From Zymoseptoria tritici IPO323 (taxonomy: Eukaryota; Ascomycota; Dothideomycetes; Mycosphaerellales; Mycosphaerellaceae): a DNA stretch of 64,000 nucleotides. Location: the NCBI RefSeq assembly GCF_000219625.1, contig NC_018210.1:1-64000 (forward strand). Direction: 5' to 3'. A program made the position numbers and the translations under genes. This document shows, in pieces, positions 1-64,000 of this stretch (position 1 is the stretch's first letter; every line of letters begins with the position of its first letter). The notes beneath the pieces were generated by a model, which saw nothing but the letters and a program-made list of their open reading frames with translations, searched no databases and was not told the origin of the DNA.

Positions 1-162
1 CCCTAACCCTAACCCTAACCCTAACCCTAACCCTAACCCTAACCCTAACCCTAACCCTAACCCTAACCCTAACCCTAACCCTAACCCTAACCCTAACCCT
101 AACCCTAACCCTAACCCTAACCCCTAACCCTAACCCTCACCCTCACCCTCACCCTCACCCTC
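1..162. repeat. Terminal telomere repeat array
   Basis: About twenty tandem CCCTAA units run from base 1, with one CCCCTAA irregularity near 121, followed by four to five variant CCCTCA units (about 136-162). CCCTAA on the + strand at the left edge is the orientation expected for a left chromosome end, where the G-rich 3' strand is the minus strand. The variant units pass directly into the coding sequence of the methyltransferase fragment, with no subtelomeric spacer. Confidence 0.97.
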
Positions 163-2115
163 GTCATTCCATTCGCGGACGAGGACGGTGTCACCAATTG
201 CATATTTGCTCCGGCACTCGTCGAATATAGGAACGTCATGCTTGCACTGGCACCTGAAGTCGCTTGCTTGAATTGCAACGAAGTCGTATGTGTCTTGCTC
301 GTGAACTGTGCGGAACTTCTGGCGCACGAAGTGTCCTCCCTGCTGATATGGATCCTTGGCATACCAACATACGTCTGCCTTATCCAAGACGCAATCCAGG
401 TCGAGAGCCGATGTGCCGCAGCTGCAGTTGTCGGACAAGAAGAGCTCATTCGCAAAAGGGTAATAGGCTTTGCCAAGTGTAGTGTCCTTTAGCTCGTACA
501 GCCAGAGAACATCGAGCGAAGTACGATCTTTGCAAGTGTGCACGTTCTGAACATAGGCATACCATGCGTGCGCTTTGATCCCCCATTTGGTACTGACATC
601 CGGCGCGACGCATACGACATCCCCTGTGTTCACCATAACTGCTTTGTTCCCCTCTTGAGATTCGCTTCGGCTCATACTCCTAGGCGTTAAGGTTTGCATT
701 GGCGGTGCACTCGGAGATGCTCGTCGCGGCGTCAGTCTGAGCCTTGCTTTCAGCTCATCCGACTTCTTTAGCACATTTCGGTCCGTGATCGTCCGCTCTT
801 CCAGCTGGTCACCGAAGTACATATGTCGAAAGCACTCGTAGACAAAAGGCGTGACGATCGTTCGCAACTCCTTGTTTGGCTGCGCTAGGATAGCTGTAAG
901 ATTATAGGGATCGACTTCACCCCAGATCGGTTGTCGGCACAATCCAGACTCTTTGTCATCGATATCCCAGCATTCTTTCCAAAGGAAGCCGACATTTGCG
1001 GCAATGGTCGTGCGGAAGTCTTTAAGTTTGCATTCAGCTAGCCATTGGTTGAAGCCAGTGTCATCGCCGTAGAGTCCAGTCAGCCATTGGTAAAATCGTC
1101 TGCGGAAATGTCCAAGGGTGACCTGCTGGTTGCTGAGGAGGTAGTCGACGAAGTGCTTCCCGAACCGTGCTAGCCAAAGGAACGGCTCGTAGAATCGACG
1201 ATATTCCGGTGCAGGCGTTCCCAGCTCGTACCAATGACCAAACAGAGCGGACGCTTTCGACTGCAGCTTCGATTGAATGCAGATGCTACCGGCAAAATCT
1301 GTGAAGTCCAGGTCGCCATACCCACTGATAGCCAAGATCTCGAACCGTATGCCCTGCACGTAGCGCTTTTCGTTGCCTGCCGACAGAATGCCATCGAAAC
1401 AGAACTCTGCATAGTTTGATTGCCGCAGTTTCTCAAGAGTGACGAGGTCCGATGCGCGTCGTCCGTCCGCTATGTATACCGAGAATTGATCGAGTTTGAA
1501 AGTAGCACATTCCGGAGTTTCGGTGCTAGCAGACTTCGCAGCTGCGAAGAAGCCTGCACTCAAGTCTAGGCTTGCTTCGACCTCGTTCACAGGTTGCAAA
1601 GGAGGTTTGTATCCGTGGTAAGCGCTTCTCGGAAATGCTGGTCCTGCAATGGAGATGTGGCTTAAGTAGCGAAGCTGCCGTCGTTTCCCGGAACGAGCTG
1701 TGGCCCCAGGCTCTGCTCTAGCAGCAGGCTCGTCCCCTGGTTCTGTTTCGGTCGCTGGAGGAGTGAGTGTAGTCCTGAGCCTTCGTTGTCTGGGCGTGCG
1801 CAGTGGGCCCTGGTCCTCAACTTCCCGATCTCCGACCGTTTGGCTCGTCTGCTCCTCGCCCGATTCCATCTTATACTGAACCGCTCTCTGCACTCCATCT
1901 TCTTCTTGTTGTTTCGACTCGCCTCGGTCCTGCTCAGAAGCCGCAGGACTGATCACAATCGCATTGCTTAGGGAAGCTCTAGCGCGCAAAATGTCCATCT
2001 GCAATTGTCCATTCCGAAGCCGCGGCTTCTTAGAAGGCCTCGAAGTAGGTCCTACTACAATGTTGTCCTCGTCATCCTTAATGACAATCGTGTCGACGCT
2101 GATCCGTCTCTTCAT
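130..2115 (-). pseudogene. dim-2: DIM-2-type DNA cytosine methyltransferase, 3'-truncated by the telomere
   Basis: The 661-codon frame starts at ATG 2113-2115 and stays open into the telomere. Residues 1-160 are basic and low in complexity. About 205-380 resembles the replication-foci (RFTS/DNMT1-RFD) region of fungal DIM-2. About 485-650 is a BAH domain with recognisable DVLWLY and FANELFLSDNC segments. In Neurospora, DIM-2 adds 5-methylcytosine to RIP-mutated DNA in the nucleus, using a C-terminal catalytic domain. That domain (PC and ENV motifs) is entirely missing here, because the frame runs into variant telomere units read as Glu-Gly repeats and stops at 130-132. No internal stop is seen, so this copy shows no obvious RIP damage. 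A catalytic product is impossible, but a truncated RFTS-BAH protein could be made. The family call is from motif memory and should be checked by alignment. Confidence 0.78.
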
Positions 2116-3202
2116 GGTTGCCGTGCTGCTTAATGCCGTCGTGTGCGAGGTAGTGATGGGGTTGAGAATGCCGCTGTCTCGCTACAAAGGCGCCATGTTC
2201 TTTTCGTTGCTCGAAGCAGTCCGTCCGCGGTAAGTGTGCCAAATCGCACAATGCGAGTGCTAGAGCTGCAAGTGAAGTCCAAGAGTGAATGCACCAACTA
2301 TTCACCTTGCAAGCCGTGCACGCAGTGTAATAATCTGCCGAAGCAAAGAAGAAATAGCAGACCAAGATATCCGTAAAACGAATATCCGTAGAGGTAAAAA
2401 GGAATGCGCGCAACTTGCCGGTAAAACGTTGCTTCGTGAGGTGGTTAATGAAGTGTGGTCTAGAAGCTTTGAAGTGCGACCAAGGATGTTCCAGCTATTA
2501 ACTTTTGACCGCGCCTACACCTTAATGCCCGTAATGGCCGCCATCGCGAATGGCATGTGTCAGCGCTGTCAAATTCAAACAGTGGAAGTGAGACGGATTA
2601 TATTCGAGATTACTTACGCACGCCTACTTGAGGGCGGTGGCATGTGACCCGAGTCTTCGCTTAAGTGTTGTTACGAACGCTTGAGGTCCTCCTACTGTTC
2701 CTTGTCCGGCCACGGCATCGCGCTGGGCCCAGGCCTCTCGTATTCGGGGTTTGGCGTCCCTCGCTCTTTCGTATGCTCGGAGAGGGCGGCTCAAAAGTCC
2801 TTGCTCTCGCGGATGGTTCTCTACGGCGGTTCTCGCCGCTGGGGGCGTAGCTTTCGAAGTGGAGGGCTGGACAGCACGGAGGGTTATCCGTGCCTGAGAG
2901 AACTGAGGCACCTCCAGGAACCGTGTCCGGTTAGGCTTTGTTACCCTACCCTGGGCCTGGCTTAGGGTTTCTGCCGAACCCAGCGGAGAGGGATGATCCC
3001 TGCGAGTTTACGCCGTCGTTGCCTGTGCCGTGCACTCTCTCCTCCTCTTCGTAATCTTCCTCCTCGGAGTTCTCTTCTCCGTAACCATTCTGTTTCTGAC
3101 GAGTTACGAACCGAATCGCAATTCTCCTCCCTGCAGCCTTCTTCCTCCTTACCTCTTCTCTCGCATTGTAGCCGCCTTGATCAACCCGATCCTCCGAAGA
3201 GC
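2116..3202. other. Non-coding stretch upstream of the dim-2 fragment
   Basis: No convincing gene is visible. Short open frames occur on both strands but none has recognisable domains. The stretch should include the native 5' flank of the truncated methyltransferase gene, at least over the first few hundred bases. A change to more pyrimidine-rich, CTCC-loaded sequence from about 3,020 suggests that a different repeat-derived segment begins there. Confidence 0.5.
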
Positions 3203-3490
3203 CTTTGTTGTCGCAATCGCAGCGCAGTCGCATCTAGCGCGATCGCCTCCTCCCTCCTCGAATCCTCCGCTGTTGCATCTGTCGCAATCGTAGCGCAGTC
3301 GCATCTAGCGCGATCGCCTCCTTCCTCCTTAAATCCTCCGCAGTTGCATCTGTCGCAATCGCAGCGCAGTCGCATCTAGCGTAATCGCCTCCTTCCTCCT
3401 CGAATCCTCCGCAGTCGCATCTGTTGCAATCGCAGCGCAGTTGCATCTACCGCAATCGCCTCCTCCCTAATCGAATTCTCCGCAGTCCTA
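3203..3490. repeat. 71-bp minisatellite, about four copies
   Basis: A unit of about 71 bp beginning GTCGCAATCGCAGCGCAGTC recurs head to tail about four times, with a few substitutions per copy and decay at the right edge. It lies just upstream of the next open frame and may form its leader. It encodes nothing recognisable. Confidence 0.85.
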
Positions 3491-3542
3491 TCTGTCGTAG
3501 TCGCCTCCTCCCGTAACCTTCCCAACCGCCTGCTTGCCAACG

Positions 3543-4373
3543 ATGCTCGACGAAGTAGACGGAGTAGTGCGAATTCCCTTGGACATCCTGGACGCGCTCT
3601 TCCGGGCGACCGAACAGCGAGCCGGCAATGCGAACGACTTCGTTATCGTTCGCGCTGACGAGGCCCAGGACCGCCGTGAGGTCTGCTGTCTCTCTCGAGG
3701 ATCCCAACGCCTTCGGGAACTGTTTGCCGTCTCCGAGGCTCAGGCTAAGGAGCGACTAAGGCCGCATACGGAGAAAGAGATAGAGACTCGTGTGAACAAG
3801 GAGGTCCGCCAGCGCATGTCGCGATATTTCGAAGAGAAGGCCTGCCGACGGATCTCGTCGGTAGTAGGAGCGGAAAGGCGGGGACAACAACGCCTACGCG
3901 CGACCTCCTCGCCTCCGCCGGCGTATACGGAGTATCCCTCCTCTGCGCAGCCGGCACTGGGCAGAGCGGGTGGTGAGGAGACAGCTCCTACGTCGGGAAG
4001 AAAGCGAAAGCGGGACGACTGCCGCGCACGGAGCTGCCTAGCGACGTCACCCCTTCGACGCTCTCCTCGTCGAGAGAAGTACTCCAAACCTACTGTGGAA
4101 GACGGGGTGGAGGAAGACCAGCCGGCGGAGAGCGACGGGGAAGAAAACGAGCCGGAAGACGAGCAGCTGTTGAAGAAGCGTCGGAAGCCCATTTCGCCGC
4201 GGCAGGTAGTGGAAAGCGACGCCGACGAAGACGCCGTCGACAACGGCAGCGACGACGGCAACGGGGAGCCCGAGGAGATCGTGGTCGCCAAGGTGAGGGC
4301 CGCCTCCTCATTCTGTCGCCCAAAAAGGTATCCGAAGCAGAGGCCGATGCAGCTCAAGGTACTGAAGGACTAA
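3543..4373 (+). CDS. Unrecognised charged, basic/acidic protein (possibly transposon-derived)
   Basis: The first ATG of the frame is at 3543, giving 276 residues. Residues 1-110 look helical and charged. The middle is rich in Lys, Arg, Ser and Pro with nuclear-localisation-like KRKR clusters. The C-terminal third is strongly acidic (Glu/Asp) around further basic clusters. I recognise no domain. After the TAA at 4371-4373 the same frame stays open to about 5,112, through the in-frame repeats described separately. The stop may therefore be a mutation in a longer, roughly 520-codon gene, with CAA changed to TAA being one RIP-type route. The setting among retroelement pieces suggests a gag-like or element-encoded protein, but this is inference. 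Confidence 0.4.
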   Translation: MLDEVDGVVRIPLDILDALFRATEQRAGNANDFVIVRADEAQDRREVCCLSRGSQRLRELFAVSEAQAKERLRPHTEKEIETRVNKEVRQRMSRYFEEKACRRISSVVGAERRGQQRLRATSSPPPAYTEYPSSAQPALGRAGGEETAPTSGRKRKRDDCRARSCLATSPLRRSPRREKYSKPTVEDGVEEDQPAESDGEENEPEDEQLLKKRRKPISPRQVVESDADEDAVDNGSDDGNGEPEEIVVAKVRAASSFCRPKRYPKQRPMQLKVLKD

Positions 4374-4496
4374 CTGCTACAGAAGCGCAAGTCTGGCAAG
4401 GGGACCCTAAGATCGACCATTTCCCGTGAGACTGTAGACGAGATAACAGGTCGAGAACCAGGAGCAGCGGCGGAAGCGAGAGAGCAGGACCCTGCG

Positions 4497-5030
4497 GATC
4501 CGGAGGGGAATAGCGGACTGGAGAACGCTAGAGGAGGGCCAGACCCACCTGGAAGCGATAGAGAAGGGTTAGATCCTCCCGAGAACGCTGGAGGAGGGCT
4601 AGACCTACCTGGAAGCGACAGAGAAGGGTCAGATCCTCCCGAGAACGCTAGAGGAGGGCCAGACCTACCTGGAAGCGACAGAGCAGGGTTAGACCCTCCT
4701 GGAGGCGATGGAGGAGGGCTAGATCCTCCCGGAAGTACTAGAGGGACGTCGGATGTTCCGGAGAACACTGGGGAAAGACTAGACCCTCCTGGAAGCGATG
4801 GAGGAGGACCAGATCCTCCTGTAAGCACTGGAGGGACGTCGGATGTTCCGGAGAATACTAGGGAAAGACCAGACCCTCCTGGAAGCGATGGAGGAGGACC
4901 AGATCCTCCTGTAAGCACTGGAGGGACGTCGGATGTTCCGGAGAACACTGGGGAAAGACCAGACCCTCCTGGAAGCGATGGAGGAGGACTAGATCCTCCT
5001 GTAAGCACTGGAGGGACGCCGGATTCTTGG
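4497..5030 (+). repeat. In-frame 60-bp and 90-bp coding repeats
   Basis: About four 60-bp units (20 codons, Asp-Pro-Pro-Glu-Asn-Ala followed by Gly-rich and Leu-Pro-Gly-Ser-Asp) pass into 90-bp units. The conserved block GAGGGACGTCGGATGTTCCG recurs at 4741, 4831 and 4921, and a diverged copy lies at 5011. Both periods are multiples of three and in the same frame as the upstream 276-residue ORF, so they probably evolved as protein-coding repeats although a TAA now separates them. Confidence 0.8.
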
Positions 5031-5172
5031 GAAGATACTCGCCAGCCGCCCTGTGGTACGTTGAAACCCTCCGCCCTGCACCGTCCGCTGCTAACTATCC
5101 GAAGCCGGCGCTGAGGCCCGATGTGCGGAGGGCCTCCTGCAGCTCCGCTAGCATCCTGCGGCGGCGGGCGCC

Positions 5173-6264
5173 GTGTCTGGTGTGGAGGGAGTGGGAGGCA
5201 TTTCCCCCACCCACCCGGATTACCGCCTCTGGTGTGACTTTGTTCAGGACGTCGCCGACAACGCCGGCAGCGCCGAGGACCATCACGTGAGCGCGCAAAG
5301 CCTGCGGAAAACACGAGAGGTCGACCTGGGTCTCTGGAAGCACTTCGAGAAATGCCTCGCCATCGCTCGTAGGACCATGGGAACGACCGTGATCGACGAG
5401 TGGCGAGGCTTTTTGCAACAGAGTCGAGACCTATGCCGGCGGGACAGGGACGAGGGGGAGACGGCGTTCGTCGAGGACGAGAGGCAGGAGGAGAGGCGGG
5501 AGGTGGTCGCTGCGGCATATCGGGAGTACCGTACGGCCGTGGATTGCGAGGTGGGGATCTGGCGGTCGAACTTTGAGTTTCGCCGCGCGACGGTGCGCCT
5601 GGCGGACCAGCTGGACCTCTACAAGAAGCTCCCGCCGCGAGGATCGTCGCAGACGACGGCGATGGTACTTCTGGACAAAACGCCCTCCGCGAGGGGGGCC
5701 CTCTTCCGGGAGATGCGTCCGGACTGGACCAACAGACTCCCCGCCGGCTTTACGAAAGAGGACGTAGTGCAGGAGGGCCTGGGGACGGAATGGAACGCCT
5801 TTGAGCGTGCGATCAAGGTGGGGAGGCGCTGGAGGAGGTTCGTGAGGGTTCTAAACCTTGACGCCCTGCTCCTTATCGACCTCGGGAGGGATCTGTCCTA
5901 CATCCAGCACACCATCCCGCTTCCCGTCTTTGTCGCCTGGGTCCATCTCATCCGTCGAGTGCGGCCGGAGATTGCGCCGACGGCCGAGCGACTCCAGAGG
6001 TGGAGGTACTACGACCGCGCGCGAACCGCCGCGAAACCGTACGTGGCGAACCTGCGGCTCGAGATGCGCGGGTATCGCGAGCTGTCGCCAATACAGCAGT
6101 TTGAATTCTCGGGCAGCGAGGACGGCGGGCCGCGGACGTGCGATCCGAGTGTCCTGTCGCAGCCCAGCGATGCGGTGACCGACGTCGACTGGGGTTCGTC
6201 GTTTTCGACCTTTCTGAACGACGAGGACGTAGGCGGAAGGGCTACGGAGGGACAGGATGGTTGA
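5173..6264 (+). CDS. Unrecognised 363-codon open frame
   Basis: A long frame beginning at a GTG codon; the first ATG is near 5377, so the true start or an upstream exon is uncertain. The product is rich in Arg, Glu and Trp, mostly helical in appearance, with an acidic Ser-rich C-terminus. No domain, signal peptide or membrane segment is recognised. It lies between the coding repeats and the 1,677-bp array. The sequence immediately after its stop is the left edge of that array, whose units retain short related coding relics. It may belong to a subtelomeric mobile element, but no catalytic motif supports this. Confidence 0.4.
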   Translation: MSGVEGVGGISPTHPDYRLWCDFVQDVADNAGSAEDHHVSAQSLRKTREVDLGLWKHFEKCLAIARRTMGTTVIDEWRGFLQQSRDLCRRDRDEGETAFVEDERQEERREVVAAAYREYRTAVDCEVGIWRSNFEFRRATVRLADQLDLYKKLPPRGSSQTTAMVLLDKTPSARGALFREMRPDWTNRLPAGFTKEDVVQEGLGTEWNAFERAIKVGRRWRRFVRVLNLDALLLIDLGRDLSYIQHTIPLPVFVAWVHLIRRVRPEIAPTAERLQRWRYYDRARTAAKPYVANLRLEMRGYRELSPIQQFEFSGSEDGGPRTCDPSVLSQPSDAVTDVDWGSSFSTFLNDEDVGGRATEGQDG

Positions 6265-6855
6265 GAGGAAGCGCGGAGGAGATGAGGTCCAGTGAGTTAT
6301 CCAAGTATAGATTCGATCTAGACCTGTCCGGCTCCTCTGATTCGTCGACCGCAAACTCTGAGCCCCACGTCTTGGTCAATTGACCAAGGTGGGTCCGTGT
6401 CCGGTCGCGTGGACGAATCGGCCGCGACGGGAGGGCCGCTGCGTCCTCCCCTGCCTATTGGCTGGCCGCAAACTCTGAGCCCCACGTCTTGGTCAATTGA
6501 CCAAGGTGGGTCCGTGCCCGGTCACGTGGGCCCAGAAGCGCACCGCTGAACTGTCCCACCCGGACTCCTCCCTCCCTGCTACGACCTCCTCCGCGGTAAC
6601 TGCCTCTATCTCCTGCACGGCGAACTCCTCCGTCTCGTCCGCTTCGACGCGGATTTCGTTGAATCCGAGTCTGCTCAAGGGTAAAACAAGCTCTTATAGA
6701 TACGACATGGAAGATTTTGAATGGACAGTTCTTCTCGTAATTGCCCGGTCTCGGAGCCTGTCTTTGTTGCGAAAGAAACCGTCACAAGGTTCAGAAGTGA
6801 GGTTTTCGAAGTATGCGACGAGCGTCGGATTCGTCTTGCTGCCCCGACTTGCCGG

Positions 6856-7845
6856 CAGTGAGCTTGTTGTATTGGATTGTATTGTATATGAGGGTGGTAA
6901 CAATACAATACAACGTGTATCTTGGCAACATACAGTGGATATCCACTGTATACAACACTCTTAGACCTCATCGTCCACCACTGTTGCTTGTGAGTCTCCT
7001 TGAGCAGTGCAAAAGGTTGTGAAGCCGGCTGTTGTATTGCTTATGAATGAGCTTGTTGTCTGACCATCTATAGACTTCTCAATGTCCTCGTCGTCGTCAA
7101 ATGCTAGTGTTGTTGCTCCGGCTCTTGTTGTCTTAATTGGAGGTCTATATGCACTGCGAAGGAACGCATAAGCCTCGATAATGTCGCCATAGAGCTGTGA
7201 ACGGCGGTAGTCAATCATATCTCTGCCGGAGCTGAATGAGCGCTTAGGGTTGTCGCTCATGAGGGGGACTAAAAGGCAGTCGAGTGCCATTCGTAAGAGG
7301 CATGGCCACTAACGGCGACGAGCCATCCACCAAGCAATGGCGTTGAATAGTGGTATACGTTCGCACAACGAGTGTATTTAGTGCCCTTGATCTTAAAGGA
7401 GTCCGGCTGAAGGGCCTTGTCGAATACAGCGCTGCTCTTACAGAGCGTAACATAGTCGGAGGTGCGATCCTTGCGTGGTGGCAGTTGCCAGCCTGCTGTC
7501 GAGGGTGTTAAGGCTGAAGATGAGGCCATGTTGATGGCAATGGTGTTGTTACAATAGTCACAAGAGCAGTGGATTAATGGCTAACTTCTTAGGTGCAGAC
7601 TCTGTTTATGCAGTGCAACAACACCGGCGCAGACTCCGAATACACCTCTGAAAACACCACCTCCGAATACACTACTATAAACATGGCCCTTAAAACCATG
7701 CCTACCATCACCGGATACAGCTGTATTGTATCCAGCCGTACAGCACGACAATACAATACACTAGCCTTAAGGTGAGGATCCACGACAGCTATATACACGA
7801 CAATATAATACAATACAACAAGGATACAATACAACAAGCTCACTG
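6856..7845 (-). mobile_element. Non-autonomous hAT DNA transposon, copy 1 (990 bp)
   Basis: The ends are inverted repeats: the left begins CAGTGAGCTTGTTGTA and the right ends with its complement. The element is flanked by a perfect 8-bp duplication, CTTGCCGG (6848-6855 and 7846-7853), the size typical of hAT elements. On the minus strand about 6,961-7,530 encodes pieces of a transposase, including a hAT C-terminal dimerisation motif (LLVPLMSDNPKRSFSSGRD and following). The catalytic domain is absent, so this is a deletion derivative that would need transposase from elsewhere. Confidence 0.88.
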
Positions 7846-8532
7846 CTTGCCGGCAGACCCTTTACGAAGGATTTTCGGGTTTCGACCACAACTAACAACA
7901 CCCGAGCAAGACATAGTACTGCCGCGGAAGAGGATAGTGAAGAGGAAGCGCGGAGGAGATGAGGTCCAGCGAGTTATCCAAGTATAGATTCGATCCAGAC
8001 CTGTCCGGCTCCTCTGATTCGTCGACCGCAAACTCTGAGCCCCACGTCTTGGTCAATTGACCAAGGTGGGTCCGTGTCCGGTCGCGTGGACGAATCGGCC
8101 GCGACGGGAGGGCCGCTGCGTCCTCCCCTGCCTATTGGCTGGCCGCAAACTCTGAGCCCCACGTCTTGGTCAATTGACCAAGGTGGGTCCGTGCCCGGTT
8201 ACGTGGGCCCAGAAGCGCACCGCTGAACTGTCCCACCCGGACTCCTCCCTCCCTTCTACGACCTCCTCCGCGGTAATTGCCTCTATCTCCTGCACGGCGA
8301 ACTCCTCCGTCTCGTCCGCCTCGACGCGGATTTCGTTGAATCCGAGTCTGCTCGAGGGTAAAACAAGCTCTTATAGATACGACATGGAAGATTTTTAATG
8401 GACAGTTCTTCTCGTAATTGCCCGGTCTCGGAGCCCGTCTTTGTTGCGAAAGAAACCGTCACAAGGTTCAGAAGTGAGGTTTTCCAAGTATGCGACGAGC
8501 GTCGGATTCGTCTTGCTGCCCCGACTCGCCGG

Positions 8533-9522
8533 CAGTGAGCTTGTTGTATTAGATTGTATTGTATATGAGGGTGGTGACAATACAATACAACGTGTATCTT
8601 GGCAACATACAGTGGATATCCACTGTATACAACACTCTCAGACCTCATCGTCCACCACTGTTACTTGTGAGTCTCCTTGAGCAGTGTAGAAGGTTATGAA
8701 GCCGGCTGTTATATCGCTTATGAATGAGCTTGTTGTCTGACCATCTATAGACTTCTCAATGTCCTCGTCGTCGTCAAATGCTAGTGTTGTTGCTCCGGCT
8801 CTTGTTGTCTTAATTGGAGGTCCATATGCACTGCGAAGGAACGTATAAGCCTCGATAATGTCGCCATAGAGCTGTGAACGGCGGTAGTCAATTATATCTC
8901 TGCCGGAGCTGAATGAGCGCTTAGGGTTGTCGCTTATGAGGGGGACTAAAAGGCAGTCGAGTGCCATTCGTAAGAGGCATGGCCACTGACGGCGACGAGC
9001 TATCCACCAAGCAATAGCGTCGAATAGTAGTGTGCGTTCGCACAACGAGTGTATTCAGTGCCCTTGATCTTAAAGGAGTCCGGCTGAAGGGCCTTGTCGA
9101 ATACAGCGCTGCTCTTACAGAGCGTAACATCGTCGGAGGTGCGATCCTTGCGTGGTGGCAGTTGCCAGCCTGCTGTCGAGGGTGTTAAGGCTGAAGATAA
9201 GGCCATGTTAATAGCAATGGTGTTGTTACAATGGTCACAAGAGCAGTGGATTAATAGCTAACTTCTCAGGTGCAGACTCTGTTCATGCAGTGCAACAACA
9301 CCGGCGCAGACTCCGAATACACCTCTGAAAACACCACCTCCTAATATACCACCATAAACATAGCCCTTAAAACCATGCCTACCATCACCGGATACAGCTG
9401 TATTGTATCCAGCCGTACAGCACAACAATACAATACACCAGCCTTAAGGTGAGGATCCACGACAGCTATATATACGATAATACAATACAATACAACAAGG
9501 ATACAATACAACAAGCTCACTG
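8533..9522 (-). mobile_element. Non-autonomous hAT DNA transposon, copy 2 (990 bp)
   Basis: This copy has the same length, termini and transposase relic (about 8,638-9,206, minus strand) as the first. Its flanks are CTCGCCGG (8525-8532) and CTTGCCGG (9523-9530), an 8-bp duplication with one mismatch. Because it sits at the same place in the 1,677-bp unit, it most likely arose by segmental duplication of copy 1, or the reverse, and not by independent transposition. Its dimerisation-domain frame is longer than in copy 1 (136 codons), including WWIARRRQWPCLLRMALDC. Confidence 0.88.
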
Positions 9523-10589
9523 CTTGCCGGCAGACCCTTTACGAAGGATTTTCGGGTTTCGACCACAACTAACAACACCCGAGCAAGACATAGTACTGCC
9601 GCGGAAGAGGATGGTGAAGAGGAAGCGCAGAGGAGATGAGGTCCAGCGAGTTATCCAAGTATAGATTCGATCCAGACCTGTCCGGCTCCTCTGATTCGTC
9701 GACCGCAAACTCTGAGCCCCACGTCTTGGTCAATTGACCAAGGTGGGTCCGTGTCCGGTCGCGTGGACGAATCGGCCGCGACGGGAGGGCCGCTGCGTCC
9801 TCCCCTGCCCATTGGCTGGCCGCAAACTCTGAGCCCCACGTCTTGGTCAATTGACCAAGGTGGGTCCGTGCCCAGTCACGTGGACATAGAAGCGCACTGC
9901 TGAACTTTCCTACCCGGACTCCTCCCTCTCTGCTACGACCTCGCCGTCTCCTCCGCTCCGAACTCCTCCATCTCCTGGACTCCGACGTGGATTTCGTGCA
10001 ATCCAAATCTGCTAGCGGGCGAATGAAGATCTGATATATACGATATCGAAGATTGAAAACAGACAATTCTTCTTGTCATGACCCGCACTCGGAGCTTGTA
10101 TTAGTTTCGAAAGAACCCGTCGTGAGGTTAAGAAGTTGGGTTCTGAAAGTATACGACGAGCCTCGAATTCGTCTGTTCGCCCCGACTGGTCGGCAGACCC
10201 TCAAGAAGGATTTTCGATGGTTAAGAGGAAGCGCGAAGGAGACGAGGTCCAGCGAGTTGTCGAAAGAGCCCTGCTCCAGACCCGTCCGGCTCCTCTGATT
10301 GGTCGACCGCAAACTCTGAGCCCCACGCCTTGGTCAATTGACTAAGGAGGGTCCGTGTCCGGTCGCTGGGACCAATTGGCGCACTACTGAACTTCCCGCT
10401 GAGACTCCTCCCTCTCTGCTACAACCTCGCCGTCTCCTCCGCTGGGATTGCCTCTATGGCCTGCACTGCGAACTGCTCTACCTCCTCCGCCTAAACGCGG
10501 ATTGTATCGCTTTCCGGAGCCATGGCTGAAGTCTACCCTTCTCACGATATAGACGATGCTAGGGCAGGCCGGCTACGGATTACGGGTGT

Positions 10590-10855
10590 GGGCGGATTTC
10601 TCGCCCAATGCCGGGATGGGCGGATTTCCAGCCCACCTTGCTGCTGGGCGGATTTCTCGCCCAATGCTGGGATGGGTGGATTTCCAGCCCACCTTGCCGC
10701 TGGGCGGATTTCTCGCCCAATGCCGGGATGGGCGGATTTCCAGCCCACCTTGCCGCTGGGCGGATTTCTCGCCCAATGCCGGGATGGGTAGATTTCCAGC
10801 CCACCTTGCCGCTGGGCGGATTTTCCGCCTAATGCCGGGATGGGCGGCCTCCGCC
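10590..10855. repeat. 56-bp minisatellite, block 1
   Basis: A unit of about 56 bp, GGGCGGATTTCTCGCCCAAT and onward, recurs about five times with few differences. GGCGGATTTC occurs twice per unit, so it has a half-unit substructure. As 56 is not a multiple of three, the same peptide appears in shifted frames, and all frames are open on both strands. That explains the many overlapping open frames here and argues against real coding. Confidence 0.9.
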
Positions 10856-11092
10856 TAAAAGCAAAACGGAAACTTCCAAGAATTATAGCTTTCTGCTTTC
10901 ACCTCTCGTATCTCGCGCACATAGCTAATTTCAAAGATTCTAAGAACACGGAGAGTAACTCCAGTATAAGAAGTTCCTTTCTATGTGTCTATATTCAATT
11001 TGAGATCGTTGTTGTAGTGTCAAAAAAGGTCGAGAAACTTGAGGTGTCGCTGCTAGACTGTGTGTCGGAATTTCCGTTTTGGCTTCCACACC
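10856..11092. other. Unique spacer between minisatellite blocks
   Basis: AT-richer sequence without the repeat. No gene, tRNA or known element is visible. It interrupts an otherwise continuous 56-bp array and could be an insertion or the original flank of two separate arrays. Confidence 0.4.
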
Positions 11093-11385
11093 TTGGGCGG
11101 ATTTCCAGCCCACCTTGCCGCTAGGCGGATTTCTCGCCCAATACCGGGATGGGTGGATTTCCAGCCCACCTTGCTGCTGGGCGGATTTCTCGCCCAATGC
11201 CGGGATGGGTGGATTTCCAGCCCACCTTGCTGCTGGGCGGATTTCTCGCCCAATGCCGGGATGGGTGGATTTCCAGCCTACCTTGCCGCTGGGCGGATTT
11301 TCCGCCTAATGCCGGGATGGGCGGATTTCCAGCCCACCTTGCCGCTAGGCGGATTTCTCGCCTAATGCTGGGATGGGCGGAGAGC
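11093..11385. repeat. 56-bp minisatellite, block 2
   Basis: The same 56-bp family as at 10,590-10,855, in the same orientation, about five copies, with slightly more variants (GCTAGGCGG, GCCTAATG). It is followed by unrelated sequence leading to the LINE. Confidence 0.9.
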
Positions 11386-12410
11386 TGACCTAGTAGCCGA
11401 ACACGTAAGCGGCATACACCTCCTGCTCGACGCTCAAGAACAGCCACCGCAGAAACCTCTACGGACATAGAAGTCCCACGATATAAGAGCCTGCGACGCT
11501 AGCGCTACTACGTGCAGCTTTGTTACGCTTTCCACCGGGTGCCCGATGAGGAGGGGGTGGTGCTGAATGTGGGCAGGAATTACTACGACGGGAGAGCACT
11601 GCACTACGTCGTCGAGCTCCTCGTTGGCAAAAATACGCGGATGGCGAGTCTAACGTGGATTCAACGGCCTACAGAGGACGGCTCGGGCACGAGAACGGCA
11701 CGAGGGAGAACAGATTAACGAGAGTAGGGCGGAGGAGGAGGAGGGAGAAGACGTGGACACAGGAGATTCGAAAGCGAGACGGTGAGGCAACAGACGAGAC
11801 CGGAGACGAGCTGGGCGAAGGGAGAGGAAGACGGGAGGATGAAGAGGATATAGGCCCAGCAGGACGGGATGGCATCGAGATGAGGACGATGTAACGATGC
11901 CTGGAGAGGACGATATAACGATGCCGGGGACAGCCCATTCTCGGACCGGGGAGTGGAGGAAGAGACGACGAGCAGGACGAGTGAGTACGGAGGGGAGGGT
12001 GGCCCTTTATACCACTACCTCGTCGAGTGCGACGATTGTAATCAAGCCGTGGACCCCGGTAGACGGCGAGATGAGAGGATGGCCATCGACGATAACCATC
12101 GACGATCGTGAGGCTGACCCTGCTCGTGATTGTGAGAAGGACGACCACACCCCGGCCCTATAAGAGCCGGATGTGTTCCCTCCTCTCTGGAGCCTCGCTA
12201 CCACCCGTTTACGCTCTTGGCCTCGGTTTTCCTCTACGGTGGAGACTTCGAACCATCCGTGAGCACTCTCTACCTAGGTTGCCCTCTCCTTCGAGTGCCT
12301 CCTACTACCGATCCCGACTCGTTACTTCGCCGACCTCTCCCTCGACGTTCCTCGTGGCTTCCTCCTCCCCTCTACCCTCGGCGTCGCCCTCTCTGCCCTC
12401 TGACCCTCAG
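11386..12410. other. Probable 5' untranslated part of LINE-1 element
   Basis: About 1 kb with no supported gene. It precedes the first gag-like ATG at 12411 and becomes CT-rich after 12,170. I infer it holds the element's 5' leader and internal promoter, but the 5' boundary of the element could not be fixed. Confidence 0.35.
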
Positions 12411-14069
12411 ATGTCATCCAAACCGTCGACGAGCGCGGTACGGCCCCAGGAAGGTCTGACGGCCTTTGCGGACGCCCTCTGGGAGCTCTATAAGGGCATC
12501 ATCCCGTGCGGCGGCGAGATCGACCACTTTGGCGTCCTGAGGAACAAGACCGGACATCCCGACACGGAAGGACGATACTACCGCACCTTCGAGTGCAAGA
12601 AGTGTCGTACGAATAAAAGGCGTACTGTTAAGGCGTGGATTAAGAGCGTCACCGCGGAAATCGGCCGGTCGAGACTTACGCTTGTGGCGCAAACGATCCT
12701 GGACTAGCTTCGTGACCGTGGTAAGGATACGGCCCAGCTCGTTGCCTGGATTGAAGATCGACTGGAGGAGCCGGTGACCGCGCCGGCGAAGCGAGCACTC
12801 GAGTCCGAGTCTTCGATCGAGACGGCGTCCGCGGATTGTCGGTCAAGGAAGACGATCCGGCGTGAGGAGGACGTGTTCCTGGATATTCCCTCCACGGATC
12901 TTCCTTCTACGAGCATCCCTTCGACGAAGATTCCGTCGACGAATCTTCCTTCCACGGACATTCCGTCTACGGACATTCCTTCTACGAGGCTCCCTACCGA
13001 CATCCCTTTGACTGGGCTGCCTTCGATCGACATCCCCTCAACGATCCCTACCGTCCTCGTCCCGGAGACCGACCCTGCCGCGATTCCAGTCGACCCTGTA
13101 CCGAAGCCCATCGTACAGATACCCTTCTTTCAGAAATACGCCGAGGCCTGCCTGATCCGCGCGGCGAAGGAGACGAAGCGATCGGTTGACCGCCTCCTGT
13201 ATACCCTGGGCGAAGGTCCTCCTCATCGCTCGGACGAAGGTCCTCCTTATTGCTCGAGTGAAGATCCTCTGGACCCTCCTGGACCTAAAGACGGCGCGAG
13301 CGAGCACCGGAAGGAATCAAGACCCGCCACGAACAGAGCCCCACCGCCTGGCCGGAACGACGCGCGAGCGGAGTCGATCGAGGAGAGACAGTAGAGGAAG
13401 AGTCTTCCGCACCGTTCCGTCGAGGAGAAGCGCGGAGGGAAGAGTGTTCCTCCCGAGGTGCGACCCTACGACCTCTTTCCTAGTAAGGACTACGACCTTC
13501 TCTCGCCCTTTTCTACGGCATCCGTCCCTCCTCCCCTTGTGCCCTCTCCGGACACGCCCTCTCCCGCAAAGGCGAAGGAGCTTACTCCCTTTCCGTTCTC
13601 TTCGTCGGGACGGTGGAGGCCGTGGATCGCGGACCTGGCCGCGCGTGCCGAACCGGTGACGCCCTCCCCGAAAGCGAAGACCTTCCGGATTCTCTCTGCG
13701 GAGCCGAAGCCACGAACGAAACCGACCTCTCCTTTGGCGGACCGTAAGCGGAAACCACTCCAACCCCGCTCCGTAAACCTTCCCGGGAGATCGTCTGCGG
13801 ATCAGGTCCGCGAGTTCGTCGATCGCTATCGAGAAGCCGATAACAAATTCAAAAGGCGAGTGGTGCGGCAGAAGGCGAAGAGTGCCGGCGTCTTCGACGA
13901 GTTCAAAGCCGAGCTGATACGGCAGGGGCTGGAAGAGGAGCCGGCGGGACGGGAGGATGGCCCAGGCTCGAAGAGAGAGACTCGAGGAGCATCCTCTAAG
14001 AGAGAGAGTCGAGAGGCATCCGGGGGAGGCGAGTCCTCTCGCGGGTCGCGAGACCAGGAGGAATGCTAG
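12411..14069 (+). pseudogene. LINE-1 element ORF1 (gag-like), two in-frame TAG stops
   Basis: One frame runs from ATG 12411 to 14067-14069, interrupted only by TAG at 12705-12707 and 13392-13394. The N-terminal part has a CxxC finger-like segment (FECKKCRTNKRRTVKAW). The middle carries Ser-Thr-Asp-Ile-Pro type pentapeptide repeats (about 12,890-13,030). The C-terminal part is basic and coiled-coil-like. Position directly before an endonuclease-reverse transcriptase ORF gives the role: nucleic-acid-binding coat protein of a non-LTR retrotransposon. Both stops could come from CAG or TGG by single RIP-type transitions. Confidence 0.7.
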
Positions 14070-17000
14070 GATTGGATGTATTAACATCCGGGGCTTGGGG
14101 GATGATAGGTGGCCGATCCTGGCGGCGCTGATTGACGACGACGTCCTCGACTACCTCTTTATCGTCGAGACCTGGTTCGTCGAGCATAAGAAGCGCCGAG
14201 CGGATCACTGCGTGATTGCGACCACGGCGAAGCCCGATACGGTGCCGAGAAAGGGTCGCTTGGGCTGTGGGATTCTGGTGATGGGGACGGTACGCGCGCG
14301 AAGTTAGCTCACCGGCGAGGCGCAGATCATTGGGACGGACGCCATAACCCTGCCGACGGACCGGGGAACGATTAGCGGAGTCTACTTTCCCCCCAAGCGG
14401 AAGCCGGATGAGGTCCGGTCTACGCTCGAGGCGGTTGCCGGCTCCGATGTCGTTCTCGGAGATATTAACGTCCGCTTTGGTAAGATGTCTCTCCAGAGCG
14501 GGAAGGCGTCGCCGCTTCCGAGACGGAAGGTCGTCTCGCGATAGATCGAGGACTCCGCGATGACCCATCTGATGCCGATCCAGGAGCCGATTACGATTGC
14601 GGACGCCGTGTGCGAGAAACAACTGACGACTGACCACTGCTTTGTCCGCCGGACGCTGCCGCATGCGACGCTGGCTCTACCGCGACCGACGGAGAAGATG
14701 AATACCGACCATGTCTACTGGCTCTACCTCCAGCTGGACCCGACTGCGGGTACTCTGGGTGGATCAGCCGTGCCGTATCAACTTCGACGCTATGCGATAA
14801 GCCGGCTGAACGACGACGATACAGCGCAGGCGCTCTGCTATGGCTGGGAGAGAAGGGCGCGGCATCGACGGCATCTGTACCATATGAGCGCCGATGTGGA
14901 CAAGCGGAATGCGGAAATCGTGTCGCTCTGCCAGCAGGTAAGCGAAGCCGTGCTGGGACTCGCCTCTGCGCGTCGTCGAAATCGTCCTCCGGGTAGACGA
15001 AAGGCGGAGGATATAAGTGACGGAGGCGGAGAGAAGAAGAATGGAGACGGAGAGAAGAAGGATAGAGGCGGAGAGAAGAAGAATGGAGACGGAGAGAAGA
15101 AGGATGGAGGCGGAGAGAAGAAGGATCGAGAGGGAGAGAAGAAGAATGGAGGTGGAGAGAAGAACGACGGGCCTCGAAAGGCAATAACAGACCCGAAGCG
15201 AAAGCGAGCCGAGGATGATGACGACGCTGCTCGCAAGCCAAAGCGGCTACGCCGCCGTGGCAAGAAGAAGAAGGACTGGCGTCTCAAGGCGATGGCGAAG
15301 CCGAATCCGGACGCCGATGGCGGGACGCTCGAGACGGTCCGTCTCTATAAGAGAGCGCAGCGCCGCGCGAACGAGAACACACCGCTGGTGCCGACCCCGG
15401 CGGGGAAGGCGAGAGGGATGACGGCAATCGACGAGGTGACGGAGGGATTTGCTGGTCGATTTGTCTTGACGGCGACCCTCCCGGTACGGGAGATGTTTCC
15501 TGTCGACGATCGATCCGCCTCGCTCTCCTTCTCGATCGACGAGATAATGCAGGAGCTTACCCACCAGGATGCTACGAAGGCCTGCGGAAACGATGGGGTA
15601 CACATCCGTCTGATGAAAACCCTCGCGACGACGAGCTTCCTCCAGATCCTGGCCGCCCTCTACAATTCCTATCTCCGGAATGGTAAGACGCCGCGGAGCT
15701 GGAACGAAACTGTCGTCTGTCTGGTCGTCAAGGACAAGACCCGACGGGAGGATGGTACGATACCGGCGAAGGACGCCAACAACGTTCGTCCGATCTCGCT
15801 GGTGACGATGTTTCGAAAGGTCTTCGAGCGCCTGCTCCTCCGGCGCTTTGATGGCAGGACATAGGCGAGGATGCATCCCAACCAGGCGGGATTTCGAAGT
15901 CACCACTCCACTGTGACGAACGCCGCGGTTGTCCACGCCCTCCTCGAATCGAGCCGGATTACACACGCCGTGTTCCTCGATTTTCAAGCCGCCTTTGACG
16001 TTGTGGATCATGTACTGCTCGCGGACGTTCTACGCCGGCGGAGATGTCCGGAGAACATGCTAGCTCTGATTGCGAGCCTCTGCTTTTTCGACGTCTGGTC
16101 CTTTGTCGTTTCGGATGGTACGGCTTCTCGGTGGTTTCCGCGGACGAGGGGAGTTCTGCAGGGCTCACCCCTCTCGCCCTATCTGTTTAACATCTTCATC
16201 GATGGCTTGCTCGAGGACTTGAATCGACCTGGGACACTCGCCCTGGCCGGCTCTTCCGACGTGATGCCCGCGGCGCCGCCGATTCCTCGCGCGCTGTTCT
16301 TCGCCGATGATGGTGTTCTCCTCGCTAGCGACTTGGACGAGGTGCGTCTACTGATCCAGATCCTCGAGTGCTGGTCCTCCGCCAACCGCATCGCCCTGAA
16401 CATTAAAAAATGCGCCTATCTGGCTCCGGCGTCTTCGCAGGAGGCGATCTACCTCTTTGGTGCGGAGGTACCGAGGAGAGAGGTATATACCTACCTCGGA
16501 TTTCCCGTGACGGCGCGAGGGATTGACTTGAGGAGGCACCTTAAGAGCCGGCTCGAACAGGCCGGGAAACGAAGCGACTTCCTGACCCTCGACGCGGACG
16601 GTTGGGGCTTCACGCATCGCCTGCGAGTCTATCGGCAGTATCTCGCACCAATGTTCGAGTATAGCGCGCCTCTCCTCGCGGCGTTTGCCGAGGACTCTCC
16701 TAAGTTCTGGGACGAGACGACCAAGGACGTTGCGAAGCTGACGAAGTGGATCTCGGGTTATGCTTCTAACCCTCACTTTACTCGCAATCTCCTGGGAATC
16801 TCCGCCCTACCCTCGCGATTTAAGGCACTAAAAACTGGCTTTCAGGTCGTAAAGAAGCACGCTCCGGAAGAAAGTCCGCTGCGGAAGTTGGGATTACTGA
16901 TCTGGAAACCCAAAGCGTTCTTCCGGCGCTTGACGGAGGACAAGCTCTACGAGAAGTACTGCAAGACACCCGAGTCCTGGCCTCGCGACCGAAGCCTCAG

Positions 17001-17481
17001 CGAAGACCGCCGTTCTGTCCAGCGGTTCCTGCGCCAGGAGAGAGAGGAAGATATGGCCGAAGAGGCCAAGAAGTGGAGCCTGACCCGGATTATACCGGAA
17101 GAAAGCCGCCTGAAGCGGGACTTACGAGGAGCCGATCACTTTTTAAAGGCGCCGCGGTCCTTCCAGAAGCGCTTCCTCCAGTATCGGCGTGGAACCTTCC
17201 ATACCCATGGTTTCTGCGTCTGTACGAGCAAATTCATCCGAGGACACGAGACTTGCTACCGGGAAAACAGGACGAGCTGGCTCTTAAGGAAGGAACGACG
17301 GGCGAAGCAGAAGATGCATAAGAAAATGGGCACTACGAACACGAAGTTTACTGAGGTAGACTTCCTTCTAAATACAGGATGCTGGGAGCGAGCCAACGAG
17401 ATCCTCGAGCGAATCTCGACGAAGATTACGAAGGAGGAAGCTGCGAAGGAGGAAGCGGAGGAAGCGGCGGCACAGACCTAG
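13957..17481 (+). pseudogene. LINE-1 element ORF2: AP-endonuclease and reverse transcriptase
   Basis: The frame runs from ATG 13957 (overlapping the ORF1 end in another frame) to 17479-17481, broken by TAG at 14305, 14542 and 15862. The endonuclease region contains INIRGLGDDRWPILAAL, VETWF and GDINVRF. The reverse transcriptase has NNVRPISLVTMFRKVFERLL, GFRSHHSTV, FLDFQAAFDVVDH, LQGSPLSPYLFNIFID and the catalytic FADD box. No RNase H domain is seen between the RT and the basic C-terminus. It nicked target DNA and copied its own RNA by target-primed reverse transcription. A Glu-Lys-Lys-Asn-Gly-rich repeat lies at about 15,025-15,165. As it stands it is inactive. Confidence 0.9.
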
Positions 17482-17493
17482 TGTACACTGTCC

Positions 17494-17666
17494 TGAGTAG
17501 GACGTTAAAAGGCTCTGTCCGATGAGTAGGACGTTAAAAGGCTCCGTCCGATGGGTAGGACGTAAAGTGGCTCGGTCCGATGAGTAGGACGTAAAAAGGC
17601 TCTGTCCGATGGGTAGGACGTAAAGTAGCTCCGTCCGATAGGTAGGACGTAAAGTGGCTCCGTCGA
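17494..17666. repeat. 29-bp tandem repeats in the LINE-1 3' UTR
   Basis: About six copies of a 29-bp unit, (G/A)(A/G)GTAGGACGT(T)AAA...CCGTCCGAT, directly after ORF2, with one more relic near 17,766. The core AGGACGTAAA also occurs just before the (AAAC)n tail of the other LINE family (near 19,597 and 29,007), so it may be a 3'-end signal read by the reverse transcriptase. Confidence 0.85.
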
Positions 17667-18580
17667 CCCGGGACGTAAAAGCGGAGATCATCCCTCGAGG
17701 ATAAATTAGGCGTTTACCCTATCGAAAAGGAGTCTCTTCCCTCGAGATAAAAGTGGGCGTCCGATCGGTAGGACGTTAAAAGGCTGCGCTGCGACGTGGG
17801 AGACGTAGGCGACTGGCGAGGCCCGGACTGGCTCCGCACCGGACGATTAACTCTATCCGGAAGGCCCAGCAGTGGATGTGAGGCGTGTACCCTAGATCTG
17901 CGGCTGCTTCCTCTCAAAGCCGGGGAGCGGGAGGAAGAAAACTGGTACCTCTGCAGAGCAGTGGGAGGCTGGGAGGAATACGAAGGCGACGGCGTGGTGG
18001 GGGAGAGGAGTGGACGACGACGATCGCTGGAGGAGGAATTCTGGCCGAAGGGAAGACGGCTCTCCCCAAACCGTTCGGGAAGCACTTGTGGACTGGTGTG
18101 CAAGCGGCTCGATCGGAATCGAATGTCTCCGACAGTGGATACGCCGGACGGAGGGAGGACAGAGCTCCACTGGACGGTCTTGAAGCGGGATGTTCCCCCT
18201 CAACGAGACGGGGTTACAGTTTCGGGCGGATGAGGAGACGCACACCTTGTCCGTCACCTGGGAGGTTTGGAAACCCAAGGTACGATGGACGGTGAGCGAT
18301 TGCTGGAGCGATATTGTGCGTTGGGATGCGGACTAGCCCATCGGTGGTCTCTCTTTTTGGCGGTTGGTCAACTCGGGAGATGATGAAAAGGACACCGTAA
18401 AACGTGGTTGGGCTGGGAGTAGCTGCGGTGCCGTGCATCGCGAGGCGCTTTACGTGGGAGCGTGGGTCTGTTTCCTCCCCTCTGAAGACGGCCAAAAGAG
18501 CCGGGAGCAAGGGCTTGGATGGGGCTTCAGTTCAGATCAGGTGCAAAGGTAGACTAGCCTATATAAACAAGTACAATGAA

Positions 18581-18583
18581 CCC

Positions 18584-18617
<34 letters not shown>
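18581..18617. repeat. Interstitial telomere tract 1
   Basis: Six CCCTAA-type units (one CCCCTAA start, one CCCTAAA variant) in the same orientation as the terminal telomere. It separates the LINE-1 3' end from a second, 5'-truncated copy of the same 3' UTR. Confidence 0.97.
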
Positions 18618-18618
<1 letters not shown>

Positions 18619-18863
18619 GCCCATCGGTGGTCTCTCTTTTTGGCGGTTGGTCAACTCGGGAGATGATGAAAAGGACACCGTAAAACGTGGTTGGGCTGGG
18701 AGTAGCTGCGGTGCCGTGCATCGCGAGGCGCTTTACGTGGGAGCGTGGGTCTGTTTCCTCCCCTCTGAAGACGGCCAAAAGAGCCGGGAGCAAGGGCTTG
18801 GATGGGGCTTCAGTTCAGATCAGGTGCAAAGGTAGACTAGCCTATATAAACAAGTACAATGAA
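18618..18863 (+). mobile_element. 5'-truncated LINE-1 3' UTR copy
   Basis: It matches 18,335-18,580 over about 246 bp essentially base for base (offset 283) and ends in the same AACAAGTACAATGAA. It is bounded on both sides by telomere tracts. Severe 5' truncation is typical of abortive LINE reverse transcription. Tandem duplication of the unit together with its telomere tract is the alternative. Confidence 0.88.
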
Positions 18864-18887
18864 CCCCTAACCCTAACCCTAACCCTA
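18864..18887. repeat. Interstitial telomere tract 2
   Basis: Four CCCTAA units, starting CCCCTAA exactly as in the other two tracts, between the truncated LINE-1 copy and a different retroelement 3' end. Confidence 0.97.
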
Positions 18888-19642
18888 GGCCGGCGACGAG
18901 GAACACCTGTACGTGGTGCCGGCTACGAACCTACGACGACATCGTCGTCGTAGAGCCAAGTTTCCTCCGGAGGATTGGAGAGGCCGTCGATCCCTCTTCC
19001 CTTACAAAAACAAAAACAACACGACCTGGAGGTACACCTCCCCTCGAAACACAAGCCACAACAGAACAACAGCACGATTCGAACGAATAGCTCTCTACGC
19101 TACGAACAAGAAGAAGAAAGAAGCAGTCCACTCTGCCCTATACGCGCACCTCCTCGAAATCCGAACCGAAATCGCACCTCGTGCACTTCAAAGAGCTAGA
19201 ACAACGGTGGAATCTACAACTCTACGATCAACCTGCGTAGCTGTATACGTTTGGAAGCGGCATACAGTTCCACAAAGGCATATTAAGGACAAGAGAAGAC
19301 AGCGAGTTGGACAGCTGCCTTTTGCGCCTTCGAATTCGCAGCGTGCGTGCGTGCGAAGCGGAAGGATCCGCTGAAAATTCTGCAAAAAGCTTGGCGCGAA
19401 AATTCTGCAGCCTTGGGCCGCAGCAACACTCGTTTGATTTCCTTTGTCTCGCATTTGTTTAAAGTCCTTTGGCATTTATTGCCTTAGGCACGGGGTTTCC
19501 CCTAAGGTCAAAGAATACCGAAGAATTTGATTGTAAATAGATCTACTGCCTTGCCCTTAGGGCAAGGCCGTCCTACATAGTCTTGGACTCCGAAAGGACG
19601 TAAATGGAACAAACAAACAAACAAACAAACAAGTACAATGAA
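18888..19642 (+). mobile_element. Truncated LINE 3' end with (AAAC)n tail
   Basis: The last 150 bp or so (CACGGGGTTTCCCCTAAGGTC to GGACGTAAATGGAACAAAC) are homologous to the 3' end of the LINE inside the Harbinger element (about 28,890-29,038). The (AAAC)n tail is followed by AAGTACAATGAA and telomere repeats. Upstream sequence (about 18,888-19,400) has short coding relics but no recognisable RT, so the element is related to that LINE, not identical, and is 5'-truncated into a telomere tract. Confidence 0.75.
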
Positions 19643-19666
19643 CCCCTAACCCTAACCCTAACCCTA
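19643..19666. repeat. Interstitial telomere tract 3, probable former chromosome end
   Basis: Four CCCTAA units beginning CCCCTAA, then an abrupt change to non-repetitive sequence that contains a broken gene. It is the innermost tract of the array. Confidence 0.95.
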
Positions 19667-19797
19667 CAACGGACCGTAGATGACCTCGCCGGATGTCACG
19701 CTCGCGGGACCAACGTGGCCGATGCTGAATGGTCCCGCATAGGCAAGACTATGCTTTCCGACGAGTGCACATTGCGCATCGAAGAAATGGGCCGAAG
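19664..19797 (-). pseudogene. Gene fragment cut by the former telomere (possibly lipocalin-like)
   Basis: On the minus strand a good branch site and acceptor (CTGATCTAG, ending 19798) introduce an exon with LAYAGPFSIGHVGPAS and GEVIYGPL. It then runs straight into TTAGGG repeats and stops at the tract. The Tyr-Ala-Gly-Pro-Phe and Gly-Pro-Leu pattern reminds me of fungal lipocalin-like (Lipocalin_5) proteins, but this is a weak recall. It lies downstream of the UstYa gene on the same strand and could have been part of the same cluster. The missing half is gone from this chromosome arm. Confidence 0.4.
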
Positions 19798-20147
19798 CTA
19801 GATCAGACAAAGTTTTCCGCGGTGATATTGGGCATCGTTCCATCAGCGTGGACCGACTTCGGTGTTCAAAGGTCGAATATCGTACGATGGATCTACTGGA
19901 TGGCGAGGACTGCTCTGCGCCAGCCGCTGTATGCAATGAACAAGCTCATTCATGATGTCTTAAGCCCGCATTCGCTAGACTATCTGCTCTTCCGGTCTAT
20001 TCTCCTGTACGGTATGACCGAAGCGGCCCGTCGAATAGCGTGGCCTTGCCAGACCGCGATTCTGACGCCATGAGTCTCGTCACGGCCGTCGAGTCTGCTG
20101 TCATCCGGTCAACTGTGGACTCGATCGTCTCCAGTGCCGCGAACTGT

Positions 20148-21173
20148 TCACTCCACACCGGGTGTCGCTGGCGACGGTGTAGAAGCCCGAAAGAAATCAG
20201 GATCAGCAAAATCGGCATCCGTAGGCGGATCTACCTTGTCCAGATAATGCGTGATACGATGCGGCAGGGCGTGCATGGCAGACCAGTCCCGGGCAGCCTT
20301 GAAATTGTGGCATTGATGAGGGCGATGGAAGTCCGGGTACTGGTTTCCCGAGGTATTCACCCACCGGTAAGGCATCAAACTGACGTCGGATCGGCATGTC
20401 AGGACCTGTCGGATCATATCCAAACAGTGCGATGTGTGCGCCAATTCCATGGCGGGTTCGGACACGACCTCCCAATTCTCCATGTACCAATCCCGGTTCA
20501 TGAACAGTTTTCGCCGAAGGGCATCCTGCAAGTCACAGAGTCAATCAGTCTGGCTTTTGCAGTTGTCCTTATACGCGGAACTCACAAGGCAGTGGAGCTG
20601 ATGGACGACATCGAGTTGGACGGGAAAGCCATCGTACTTATCCTCCACGCCTTTCATAACGACGTTGATTCGCGGATCGAGTCCATACTCGTGTCCCTTC
20701 TCCCGCGGAACGATGAATTCGTGATCTACATCAGAAGTCAGCCGAAGGTAGCTACTGCATGGAGATGAGCTTTACGCACTGCCTATGCCCAGCTCGCGGT
20801 GCCATAAATCGTCAACACGCCCTAAAGAGGGATGTTCATTCCATGCACTGGGCGTGAAATTCCAGTGCTCAAACCACTGCGTGTGGTATGTTCGATCGAT
20901 CGCACGCAGAGGAGAGTCCGCGGCCAGGTCATTGTCCTCGGGAGAGAGATCGAGGCGATATCTTGCAGACATGACACGGCTGGTGGTCCAGCTGGAGAGT
21001 ACCGCTGTGAGACATACGGTGGCGAAAGCAACGAAGTACCATCGTCTGCTAGGCTTTCCACTGGGCGTGTGGAATCCCGGTATTGGCTCGTCGTCTGCGT
21101 GCGATGTCAAGAAAGGCGCCGACTCTTTACAATCGCTGGATCGTTCGTCTACGCTGCTGATGCTCGGCTCCAT
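20148..21173 (-). CDS. UstYa/DUF3328-family oxidase (RiPP-type biosynthesis)
   Basis: Three exons, 20780-21173, 20586-20725 and 20148-20525, with introns of 54 and 60 bp (donors GTGCGT and GTGAGT), give 303 residues from ATG 21171-21173. A cytosolic N-terminus is followed by one membrane segment at about 45-61 and a lumenal domain. The two family signatures are present: HQLHCL at about 173-178, split from DALRR by the second intron, and HTSHCLDMIRQ at about 208-218. UstYa homologues oxidise ribosomal peptides in ustiloxin, cyclochlorotine, phomopsin-like and related pathways, typically cross-linking or cyclising Tyr-containing cores in the secretory route. Some act in other secondary-metabolite pathways. 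The divergent neighbour across the Harbinger insertion is a repeat-bearing Kex2 precursor, which supports a RiPP role. No tyrosinase or methyltransferase gene is visible in the window. Confidence 0.88.
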
Positions 21174-22039
21174 GTTATAATGCGATGACCTGCTCCAAGT
21201 GTCTCTCGTGGCTGCGGATGAGCGACCCTGTAACAAAGTTGCGAAGAATTACAGGTCTGAGGCCGCGTCCTCGCCTGGCGGTGGTGTGTTCTCGATCTGA
21301 CCGCGATGTGGGATGATCCTGATCGCAGACAGGCGCGCAGTAAAGTGTGTCAATGGCGCTCGCTGGTGTGATCATACATGCTGCTGACGTACCGCCGCAG
21401 CGCCTGAATGGGGAACAACTATGAGATCTTTCCGTACAGCAGCTCTTGACTCGGTTCCCTTCGAAACAAAGATCCTCTGTGATCTGTGCTTCGCATGAGA
21501 ATCCAGGGGTTGGGTGCTCACGGCACTTGGAGCGGGGCCTTCCTCGTTCGCGCTGCCGCGTGACAAGTCAAGCTTCTCGATGCGGCACTTGAATATGCAT
21601 GGTTCTTGCCTGACTCCATGGAGCTCTCAGCTCCCCGCCAAACTGCAACTGCTGCGGGGATCGCGATTGCCGTCGTCGGCCCGACGTCTTCTCATCGACG
21701 GTGGCGGCATCGGCTCCGACAAGCACACCGGATGACATGCTTTTTATTTCGACGATATCTCGTATACTTCGTCTCAGGAATGTCATCCTTGTCGGACACG
21801 TCGATCGAACTCGTCCGTCGCTTTCCATTGTATCCATGCACTTGTCTCTGCCGTGCCAGCTGGTAGAAAAAGTCGGTTCTTTAGCTCGAACGCACCTCCA
21901 GCTGCACACCTTCCTATGAGATGAGGGCTTTCGTATGCTTTCGGACAGCGTGTTCACCCGGGTTGTCGCCGAACCTTTAGCGGGCTGCATATCTCGTCAG
22001 ACTTGTTCCAATCTGCACATGGTCGCTCAGTCACTCCTC
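21174..22039. other. UstYa 5' flank up to the Harbinger insertion
   Basis: About 870 bp with no supported gene. It holds the left copy of a 45-bp direct repeat (21581-21625) shared with the precursor's upstream region. Before the transposon inserted, this was continuous with 31,049-31,927 as a shared divergent intergenic region of about 1.75 kb. Confidence 0.6.
21581..21625. promoter_or_regulatory. 45-bp direct repeat, left copy
   Basis: It matches 31,435-31,479 at 43 of 45 positions, begins TGCGGCACTTGAATATGCAT and contains the palindromes ATGCAT and CCATGG. It lies about 410 bp upstream of the UstYa start. A regulatory function is inferred only from placement. Confidence 0.45.
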
Positions 22040-22304
22040 TAAGGCCTTGTTTACCTCGCCACTGGTTGTAAACAAGTGGTGAATTTACTAGTTGCCGACT
22101 AGTTGAGGCTAACAAGTGCACACCGATGTTTACCAGCCGTGTGAACAAGTGATCTATACCTTCTTCAGTTAGTTTAGTCTGCGTTCTTGGCGTAAATACA
22201 TACCTTAGCTCGTTACTACTAGTCCCTCGTTCGTGCTGCAATCTACTACTGTCGTTGTATCTCTCTCTGTTTTATCACTAGTACACTGCTACTACTACTA
22301 TAGC

Positions 22305-23400
22305 CCTAAAGAAGCGCACCGCCGCCGATAAGGACGACTACGTAGAGGAGAAGTTTGTGTAGCTAAAGGCGCTGGCTAAGGAGATGTTTAACGCTCTAAA
22401 GGTCCTTAAGGATAAGGGCAGGATGACATAGGCTAGTAGCTTCCGCAAGGGCGATATCGAGGATGTCGTGCGCGAGCTAAATAAGTCGCAAGATGCGGTA
22501 GTAGTACGTTATCGACAGGCGGATAACAAGATAACCGACGTTAAGAAGATCTAGAAGGCATACACTAGTTACCTATCGCATATCAGTAGTTAGAGCACTC
22601 CGGTAGATAGTGTGCTACGGCATAAGAAGGAGAAGGAAGATAAGCACTATACTAAGTATCCGGAGTACAAGAGATTCCGGTATCGCTTGCCGCCGTTCGT
22701 AGAGCAGTATAAGTATATATATAGTAATAACCTAGCTACCGGTAACTAGGCATTCGAAGCGGACGAGCTCGGAGGTAATACACCGGCGCCTAAAGATAAA
22801 TAGCCTCCATCGGATCGCGAGGATGGCAGTGCGGCGGACGCAGATGGCGAGGTTAAAGAGACTGTAAGCAGGTCAGTTAAAGAGACTATAAGCAGGTTAG
22901 CAGCGAAGAAGAGGCCTAAGACGCCAACAACTATTATAAAGAAGGCAAGAGAGAAGGTAAGGGAAGCTAAGGCAAAGGAGCCTAAGCGTATCTATGCGAG
23001 GGCGACGCTAGTAGTAGTATCGTCGTCGGACGAGATTAATGCTATAGAGTCACCTACGTTAGAAGCATTAGCACAGTCGTTAAGGAGGGCAATAGAATTA
23101 TATAGCATTACGAAAACGAGAGTAGCTTAGCCTCCTTAGTCGACGTTAACGCTAGCAATACAGAAGTGCTAGGAGCTTCCGGCGTTTAAGAAGATGCTAA
23201 TTAAGGACCGCTTTATGCTTATCGAGAAGGTGCTTCCGCAGGGCAAGAACGTAGAGGTAGTCGCCGGCATAGCCGGTAAGATGTTCGAGTACTAGCTTAA
23301 GATAAAGGTACAGTAGGAGAAGGTCGCGGCTATGCCGTATGCTATGCCGAGTCCTTAGTTATCCGCGTCGCGCTCTCAAACACTAGTCTATTAAAACGCC
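22305..23400 (+). pseudogene. Harbinger Myb/SANT-like DNA-binding protein, RIP-damaged
   Basis: Conceptual translation with stops shows a helical N-terminal domain (LKALAKEMFNALKVLKDKG), a segment VVRYRQADNKI, and a C-terminal part like the fungal Myb/SANT transposon proteins (YPEYKRFRYRLPPFVEQY, then ATGN). The in-frame stops are mostly TAG, often where Trp or Gln would be expected. In this superfamily the SANT-like protein helps the transposase reach the element ends. It cannot be expressed as a whole. Confidence 0.6.
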
Positions 23401-24411
23401 GCTTAACGACTTCCATCTCTTACATCGAATAGTTAGTACTATTTATAGCCGCCGCGCATCGACATCCGCACTTCCATTGCACACCCAATATTGACCCGAT
23501 CATCACCAAACACGCACCATTCGAAAGCCCTTATCAAGGCCGTTCCAACGAACCCGCATTCACCCTGCTGCCCTTAAAACCCACGCCGCTACTGGAGTTC
23601 AAAGATTCACCTTGTTGCCCCCTTTGGGGTGCAGAAAAATTTGAACTCCGGGATTTGGCCCCCACCTCCGAAACCTTATTCCGACCTTACCTCCCCCACA
23701 CTCGAAATATTCCCTGTTTAGGGCATTACACAAGAAAGGTTCACAACCTGTACTACAACACTTTAACACACCACAACACAACCAATACGCCGCCGATCCG
23801 GACGCCGTGTAGCCCGTTTGAAAGCCCTCGACGAGAGCTTTTATTCCAGCTATCAAACGCCTAATTTGGTCGAATTTTGAAAGAGCCAAAGGCCAAACAA
23901 GAGCAGTGTTCCCAGGATACACAAACATACACATACACATACACTCAGTTCTCTCTACACTAGAGTTACCTGTCGTCCTACGCCGCCGAGAGAGGAAGCT
24001 AAAGGAGCAGTGTAGTTTAGTAAGGACGAATTTGCACCTCTAGGGATTAGAGTAGTAGTACTAGCTGTATAGCTAGATACTCTGTATAGAGTATAGGCCT
24101 ACCTTTCCCTAGAGACAAAGGTTGTCCCGAACCTGCTACGGCTACCCGCAGAACGCCTCTAAAGCCTGCTATAAAGACGCACGTTGCTGCAGGCCAGAGT
24201 ACTTCCTAGAAGCAGAGGTATATTTATATATCTCTTCTCTCCTCTTTGAAGTATACCTTCTCCTATACTATTGTATAGTAGGGAGAAGAGTGCCCTAGTG
24301 TCGCAAGTAGGCTAGGACCCGAACGCGATTGGAAATAGAGACGAACAAGCAGCCCTCTCGGCGTAAGACTGCTGAGCCTCTTTTCAAACAACAAACAACA
24401 ACAACAAGACA

Positions 24412-24950
24412 ATGTCTACCGAGACGGAAATGGAAATGACAGACGCAAGCTCAGCCCCTCAGACTCCAAAAGCTACGGCTAGAGGGGACGAGGAAGTTAC
24501 GTTTGAGTCTCTCAAACCCCTGCCGTTGCCGGAGGAACTACTAAAAAGAACCGGCATTCCTTTCATACCTAGGAAAAGGCAAAACCCCTTCGAATTTAGT
24601 ATCTCCCCGACTCGCAGCCCTTCTCTCGGAAAGAAACAAACACTCTCTTACACGCCCGCGAACGAGAAGATCCTACAAGCCCGACAGCTACTAGTCGAAG
24701 CGGCGGGGGATCTAGTCGGGTTTCCAGGAGAACAAACCCGGGTTCTCGACCTTCTCGAAGTCTTTCGGCACTTTACCGAGCGTACAGACTTTAGGACAAC
24801 GTCCCAAATCCTCGCAAAGCAAGTCTCGAACCTAGAAACGACAACAAAGAAACTAGCAGCACAGGCGAAGAAGCCTACTTTCGCAGACGTTGTTAAGGGA
24901 GACAGCGGATCCGCTACCTCTACCTCTACCTCCTCGACAACAAAGACAAC

Positions 24951-24983
<33 letters not shown>

Positions 24984-25590
24984 GTGGACGACCGTCTCCC
25001 GGAGGGCTAGCAAGCCGAAAGAACAAGCAGAACCGATGCCTCTTATCCTTGTACCAAAGGATAAAGAGAAGGAACTCGACTAGATCGCAACCCGAGACAA
25101 AATCAACGACGCTCTTAAAGGCGAAGACCAAGAGCTAGCTGTCCTTGCGATAAAGAAATCGTTTCGGGGCAACATTGTCCTAAACTTTGCAACAGAGAAA
25201 GCCCGCCAACGAACGATCGATAGCCTTACTAAGGTTACCGACATCGTAGGCGAGGCACAGGTAATAAAGGACTCTCTCTGGCACAAGGTCGTAGTCCACG
25301 GCGTCTCGACCGCGAACTTCAACACGCCAACGGGCCTACAGGACATTCAACGAGAAATTGAGACCTTTAATAGAGGTCTTAAACTCGCAGGCACCCCGAT
25401 TTGGCTAACGAACGAAGAGAGAAGAAGGACTCTTACTGGGGCGACAGTTCTAGTAGGTTTTGCTACCGAGGAGGAGGCAAAAAGGGCTATTCAAAACCGT
25501 CTATACGTAGGCGCGGACAGCCTAAGAGTCGAAAAGGCGAAGGATCGTATACAACAGAAAGGGAGGCCCCTAGAACGTTCTACATGTTAG
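24412..25590 (+). pseudogene. Nested LINE ORF1 (gag-like), one TAG stop
   Basis: The frame runs from ATG 24412 to TAG 25588-25590, with one internal TAG at 25081-25083. The first part is acidic and Pro/Thr-rich. A (CAA)n run encodes about eleven Gln (24,951-24,981). The second half (about 25,100-25,560) looks like the RNA-recognition-like domain of Tad/I-clade gag proteins. Its stop overlaps the ORF2 start in ATGTTAG (25584-25590), an arrangement that would permit termination-reinitiation. Confidence 0.7.
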
Positions 25591-28500
25591 AACACTCTCT
25601 ACGGATTTTCCACGTCAATCTTAACCGATCTATCGAGGCTACAGAGTCTACCTTAGACGTCGCGGTTAAGCAGAAAGCCGACCTTCTACTAGTCTAGGAA
25701 CCGTGGACTATAGAAGACCCGATAACAGGCTACAAAGAGACAAGATCTATCGCACACCGGGAGTACAACCAGCTATTCCCAACGACTACGGATTCCACGA
25801 TCCGGCCAAGGACAATGCTATATATTAGCACAAGACTCAACGTCAATATCTCTCCTATTTTATTAGACGACAGCGACATACTTTCCTTTGTTATTTCAGA
25901 CAAGAGGGGCAACAAGATCCAGATAGTTAATCTCTACAACGAGAAAGACCTTCGAGATACCGAGAACCTGCAAAACCGACGAACAACAGAGAGAAGCCTC
26001 TACTCTCTACGCAACACGTTCCTTCCAAACACTCTACTAGTAGGAGACTTTAACCTTAGACACCCGTCCTGGGATCCGAGGGGAAAGGATACTACTAGTG
26101 CCCGCGAATTTATAGAGTGGATAGAAGACCAGGGCTTTACTCTACGTAATACGATAGGTGTCGGGACCTTCTATAGGCCGCACCTAGACGCAGAGTCGGT
26201 CCTAGACCTAACGTTTACAAGAGGATCCTTATCTACGAAAGAAATCGACTGGAGAACGATTCCGACAGGCTCAGATCATAAGGCTATATCTATAGACCTT
26301 ATTGGCGCGCAAGATCGAGCCCAACAGAAGAAAGTAGTTCTAGATATAGCTTCCGCGGATTGGGAACTGTTTACAGATCTCCTAATAAGCAAGGCGACGT
26401 CTATTAACTATACGAACTCCCTCGACGACATCGCAGACTCCTTTACCTCGTGTATTACCGAATCGATGCGGGGAGCAATCCCAGAGAAAGTAGTACACGC
26501 CTGCGCAAAACCTTGGTGGAACAGAGAGCTACGCACGCTACGCCGCACAATGTCTAGAACATATAGACAGACCTTTACCTGCGGACGCACGCCGACGCTA
26601 GACGAGAAAGAGGCGTATACGAAAGCGAGAAACGAGTACTTCCAAGCTATTAAAACAGCTAAGAAGAACTACTGGAACGCTTTCCTCGAAAAAGAAGACT
26701 CGAAATCTATCTTTAAAGCTATGTCCTATACTAGGAATAGCAGCCGAAGACAGATACCTACAATAAACAACGAAGATTCTTTCGAGGGGAAATGTAAGGC
26801 CTTCTCCGAAGCCTTATTTCCGCGCCCTCCTGCCGAGGAACCTCTACCTAGCCGTTAGGAAGCGTATACAGCCGGGGATTGGGGCTGGACTACGCTAACC
26901 GAAGAGGAACTCGCTGCCGCCTGTAGTACGAAGATAGTAAAAGGAAAAACGCCGGGCCTAGACGGTATTACGCAAGCTATCATTAGTAAAGCGTACGGCG
27001 CTATTCCTATTACCTTTCTACGTATATATAGGAGGCTACTCGACGAAGGACACCACCCCCGATGCTGGAAAGTTGCGATAGGCGCAGTTCTAGCAAAGCC
27101 GGGAAAACCAGACTATTCGGTCCCTAAGGCCTACCGAGTTATCTCTCTCCTAAACTGCCTCGGTAAGATTAGTGAGAGAATACTCGCAAAACGCCTAGGG
27201 ATTATCGCAGAGACGAAGCCCCTTCTACACGACTCGCAGTTAGGAGGGCGAAAGAAGAAATCGGCTATCGATACGGTGCTTCTCTTAACGAACGAAATCG
27301 AGGAGAATCGAAGAAAGAAAAAGAAGACTTCGGTTATCTTCCTCGACGTAAGAGGAGCATACGACTACGTTGCAAAGAACCGACTGTTAAGAATAATAAT
27401 CCAGTTAAGGCTTCCGCATAGCCTTATACGTTGGGTTCAGTCGTTTATAAGCAATAGACGCCTACGAATAGCATTCGACGGACAGATACAGGAATTCCAG
27501 GACGTAGAGATCGGCGTTCCGCAAGGCAGCCCGATGTCTCCTATCCTCTTTCTTATCTATACGCGCGACATATTCTTCTCGCTACAAGGAGTTACTCCTA
27601 GTTCCTACGTCGACGACATTAGACTATCTACCTCGTCTACGTCCCTTAAGAAGAACTCTAAGGTACTAGAACGTGAGGCAAGAAGGCTAATAGACCTAGG
27701 AAAGAAGAACTCGATTGCTTTCGACCTAGCAAAGACAGACCTAGTACACTTCTCGAAAGGGAAAGGGTCCGATTGCCCGGTAATTCTTCCAAACGGCGAT
27801 ATTGTTCGCCCGGCAAAGAAAGCGATAAGGTGGCTTAGGATTTGGCTAGACGCCGGTCTTACCTTTAAGGAGCACATTGCAATAAGATCGGCACAAGCAC
27901 AAGCAGCATTCTATCGATTAGAAAGACTAGCAAATACCGAACGCGGTCTATCTTCTATATCGTTAAGAAAGATCTACCTAGCCTGCGTTACTACAATAGC
28001 AGACTACGGGGCCCCGGTTTGGTGGCGGTCGAAAAAGAGCATAAAACCTCTAGTATCTCTACAAAGTAAAGCTTGTAGAAAGATCCTAGGCGTTTTCCGT
28101 ACCGCCCCAAACGTCCCGTCCGAAGTAGAGTCAAATCTCTTCCCCCCGGATCTACGCCTAGAGAGGCAGTCAATTTTATACTCTCTACGCGCAGCAAAGC
28201 TACCCGAAAACCACCCCGTAAGACTCGCTATCCAAAGCGCGCCTTCGGATACGCGAGAAGTCCGACACGAGGACTCGAGAGAGATACTCCCGCAAAAACG
28301 ACAGAGAACACAGATACAACTACTCTGTTATCGACTCCGACAATACAAGCATTTCGTAGAACACGAGAGGGCTAACTACGCAAAAGACGATCTCTTTAGC
28401 GTCTGGAAAACCCGATACGAAATAGCAAGACAACGGGAGATTAATAAGGTACCTAGGAATACAAATAGCTACCTTAGTCGATTTCTATAGAGCTCGCCAG

Positions 28501-28829
28501 GAAAACACAGAATAGGAGGAAGACGCGCTTTAACTAGTGCCTTCTATACTATCCTATTAGGACACGGATACCTAAAGTCCTATCTCTATCGCTTTGGACA
28601 CGTAACGACGCCAGACTGCCCTTGCGGACGACGAGAAACAGCAGAACACCTCGTATGTAGCTGCCCTATCTACGATGTATTTAGGCCACTACCGCTACGA
28701 CAAGCACAATCTCTACTAGAAATAGTAGAAGATAAGGAACTCCGGAAACACCTTACTACCTTTCTCTCGGACACAAAGATTGCTTCTAGGTCCTGGCACC
28801 TAGCAAGAGGCGAAGACGAGACCGTCTAG
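25584..28829 (+). pseudogene. Nested LINE ORF2: endonuclease-reverse transcriptase, three TAG stops
   Basis: The frame runs from ATG 25584 to 28827-28829, with TAG at 25695, 26856 and 28488. The endonuclease has FHVNLNRS, LLVGDFNLRHPSWDP and the TGSDHKAISIDL box. The RT has GKTPGLDGI, YRVISLLNCLGKISERIL, FLDVRGAYDYV, GVPQGSPMSPILFLIY and the catalytic YVDD. The C-terminus has the cysteine motif CPCGRRETAEHLVCSCP. No RNase H domain is apparent between RT and the C-terminal motif. Domains are well preserved apart from the stops, so decay is limited. Confidence 0.92.
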
Positions 28830-29050
28830 CCTACACTCCTTTTACTTTTCCTTATTTGTCTTTCTTTAAAGTCCTTCGATACTAGCTGGCTACTATCCTA
28901 GGCACGGGTCTTTCCCTAAGGTCAAGAGATACGAGAGAACAACGATTGTACATAGATAGACTGCTGTCGCGAGACAGCCGTCCTACATAGTTATAGACTC
29001 CTACAGGACGTAAATGGAACAAACAAACAAACAAACAATATAGCCGCCGC

Positions 29051-29559
29051 AGCTGTATAGTTAATATCCTCCGTAGCCGAATTATTAGGGTAGTGTATCG
29101 TAGTCGTAGTCGCAGGCGTAGGGTAGTTATAGTAGTAGTAGTGTTAGTGAAATAGATAAAAGAATTCGGATATAAAATAAGGTAGACGTTGCAACGATTC
29201 GAGCATTTTGGAGGGGTGCGGCTTAGCACTAAATAGGGGTGGAGGAGGTATTAGGAGGGCACATTACAGCAAAAGATGTGCAAAAGTCCTAGCACAGTCT
29301 ATACTATTAATTTTGGTAGGGTGTTGTTGGATTTTAAGCTGTTTTTTCGCCCGATTAGGAAGGAGGTAAAGGGTCTAGTCCTAGATAGTATTAGATTTTG
29401 AGCTATTATCCTAACTATTCCTCCTCTTAAAGTATAACTAATTACCTTTTAAATATTACTTCCTCTATTAATTCTACCTTCTTCCACCTTTATTAATGCT
29501 TAACCCTATAGTTAATAGTCGTCTTATACTGCTCCCACATCGCTACTGCGATGTTATTA
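29051..29559. other. Harbinger internal sequence between its two genes
   Basis: Continuation of the Harbinger element right of the LINE's target duplication. It is TA-rich with tracts of GTAG, and no coding region is supported. Confidence 0.5.
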
Positions 29560-30760
29560 CGCACCTTTAGCATTGCCCTATCCTACTGCGAATTACTAGC
29601 ACCCTTAGCTACGCCCTTACGAACCTCGAAGCCGACATTGATATCCTATAGCCGCTAGTTCTACCCCTCCGAATCTAGCGACTAGCTATAGGCATATATA
29701 AAGTTGTAGACGACGTAGTAGGCGACGACGAAGCGTAAGTTTATGCGGACACTATAGCCCTTATTAGCGCCGTCAGCGAGGCACCTAAACCGGAGCTTGT
29801 AGATGCTAAAGATCCTCTTAATACAGTTGCGGTATTAAGCATAGCGGAGGTTAAAGAGTTCTTCCTTAGTACGTAGCTTTATCTTCGCCGCCTCGAACTC
29901 GCGGAGGTAGTAACGAGTCTTCGGATATAGTACTAACACACGGCGATTCTTCTTCGAGTAGCTACCGTCCGCGAGGTAGTACTTCCTAGCTAGCACAATA
30001 AAGCTCCTCTTAGCGGCGGCATTAAGGACGGTTATATCGTTAGCAGATCCTTTATATCCTAGCAACACGTATACGAACCGCATGTATAGGTCGCATATAG
30101 CTAATACGTTCTACGAGACTCCGGCCTTCCGATTGCGGTAGTTGTTAGCATCGACACTACGCACCTTTATCAGTACATAAGTGCTATCTAGCGCACCAAG
30201 GCAGTCCTTAAAGAAGGGGTAGAACTTAGGGTCGTCTACCTTATCTCGAGGGTAATCCGGCTCTATTAGAGGCTGCATATAGTTACCGGCTATCTTATAA
30301 AGGAGCTTACTAATCCGCTTAATGTAGGAGTGGAAGCTATTAGTCGAATGCTAATAGATCTAGCGCAGCACACTATATAAGGCGTTGTAAGAGACATAGT
30401 GCATAAACACTACTACCTGCTCTATAGGGCTAACCTCTCGACCGGTTAAACCTCTGCTCTTAAGCTCTCGAATAAGACTCTACAACACGTCCTTGTTTAT
30501 ACGTGTAATCGCCTTAGCATACTAATTAGGCCTATACAGGATATTATAGCATATGCGAGCACCTCTGTCTGTATCCGATGCGGTAGTGCGAACGCCTAGT
30601 AGACGATATTACTCTCGCAATAGCCGCCGGTTTGATGGACGCAACAATAGTGTATCTAGCACTCGCAACACCTCTTAATCCACCGCCTCTTCTACTAGCC
30701 CTTCGACCGTAGCTTGTACGGATTCCGGCTCTATCCAGACGACGACGACGGTAACAGCGA
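29560..30760 (-). pseudogene. PIF/Harbinger DDE transposase (DDE_Tnp_4), RIP-damaged
   Basis: Minus-strand conceptual translation gives DCLGALDSTYVLIKV (first catalytic Asp region), MRFVYVLLGYKGSANDITVL (second Asp region), then KYYLADGSYS, RYYLREFEAAK and EELFNLRYA, followed by LRNCIKRIFSIYKLRF. This order is diagnostic of Harbinger transposases. The central frame 29,835-30,083 is open; elsewhere stops interrupt it. It would have excised and reinserted the element at TWA targets but is now inactive. Confidence 0.85.
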
Positions 30761-31048
30761 GGGCGACAACGAGATGCACGTAATAAGAACGCGAGATGAA
30801 TTTACGTATGTATATCGCGTTCATGGCCAACAAGGGCGCTAACAAGGGCACGAACTAGTGTCTCGTCGACACTAGTTAACTAGTTAGCGCAATAGTGACC
30901 ACATTCGGCAATCCGGAGCCCTTACCAACTAGTGCTTAACAAGTGGCTAACAAGGGCCCTTATGTCGGTAAACAACACCACTGGAGCCACTAGTTGTGAA
31001 CAAGTGGTCACTTGTTGGCAACAAGTGGACGAAGTAAACAAGGCCTAA

Positions 31049-31927
31049 TAATCGAATAGTTCCTCTCATCAGGATTTCTTAGTCTGACATGGTTTCCCCA
31101 GGGGGTCTATCAAGCTTGGCCTGCCGTTCTGTCAAGGATTGCGTCTCCACCATAACCACTTCACCTGATGCTTTACGTAACGCTGTTCTCGTCGCCCCTC
31201 GCGCTTCATCGCCTTATGCATGCCCAGAACTGGGTTCATCTCAACATTCTCCTCGTGTTGTGTACCTCGTAATGACGGCAGCTCTGTGGGACATCTCATC
31301 GTCAGCGACTGCCGTTGAACAATGAAGCTTTTAGGCTCCATGAGAGCACCTGACACACTACGTGGCAGCGCGCTGCTGTCGAGTCAAGTGCCGACCACCG
31401 GCAGATAGCACGTTTCGATCTCTTAGCAAAGTTATGCGGCACTTGAATATGCATGGTTCTTGTCTCACTCCATGGAGCTTTGATGCCATCAACACCCCTA
31501 GCAATGACGGAATCCAGTTCCACTTGCAGAACTCGCCTCATGGTCTTCGGTAGATTTACGCCATCAAAGCTATTATGTTACCTTTGATGCCATCAACACC
31601 CTTAGCAATGACGGAATCCAGTTCCATTTGTAGAACTCGCCTCATGGTCTTCGGTAGAGCATCGGGCATCTGGGATTGGCCTAGGTAACCTGTTCGTTCT
31701 CTCGTAAGAGCAGGGGGTCCATCGCTGGAGATGAGGGGTTGTTCAGAACGTCTGCCTGGCAGCCCCGCGGCCGGTGGACACGTTAAGAAGGCATATATTC
31801 GCTCCTCTGATCTGGAGCAAGCTCAACGCCATATTAAGACTCCTTCCTTTGGGACAGCTATACACCAGATCAAGACTCTTTGTCTCGAACCTTTACAACG
31901 CATCATACCTCGCAGTCATCCGCAACC
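31049..31927. promoter_or_regulatory. Upstream region of the peptide precursor
   Basis: It contains the right copy of the 45-bp repeat (31,435-31,479) and, abutting it, a tandem duplication of about 73 bp with a 104-bp period (31,479-31,551 and 31,583-31,655). No gene is supported, although one strand of the duplicated unit reads as open peptide. The precursor's promoter should lie in the last few hundred bases. Confidence 0.5.
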
Positions 31928-32638
31928 ATGAGATTCATCGCTGCCACTACTATCGCGCTTCTCAGCAGCGCTGCAATTGGCATGCCAGTTGCCAAGCACT
32001 CCGGCGAGGTTCTGAACAATCCCGATCCAGTCTACCTAGGAGCTAGCATTAAGCGGTCGGAACTTGAGGAGCGGAAGAAGCGCGGCGAAATCGCGAACAA
32101 TCCCAATCCAGTCTACACGGTACCTGAAGTCGAACGGTCGAAACTTCAGGAGCGGAAGAAGCGCGGCGAAATCGCGAACAATCCCAATCCAGTCTACACG
32201 GTACCTGAAGTCGAACGGTCGAAACTTCAGGAGCGGAAGAAGCGCGGCGAAATCGCGAACAATCCCAATCCAGTCTACACGGTACCTGAAGTCGAACGGT
32301 CGAAACTTCAGGAGCGGAAGAAGCGCGGCGAAATCGCGAACAATCCCAATCCAGTCTACACGGTACCTGAAGTCGAACGGTCGAAACTTCAGGAGCGGAA
32401 GAAGCGCGGCGAAATCGCGAACAATCCCAATCCAGTCTACACGGTACCTGAAGTCGAACGGTCGAGACTTCAGGAGCGGAAGAAGCGCGGCGAAATCGCG
32501 AACAATCCTAATCCAGTCTACCCTGGACCTGGCGTGGAAAGAGCAAAGCTCGAGGAGCATGGCAAAAGCCCAACCGCCGACGAAACGATCGCGAAGCGCC
32601 AAACTCCAAAGTCGAGCGTAGTTGCAAAGGATGCCTAG
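31928..32638 (+). CDS. Secreted Kex2-processed repeat precursor (dikaritin-like RiPP candidate)
   Basis: ATG 31928-31930 starts 236 residues. Residues 1-18 form a signal peptide (MRFIAATTIALLSSAAIG). Then come seven 27-residue units: a divergent first (NNPDPVYLGAS), five nearly identical (GEIANNPNPVYTVPEVERS), and a last variant (NNPNPVYPGPG). Units 1-6 end ERKKR, a strong Kex2 site, while the last ends EEHGKS and passes into a tail with IAKRQ. The block NNP(N/D)PVY is the most conserved part and holds the single Tyr of each unit. Signal peptide, dibasic-bounded repeats and an invariant Tyr core match precursors of UstYa-dependent fungal RiPPs, and the UstYa gene is the divergent neighbour. 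Alternatives are a pheromone-like or structural Kex2 peptide. The core peptide and product are unknown. Confidence 0.82.
   Translation: MRFIAATTIALLSSAAIGMPVAKHSGEVLNNPDPVYLGASIKRSELEERKKRGEIANNPNPVYTVPEVERSKLQERKKRGEIANNPNPVYTVPEVERSKLQERKKRGEIANNPNPVYTVPEVERSKLQERKKRGEIANNPNPVYTVPEVERSKLQERKKRGEIANNPNPVYTVPEVERSRLQERKKRGEIANNPNPVYPGPGVERAKLEEHGKSPTADETIAKRQTPKSSVVAKDA
32064..32560 (+). repeat. 81-bp coding tandem repeats of the precursor
   Basis: GGCGAAATCGCGAAC recurs at about 32,084, 32,165, 32,246, 32,327, 32,408 and 32,489, a strict 81-bp period. The central copies are almost identical at synonymous sites too, so they were recently expanded or homogenised. The repeats make long open frames on both strands, and only the frame with the signal peptide is credible. 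Confidence 0.95.
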
Positions 32639-33290
32639 GCGTACGCGCCCAGTCCATGTGAGTGCGATCCGATTTTGTGGGCCAAGTGGCGAAGCTGATG
32701 GAGATTCAAGATTCAAGATCCCGTTCCCATGCGCTTCAAAAAAAAAATGTGGGAAGAAGAATGGCGGTTCCTGGTGACTGGCTGGAGGAGACGTCAATTG
32801 ACCGTGGTTACCATTCAACTTCCGGTGTGAATAGTGTGTGCAGACTTGTGTGGGAAAGTTGCGATCCAGTACTTGCTCTAGCTGATGCGGAGATAACGAC
32901 ATGAATGTAAATCTTCTTCGCGCGCGCATCTTTTGTCATTTGCCAGAAGTAGATCGCGAAGCCGGGCCACGGTTCGCGTATTGAAGCCGTCCTCCATGTA
33001 TATCGTGCAGAAACTCGCCCGTGTTGCATGAGGCCTCACAATGAAGGCACAGTAATGCAGACGTAGCGGGAGAAGTTTTGACGTAGCGAGTGCATATCCT
33101 AGATGCGGAAATCGATTATCTCTCGCTGGACCGGTCAATCTTGTGCTCAGGCTCATGGGGTATGCAGCCGTGCCGTGCTTGACAGCGGAAGAATGGTACC
33201 ACAGATCTGGCCATGACGAGCTGGTACGACCCAAGACCACAGTCTAACGACATTAACGGATCATCCGAGCGCCGCGACTCCGATTTTTCA
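32639..33290. other. Intergenic, no gene seen
   Basis: 3' flanks of the convergent precursor and its minus-strand neighbour. A (A)9 run lies at about 32,739-32,747. No RNA gene or element is recognised. Confidence 0.5.
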
Positions 33291-34393
33291 CTATACGCGG
33301 TAGCGTTGATCGAATTCGTCCATTCTCCTCTTTATTGCGTCCATGCACTTGTCATTCTCATATCGATTGAGATCCGGCCATCCGTGCTCCAGAAAAATAG
33401 TGCGGATCGCGTCCATTTCCTGCTCCTCTTCATCATCAGGGCCTCTATCGAAAGCCTCGACGACTTGTATTCGATTCAGGGGAATGTAGTTCAACTCTCG
33501 AAAATAAAACTTCAGCATCTCGAAAAAATCCGGAATCGCCCATGCGCAGCGCAGACCTGTTCCAGCATCCCGCCACTCCACATCGCCTTCCTCCGCGTAG
33601 TCGGCAGCGTAGTCAGCTATTGGCGGAAACTGCACATCAGCATTCTGCGCGATCCGTGTTGGGCCAGGAGTGCAGCTGCCGCCAGGAAAGTAGATCAGGC
33701 CAAGATGAGTATCAAGAAACATCTCGGTGTCGCGAATGTGGGTGAGTCCAACGACGTGGGACGGGATTTGCCTGTAGCTCCCTTGTGATTCAGTTAAGAT
33801 GATTTCAGCATCTTCGTCCGAAAGCGGCAGCCTCTCAGCAATAGATGCCCAGTCTTTCAATTCAAACATGGCTCCAGCTGTTGTTCTTTGGTCAGCCGCG
33901 GTATCGAGACATTCTTGCTTGCCAACGCACCATCCACTGGCTGACGGGGAACTGGTCGTATGTAGGGCAGGCGGCCGAGCAGCTCTACAACTTCATCGGT
34001 TTTGCCAAAATTCCTCATGTTCTCCACCGTCATCCCAGGCCATACTCCTCCGTCGGGTGGTGTTTGGACGAATGCTGGGTCCAGATACATTGTAGACAAG
34101 AATTCGTAGTAGCTCCTAAACGCCGCAATGGTCTCCTCCCGGGAGTAGGTGATATTGCAAAGATCTTGCGTTTCTGAAATCGATAAGCGCGGGACTCTGG
34201 AGTCATCTTCGTCGGAGGAGTCTCGACCGTCGTCGTGGTCGGTAGGCTGAGCGTTTGACGTGATGGATTGACGGAGGAATTGCCGTACGAACAGTTGGAG
34301 AAGGATTCGTTGCAAGGTGGAAGAAGGAATGTAAAATGGTTTCGAACGGCGGACGGATTGTAAGCAGTTAAGCTTGGCGCGGTGTCTGGGCAT
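33291..34393 (-). CDS. Unknown fungal protein, paralogue A
   Basis: Two exons, 33931-34393 and 33291-33877, with a 53-bp intron (GTGCGT donor, GCTGAC branch, CAACAG acceptor) give 349 residues from ATG 34391-34393. What looks like a frameshift near 33,860 is fully explained by this intron. After an Arg-rich start and an acidic linker come blocks shared with the next gene: LSISETQDLCNITYSRE, IPSHVVGL, EMFLDTHLGLIYFPGG, CAWAIPDFFEMLKFYFREL and HGWPDLNRYENDKCMD. I recognise no family with confidence. The Trp-Ala-Ile-Pro...Phe-Phe-Glu-Met pattern faintly recalls SUKH/Smi1-Knr4 folds, which is speculation. No signal peptide or membrane segment is clear. Confidence 0.72.
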
Positions 34394-34604
34394 GCGCTGC
34401 CTTGCATGGTGCGTCACGAGGTTGCACAATATCCATTGCTGTGTCCCAATTTCGCATGCTCCCCCGCCACTTCTGTCGTCGATCGGCGCGCGCTTCAGCA
34501 AACAGCTCCACTCCTGTGGATCTTCGTCGGGCAGTATGCCCATTGGCAAGTTCGCTGAATCCTGAGCAAGCGGCTCAGCTCCCCTATTCACGAACTCAGT
34601 CCAT

Positions 34605-35579
34605 CTAATGATCAAACAACTCCTCCCACCGACTGTCCAACTCGTCCATGCATTTCTCCTTCTGGTACCGGGCAAGATCTGGCCATCCATGCTTCTGAAA
34701 TATCTGACGAACGATCGGAAAGGCGGCGGGCATGCCTCGGGCATTCTCTTCATCTTCACCAAAGGCCTCTGCAACCCAAACCCGGGTAAGTAGGAGGTAG
34801 GTGAGATTCCGAAAATGATACTTCATCATTTCAAAGAACTCGGGTATCGCCCATGCGCATTTCAACCCCATACCGCCGGTTCGCCAGTCATTGGCCTCTT
34901 CAGTGGATGCGTAGTCATGTGGATCGTCTGCCACTGGCTTGAAAGGACCATAGGTGTCTTGCGCAACAGCGGTGGGACCTGGAACGTAAATCCAGCCCGG
35001 GAAGTAGATTACGCCGAGTTGAGTATCCAGGAACATCTCGAAGTGGGCAGCAGAGACAAGCCCAACGACATGTGACGGCACATGTTCGTAGACACCTTCG
35101 GTCGGTTGTCGATAGAGATTCATGGTAGACTCTGGACACGAACCGTGTTCGCTGGAGACGTTTCGAGCAATCTTGGTCCAGTCTGTCAGGGTAAAGCCGC
35201 CACCGGGAGCACCTCCAGCTGTCGCTCGTCCATTAGCAACTGCGTGCTTGTATTGCGGATCTTGCATACCTTTGCCTTCTTGCCCAGAGGGGAATCGAGT
35301 GTATGGGAGACGACGAAGCAATTCCGCAACTTCCTCTGTCTTGCCTAATGTGCGCATGGTGTCCACGGTGATCTCCGGCCACCCGCCCTCCGGCGGTTGG
35401 TGGACCAGTTCGGGTTCCATGAACATGGCCGTCAAAAACTCGAAATACCCGTTGAAGGCCGCAATGGTTCCCTCACGTGAGTAGGTGATATTGCAAAGGT
35501 CTTGTGTCTCTGATATTGACAAACGGCCGTCGTCCGAGTCGTGGGCACTGCCATCGTCGCTGCCAGGTTCGACTGACAT
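34605..35579 (-). CDS. Unknown fungal protein, paralogue B
   Basis: A single exon of 324 codons from ATG 35577-35579. It is a tandem paralogue of the gene 211 bp downstream, with the same acidic N-terminus and the same ordered blocks (LSISETQDLCNITYSRE, PSHVVGL, EMFLDTQLGVIYFPGW, CAWAIPEFFEMMKYHFRNL, HGWPDLARYQKEKCMDELD). It lacks A's intron, having continuous Gly-rich coding sequence at that point, so the intron or insert arose or was lost after duplication. Function is unknown. Both copies are intact, which argues for purifying selection or a recent duplication that escaped RIP. Confidence 0.75.
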   Translation of the reverse strand: MSVEPGSDDGSAHDSDDGRLSISETQDLCNITYSREGTIAAFNGYFEFLTAMFMEPELVHQPPEGGWPEITVDTMRTLGKTEEVAELLRRLPYTRFPSGQEGKGMQDPQYKHAVANGRATAGGAPGGGFTLTDWTKIARNVSSEHGSCPESTMNLYRQPTEGVYEHVPSHVVGLVSAAHFEMFLDTQLGVIYFPGWIYVPGPTAVAQDTYGPFKPVADDPHDYASTEEANDWRTGGMGLKCAWAIPEFFEMMKYHFRNLTYLLLTRVWVAEAFGEDEENARGMPAAFPIVRQIFQKHGWPDLARYQKEKCMDELDSRWEELFDH

Positions 35580-35831
35580 GATGTGGATGCTGCTGAAGAG
35601 TGTTTCCAGGACGGGCTTTGTATGCGCTTTTTGATGGCTGAGCCGATGCTGAATGATTGCAATTTCGGAACGAGATATATCAATGGTTGATGATGTAAGT
35701 CATGCAAGCAAGGGACGGATCGCACTCTTGTCAAAGCTGGGCGTGAAGGGGACAGAGATCTTCTGCTACAGCAATCGTGAGTCAAGAAAGGAAATCTCCC
35801 AAGGGCAATTGCGTTCAAAACGAGGACCGCT

Positions 35832-37523
35832 TCACAATTTCGCATGTTCCCTCGCGACCTCCGTCGGCGCAAGCTTGAGCTCCAAGCTCTCATTCCACAA
35901 AGCATAGTGCTTCTCCTCGCCATGTTCATCATGATGGCAAAAGTCTCGCTTCTTGATATTCTTCATCCTGTACTCCGGCAGTCGCAGTACCTCTTCTCCC
36001 GTGGCAGGATCCTTCTTGACCCAAACGTACAGGTAATCGTCCGCCTTTTCCTCGGGAGAAGCCTCCTCGCGAGACCATTCCTTAGCCGGCAGCGCGGCGG
36101 GACGATATTTGCACTCCGTGGTACTCATACGATGCCAGACTGTCGGATGGATCGTCTCGCGGAGGTGCTCGGGATTAATCAGTTGGGAATTGGCATCCTT
36201 CCAGACTCCTGGCTCTCGAGTGTACCAGAAACGAAAAGTGGCGATGAATGAACTGACATAATACATGGGAGTATTGGTCTCCCCCATGATACCGTCGGAC
36301 CAGCGAATAAGGCGTTGATTGGCGTCCTCGGGAGATGTAGGGATTGTGCAGTTCGGGCCATTCTCGATCATGCTGGTGTTGTTGATCCGATTCAGAATTG
36401 GATATCGCAGAGTAGCAGGGGTGAATTGCAGCAAACTTTCGCTTGAGATCTGGTCCACCATCCAAGCAAAGGTGATCTCGTCGACACTGTTGGTGTCAGA
36501 CTTGGCGTCGGCATGGCCACCGATATCACTATGATAGCCGGGGAACCAACATTGCCGCAAGTCTACCTTGGAGCACTCGGGAGTGATGTGCCACTTTGTG
36601 AGCGGGAAGTTGCCGCGAGTTTCGTCCAGCGCCATTGCGTGAAATGCGTGCTCGATCTCTGCGCTGTCGTTAAAACTTCAGATCTCAGTGCAGAAGAGTC
36701 CAAATGAACACTTACTGGGATGCAGAGTTGTCGAGTGCCAGTCTGTGTCCTTGCCAGGCTGATCAACTCGTCCAGACATACCCACACTTCCGACGGTGTC
36801 AAAAACTCCAACGGTTTTGAGGGTGATGTGTTGATGGGTCCAGGTCTTGATCCACTGCATGCGTGTGGGAAGTTCCTTGATGTTGTTGCCATCCTTGTCG
36901 TGGTAATCGTTCCAATTCAAACCGAGCTCACCCTTTCTGACTCGGTTCTTGAACCAGCCTTCTTTCTCGAAATCCCGGGTCTTGCGTTTCTTGTACTCCT
37001 CAAAGATCTCGTCGAAGTAGTCCATCATGCCGGGTGTCATGAGACCAAAGTCGCAGATGAAGCTGCCAAGAGTTCGTGCAGTGTAAGCCCCACGGCTGAA
37101 ACCAAAGAGCGAGATCTCATCTTCAGGTCCGTAGTTGTTCACGAGGAAGTTGTAGGCTTCGCAAACCTTTTCATTCAGACCCACACCAAAGCCAGCTGCG
37201 GCACATCAGTGGCGATCTCTTTCAGTAGCCGGATGCACCGTACCTTGTTGGGCTGCATTGAACTTGGTGAGACTGCCCGTCCCAACGCCAGCCTGGTAGT
37301 AGACGATCTGCGGTATCGGCTTGCCATGATGCGTGAAGCCGACATTGGCAATGGCACGACTGAGTCTTGCAACGTTGGTGGGATTTGTCTCTGTTCCTTG
37401 GTTGGAAGAATTGCCAGTGCCGTCGCAGCAGACAATAAGGCGTTTCCTCAGCGTGCCCGATGCGTGAATGTCTTCGCAGACTTTGCAGTCATCTTGGTGG
37501 TCCTTGGAGTGTTTTGGGGCCAT
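35832..37523 (-). CDS. DUF2235 (Tle1-like phospholipase/hydrolase) protein
   Basis: Three exons, 37244-37523, 36716-37195 and 35832-36658, with introns of 48 and 57 bp give 528 residues from ATG 37521-37523. The N-terminal strand KRLIVCCDGTGN and the nucleophile elbow LFGFSRGAYTARTLG (G-x-S-x-G) are the hallmarks of DUF2235, the alpha/beta-hydrolase domain also found in bacterial type VI effector Tle1. FDTVGSVGM carries the likely acid region and WFPGYHSDIGG the catalytic His. The family is known for phospholipase activity in bacteria; fungal members are poorly studied. No signal peptide is seen, so it is probably cytosolic. It lies head-to-tail after two paralogous unknown proteins on the same strand, with about 250 bp between it and paralogue B. 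Confidence 0.88.
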
Positions 37524-38714
37524 GTTTGGACGATGGTATGGTATTGCTGAGTTTCAACTGATGTGAAGGATTGCGGTCGATGTGTGGCGCTCGAACAATG
37601 CATGGGCGAGATCGCGGCCTTATATATCCGTTCGCCCATCTCGCGCAAGCGATCAGGCTGGGACGACATGGCATGATCATCGCGCTGTCCGACGCCATAG
37701 TACGCCTCAGGTCGGTCTGACCGGCACCCGAAGCTCCAAGCTGCAGCAGTCTTGGTTAGGGTCACTTCTCAGCTCGAGCTGATGTTCGACAAAAGTAGCG
37801 AATTCACAGCTCCAGTAGCTACGAGGCGCACGGAGACGCCGTTCGTGCAGTGTGGCTCTGCTTGTGGCTGTCAACATATTCCTGCAAGGCAATGCTCCAG
37901 CCGATGTCGAAAGTCAGGTCTGGAAGCGACGGCATTGGTACGCGAGCATGAGCACTAACACAGTGCGCGTACTCTTCTACGTGTGCCAACGAGTTGCGAG
38001 GGATACGGAGCTGTCGCTGTTGTGAGCACTCGCAGCCAGTGATTTCTTGATTCGTGTTGCAGTGCAGTGCACAAAGTGCTGTTCCTCGTCAAGCAGTGCA
38101 AATCCTAGTGCTTCAGATGAACCACATCTGCATCGTGCAAAGCTGCAGTGATACTCGTCGAAGTGGGGAGGTCAGACCACAGATCCCCACGTCAGCTGAA
38201 CTGTGCATGGTGGCTTGCATATCAGCTTCAATTCTCCGAACGCCACTCGGCCGGTCCGAAGGATGCTCTCCCGGTGTCCACGTGAGTGTATAAAGTCCTG
38301 TGAGACCGCGTGCAGTCTCTAGCCATGGCGTTGTTCTCGACCTGCTCGCATTTACATTCTGCTGACGACGCATGTCCTACCCTGGAATGGTGGTCGACCT
38401 TCACAAATCACAGCAGGCCAGACACCACATCAGCTGATGATAGGAGCGCCGAGTCGCAAGATCGAAATGGCGTCTCGATCAATACATTGTCAGCCCATGG
38501 ATGTGGCCGAGGGGAGAGCTTCTTTCGCGTAGGCCAGATTTGCGACGGCTCTTGTCCGTAGTGGTCTGCAGATGTTGATATACGCCTGGTCGTAGCTCTG
38601 GATCAGCCGTTGCTGGATTAGCTGTCCGTATCTTAGCGGGGTCTGACATCCGCACGTAGACACCATGTCCAAGCCTCCACACGGCCTGTGCTGGTGCGTC
38701 GCAGTATGCAAGTC
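37524..38714. other. Intergenic, no gene seen
   Basis: About 1.2 kb with scattered short frames on both strands and no recognisable domain, tRNA or repeat. It includes the DUF2235 promoter and the POP5 3' flank. Confidence 0.5.
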
Positions 38715-39344
38715 TCAGTCGCCGTCGTCTTCATCGTCGTCCTCGTCATCATGCCCATCACGATCCTCAATATCACCCGCCAGGCCCAGATCGTCAAACT
38801 CGTCTTCACTGAGGCTGTCGGCGACACCCGTCTTCCGTTCCGCTGCTCTTCTCGCCCTCACAATGCTGAGTCTCGCGCGTCGGATAGCCTCCTCTTCCGC
38901 CTTCTTGATAGTTCCGCTCACTCTCACGACCTGTATGACACAAGACTCGTTCACGGGATTGGGAAGCTTCGTCGTGAATGTGAGGGCGGCCCAGACAAGT
39001 CGGTAGTGCGCGCGGGACACTCGTATGATGGCGGTATTCGTGGCGGAGGACATGTACTTCACTGCGAATGCTTAGAATCTGCTTTGCTTCGTCGTGACTG
39101 TGCCATTCCTACCCTGCAGACTTCCCGCGACCATGCCTGCTCCGTAGTCACCGAACAACTCCGCAACGCCATCTCTGACCACACGGGCAAGGAGCTTCCC
39201 ATCCATCTTATCTTGACCTGGACGCCGGAATTGCACTGTCCATGGGAGTTGTGCTTCGGCGGCAGTCTTCGCTGGACGTGCAGGTTTCGCGGGTTCGGTG
39301 TAGAGGATGTTGACAAGCAGATATCGATGCTTCAGTCGGACCAT
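38715..39344 (-). CDS. POP5: Ribonuclease P/MRP protein subunit POP5
   Basis: Two exons, 39113-39344 and 38715-39061, with a 51-bp intron (39062-39112) give 192 residues. The start MVRLKHRYLLVNILY is the hallmark of POP5, and VKYMSSATNTAIIRVSRAHYRLVWAALTF after the intron is equally typical. The C-terminus is an acidic Asp/Glu tail. POP5 is a core protein of the nuclear RNase P (tRNA 5' end) and RNase MRP (pre-rRNA cleavage) complexes. It is divergently arranged with ESF1, also a ribosome-biogenesis gene, about 356 bp away. Confidence 0.93.
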
Positions 39345-39497
39345 GATCGCGACGACGAAACCTCTGATCGAGTGTATGCATTCGTCAATGCGTAGAATTT
39401 GCTGGCTGTCATCGCTTCGGACCGTGTTGTGGCATTGTTCAATCGATAGAAAAGAAAGCCGACCTCGAATGCGCACTTCAATCTTCTGGAGCGGACT

Positions 39498-39650
39498 TTG
39501 GTGGACGACGCCACGCTAGCGTCGACGCTCGGCGCTAGCGTATTCGAGCTTGGTGGACGACGCTTCACGCTAGCGTCCACGCTTGGGCGAAGCGTCGACG
39601 CTCGACGCTAGCGTGCTCAAAATTGGTGGACGACGCTTCAAAATTCGAGA
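39498..39650. promoter_or_regulatory. Repeat-rich bidirectional promoter region of POP5 and ESF1
   Basis: TTGGTGGACGACGC occurs three times (about 39,499, 39,550, 39,623), and the palindrome CGCTAGCG about four times (near 39,512, 39,531, 39,567, 39,604), within a 150-bp block between two divergent genes. The spacing suggests clustered factor-binding sites or a small decayed repeat; the sequence alone cannot decide. Confidence 0.5.
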
Positions 39651-39700
39651 GCTCTCTCCTCAACTTTCACACTGACAACAAGTTTTGACGGAATCCGATC

Positions 39701-41872
39701 ATGGCCGACAATCGCTTCAGTGCGCTGAACAGCGATCCGCGATATCGCCTACCAAATAAGAAGGAGTCCCGCACGGCCGTCGATCCTCGCTTCAAGACAC
39801 TCTTCACGGACCAGGAATTTCGCAAAAAGGCTACCGTTGATCGATATGGGCGGAAGATAAAGTCGGACTCGAACAAAAAAGATTTGGAGAAGCTGTATCG
39901 CTTAGATGCAGCAGATCAGCCGAAAGCAAAGGCTAAACCAGGGAAGAAGCAGGATCGGGAAGTCGTGGGCAGCTCCGAGGAAGAGTCGGGGAGTGAGGAC
40001 GATGTGGACGATGTAGACGTCGAGGAGGATGACAGCGAAGAAGAGCTAGTGGAGAAACGCGACCCGATGCGAGATGGCTTCTCAGAGTCCGAGTCAGAGG
40101 AAGAGTCCGAAGAAGAGAGTGACAGCGAAGCAGAACTACTTGACGACACGGCAGGAGTGGAACAAACAGAGGATGTGCCAATGGGAGAAGTATCACGGAG
40201 AATTGCTGCTGTCAATTTGGACTGGGACAACATTCGTGCAGCAGATCTCATGGCGGTGGCGGCCAGCTTTGCGCCTACGGGCGGCAAGATCGAGAATGTC
40301 ACGATATACCCGAGCGAGTTTGGGCGAGAGAAGTTGCAAAGAGAGGAGACTGAGGGACCGCCGCGGGAGATCTTTGCAAGCTCGCAGAAGGTGACTGCAG
40401 AAGCTCAAGACGACGATGATGACGAGAGCTCGGAGGACGACGAGAAGATCAAGAAGAAGTTACTCGAAACTCAAGCCTCCGCCGGCGATGAGTTCGACAC
40501 AGCCGCCCTTCGCGCATACCAGTTGGAAAGACTAAAGTACTACTACGCCGTCATCTCATGTTCCGACGGGTCAACAGCAAAAGCCCTTTACGACGCCATG
40601 GATGGCCGCGAATACCTCTCAACAGCCAACTTCTTCGATCTGAGGTTTGTTCCAGACGAGACCTCCTTCGAGGACGACACCCCTCACGACGAATGCAACC
40701 AACTACCATCCGGCTACAGACCCAACGAATTCCGCACCGAAGCCCTGACGCATTCCAAAGTCCGCCTAACATGGGACGACGACGACGCCACGCGAAAAGA
40801 AGTCCAAAAACGAGCCTTCTCCCGCGCAGAAATGGAAGAGAACGATCTCCAAGCCTACATCGGCAGCGACGACTCCGACGCCGACAGCATCTCATCCCGC
40901 ATCTCCACAGCAGCAGACCGCAAGGCGAAGAAGAAGGACGCCCAACGACAGAAGATGCGCGCAGCACTAGGACTCGGAGATGAACCCACCAAGTCCTCCA
41001 AATCATACAAAGACGAACCAGTCGGCGACATGCAAATCACATTCACATCCGGCCTGACAAACGCCGACGGTGGCGAGAAAGCAGCCGGCGGGAAGAAAGG
41101 CGTCTTCGAAAACGAGCCGCAAGACGAAGAGTCCACCCGCCAACGCTACATTCGCAAAGAAAAGGAACGCAAACAAGCCCGCAAAGAACGGTCCAAAGCC
41201 GCACGCGCAGGGACATCAGCGGGTGCAGCAGAGACGTCCGACCTCGAGGAAGCGGCGCCCGCCTTGCCAGCACAGAAAGACACAGCAGAGGAGGAAGACC
41301 CCTTCGCAGACCCCTTCTTCACCGACCCCGCCGCTACGACCGCAGCCGCAACAAAAGCCGCCCGCAAAGCCGCCAAAGCAGAGAAGCGCGCCGCCCGCGA
41401 AAAGCTCGACGCCGAAGCCTCCTCCCGCAAAGCCGAACTCTCCCTCCTCATGCAAGGCGAAAACGGCGAAGGAGAAGGCGTACGGCACTTTGACATGCGA
41501 GAGATCGAAAAGGCCGAAAAGGCAGCGCGACGAAAGAAAGGGAAATTCGGAAAGAAGCCGAAGGGATTGGAAGAGGTGGAGAAGGACGACTTCCAGGTTG
41601 AGGTGGAGGATCCGAGATTTGGGAAAGTGTTTGAGAGTCATGAGTATGCGATTGATCCGACAAATCCGCGGTTCAAGGGGACGGCGGGGATGAAGACTTT
41701 GTTGGAGGAGGGGAGGAAGAAAAGGAAGTTTGAGGATGGATTGGGGGAGGATGGCAAGGAGGAGAGGAAGAAGAAGGGGAAGAAGGATGTTGGTGAGGCG
41801 GAGGAAAGAGGAGACGATGTGAAGAGTCTGGTGGCGAGGTTGAAGGACAAGAGTCAGAAGAAGAAGAGGTGA
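39701..41872 (+). CDS. ESF1: ESF1, pre-rRNA processing protein
   Basis: A single exon of 723 residues from ATG 39701. The N-terminus (DNRFSALNSDPRYRLPNKK, VDPRFKTLF) is the conserved ESF1 opening. Acidic Ser/Glu/Asp tracts follow. The central RRIAAVNLDWDNIRAADLM and the block around LERLKYYYAVISCSD and YLSTANFFDLRFVPD form the RRM-like NUC153-associated core. The C-terminus holds DDFQVEVEDPRFGKVFESHE and YAIDPTNPRFKGT (NUC153 motif) and a Lys-rich tail. ESF1 is a nucleolar factor of the 90S pre-ribosome needed for 18S rRNA. Length is close to the family norm and no damage is seen. Confidence 0.95.
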   Translation: MADNRFSALNSDPRYRLPNKKESRTAVDPRFKTLFTDQEFRKKATVDRYGRKIKSDSNKKDLEKLYRLDAADQPKAKAKPGKKQDREVVGSSEEESGSEDDVDDVDVEEDDSEEELVEKRDPMRDGFSESESEEESEEESDSEAELLDDTAGVEQTEDVPMGEVSRRIAAVNLDWDNIRAADLMAVAASFAPTGGKIENVTIYPSEFGREKLQREETEGPPREIFASSQKVTAEAQDDDDDESSEDDEKIKKKLLETQASAGDEFDTAALRAYQLERLKYYYAVISCSDGSTAKALYDAMDGREYLSTANFFDLRFVPDETSFEDDTPHDECNQLPSGYRPNEFRTEALTHSKVRLTWDDDDATRKEVQKRAFSRAEMEENDLQAYIGSDDSDADSISSRISTAADRKAKKKDAQRQKMRAALGLGDEPTKSSKSYKDEPVGDMQITFTSGLTNADGGEKAAGGKKGVFENEPQDEESTRQRYIRKEKERKQARKERSKAARAGTSAGAAETSDLEEAAPALPAQKDTAEEEDPFADPFFTDPAATTAAATKAARKAAKAEKRAAREKLDAEASSRKAELSLLMQGENGEGEGVRHFDMREIEKAEKAARRKKGKFGKKPKGLEEVEKDDFQVEVEDPRFGKVFESHEYAIDPTNPRFKGTAGMKTLLEEGRKKRKFEDGLGEDGKEERKKKGKKDVGEAEERGDDVKSLVARLKDKSQKKKR

Positions 41873-42117
41873 GCGGTGAGTACGGATAGGTAACCCAGAA
41901 AATCTCGAAGGGCCACGGTTCCCGGCAAGTGCCAGCCTTATACCATCGCAACCAAAGCTACACTACGTCCAACCTTCCAAGAACCCTACGATTCGGCGCT
42001 GGAGATCGATCATCCCCATAGTATCCGCGATCCTCCGGAGTCCAGATTCCGCGGAAAGCAAGGGCGTACACCGACCACGTCCTTGCCACGCCCGTTTTGC
42101 AAGTCTCCCCAATCCCA

Positions 42118-42549
42118 TCAACACGTGACGCTCGCAACCTTCCATTTGCCGAACTTGCCCGAGGGCAACCTATTCAACAGATCAGACACCACCGCGAACG
42201 AGCAAAGAACGGTTTTTGTGACTTACGTGACGCATTGCCTTTCCTCTCTCAAAAAGGGTCCGTACTTTGTGATTGGAGACGCAGGGGCGTTGATATTGCA
42301 CTTGGAGTTGTGGTCGGTGAAGAAAGAGACGGCACACGGCTTCAGCATGTGGACGCTCACGCTTTTGGCGTCGAAGCCAGCTGGCGTGCCTGGTGGCTTT
42401 CCGCAACCCAGAGGTCCATCTCCGAGACTCTTGTGTGATTCTCCCTGGCAGCCATTATCGGAGTAGAAAACGAGCTCGAAGACCGTATAGGCCTGAACCA
42501 TGCTGCCAAGGCTGGAGAGGAGGATCACTCCTGCGATGGGGATCTGCAT
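42118..42549 (-). CDS. Small secreted six-cysteine protein
   Basis: Two exons, 42227-42549 and 42118-42169, with a 56-bp intron (GTAAGT donor, CTGATC branch, AATAG acceptor) give 124 residues from ATG 42547-42549. Reading through the intron would stop at once, and splicing adds a 17-residue tail ending in Cys. Residues 1-20 are a signal peptide (MQIPIAGVILLSSLGSMVQA). The mature part of about 104 residues has six Cys (NGCQ, LGCG, KPCA, SKCN, RQCV, VTC), enough for three disulfides. No family is certain; the FYSDNGCQG opening resembles some crystallin-like fungal secreted proteins. It could be an effector or cell-wall protein. Confidence 0.75.
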
Positions 42550-42753
42550 CGTGATGGTGATGAGTGTTGGTTGTGTCTGAGCTCGAGAGGTGTTGAGTGT
42601 GTGTCTGGAGCTCGGTAGGTGTTGAGTGTTGAGCGCCAGATGGTAGAAGGTCGAGGATGGAGAGTGGTTTTTGTTGTCGGTCCTGTTTGGAGAAGGAAGG
42701 AGGAAGAGGAAGGAGGACGGCCAGCAATTTCTTATACGAGGGTATGTTGACAC

Positions 42754-43490
42754 TGGTCGTGGCAGTGTTATTATGTCGTGATCAATTGGAGTTACGCGGT
42801 GCCTAAAATACAGCGTGTGAGCGCATCGGACGGATCACCGCGGAAGACCTCGATCAAGGTTAATGGCTGAACATGTCCCCTACACCAGGACAGGACCCCA
42901 ACCAGCGGTGATCCATCGGCTCCGTCCGATACGCTCACACGCTGCACGAGCCCGAACATGCTACTGCCCTGCAAAATGGGAGCGCAAGACGGACGGTGCC
43001 CCTTGCGAAAAGTAAGCCGTGCACCTCGTATCCTACGGAGTACAGACCGTGGACTGCATACGGGAAGCAGTGCTGACGCTGGAAACTCAATCGGTGCCCA
43101 TTTGGGGCAGGTATGGACGATGTCTCGACTCTGCATTGGACCGGAGATGTCGGTATCGTCTGTAGGGAACAGTACAGACTCTGGATCAAAAGCATGAAGC
43201 TTCAAGCAGTCAGTGCCTGTAGTTCTACCCTGTGCTGCAGCTCTTGAAATCTTGATATTGCAGGTACCGCGCGGCCAAAGTCCATCGGTCGTCTGTTGCC
43301 GCCCGGGCCAGGCTGACATGTTCGTAGAGCAATATCGCCAGTGGGTTTGACGACGGCCGAGGGGAAGAATGCTTTTCCGCAGCTCAGCGCCGGATCACCA
43401 GTCGAACTCGTGCTTCCGTGGAGTATGCGCGTGCGATCCTCGCTCGTCGAGACTCGGCCGCGAGTGATGCTAACCGGTTCTTGCAGCATC
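42754..43490. other. Intergenic with a hairpin, no gene seen
   Basis: No coding gene is supported. The only structure seen is the inverted repeat at 42,811-42,944. Confidence 0.5.
42811..42944. repeat. Imperfect inverted repeat (possible MITE remnant)
   Basis: CAGCGTGTGAGCGCATCGGA at the left pairs with a near-perfect complement at the right (42,903-42,944), and an inner GGATCACCGC also pairs. The arms are about 30 bp around a roughly 60-bp loop. No transposase is nearby. It could be a small transposon relic or a structured RNA. Confidence 0.6.
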
Positions 43491-44196
43491 TCAATCCTCC
43501 ATCTCAGTATCGACTTCCAGCCCAGCACTCCTCACTCCCTTCTCCTCCAACGTCGTATCGCCGTCCTCTGCCTCCTCCTCTTCCTCCCCATCAACGTCCA
43601 TGCCCTCCTCGTCCGCCGCTCCATTGCCAGCCTGGGCGTCCTTCCCTCCAAGATGGCCATCAAGTGTACCTTGGCCTTTCGCCAACCCATTTCCATTCGA
43701 TGTCGCAGGAGCTGTCGCGGCATCCTGTGCTTGCTTCTTCTTGAGGTCCTTATAAGTCATCGTCCTCGGGACGACGTCGGAGAGGAATTCGAGGTTTTCG
43801 ACGCGGGCTACTGCGTTGGCTTGGAAGAATCACCTCATGTCAGTCATCACAACCCATGCTCCAGTTCGTAGGATAGAGACTACACACCAACATCACGATA
43901 CTGAATATTTCTCCTTGGTTTCTGGGAGTGTTCGGATCGAACTTGGAGGTGTGCTTGGGAGACGAGGTGCTGGAGGAACATTTCGGTCGCGACGGTGATG
44001 ACAAAGGCGGCGTTGTTGGAGCAGTTTCCCGTGTCTGGGTCGGTGTTGATGATCTTTTTGACGCGGGCGACTGCGAAAGGGGGGTCTTGTTAGCATGCTA
44101 CCTTATTAGTGGTATGGATAAGAAGCACTTACGAGGGAGAGAGACGGCGCCGGTGATCTCCTGTGCGGGCACGATCGGGGCATTGTTGTAGGGCAT
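43491..44196 (-). CDS. Histone-fold protein of the DPB3/DLS1 (CHRAC-15-like) family
   Basis: Three exons, 44133-44196, 43888-44070 and 43491-43819, with introns of 62 and 68 bp give 191 residues. The fold is spread over all exons: VARVKKIINTDPDTGNCSNN-like start (here LARVKK), AAFVITVATEMFLQHL, then YRDVANAVARVENLEFLSDV and PRTMTYKDLK. The C-terminal half is low-complexity Gly/Asn/Ala and acidic. In yeast, DPB3 belongs to DNA polymerase epsilon and DLS1 to the ISW2/CHRAC remodeller; either role is possible. It is nuclear, with a partner of the DPB4 type expected elsewhere. It shares a divergent promoter of about 305 bp with the CLC gene. Confidence 0.85.
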
Positions 44197-44501
44197 GGTG
44201 GGCACGTCGGATTGGCGAGGTTTTGGTGAATCGAGACTGAGGTCTATGTGTCGTGGGAAAATCGAGATATGTGTTTCTGAAGAGTGTCAAGTGCTTGGAT
44301 GTCTTCCCATATCGCGTGGGGGAGTCGAGTTGACGCGCCGCTCAATTCCGAAGTTCAGCCGGATTCTTCACATGTCATCCTTTGAGAAAGGGAGATACCT
44401 TATCCAGACTTCTTCCACGAATTTTGGCGACAACACAAGGATCTCACTCTGATACAACTTCGGAGAATGGGCCGACCCTTTCACATACACCCGGCAGTGC
44501 G

Positions 44502-47069
44502 ATGAACCGCCGCACGAGCAGCTACTCGAATCCCCAATCTCCGTCCGCCCAGCGTCGCGACAGCAATGCCTCCCACACCTTGAACCGGCGTCTGTCCGCT
44601 CTCTCCACCGCCGAAGCAGGGAATGCAGCCGCAGCCATATCTCCCGCCGACCAACAACTCGCGGAGGAGATTGCCGAGATCAAACGATATGAAGACTTCA
44701 CGACCATCGACTGGGTGCAGGACGCAGCACGGGAGCAGAAGAGACGGACAGCTCGACAAGTAGCTCGAAATTCAGCAGGTCGGATAGGATGGCGAGGCAA
44801 GCTCTCAGAGGCCTACGATGCCGGACAAGGCTGGATCGTGGTCAGCTTGATCGGTGCCGCGATCGGTTTGAATGCTGCCTTCTTGAACATCGTCACAGAA
44901 TGGCTGAGTGATATCAAATTGGGATACTGCACGACGGGATTCTACCTGAATGAGACGTTTTGCTGCTGGGGTGCGGAGAATGGTTGCGACGAGTGGCACC
45001 GATGGAGTGGATTCTGGCCGTTGAATTATCTACTGTACATCATCTTCAGTACGATTTTCGCATTCACCTCCGCGAGATTGGTCAAGAGCTTTGCACCGTA
45101 TGCGGCAGGATCCGGTATCAGTGAGATCAAATGTATCATCGCGGGATTTGTGATGAAGGGATTTCTAGGATTCTGGACATTGTTGATCAAGAGCATCGGT
45201 CTGCCACTTGCGATTGCCAGCGGGTTGAGTGTGGGTAAGGAGGGACCGAGTGTGCACTATGCGGTGTGTACGGGAAATGTCATCAGTCGGATGTTCTACA
45301 AGTACAGGCGAAATGCTGCAAAGACGAGAGAGATTTTGTCAGCTTGTGCGGCAGCAGGCGTCGCAGTGGCATTCGGAAGTCCCATTGGAGGAGTCCTGTT
45401 CAGTCTCGAGGAGATGAGCAACTACTTTCCTCTCAAGACGATGTGGCGATCCTACTTTTGCGCTCTGGTAGCTACGGCAGTGTTATCCGCCATGAATCCA
45501 TTCCGGACCGGACAGCTGGTCATGTTCACAGTCCGCTACGATCGAGGCTGGCACTTCTTCGAGATACCGTTCTACGTCCTCATCGGCACTTTCGGCGGAC
45601 TCTACGGCGCCTTTGTCATGAAATGGAATCTGCGAGTACAAGCTTTCCGGAAACGCTATCTCACTGGCTATCCCATCATCGAGGCGACTCTTCTCGCACT
45701 GTTCACAGCTGTGATTTGCTACCCCAACATGTTCCTGAGAATCGACATGACCGAAAGTATGGAGATCCTCTTCCTCGAATGCGAAGGCGCTCACGACTAC
45801 GACGGACTTTGCGATCGACAGAATCGCTGGCGGCTCGTCCTGGCCTTGTTCGCCTCGACCGTGATCCGCACATTCTTGGTCATCATCTCCTACGGCTGCA
45901 AAGTACCAGCCGGCATTTTCGTCCCATCCATGGCCATCGGCGCCTCCTTCGGCAGAATGGTCGGTGTCCTAGTCCAAGCCCTCCACGAGTCGTTCCCAAA
46001 CTCGGCCTACTTCGCCGCTTGCGATCCAGATGTCACTTGTATTACACCTGGCACCTACGCTTTCCTCGGCGCCGGAGCAGCATTGAGTGGAATCATGCAC
46101 CTGACAGTATCAGTAGTCGTCATCATGTTCGAGCTGACCGGCGCTCTGACATACATCCTGCCCACCATGATCACCGTCGGAATCACCAAAGGCGTCTCCG
46201 AAAGATTCGGCAAAGGCGGAATCGCAGACCGCATGATCTGGTTCAACGGCTTCCCTTTCCTAGACGGCAAAGAAGACCACACCTTCAACGTGCCCGTCAG
46301 CACAACCATGACACCATTGCCGAAAGTTCTGACCGCAACAGGCCTCACCGTATCCGCGGTAGAAAAGATCCTCAAAGAAACCACCTACCAAGGCTTCCCC
46401 ATCGTCGAGAACGAAGACACCAACATCCTCCTCGGCTACATTGGCCGCACAGAATTGCGCTACGCCCTCGATCGCGCCATCCGCGAACAAGGCGTCTCAG
46501 CCTCCGCTCGCTGTCTCTTCTCTTCTCACATAAGCGATCTTGCACCTCGCACCGCGACAACGCCATCCGCCACCTTCCCAGCCGTCAGTTTCGAAACCGC
46601 AGCCCATGGCACCGTCGACTTTTCCAAATTTATCGATCCAGTCCCTCTCACCGTCCACCCTCGCCTCCCTCTCGAGACGGTAATGGAACTCTTCAAGAAA
46701 CTCGGACCGCGGGTCATCCTCGTCGAACATCGCGGGAAACTCACCGGGTTGGTGACGGTCAAAGACTGTTTAAAGTACCAATTCCAAGCCGAAGCGAAAG
46801 AAGATCCAAGGGAAGAAGAAGGGCAGCAGATTCGCCAGGAGAAAATTTGGGCTGTGATGAGGAGAGTTGCGTACTGGGCTGGGGAGAAAGTGGGCTGGAA
46901 AGGTGGGATTGTGGGGATGGGGAGGTTGAGGTTGAGTGGGGAGTATGCTGCTGTTTCGACGGCGACGATAGGTGGAGAGAACGAGAGGGCTGAGGGATTG
47001 GATGAGGAAGGAAGAGGGCCGGCAGCGGGAGGGGTGGAGTTGTTGGATCGGAGGGAGGCGATTTCGTAG
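44502..47069 (+). CDS. CLC-type chloride/proton exchanger
   Basis: The first in-frame ATG is at 44502 (the open frame itself begins upstream without an ATG), giving 855 residues. Multiple membrane helices follow a cytosolic Ser-rich N-terminus. The anion pathway motifs are GSGISE, GKEGPSVHYA and GIFVPSMAIG. The gating Glu in GKEGP and the Glu pair in GGVLFSLEEMSNYFPLK match ClC-3/4/5 exchangers rather than channels. Two CBS domains lie after the membrane part (around VPVSTTMTPLPKVLTATGL and PLTVHPRLPLETVMELFKK). It is expected in endosome, Golgi or vacuole membranes, balancing charge during acidification (yeast GEF1-like). No intron is needed and no damage is seen. Confidence 0.93.
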   Translation: MNRRTSSYSNPQSPSAQRRDSNASHTLNRRLSALSTAEAGNAAAAISPADQQLAEEIAEIKRYEDFTTIDWVQDAAREQKRRTARQVARNSAGRIGWRGKLSEAYDAGQGWIVVSLIGAAIGLNAAFLNIVTEWLSDIKLGYCTTGFYLNETFCCWGAENGCDEWHRWSGFWPLNYLLYIIFSTIFAFTSARLVKSFAPYAAGSGISEIKCIIAGFVMKGFLGFWTLLIKSIGLPLAIASGLSVGKEGPSVHYAVCTGNVISRMFYKYRRNAAKTREILSACAAAGVAVAFGSPIGGVLFSLEEMSNYFPLKTMWRSYFCALVATAVLSAMNPFRTGQLVMFTVRYDRGWHFFEIPFYVLIGTFGGLYGAFVMKWNLRVQAFRKRYLTGYPIIEATLLALFTAVICYPNMFLRIDMTESMEILFLECEGAHDYDGLCDRQNRWRLVLALFASTVIRTFLVIISYGCKVPAGIFVPSMAIGASFGRMVGVLVQALHESFPNSAYFAACDPDVTCITPGTYAFLGAGAALSGIMHLTVSVVVIMFELTGALTYILPTMITVGITKGVSERFGKGGIADRMIWFNGFPFLDGKEDHTFNVPVSTTMTPLPKVLTATGLTVSAVEKILKETTYQGFPIVENEDTNILLGYIGRTELRYALDRAIREQGVSASARCLFSSHISDLAPRTATTPSATFPAVSFETAAHGTVDFSKFIDPVPLTVHPRLPLETVMELFKKLGPRVILVEHRGKLTGLVTVKDCLKYQFQAEAKEDPREEEGQQIRQEKIWAVMRRVAYWAGEKVGWKGGIVGMGRLRLSGEYAAVSTATIGGENERAEGLDEEGRGPAAGGVELLDRREAIS

Positions 47070-47175
47070 GATGAAGTATGCATAATACATCTTGTTCGTC
47101 ATTCATCATTCATATATCCATGTCCAATCATCACGCTTGACCGCTTATCCTCAACCCGTAGCACTCTCCATTACC

Positions 47176-47814
47176 TCACCCTCCTCCTCCTTCCCCCCTC
47201 TTAATCTCCTCCCTCAACCTCTCCAAAAACCTCTCATGCATGCCCCTCGTGCCCCTCGCCAGACCCTTGGTCACATACTTCACAAACGCCTTATTACACA
47301 CCGCCTCGCTCCTCGTCTGGATATACCACTCACTGCCCTCGGTCACTGTCCCCTCCAACATCATCCCTTCGTCGTCTTCCGGTGGGGTACCCTTCACGAC
47401 TTTCCACGTATTGGTGGAGGTATACAGCGAACTCGCGCGGATGTGGACCTGACAGCCGGAGGTGTTGGGGTGTACGAGGGCGGAGTAGGTTGTTCCGCCG
47501 GACCAGAGCCAGGAGGGGATGAAGGGGAGGTCTTCGGTGATTTCCCAGGTTTGCGGCTGTGGTGGTGGTGGTGGTTCTGCCGCTTGCTCGTCGGCGTCGG
47601 CGTCTTGCTCTTGCTCGGATGGTGGGGCTGGGGGTTTCGGTGATGATGATGCGGATTCGGAGAGACGTTTAGAGCTGGTGCAGTTCTCGCTCAAGTGGGC
47701 GACATTGTCGTAGTTTTGCAGGATGGCGACGGCAGTGGGGAGGTGGGAGGGTGAGATGTCCGCGGGGATGGGGGTGGAGACGCAGGAGACGAAGGAGGTT
47801 TCGAGGAAGCCCAT
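47176..47814 (-). CDS. DUF7053-like fungal protein
   Basis: A single exon of 212 residues from ATG 47812-47814. It opens FLETSFVSCVSTPIPADISP and keeps a START/SRPBCC-like layout (VAILQNYDNVAHLSEN, then WEITEDLPFIPSWLWSG, TEGSEWYIQTRSEAVCNKAF), interrupted by an acidic and Pro/Gln-rich insert at about 55-88. Fungal DUF7053 proteins have this architecture and no established function. No signal peptide is convincing. It ends with a Gly-rich tail. It is convergent with the CLC gene. Confidence 0.65.
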   Translation of the reverse strand: MGFLETSFVSCVSTPIPADISPSHLPTAVAILQNYDNVAHLSENCTSSKRLSESASSSPKPPAPPSEQEQDADADEQAAEPPPPPQPQTWEITEDLPFIPSWLWSGGTTYSALVHPNTSGCQVHIRASSLYTSTNTWKVVKGTPPEDDEGMMLEGTVTEGSEWYIQTRSEAVCNKAFVKYVTKGLARGTRGMHERFLERLREEIKRGEGGGG

Positions 47815-48210
47815 TCTTGTTTTGGAGGAAGTGGGTGGGTGGTCTTGGGAGGCAGATGAGGGGTTGGAGGTTGCGGTGTGTTGTATAAGTATCTATTTAA
47901 TTATTATGTCTAAGAGGATGTCGGAATGTCCGGAACACGGTGCAGGTGAGGTGAGGTGAGGTTTTAGCTTTGGTGACGCTACGATTCACTAGGTAGTTCT
48001 CTATGACATCTACGTCAATTGACGGGATGTGCGAGGTTGGGGAAAGAATGATGACAACAACGGATACACGAACGATGAATAAACGAACGACATTTCTACT
48101 ATCAACTCTACAACCTTCCCTCCAAGTCACCTCACGCAATAAACTCCTCTCAAAACCATTACCCATCCCTCATCTCGCCCTCACCCTCCATTCTCCCACC
48201 CTCAATCCCT
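47815..48210. other. Intergenic, no gene seen
   Basis: Spacer between two minus-strand genes. AT-richer around 47,890-48,080, with no recognised element. Confidence 0.5.
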
Positions 48211-49789
48211 TCAAAACACCGCCGTATAGGAACTCGCCTCCATAACCGGAATCACCGTCGTGACCCTCTCACAGCTCGTACAAACTCCACAAGTCGTCAT
48301 CGCGCCCATACTCATACTACTCATCGTCGTGGTAGTTGGGAACGGCGTGGCGCAACCCGGGATTGTCGACGACGCAGCAATGGCTGTGGGGAGACAGGTG
48401 GCTTCTTGAGGAATGCTGGATACGCCGGCGCGGCTGCAGATTGTGTTGGCGAAGAGGCGGACATCTGGAAATGGTTAGTGATAATGGGGAGGGAGGGAGG
48501 TGGGGGAATGTGTACCTTCGATTTGACCGGGATCGCAGAATTGGCTCACGCAGCAGGAAAAGTCGGCGAGCAGGGGTTTGTTGGAGCAGATGCATGCTAC
48601 GTCGAGGGGACTGCAGCCGCCGTAGCAGGCTGACTCTGCGTAGGTGGCGATGCAACCTTGGGCGCAGAGAGGAAGGCCAGTCGGGGTGGGTCTGTTGGTC
48701 GATGTTGTGGTGACGGGTGGTGCCGAGTACGTCGCCGGCGAGGTGGAAGTGGTGGTCGGGAGAGTAAGTTGATCCGTCACGCTTTCGAGAATGTTGCTGC
48801 ATACACCGGTTGTGGCGGCAGGCGCGGCGGTCGTGTATACGACATTCGGTGCGTCCACGTAGGGTGATCCGCAGTTACCGTAGCCCGTCTGGCAGGTGTC
48901 GGGCGCACAGTACTCTGTGCCATTACCGCAATAGCCGTAGATGCTGCAGCAGTCTCCGAAGACAGTGCCGGCGCAATTGGCTTGGTTGGAACTGCCACAG
49001 TAGCCGTTGGGGCTCGGGGTCTGCGTGTAGGTGGGCGGTGGAGCTGCGCTCGCTGGTGAAGTGCTGTATGGTGGCTGGCCGGCGGGATTACAAGAACCGT
49101 AGTCCGTGAGACAGTTCTGAGCGGCACAGAATTCGTAGCCGGAGCCACAGAAACCGTACTGACTGCAGCAGTCGCCGTATTCGCTGCCTACACAGTTGTA
49201 GTTGTTGGGTCCACCGCAGACTCCGTTCGGGCTGATGGTTTGTTGGACGGGCCGGGGTGGGTCGACGGCCAGACAGCTGGCGTTGTTGGGCACGGCATCG
49301 AAGACACCGAAACAGCTGCAGAGGAGGTCGCCGACGTCGCGGATGGCTAGGCATGGAATGAGCGGTGTGCGTTTGTATCACCGATTGCATATACTTACCA
49401 TTGATATCATCCTGGGACAAGCACTGCTGGCTCAAACAGCACGAATACCTATCGATAAGAGCAATGTTGCTGCAAATACACGTAACATCTTCCGGATCGC
49501 AGCCACCAAGATCGTATCCGACGATACAGTTCAAGGCGCACTGTGGGATTCGCTTGGTGATGATGGTAGGCGGCGCCGAGACAGTCGCAAGAGCCGAAGA
49601 GGAAGAGACGGTCGTCGAGCAGGAGTTGCCGGGGCATGTATCCACCGTGCTGAAAAACGTGCTGGTGGATGTCGCGGGCTCTTCGTACGCGGGTGGAGGA
49701 GGCGTGGTTGTGACATCGCCGCCATAGACTGGAGCTTGCTGAGCGTGCACGAGCACTGAAACGAGTGACAGCGCGATGGAGAGCTGCAT
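48211..49789 (-). CDS. Secreted CFEM - chitin-binding (CBM18) x2 - CFEM protein
   Basis: Three exons, 49399-49789, 48516-49346 and 48211-48464, with introns of 52 and 51 bp give 491 residues from ATG 49787-49789. A signal peptide (MQLSIALSLVSVLVHA) precedes a Thr/Ser/Pro-rich stretch. CFEM 1 spans the first intron (IPQCALNCIVGYDLGGCDP, DVTCICSN, YSCCLSQQCL, then LLCSCFGV). Two hevein-type CBM18 domains follow (GDCCSQYGFCGSGYEFC and GDCCSIYGYCGNGTEYC). CFEM 2 spans the second intron (LCAQGCIATYAESACYGGCS, VACICSNK, FSCCVSQFC). CFEM domains bind heme or act at cell surfaces, and CBM18 binds chitin. Thus the protein is probably cell-wall-bound or apoplastic. No clear GPI signal is seen at the C-terminus. 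CFEM domains flanking chitin-binding domains are an uncommon order. Confidence 0.88.
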
Positions 49790-50374
49790 GGTGAATGTGG
49801 ATGTGCTTGATGCTGGCGTGAAGACGATTCGTTTGGCGAGGAGGTACTCGATCACATATCAATGGCGGCTTGTTTATTACCGCGAGAATGCACGCTACGC
49901 GCGAAATGCATTCCTCAATCTCGTGTCTCCGCAAAGCAAGGGGTATCGCTCATATAGCCAGCCGGGTAAAAGGCGTATCACAATCCTCGCGAGAGGCACA
50001 GTCTGTCAGTCTTTGACTCGATGACATCGTCGCACGGCGGACACAATGTCCAGCATGTCGACTTCGGATATGACAGCCTTCGAATCGTTCGCACGGCGGG
50101 CACGGCTCCCCTACACGGTCGCTTTCGAAGGGCAAACCACGCCGATTGTTGGCAGCCAGATCAGCAACTGGATGTGGGAGATGTACAAAGTAATTGGGGT
50201 CCGAGTCGCATCGATGTTTTGGATCATGTTGAAGGCGAGAAGAAGGAGAAGCAAGACGAGAAAGAAGATGTCGAGGGGGCACTACGGAAGACCATATACC
50301 CGAAACGGAACAACTCAGTGGCTCCCGACCTCACCTTCAATCCTCCATCAATCCCAGTCAATTCATGCCCAAAC
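49790..50374. promoter_or_regulatory. Divergent intergenic region, CFEM and gephyrin genes
   Basis: About 585 bp between divergent starts. An upstream in-frame open stretch (from about 50,021) could extend the gephyrin-type protein N-terminally, but it shows no homology I recognise, so it is treated as leader. Confidence 0.45.
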
Positions 50375-52582
50375 ATGGCGAGTCCTTCACGCCTTCGGGC
50401 GGCTATTATCGTTGTATCAGAGACAGCGTCAAGAGATGCTTCGACAGACAAAGGTGTTCCAGCATTACAGGCGACTTTTGCCGAGAGTGGAGGAGACCAA
50501 TGGGACGCCCAAGACACGCAGATTGTGCGAGACGATGTCCTTGAGATCCAAAGAGCCATCACGCAGCGGACGGATGGAAAAGATCCGGTCAACTTAATTG
50601 TGACGAGTGGTGGGACGGGCTTTGCGCAGAAGGATGTCACGCCCGAGGTGAGATTTGGTCTGCCGGTATTTCTATGAGTGTCCAGCATTGACAGATCCGT
50701 AGGCAGCCGCTCCGTTGATACACAAACATGCCACTGGACTGGTCCATACTATGCTGTCTGCATCTTTGGCAATAACACCGTGTAAGATCGTCGAGCCACA
50801 TCTGTAATCAGTTGTATGCTGACCTTTACAGTCGCTGCCATGGCTCGTCCAGTTGCCGGAGTACGCAACAACACCTTGATCATCACACTTCCCGGGTCTC
50901 CCAAAGGCGCCAAGGAGAATCTCGAAGCTGTCTTGAAGCTTTTGCCTCACGCATGTCAGCAAATCGCCGGAATGGACTCCCGAACGCTACATGTCGGTGG
51001 CGTCAAGAAACTCGAACAAGACGCCAATGTCAGTGTCGCTGGTCAAGCGCAAGGCCACTCACATGATCACTCGCACTCCCATTCACATTCTCATGGTCAT
51101 AGTCATGGACACGGACATCATCACGGACCCAAAGCACATACCAAACCCGAAGACCGTCCCGTATCGAACGATCCATCCGCTGGCCCTACCGGACGACATC
51201 GCCAATCTCCATATCCCATGCTTTCAGTCGACGATGCTCTCGCACAAATCTCACAGCACACACCATCTCCATCAATCATCAAGGCAGCCGTCAACGAGTC
51301 CCTGATCGGCTCCGTGCTAGCAGAAGACGTCACCGCCAACGAAGCAGTACCTGCATTTCGAGCAAGCATAGTCGACGGCTATGCAATCGTAGCATCCAAT
51401 CACATCCTCGTTCCCAGCACAAAAGGTGTGTTCGAAGTCACAGGCATCTCACACGCTCAAGCAGGCAAAGACATGCCAACTCTACGATCCGGAGAAGTCG
51501 CACGAATCACCACCGGAGCACCTCTGCCACCTGGTGCAACTGCCGTAGTCATGGTCGAGGACACGGTAATCCGCTCAAAAACCGACGACGGAACAGAAGA
51601 AAAGCAAGTCGAGATCCTGACCGACGAAATCAAGCCCGGCGAGAACGTGCGAGAAGTCGGCAGCGACGTCGCAGCCGGCTCAACAATTCTGAAAAAAGGC
51701 GAAGGCATCACCGCAATAGGCGGAGAATTCGGCCTCCTCGCCTCAGTCGGCACAACCGAAGTCTCAATCTATCGAAAACCCATCATCGGCGTCCTCAGCA
51801 CAGGCGACGAAATCGTGCCCCATGACCGACCCGGCTCACTCGAACTCGGGGAAGTCCGAGATACCAACCGTCCCACTCTCCTCACCGCAATCAAAGGCAC
51901 AGGCTTTGAAGGAATCGACCTAGGCATCGCATCAGATCAGTACGTCTCCCACCACCTCTCCCTTCCACTCCATCAACTAACACTCTCTCCCCCCTCTAGA
52001 CCCGGTGCCCTCGAAACCGCCCTCCGCTCCGCCCTCCGCTCAGCAGACATCCTCATCACAACCGGCGGCGTCTCAATGGGCGAACTCGACCTCCTAAAAC
52101 CCACCATCGAACGGCAACTCGGCGGAACCATCCACTTCGGCCGCGTCAGTATGAAACCCGGTAAACCCACCACTTTCGCCACAATCCCCTTCAAGTCCAA
52201 TGATGGCGAGGATGTCACCAAAGTCATCTTCTCCCTCCCCGGAAACCCTGCCTCTGCTGTGGTAACATACCACCTCTTCGTCCTCCCGGCATTACACAAA
52301 ATGGCGGGGATCAGTCCTGTGGGATTACCGAGGGTGCAGGTTGTGCTGGATGAGGATGTGAGGATGGATCCGCAGCGGGCGGAGTATCATCGCGCGGTGG
52401 TGAGTGTGGGTGAGGATGGGATGTTGAGGGCAGCGAGTACGGGATTCCAGCGGAGTTCGGCGATTGGGAGTTTCAAGGGGGCGAATGCGTTGTTGTGTTT
52501 GCCGACGGAGGAAGGGAGTCTAAGGAAGGGCGAGGGGGTGGATGCGTTGTTGATGGGAAGGATTGTGAGTCGACTTGGTTGA
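50375..52582 (+). CDS. cnxE: Gephyrin-type molybdenum cofactor synthesis protein (MogA-MoeA fusion)
   Basis: Four exons, 50375-50647, 50703-50781, 50832-51939 and 52000-52582, with introns of 55, 50 and 60 bp give 680 residues. The third intron is in frame and would add 20 foreign residues if retained. The N-terminal MogA part (adenylates molybdopterin) has IVTSGGTGFAQKDVTPE and TPFAAMARPVAGVRNNTLI. The MoeA part (inserts molybdate) has VPAFRASIVDGYAI, RITTGAPLPPGATAVV, LSTGDEIV, TTGGVSMGELDLLKP and FSLPGNPASAVVTYHLF. A His-rich linker (about 51,056-51,127) joins them. The order matches Aspergillus CnxE. The product feeds nitrate reductase and other molybdoenzymes in the cytosol. Confidence 0.94.
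51056..51127 (+). other. His-rich interdomain linker of the gephyrin-type protein
   Basis: About 24 codons alternating His with Ser, Gly or Asp (HSHDHSHSHSHSHGHSHGH and onward) between the MogA and MoeA domains. It could bind metal ions, or simply be an unstructured linker expanded by replication slippage. Confidence 0.8.
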
Positions 52583-52743
52583 GGAAGAGGACTCTTTCCG
52601 GCTGTCGGTGGGTGTGGTTCGGCGGCTATGATCCGCTCTCATGTGATGTTCCGCTTTGTAAAGAGATATGTCAGTATAATGGTCGACAAGGATGGATTTC
52701 CCGACCGATACTTGTCCGGCCAGGCGTAGATCGACAGTCGACA

Positions 52744-52757
52744 ACCCTAACCCTAAA
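52744..52757. repeat. Short telomere-like motif
   Basis: CCCTAACCCTAAA, a little over two telomere units, 160 bp downstream of the molybdenum cofactor gene and about 100 bp before the RIP-mutated block starts. Confidence 0.7.
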
Positions 52758-52859
52758 GAGGGTGAGTGACCTTCACCACTTCACTTCGCACAATCGCACC
52801 TTAAGTCAGCTGTATACCAACCTTACGATTGCGATTATGTCACCTCACCTGTTACAATG

Positions 52860-54100
52860 TAGCCATTGAGTCATGCATCCGATATCGGTTATCGGTCTAT
52901 ATATATAGCACTGTAGGTAGTAGTTAGGAATTTAATTACTTTTTAGCTCTAATCTTTAATAGGTTATAAGCCCGGTTAGCGCTTTAGGCATTAATTGCCG
53001 CATCTTTACGATTATAAGCCTTATTAATTAATTATTACTACAACTATATGTACTAGCTATATGTAGGGACGGTTTAATTAACGTCTAATCGTTTTTAAAA
53101 AACTAGAGGCTGTTTAAAGAATCTAGAGAATCTAGTATATCTAGCTTAGAGATTCGATACACCGATGTCGCCGTTAGACTCCTTAGTCCGGTTTAATAAA
53201 CTAGGCCTTATCTTTTTAACTATTAGTATAGTCTATAGTTTAACGCTATTATCTACGACAATCTAATATATCTAACACGTTAATAAGGCACACTTACTAT
53301 TAATTTGAAAAACCTAACATACTATTATTACGGCATCTATACTTTTAATATAGCTAGAACGGTATTATAGGGCAAATAGTCTACTACAACGGCCTATCAA
53401 ATTTTTAAGGATTTTATAACCTAATGCGGTCTAGCTAGTGTCTAAGAACTTACTTAGTAACTAGAGATTATAATTCTACTTCTACCGTACACTAACTATT
53501 AAAGGTTATTAATTTTCTATAATAGCTCCTCGAAGACTATTAAACGAGACACTAGAGCAAAAAGCCGAACGTAAACGTTTTATAAACGCTAAATACAAGC
53601 GCGTAGAAAGACATTATAAGGCATAAGTAAAGATTTAAGCTAAAGAATCTCGAAGATAAGTATAATTTGAACTTAACGTAAAGAAGGCTATAGGCTTAAA
53701 CTCGAAGAAACAACTGTTTTCTTCTCTCGAAGTACCTAACCCTACTAGACTAAAACCTATTATATTCTTCGACATTAACGACTAGGGAAATACGATAACC
53801 GAAGGGGTACGAAGCGGTATAAGTTCTAAACACCTACTAAAAAAGCCTAAAACTGTCCGCTCGAAACCTACGCGCCGTACTAAGGCTACACTTACTTTAA
53901 CTACCGATATAACAACTACTACGTAAGCTTCCGTATTAAATTCAAACCCTCTAGCCTAGGGAAACTCGGCCTTATTATTAACTTTATCCTCTAAAGACGA
54001 AGACGACTTAGACTTTCTATTTAAAAAGCTACCTATCTTAAACAAAGTAGGAAAACAACCTATTAAAGATATACTACTATACTCTCTAATTAAATCTCGC
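52860..54100. other. Unassigned RIP-mutated sequence
   Basis: The most AT-rich part of the block. A charged Lys/Arg-rich reading (about 53,540-53,740, plus strand, with stops) could be the tail of a transposase, but I cannot name its family. It may also include the copia 5' LTR, which I could not delimit. Confidence 0.4.
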
Positions 54101-56415
54101 TCGCGAGAACCTAGTCTAATACGAGACGAATTATCTACGTATTAATTCGCGTTAGCTCTAATTAGTAACATTACTATAGCTCCTAGAGCTATACGTAATA
54201 GCGCGGCGGCGTCCGCCGATACTAAATCCCTATCCTCGGGCATATTACCCCTACCGAGAATAAACGCGAACGCTATTCTAGTTACCGTACGAATTACTAA
54301 GAACTCGCGCCTTTATAACGAGGCATTCTATAAAGCTTATCGAGATATAAAGGCTTTTAATAGCTATACGACCCTACTAGGACAAGAGAACTATACCGAC
54401 TAGTATCGAGACTTTACTATCTTACTTCGTAAAGTTAGATATCTCGATCTCTTCTAAGAGGAAATCGTCCCTAAATACCCGGTTAACCTAACGACTCTCG
54501 AGTATAACGAGTATATACTCGAACATACATCGTAGATAGGTAGAAACAGTTCTCTCCTCGGTTATATAATAGGCATATTATATACTAATCTTTAATTAAA
54601 AATTAAGTCGACAAAGCTCGTTAAAGACGCTATAAAAATTATTAATTTTTAATGTACCTCCGCCGGAATCCCTCTACTACTTAAAGCAAAACGTAAGTAG
54701 TAGAACTACTCGTTCGATTAAGCTCCCTCGTTTAATAAATTCCTTAATAAATTTAAGAAGAGATACGATAACTTTAATCGTATTCGCTCCCTCGAGAGAA
54801 TTACGGAAGAGATAAAGATTATATAGTTTCTTATCGCCCTTAGACCGCAATTTTATAGCTAGATTACTACTATTAGCCTAATAAGCTTAATTATTAGTAT
54901 AGGTCCTAGTCTACTATTAAACTTCGTAGACATCTCGACGTCTACGTAAAATGTCTAGAATTAATTAACTTTAGACGCGAACCTACCGCTTATACTAGCG
55001 AATTAAATGTCGTACGCTACTATAATACTAGGACAGAAACGCGGTTTTAGCTAGCGAATGCTACTAATTAGAAAGCTTATTAGCTCTACGTACGTTAAGT
55101 GCTAGTAGCCCGGACATAAAAATGCGAGATAATATATAAATAGCGAATGCTATAAATAGAACACCGAGGCGTTTAATTAAGTAATAGAAAGGAAGCGTTA
55201 AAAGGACGTAAGCGGTTATTTACGCCCTATACTACCTAGTCGACCTTTAAATATATTAATTTAGCGACTAGCGACCGGTACGAATATAACCTACTTTAGA
55301 CAAACCGATAACAACGTATAAGATGTTATTAAGAACGTAACCGCTACCTTCGCGGACTCCTCTATAGTATTTACCGACTCCGGGTAACTCGCCGACTTTA
55401 AGCCGGAAATATAGAATATAACTTTTCTACCTAATAGCGTACCCGCTACTATTACTACGTATAAAGCGGTAAAGCCCGACGATGTTACCCTACGCGATAC
55501 GAAACTAGTAGAAGTAAAGAAAGGACTTTTTCGAAAGTTCGACTAGATCGTTAACTCTAGTACTACGTCGTACGTCTATAACGAAAAGTCGCTATTTACC
55601 GACTATAAGGAACTCCCTAAGCCTATCGAGATAATAGGTTACGGGAGAGGTTTCTTCGTAGTAGGAGTTAGTAAAGTAGTCCTATCTATACTACGACTAA
55701 AAGGCGTTACCGAGTTAGTTCTTACTAAGGTTATATACGTACCTTAAATGTCCGTTAATCTAGTCTCTGTTTCTAGTATTAATCGGAATAATACTAACTA
55801 CGTCTCTACGTATAGATCCTACTACTTCGAGGACAAGACTACCGAGGAAGTACTATTTACCGGTACGTAATACGGTTCCCTATAGAAACTCGACATATCG
55901 CTTAGTCGTACGTATAACGTATACTAGAGCGAGGACCCCGAAATTATAAGCGTATTTAATGCCTCCTTCTTTAATTCTAATACTATTAGACGCCTACCTC
56001 TATTAATTTAGTATAAAAGACTTAGCTATATTAGCGATATACTATTACGAGAGATGCTCTACTACTACGAAATTACTTTTATCGACGAGAAATTCTTATA
56101 CGAGTCCTATAATCGGAACAAGCTTAAACAAAAGTTCGCTATATCTAAGCTACTTCGCGTATAGAATCCTCTTATAAAAGTTTATATAGATCTCGGAGGG
56201 CCCCTACTAGACTTAATCTTAGGCGAGGTTTACTACCTTCTTATCGTCGATAATTATACGCGATACGGATAGCTTTATACGCTAAGGACGAAATAAGCGT
56301 AGGAAGTCTACCGATACTATTACGACTTCGAAGTTAGAATGTATTACTAATTCGGCGCTATAATTAAAGAAGCTCGGGTAGATAGTAGTACGGAGTTTAC
56401 CGGTATTATCGCGAA
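54100..56415 (+). mobile_element. Ty1/copia retrotransposon, left part (RIP-mutated)
   Basis: Reading through stops, a gag-like stretch (about 54,150-55,000) precedes a zinc-knuckle relic (PGHKNARYYINSEC, near 55,110). Then come a protease region (FADSSIVFTDSG, near 55,350), the GAG-pre-integrase segment (YKRLSYISDILLREML) and an integrase start (KVYIDLGGPLLDLILGEVYY, then VDNYTRYG). Reading is interrupted inside the integrase core by the gypsy insertion at 56,415. Gag-protease-integrase order before RT is diagnostic of copia. Confidence 0.78.
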
Positions 56416-56744
56416 TATAAGGACACCCTTACGATAACGCCTCCTACCTATCCTAACCTAGACTATCCTAGTACTATAGATTACCGGTACTATCTTATCT
56501 AGCCTAGACTAGGACATCCTATAGAGGGACGAACCTTACGGGCGTACGACGGCCCCCGAGCGGACGTTAGACTACGACCGGTGCCTAGTCTAGGCGGAGG
56601 GACGTATTTAGTAACACGAAGGGTAGGTATATAGCCTCGGGGGACGCTCTCGTCTATTCCCTTCCTTATCGAATCGACTCGTTATATTCTATAACTATTT
56701 GTTTTCGGTATAAGCCTACATTCCCTCTTAAGGTACTTCTAACA
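56416..56744 (+). repeat. Gypsy 5' LTR (329 bp)
   Basis: Begins TATAAGGACACCC and ends CTTCTAACA. The canonical TG...CA ends have become TA...CA. It is the same length as the 3' LTR, with ten mismatches between them, all CpA/TpG versus TpA. Confidence 0.95.
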
Positions 56745-58729
56745 TTCGATTCGATTAAAAATAACCGTATAACTATACCGAAAACTACCGATATAGCTCT
56801 AAAGGTTACCCGTCGTTAGGACGATTCCCTTCCTAATACCTCCGCCCGATAGTAGGCGAGCGCTTCCTCTACGGAGCTATCGGCTACGCCCGCTAGTTAG
56901 CTATAGGACGTTAACCTTCTTAACTAGCCTAGCTCGGGAGAGACCTCGGAAGAAAAGGCTACCCGGGAGTACGATAACGAAGTCGCCCGCGCTACCTTCG
57001 AGTTCCTAACCCTTTAGTAGAAGATTAAGGAACTCCGTACCGAACTAGACTATCCTACGCTAGAAGGGAACCTAAGGACGGCTACCCTCCGCTATTTTTT
57101 CTCCGAACCTAACTAGTATACTAAGACTAGGGATAACCTTCCTAAGTTAAAGGAGCTACTAGTCTTCGAGGGCAAGTCGCGTACGAGCTACGACGACTAG
57201 GTCCGAGCCCTCAAAAGAGCCTTTAGACGATACGAAGGATTCGCCGAACGCGAAGACCGTAAGGTCGACTTTACTACCGACTATATAGGAAAGCTCTAGT
57301 AAGACTACTAGGAACGCTACGTCGACGGCCTTAACGACTATTCTAAGCTAACCTAGTCTATAATAAAGGAGGTTATGCTTAACTTAATAGGTATAGAGAC
57401 CGAACGGCGCGAGAAGGCCTACGAGAAGCTAAAAAAGGTTACCCTAGGTAACCGTACGCCGGAAGAACTCCTCGAGGAGCTAAAGATACTCTAGAAGGAG
57501 CTCGATAAAAGGGACGATAGTAAGAAGATCCTTAGGTTCTATAGCGCCCTTCTATAGACCCTTCGTAACCGCCTCTCGAACTACCCTACTACTCTACTAA
57601 ACCTAGTAGACGCCGAGGAGAGGGCTAAAAAGGCCTACCGTACTAATAAGGGCTCTAAATAAGAGGCTCGTAAGAGGTAGGCTACTAAAAGGGCCGCTAA
57701 GTAGGCGAAGAAGCGCCCTAGCGACAGCTCTACTACTCCGGGCGGTAAGAAGGTAAGGACTAGCGATAGCGAATAGAACCCGAAGGCCCCCTCTAAGGCT
57801 ACGTACTACGGATGCTAATAGGTCGGGCATATCCGCCGCGACTATACTAACTAGCACCTATAGAAGGATTCGGGGAAAGAGACGCCCCCTAAGTAGACGC
57901 TATTACTTAGGTAGGCTAAGTCCTCTATAATAAGGATTAGCGGCGCTCGGCTAAGCTAGGAAAGCGCCGCGCCTAGTAAGGGCGCCTAATTAGCGTCGAG
58001 TTAACGCTAAACAGCCTAGGGGAGTCTAGAAAGGTCCGGGGCCTAATTAATAGCAGCGCCTAGGACAACTTCTACGATTCTATACTAGTAAAGGAAATAG
58101 GGTAGACGGTTTCCGAGCTATCTACCTAGACAAAGTACATAACTCTAAATAGCTAGAGCCTATAGGTCTTTAGAGAAACGAGAAACTCCTATAAGGCTAT
58201 AGACACCGCTAGTAAGGCGTAGGGGTACGTAGATACGTTTAAGGTAGGACGTATCTATAGTTTCGAAGTCGTACTCGGTATACCCTAGCTTAAGAAGTAT
58301 AACCCGGGTATTAACTTCGCTCTAAAGAAGGTCTTCTAGAGGTAGAAACCTCGAAAGCGGCAAGCGATAGCGGTAGTATCCCCGGACAGGTTCTACCGGG
58401 AGTATCTCGGTAAAGTCGAGGTAGCTCTTTACGTTATATCGATCTAAGAGGTTAAGGATAGACTCGAACTAGACTAGAACAGCGTCCTAACGGCGTACTC
58501 TAACTTCTCCGACGTCTTTTCGGAGGAGTTAGCTAGCGAGTTAGTACTATATAGACCGTACGATCTTAGGATCGACCTAGTTAAGGGAGTAAAGGTCCTA
58601 TTTAGCCCTATATACGCTCTGTCGGAGGTAGAGATAGATACGATACGTAAGTAGCTCCCTAAACATCTAAAGAATAGCTTTATTCGCCGCTCGATATCCT
58701 CGGCGGGCGCGCTAATCCTCTTCGCGAGG

Positions 58730-59960
58730 AAAAAGGACAATATACTCCGCCTCTATGTCGACTACCGCGGCCTAAATGCGGTTACGGTAAAGAATAGGGG
58801 GGGTCTTCCCCTAATTTCCGAGTTAATAGACTAGCTAGCCGGCGCTAGGTACTTTACGAAGATAGACCTCCGCTACGCGTACTACCGTATCCGTATCCGG
58901 GAAGGCGACGAGTAGAAGACAGCCTTCCGGACTAGATACGGCTATTTCGAATATACCGTAATGCCCTTCGGGCTCTATAATACCCCCGCGGTATTCTAAA
59001 ACTTTATTAATAGCGTATTAGTAGGGCTAATCGACGTGTTCTACGTCGTTTACCTCGACGACATCCTTATATACTCTAAAACGACGGAGGAGTACGAGGG
59101 CTACGTCCGGGAGGTACTAGAGCGCCTCCGGAAACATAAGTTATATACTAACTTGTCTAAGTACAATTTCTATAAGGACCGCGTCGACTACCTCGGGTAC
59201 GTTATTATACGTAAGGGGCTAGAGATCGACCTAGAACGGGTTAGATCGGTCTAGGAGTAGCTACTTCCCTAGTTAATATATAATATTAGGGTCTTTATCG
59301 GCTTCGCGAACTACTATAGGCGCTTTATTAAGGGTTTCTTACGCCTCGCTACGGCACTTAACCGCTATACGGAGGGGAAAAAGGTAGTAAACTAACGTAA
59401 GAAGGAACGAGCATACTTAGAGCTCGACGAGCAAGCTATGTTTTTCTTTAACGAATTATAGAAAAGGTTCTCGGAAGCTCCTATCCTACGCTATTTTAAC
59501 CTAGAACTACCCTATAGGGTAGAAACCGACGCCTTAGGCGAGGCAATCTCGGGCATCCTAAGCTAACTATACGAAGACTACGGCAAAAAGTAGTAGTTCC
59601 CTATATTATACTTCTTACAAAAGATAATCGCGGCAGAACGGAACTACGTTACGAAAGACGCCGAGCTGTTAGTAGTCGTAGACTCCTTTAAGCACTTTAG
59701 ATAATACCTAGAGGGGGCTCGATACTAGGTCGAACTACTAACGGATTATATAAACCTATAAACTCTTATAACGACTAAGACCTTGTCTAGGTAGTAGGTT
59801 AGATAAGCCGAGTAGTTATCGTAGATCGACTTTAGGACTATTTATAGACCCGGTAAGGCTAATAGGGCGGCGGATATACTAAGTAGAAGGCCCGACCTAA
59901 TAGACAAGGACTACTCTAGATAGTAGGCTATAGGCGAAGAGTCGTCTATAAGCTTACGGC
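58730..59960 (+). pseudogene. Gypsy reverse transcriptase and RNase H
   Basis: Recognisable through TAG stops: [14 protein letters not shown] start, YFTKIDLRYAYYRIRI, TRYGYFEYTVMPFGLYNTPA, then the catalytic VVYLDDILIYSK and DRVDYLGYVI, and FIGFANYYRRFIKGF. RNase H follows (PYRVETDALGEAISGILS, ERNYVTKDAELLVVVDSFK, YRPGKANRAADILSRRPD). An open piece of 72 codons survives at 59,036-59,254. Many stops fall where Trp or Gln is conserved in the family. Confidence 0.92.
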
Positions 59961-59999
59961 TCTTCTAGACGGCATTCTAACCGCATCTGGACTATAATA

Positions 60000-61480
60000 G
60001 ACTAGTAAGGCACGTAGGGGTAGTAAAGGACGCCCTAGACCTAAAAACGCGCCTAAAACGCGCCCTCTTAAAAGATCCGACCTATAATAGGATTAACGAA
60101 GAGAAGGACTAAGCGGAACCTACTTTCTAGGTAGATCGATAGACTAACGAGGATAGAGTCGCGTATATAGACGGCAATGCCTACGTACCTAAAGGAAGTA
60201 TAAGACTCTAACTACTTTAGGAATGCTACGACGACCCTATAGTAGGGCACTTCGGCTTCTCTCGAACGCTCGAACTTCTATAAAGGAGTTTCTACTAGCC
60301 TAAAATAAGGAAATACATTAAGGACTATATACGAACGTATTAAGCGTATAGTAGGTTAAAGCTACGGCGGCATAAACCTTACGGATTACTATACGTAGAG
60401 CTACTATTGCTTATACTATAGGAGGATGTAACGCTAGACTTTATAACGGACCTACTACCTAGTATGCTTCTAGGCTAGGCTTACGACTTAATCCTAGTAA
60501 TCGTAGACAGATGTACTAAAATAGTCTATTATGCGCTATATAAGAAGACGATTACCGTAGTAGAGCTCGTAGAGGTGTTTATAAGGGAAGTCGTACAACT
60601 CTATAGCGTACTAGCTACGATTACGTCGGATCGAGGGCCTATCCTAACCTTAAAATTCTAGAGCACGTTCTGTTTCTGCCTTAGTATACGCCGAAAACTA
60701 AGTATAGCGTTCTACCCTTAAACAGACGGGTAAATAGAGCGCTAAAACTAGACGCTAGAGTAGTATCTTCGTATATACTACAACTATAAACAGGATAACT
60801 AGGCCTCCCTACTCTCTACTACGGAATTCTCGTACAATAATAGCGTACACTCCGTAATAGGGGTTACGCTATTCTAGGCGTATACGATACGGGACCCTCG
60901 GCGGTGCTACTAGCCTAGACTACGCTAGAATAGACGAGAAGCCCCGTTCGCCGCACAACTTACGGACCGCGTTATCTCTAACTAGAAGAAACTACGGGTT
61001 AGACTAGCTAAAATAAAGAAGCAAATAGCTAAGTAGGCAAACGAGTATAGGAAGGACATCTCCTTTAACGTCGGAGACGAAGTCTACCTTAATATACGTA
61101 ACATTAGGTTATTAAGACCTTCGGCGAAGCTCGATTACAAATACATTAGACCTTATAAGGTAAAAGCGGTTATTAACCGCGTCGTATATACGCTCGATCT
61201 ACTAGACTTACTAAAGATCTACCTAACCTTCTATGTTTCTCTACTAGAACTATCTATCCCGGACTAGTTTAGTCGCAAACAGGATAGGATAATGCGATAC
61301 GACGTAGGAGAGAACAACGAATACGAAGTCGAGGCTATTCTAGCCGAACATATAGACGAACTAAACAATCGGGAGTACCTTATTAAGTAGAAAGATTACG
61401 ACTAGTCCGAGAACTCCTAGGAAGTAGTAGTTAATATTAGCCCGGTAGCAATGCGGGCCTACTAGCGTAGAATAGGCTAG
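60000..61480 (+). pseudogene. Gypsy integrase and chromodomain
   Basis: Through stops: the zinc-finger part (GHFGFSRTLELL, then RKYIKDYIRTY), DDE core (DFITDLLPSM, LILVIVDRCTKIVYY, ATITSDRGPILTL), and near the end a chromodomain (YEVEAILAEHIDELNNREYL followed by a Lys-x-Lys-Asp-Tyr segment). Chromodomains guide such elements to heterochromatin, consistent with the dense nest here. Confidence 0.85.
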
Positions 61481-61499
61481 AAAGGACTAACTGCGCGCG

Positions 61500-62886
61500 G
61501 TAAATTCTAGAAAAAACGCTAACCCCCTCGGCTAATTTTTTATTCCTTTTTCCTTTATAATATTAGACTTTAATATTTTTAATAATTCTAGGGATTTTAT
61601 TTAGGCGTTAAGGCTTTCTATTCTAGACTATTCTAGCCTACGTTAAGCTATTCTGCGCTATTATAACTTAAAAGGGCCCTATTACTCTACGTAATAGCGT
61701 TATCTATTATACCCTATATACTACTAGAGCTAACTAGACTAAACCGGCTTAATTATTACTATCCTCGTCCGAAGCGTCCTCTCTACGCTCCTAAGCGGCC
61801 GTAGTGCGCACTAAAGCCTTTAACGCCTCCCTATTAGTCTTTCCCGTACCCCTAGCGTACGTATTAAACCTCTTTAGGGCCTTACTATTACGATGTAAGG
61901 TAGTCTTATACTTATTAAGCTTGTCTGTTAACGACTAGACCGTAATAGCGCCCTTTAGATTAATTAGGCGGCTTCTCTTAGACCTCGGGGTCCCGGTAGT
62001 AGCCTACTCCTACATCCTAGCGTTAGCATAGTCTAAAATGCGCTAGAACGGTATACTTACGGCCTTCTCTATATAAGTAGCGGCCGACCTATCCCGCTTC
62101 TTAACCTTTTAACCCGTCGTGTTCTACTCGCGGGTACCCTAGTATAAAGTAAGACCCTCCGGGCCGCGAACGCTGTTTCTAAGCTCCCTAAGGCGCTAAC
62201 TATTAGCATACTAGTCCAAAATAAGCTAGAACGGTATATACAACTTAATCGAACTAGCAAACAGGAGTACCTTACTCCTTAACTTCTTCCTATTGTCCGC
62301 GTTTGCTACCGGATTAGCGTACTCTACTTAAATCTAGGCATTAATAGTGTCCTACTCGTCCTTACGGGCCGGAGGGAGCTATTTAGGGTTAGCCTAGATC
62401 TAAAAGACTCTAGAATAGTCTAGAAATATCCTACCTAGAAACAATCGGCGTTTCTATCGTCTAGACAACCGGCGCATTTAGTAGTAATGCCCTTAATAGG
62501 CTTCTCTAACGCTAACTAGTATAGTTTAGTTAAGTCTTTGTTCTACTTAATGTCTTTAATGTAATTAAAGTACGGATTATAGTTAAAAGTCCCGTTGCGG
62601 ACCTTTCTAGCGTAATCGTTACGTACGAGGGCCGCGGCGGCGGAAGACATAGTATGTCTACGCTAATATTAGCCTTACTAGACCTAAACTAGACTATACT
62701 AGCACTACCCTAGATTACTTACTTTTTAGTAGTTAGTAAAGAAGAGAGAAAGTTTAGAAGAAGAATTAAATTAATATAGCGACGCTATAGACCCGCAAAT
62801 CCTTCTAGATTAGGACATCTAGTAGCTAACAGCTTATAAATTTTCTACTATAACTAAGGTTAGTTATAGAGAGGGGAGGGGGGCAA
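61500..62886. other. Gypsy 3' internal sequence after the chromodomain
   Basis: About 1.4 kb between the integrase-chromodomain end and the 3' LTR, longer than needed for a simple 3' leader. On the minus strand some reading is open (for example 62,069-62,260) with Arg-rich, Ser-rich composition. It may be an additional, antisense element gene, but no family is recognised. Confidence 0.4.
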
Positions 62887-63215
62887 TATAAGGACACCCT
62901 TACGATAACGCCTCCTACCTGTCCTAACCTAGACTATCCTAGCACTATAGATTACCGGTGCTATCTTATCTAGCCTAGACTAGGACATCCTATAGAGGGA
63001 CGAACCTTACGGGCGTACGACGGCCCCCGAGCGGACGTTAGACTACGACCGGTACCTAGTCTAGGCGGAGGGACGCATTTAGTAATACGAAGGGTAGGTA
63101 TATAGCCTCGGGGGACGCTCTCGTCTATTCCCTTCCTTATCGAATCGACTCGTTACATTCTATAACTATTTGTTTTCGGTGTAAGCCTACATTCCCTCTT
63201 AAGGTGCTTCTAATA
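62887..63215 (+). repeat. Gypsy 3' LTR (329 bp)
   Basis: Pairs base for base with 56,416-56,744 apart from ten transitions. It starts after the polypurine tract and ends CTTCTAATA, followed by the target duplication GCGAA. Confidence 0.95.
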
Positions 63216-63220
63216 GCGAA

Positions 63221-64000
63221 TGTCGCGTACGCTACTAGGCTACACTTTATAGCGTCGGTGCCCTACTAGTAGGAGTAGAATAGGGTTGTCGAATAAAGAT
63301 ATTAAACGCTCTAGAATATTATTCGATGTATAGAATTTAACGGTTAATTAAAAAACTAGCTATAGCCCGAACTAATTAAAGCGGCGCTCTTTATTAATAA
63401 TCGTTCCCCTTCGATAGCTCTATATAACTAGAAGAGCCCCTATAAGTGTCTTTTTAGTAATATCCCCGATATTAACTAGATTCGACGAGTAGGCTGTCGC
63501 GCCTATAAGCTAGTTCTAAAGCGAAAATTCCCGAAGAAATATAATAAGCGCGTATATCTCCGAGTGCTTATCGGTTTCGAAGGAACAAATGTCTTCCGAC
63601 TATAGGACCTAGTAACTAGAAAAGTCGAACGCGCAAAAGAGGTTCTTTTTAATAAGAACGTACGCCTTAACTATAACGTAGTTCCCTAGCTACGTTTTCC
63701 TATTTACGGCGTTAATAAAATAGACTATATCGCGCTATAGGCTATAGAAGAAGTATTACCGCATAAATTCTAAAAGGCACCGACTAGACTTATAAGACTT
63801 AAGGAGTCGAGTGCTATATAATCCGAGTAGGAGCAACATACCCGTTAAGGTAACCGAATTCCGAATCCTATGTAGCCTATCGCCTTAACTAGACTAATAC
63901 CCTTAAAAGTCCCCTCTAACGTACGACTACCTACTATTAACTCGGACGACCTACGTAAGCGTATAGACATCGTATAGATAATGAATTATATATGTATTAA
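63221..64000 (+). mobile_element. Ty1/copia retrotransposon, right part (RIP-mutated, runs off window)
   Basis: It continues the integrase interrupted at 56,415: ELIKAALFINNRSPS, then SPYKCLFSNIPDINQIRRVG, CRAYKLVLKRKFPKKYNKR and VYLRVLIGFEGTNVFRL, the standard copia integrase C-terminus, with ERAKEVLFNKNV after it. The RT and 3' LTR must lie beyond base 64,000. Confidence 0.85.

Follow-up and report, generated by a model that had tools for sequence, protein, structure and literature searches.

A probable RiPP locus in Zymoseptoria tritici: a UstYa oxidase gene and a Kex2-repeat precursor gene parted by nested transposons

Zymoseptoria tritici is the agent of a major wheat disease. The window that we analysed is a stretch of 64,000 nucleotides (C9:1-64000) of its genome, which has 39.69 Mb in 21 contigs, and the locus described here lies in transposon-rich DNA close to the chromosome end, 20-32 kb off the telomere repeats. 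It consists of a gene for a UstYa (PF11807/DUF3328) oxidase on the minus strand and a gene for a Kex2-repeat precursor (KEP) on the plus strand. The two genes are divergent, as originally predicted, but they are not adjacent: 10.7 kb, mostly transposon DNA, lies between them.

The oxidase gene (20148..21173, minus strand, 303 aa) has three exons, with introns at 20726-20779 and 20526-20585 that we read by hand. This splice model is backed by the annotation of Z. tritici ST99CH_1A5, in which the protein P0001, likewise of 303 aa, matches ours end to end with 97% identity. The N terminus is a hydrophobic anchor. The protein matches PF11807 with an E value of 5.1e-42 and 144.6 bits (the curated Pfam cut-off is 25), and it carries two HxxHC motifs, H173/H176/C177 and H208/H211/C212. 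The first motif is invariant in an alignment of 28 sequences picked from 38 matches, and the second is kept in at least 90% of the same 28. A sequence search for a relative with a solved structure found none; the only two matches listed had E values of 0.56 and 0.69.

The precursor gene is intronless and runs from the ATG at 31928 to the stop at 32638 on the plus strand, encoding 236 aa. Its N terminus is clearly hydrophobic and, judged by eye, signal-like. This stretch and a short leader (31928..32002) precede seven 27-residue units (32003..32569). KKR ends units 1-6, and GKS ends unit 7, followed by an IAKR site; a KEP is defined by a signal peptide and at least three similar repeats parted by dibasic Kex2 sites. 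Tandem Repeats Finder independently detected the 81-bp array, with 5.8 copies at 98%. The DNA of units 2-5 is identical and unit 6 differs by one base, suggesting that the inner units were homogenised or expanded recently. The array is also open in other frames, as expected for a 27-codon repeat, so openness cannot choose among them, and we chose the frame by its start codon, the signal-like stretch and the regular dibasic sites. Both proteins agree with the original prediction, which had described a 303-residue UstYa/DUF3328 protein with both HxxHC motifs and, divergent from it, a signal-peptide protein with seven 27-residue units, most with KKR and each with its Tyr in NNP(N/D)PVY. Another stretch of the window (4782-4988) was picked out by the repeat detector and rejected, its frame having no Met.

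The genome holds one full copy of the precursor, and the sole further match is a weak one, with 26% identity and 9 stops in it. No homologue was found at E of 1 or below among the 8000 candidates scored in a search of 5.8 billion proteins, a collection in which the Z. tritici UstYa is present. Pfam gave three matches to the precursor, all under their cut-offs. The strings NPNPVY and IANNPNP were not found in the papers listed by a text search of the literature, and the matches to NNPNP look unrelated by their titles.

Each unit has a single Tyr, which lies within the NNP(N/D)PVY present in all seven units, and the units contain no Trp and no Cys. Trp and Cys are typical of the alpha pheromones of filamentous ascomycetes. 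It is hence highly improbable that the precursor is an alpha-type mating pheromone, even though such pheromones, described in PMC6339444 as having a signal peptide and Kex2-separated repeats, share the general build of our precursor with its signal-like start; moreover, the annotated pheromone KEPs reported in PMC7329392 have no DUF3328 neighbour, with three exceptions.

The gap of 10.7 kb between the two genes is explained by the insertion of two nested transposons with flanking duplications. The outer one is a DNA transposon (22043..31045) bounded by terminal inverted repeats of about 38 nt (22042-22078 and 31009-31046, 87% complementary) with TAA on both flanks, which we take to be Harbinger-like by its habit. 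It has partial relatives elsewhere at 67-85%, and its 82-aa ORF (29835-30083) has no Pfam match. Nested in it on the plus strand is a 5.58-kb LINE (23457..29038), recognised by its endonuclease and reverse transcriptase domains, its copies and its ends, with TATAGCCGCCGC on both sides. At least 21 other near-full-length copies of the LINE exist at 97-99% (22 of 420 candidates scored), and the LINE inside the DNA transposon is young. What remains are the two halves of the ancestral divergent intergenic region, 21174..22042 on the left and 31049..31927 on the right, the latter with a 77-bp direct repeat (31478-31554 and 31582-31658). Without the insertions the two starts would be about 1.75 kb apart (1752 as computed; 1748 when recounted with a single TAA left in place). 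The transposons, 9.0 kb of nested insertion in total, have moved apart two genes that formerly lay much closer together.

Such an insertion between divergent genes, in transposon-rich DNA near the telomere repeats, could also have split a shared promoter, so that the locus is decayed or silenced in this strain and gives no product while both frames are still open. We regard this as rather unlikely, as both reading frames are intact, another strain has the annotated UstYa at 97% identity, and the identical inner units point to recent homogenisation or expansion.

The genome is rich in UstYa genes, with 61 six-frame matches. Seven of 25 ten-kb windows around other UstYa matches hold another Kex2-repeat precursor beside the UstYa, as found with the help of an exon search that ran without a shuffled control. 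If 100 KEPs are assumed in the genome, 0.63 such co-locations would be expected in 25 windows and the probability of at least seven is 4.5e-6, which is a calculation and not a measured background. Six of these sister pairs are divergent and one is convergent; with the present locus 7 of 8 are divergent (binomial P 3.8e-4 against an assumed chance rate of 25% for the divergent arrangement). Tyr occurs in the consensus units at 7 of the 8 loci, and L027 has Trp and no Tyr. Rows of the repeat detector were dropped for low complexity (L020, and the minus strand of L022) or because they read an array a second time in a further or an antisense frame (L011, L019, L022, L024, L025, L027 and L030). The 7-mer TCGAGAA is present in all seven divergent regions, with 0.04 such words per shuffled set; 8- to 10-mers shared by these regions are at the shuffle level.

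The sister pairs bear on whether the two genes belong together at all. The precursor might be of an ordinary kind, secreted and cut by Kex2 into peptides that stay linear (with a signal, wall or effector-like role), with the UstYa gene 10.7 kb off as a coincidental neighbour that has another substrate. PMC7329392 reports that, of 7878 predicted fungal KEPs, 22% lie near a DUF3328 gene, at a mean distance of 3.09 genes, so that most lack such a neighbour; the richness of this genome in UstYa genes also speaks for this reading. The KEP-paired UstYas also form no clade: they are scattered on the tree with 7 changes (shuffled mean 7.4, and 232 of 500 shuffles as low), so their common descent is unsupported and the descent of the enzyme gives no mark of a peptide cyclase. 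However, the gap is mostly transposon DNA and the divergent layout recurs at six other loci, far over the calculated chance, and we consider a coincidental neighbour improbable.

A dikaritin is a KEP cyclised by a UstYa homologue, according to the definition in PMC10512285, and a UstYa homologue gene lies near the KEP gene here. Because nested transposons account for the gap and the divergent layout recurs, the two genes very probably form one RiPP locus, as the original prediction had proposed. We think it probable that they act as one unit, in which the UstYa cross-links the Tyr of the Kex2-cut units to give a cyclic peptide. By analogy with the family, the putative signal peptide would lead the precursor into the secretory pathway, and Kex2 would cut after each KKR to release peptides of the GEIANNPNPVYTVPEVERSKLQERKKR type, which would probably lose the basic residues at their C terminus. 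Each unit would be oxidised at its single Tyr by the membrane-anchored UstYa to form a side-chain cross-link, and several copies of one cyclic peptide would be made per precursor and secreted. The pair is most likely a further case of the known UstYa-plus-precursor kind, one of at least eight in this genome.

Judged from the unit sequences, the core may be either NNP(N/D)PVY, common to all seven units, or YTVP, which is present in units 2-6 and is ustiloxin/phomopsin-like. The computed linear masses (monoisotopic M) are 3150.690 for the whole unit, 2582.298 for the unit without RKKR and 1840.884 for GEIANNPNPVYTVPEVE, and those of the core candidates are 816.377 (NNPNPVY), 478.243 (YTVP) and 706.354 (YTVPEV).

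Matches to a tyrosinase were absent from the window, and no methyltransferase was found among the 20 window proteins scanned, so the original statement that neither is in view holds as far as these searches go. The assumption that the sister loci would be just as bare was rejected: a scan of 18 nearby ORFs in the seven KEP windows showed that several are enzymes or transporters, including a P450 at L030, a PhyH at L024, an aldo/keto reductase at L022 and an M3 peptidase at L025. The present locus, where no extra enzyme genes were seen, may therefore be incomplete.

We speculate, as a tentative and not the most probable picture, that the genome has a set of compact RiPP loci, at least eight in number, in each of which a UstYa is paired with its own precursor in a divergent (once convergent) layout; that at the present locus one enzyme makes a new cyclic peptide by linking the Tyr of the NNPNPVYTVP unit, rich in Asn and Pro, to Val, Pro or Asn instead of Ile; and that the output varies among strains because transposons split the shared promoter region.

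A 2022 review (PMC10512285) counts only five reported dikaritins, against the 7878 predicted KEPs mentioned above. The recurring divergent pairs in one genome offer matched enzyme-substrate candidates, which could reveal the peptide preference of UstYa proteins with regard to Tyr or Trp and to flanking prolines. The locus also illustrates how the two genes of a RiPP unit can be moved apart by transposons and thereby escape mining that relies on gene neighbours. The Z. tritici literature that we searched describes RiPP clusters predicted by antiSMASH and an ustiloxin-like cluster, and no work on these pairs was found in it.

Among the known systems, the ustiloxin/phomopsin dikaritins (Umemura type G-10) have in common with the present locus a Kex2-repeat precursor, a UstYa partner and a Tyr-containing unit. 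YTVP resembles their cores YAIG and YVIP (Y-x-I-P/G), but its third residue is Val whereas theirs is Ile. Their EDYxI motif, as given in PMC6339444, is absent here, and so is the tyrosinase of that type of cluster. YVIP, the core that Umemura gives for Zymoseptoria, does not occur in the precursor; a search for YVIP or DYxI(G/P) gave a single unrepeated instance in the 25 UstYa windows and none in the present window. The epichloecyclins (GigA of Epichloe) are described as having 27-residue imperfect repeats, as here, likely Kex2 processing and a Tyr cross-link (PMC7317419, PMC9233826), the last of which is proposed for the present peptide. Their unit sequence differs from ours, and GigA is reported to belong to a cluster of four genes, a kexin gene among them (PMC7317419), whereas no kexin was found among the 20 window proteins scanned. 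According to PMC7329392, the repeats of DUF3328-associated KEPs contain Tyr more often (65.6% vs 38.2%). The asperipin-2a locus of Aspergillus is like the present one in having a Kex2-repeat precursor, there with a signal peptide and here with a signal-like start, and just one DUF3328/UstYa protein (Umemura 2020, PMC7329392), and hence a single UstYa is not unusual, contrary to what had been suggested for this locus. Asperipin is described as bicyclic via two internal tyrosines (PMC9233826), whereas the peptide predicted here has one Tyr per unit, in NNP(N/D)PVY.

The observation of a UstYa gene beside a repeat precursor in the window is real, and the more interesting result is that it recurs: this single genome (39,686,251 bases in 21 contigs, the window being C9:1-64000) carries eight or more UstYa-precursor pairs, most of them divergent. 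The UstYa gene of the window (20148-21173, minus strand, three exons, 303 aa) matches PF11807 with E 5.1e-42. Its splice model agrees across the full length with P0001, an annotated protein of Z. tritici ST99CH_1A5 that is 97% identical to it, and both HxxHC motifs are kept across 28 aligned sequences picked from 38 hits, which bears out the original prediction of a 303-residue UstYa protein with both motifs. The precursor gene (31928-32638, plus strand) is intronless and encodes 236 aa with a signal-like N terminus. The seven 27-residue units following that start, divergent from UstYa, could be read in the sequence as predicted, and the array was found independently by Tandem Repeats Finder (81 bp, 98%). 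The DNA of units 2-5 is identical and unit 6 is one base off, while units 1 and 7 differ from units 2-5 at 20 and 21 bases.

The window starts with CCCTAA telomere repeats (1-161). We also observed a 283 bp tandem duplication with 100% matches at 18335-18887, which contains an interstitial telomere-repeat stretch (18582-18618). The region 52900-64000 is GC-poor (37-46% in 2-kb steps), has a longest stop-to-stop frame of 92 aa and looks like degenerated transposon DNA.

The start codons of the two genes are 10.7 kb apart, a distance that on its own makes a single locus less convincing. Transposon DNA makes up most of this gap. Terminal inverted repeats at 22042-22078 and 31009-31046 (87% over 38 nt) mark an element with TAA on both sides, the target duplication typical of Harbinger-type elements. 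The element has partial relatives elsewhere in the genome (67-85%), and its type is a guess because its short ORF gave no match in a Pfam search. Inserted within this element lies a LINE of 5.58 kb (23457-29038) encoding an endonuclease and a reverse transcriptase, bordered by TATAGCCGCCGC on either side. At least 21 further near-full-length copies were found among the 22 of 420 candidates scored, and the LINE is young since these listed copies are 97-99% identical. Without both elements the start codons lie ~1.75 kb apart in divergent orientation. A 46-bp direct repeat (96%) was also seen outside the transposon at 21580-21625 and 31434-31479, ~0.4-0.5 kb upstream of each divergent gene, with no further copy among the genome matches listed.

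PF11807 has 61 six-frame matches in the genome. We examined 25 ten-kb windows around these matches, three pairs of which adjoin each other, and 10 of the 61 match rows lie outside this set. Scanning all six frames for similar segments bounded by dibasic sites picked out arrays that read as Kex2-processed repeat proteins (KEPs) in seven of the 25 (L011, L019, L022, L024, L025, L027 and L030). The expected number in 250 kb is 0.63 assuming 100 KEPs per genome, a calculated rather than measured background. All seven arrays have a start codon and a hydrophobic stretch at most ~225 bases ahead of unit 1 in a permissive GT-AG search run without a shuffled control; six of them need a short intron for this start, and L011 is readable unspliced too. 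The precursor is convergent with the UstYa match in L025 and divergent in the other six, giving seven divergent pairs of eight with the window included (P 3.8e-4 if 25% is expected, an assumed value). The six other divergent regions span 946-2455 bp from the matched UstYa part to the precursor ATG, and the transposon-free distance of the window falls inside this range. The 7-mer TCGAGAA occurs in all seven divergent regions; words common to all seven number 0.04 per shuffled set, and it may reflect chance or a shared site. The units of the eight loci are unlike one another by eye, and the consensus unit has Tyr in all of them except L027, which has Trp and no Tyr.

A tree built from 35 UstYa rows, many of them exon pieces and its deep branches weak, shows the UstYas of KEP pairs scattered, with 7 label changes against a shuffled mean of 7.4 (a count as low was reached in 232 of 500 shuffles). 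Nearest to the window UstYa are P0002, another UstYa of ST99CH_1A5 (49% identical), and relatives encoded by Parastagonospora nodorum and two Pseudocercospora species, with 37-41% identity across part of their length. P0002 finds no match in this genome better than the window gene, so it seems from sequence to be a strain-variable paralogue apparently missing here.

We scanned 18 neighbouring ORFs across the seven KEP windows and found an EamA transporter and an aldo/keto reductase (L022), a PhyH dioxygenase (L024), an M3 peptidase and an acyltransferase (L025), a fungal transcription factor, a DNA polymerase and a lactonase (L027) and a P450 (L030), with no Pfam match among those of L011 and L019. 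The main-window neighbours include a Tle1-like phospholipase domain, an ESF1-like protein, a chloride channel, CFEM proteins and MoeA. Beside the Tle1-like gene (35832-37205), adjacent minus-strand frames at 33291-35699 encode proteins of ~190-360 aa that resemble one another by eye and match no Pfam family. The original prediction had no tyrosinase or methyltransferase in view, and this held: tyrosinase matches numbered zero in the seven KEP windows and in the main window, and the 20 main-window proteins or ORFs scanned included no methyltransferase, P450, peptidase or kexin, a scan that short or multi-exon genes could escape. Elsewhere, tyrosinase-domain matches adjoin UstYa matches at C4:1684589-1691926 and C6:755440-757462, which are candidates for ustiloxin/phomopsin-like clusters.

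Judging by its title, a 2025 paper reportedly concerns a copper-dependent DUF3328 enzyme, and copper dependence is a lead. Following the dikaritin logic in excerpts of PMC10512285 and PMC9233826, the precursor would probably enter by its signal and be cut by Kex2 after KKR, the peptides would then be trimmed and cross-linked at Tyr by UstYa, and the product would be secreted last. The asperipin-2a pathway has one DUF3328 protein, as excerpted from PMC7329392.

NNP(N/D)PVY, the predicted core, is present in all seven units, and the four residues following Tyr are LGAS in unit 1, TVPE in units 2-6 and PGPG in unit 7. This constancy favours NNP(N/D)PVY, provided that the core is the constrained part. 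In known precursors the flanks can stay conserved while the cores vary. YTVP of the window precursor resembles YAIG and YVIP, quoted as cores in an excerpt of PMC7329392, and both NNP(N/D)PVY and YTVP are candidates.

The precursor unit sequence was found nowhere else in the searches made, and the listings and excerpts of the literature searched gave no description of the locus. An excerpt of PMC8939313 presents, along with expression data, a cluster of Z. tritici that is 10% similar to ustiloxin. Umemura (PMC7329392) gives a Zymoseptoria precursor with the core YVIP, which the window precursor lacks. The window also differs from the ustiloxin/phomopsin type in having neither an EDYxI motif nor a tyrosinase match. 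In its architecture the pair does fit the definition of a UstYa-partnered KEP, its signal peptide being judged by eye, and the locus is most likely a RiPP gene pair of known kind, working or recently disturbed.
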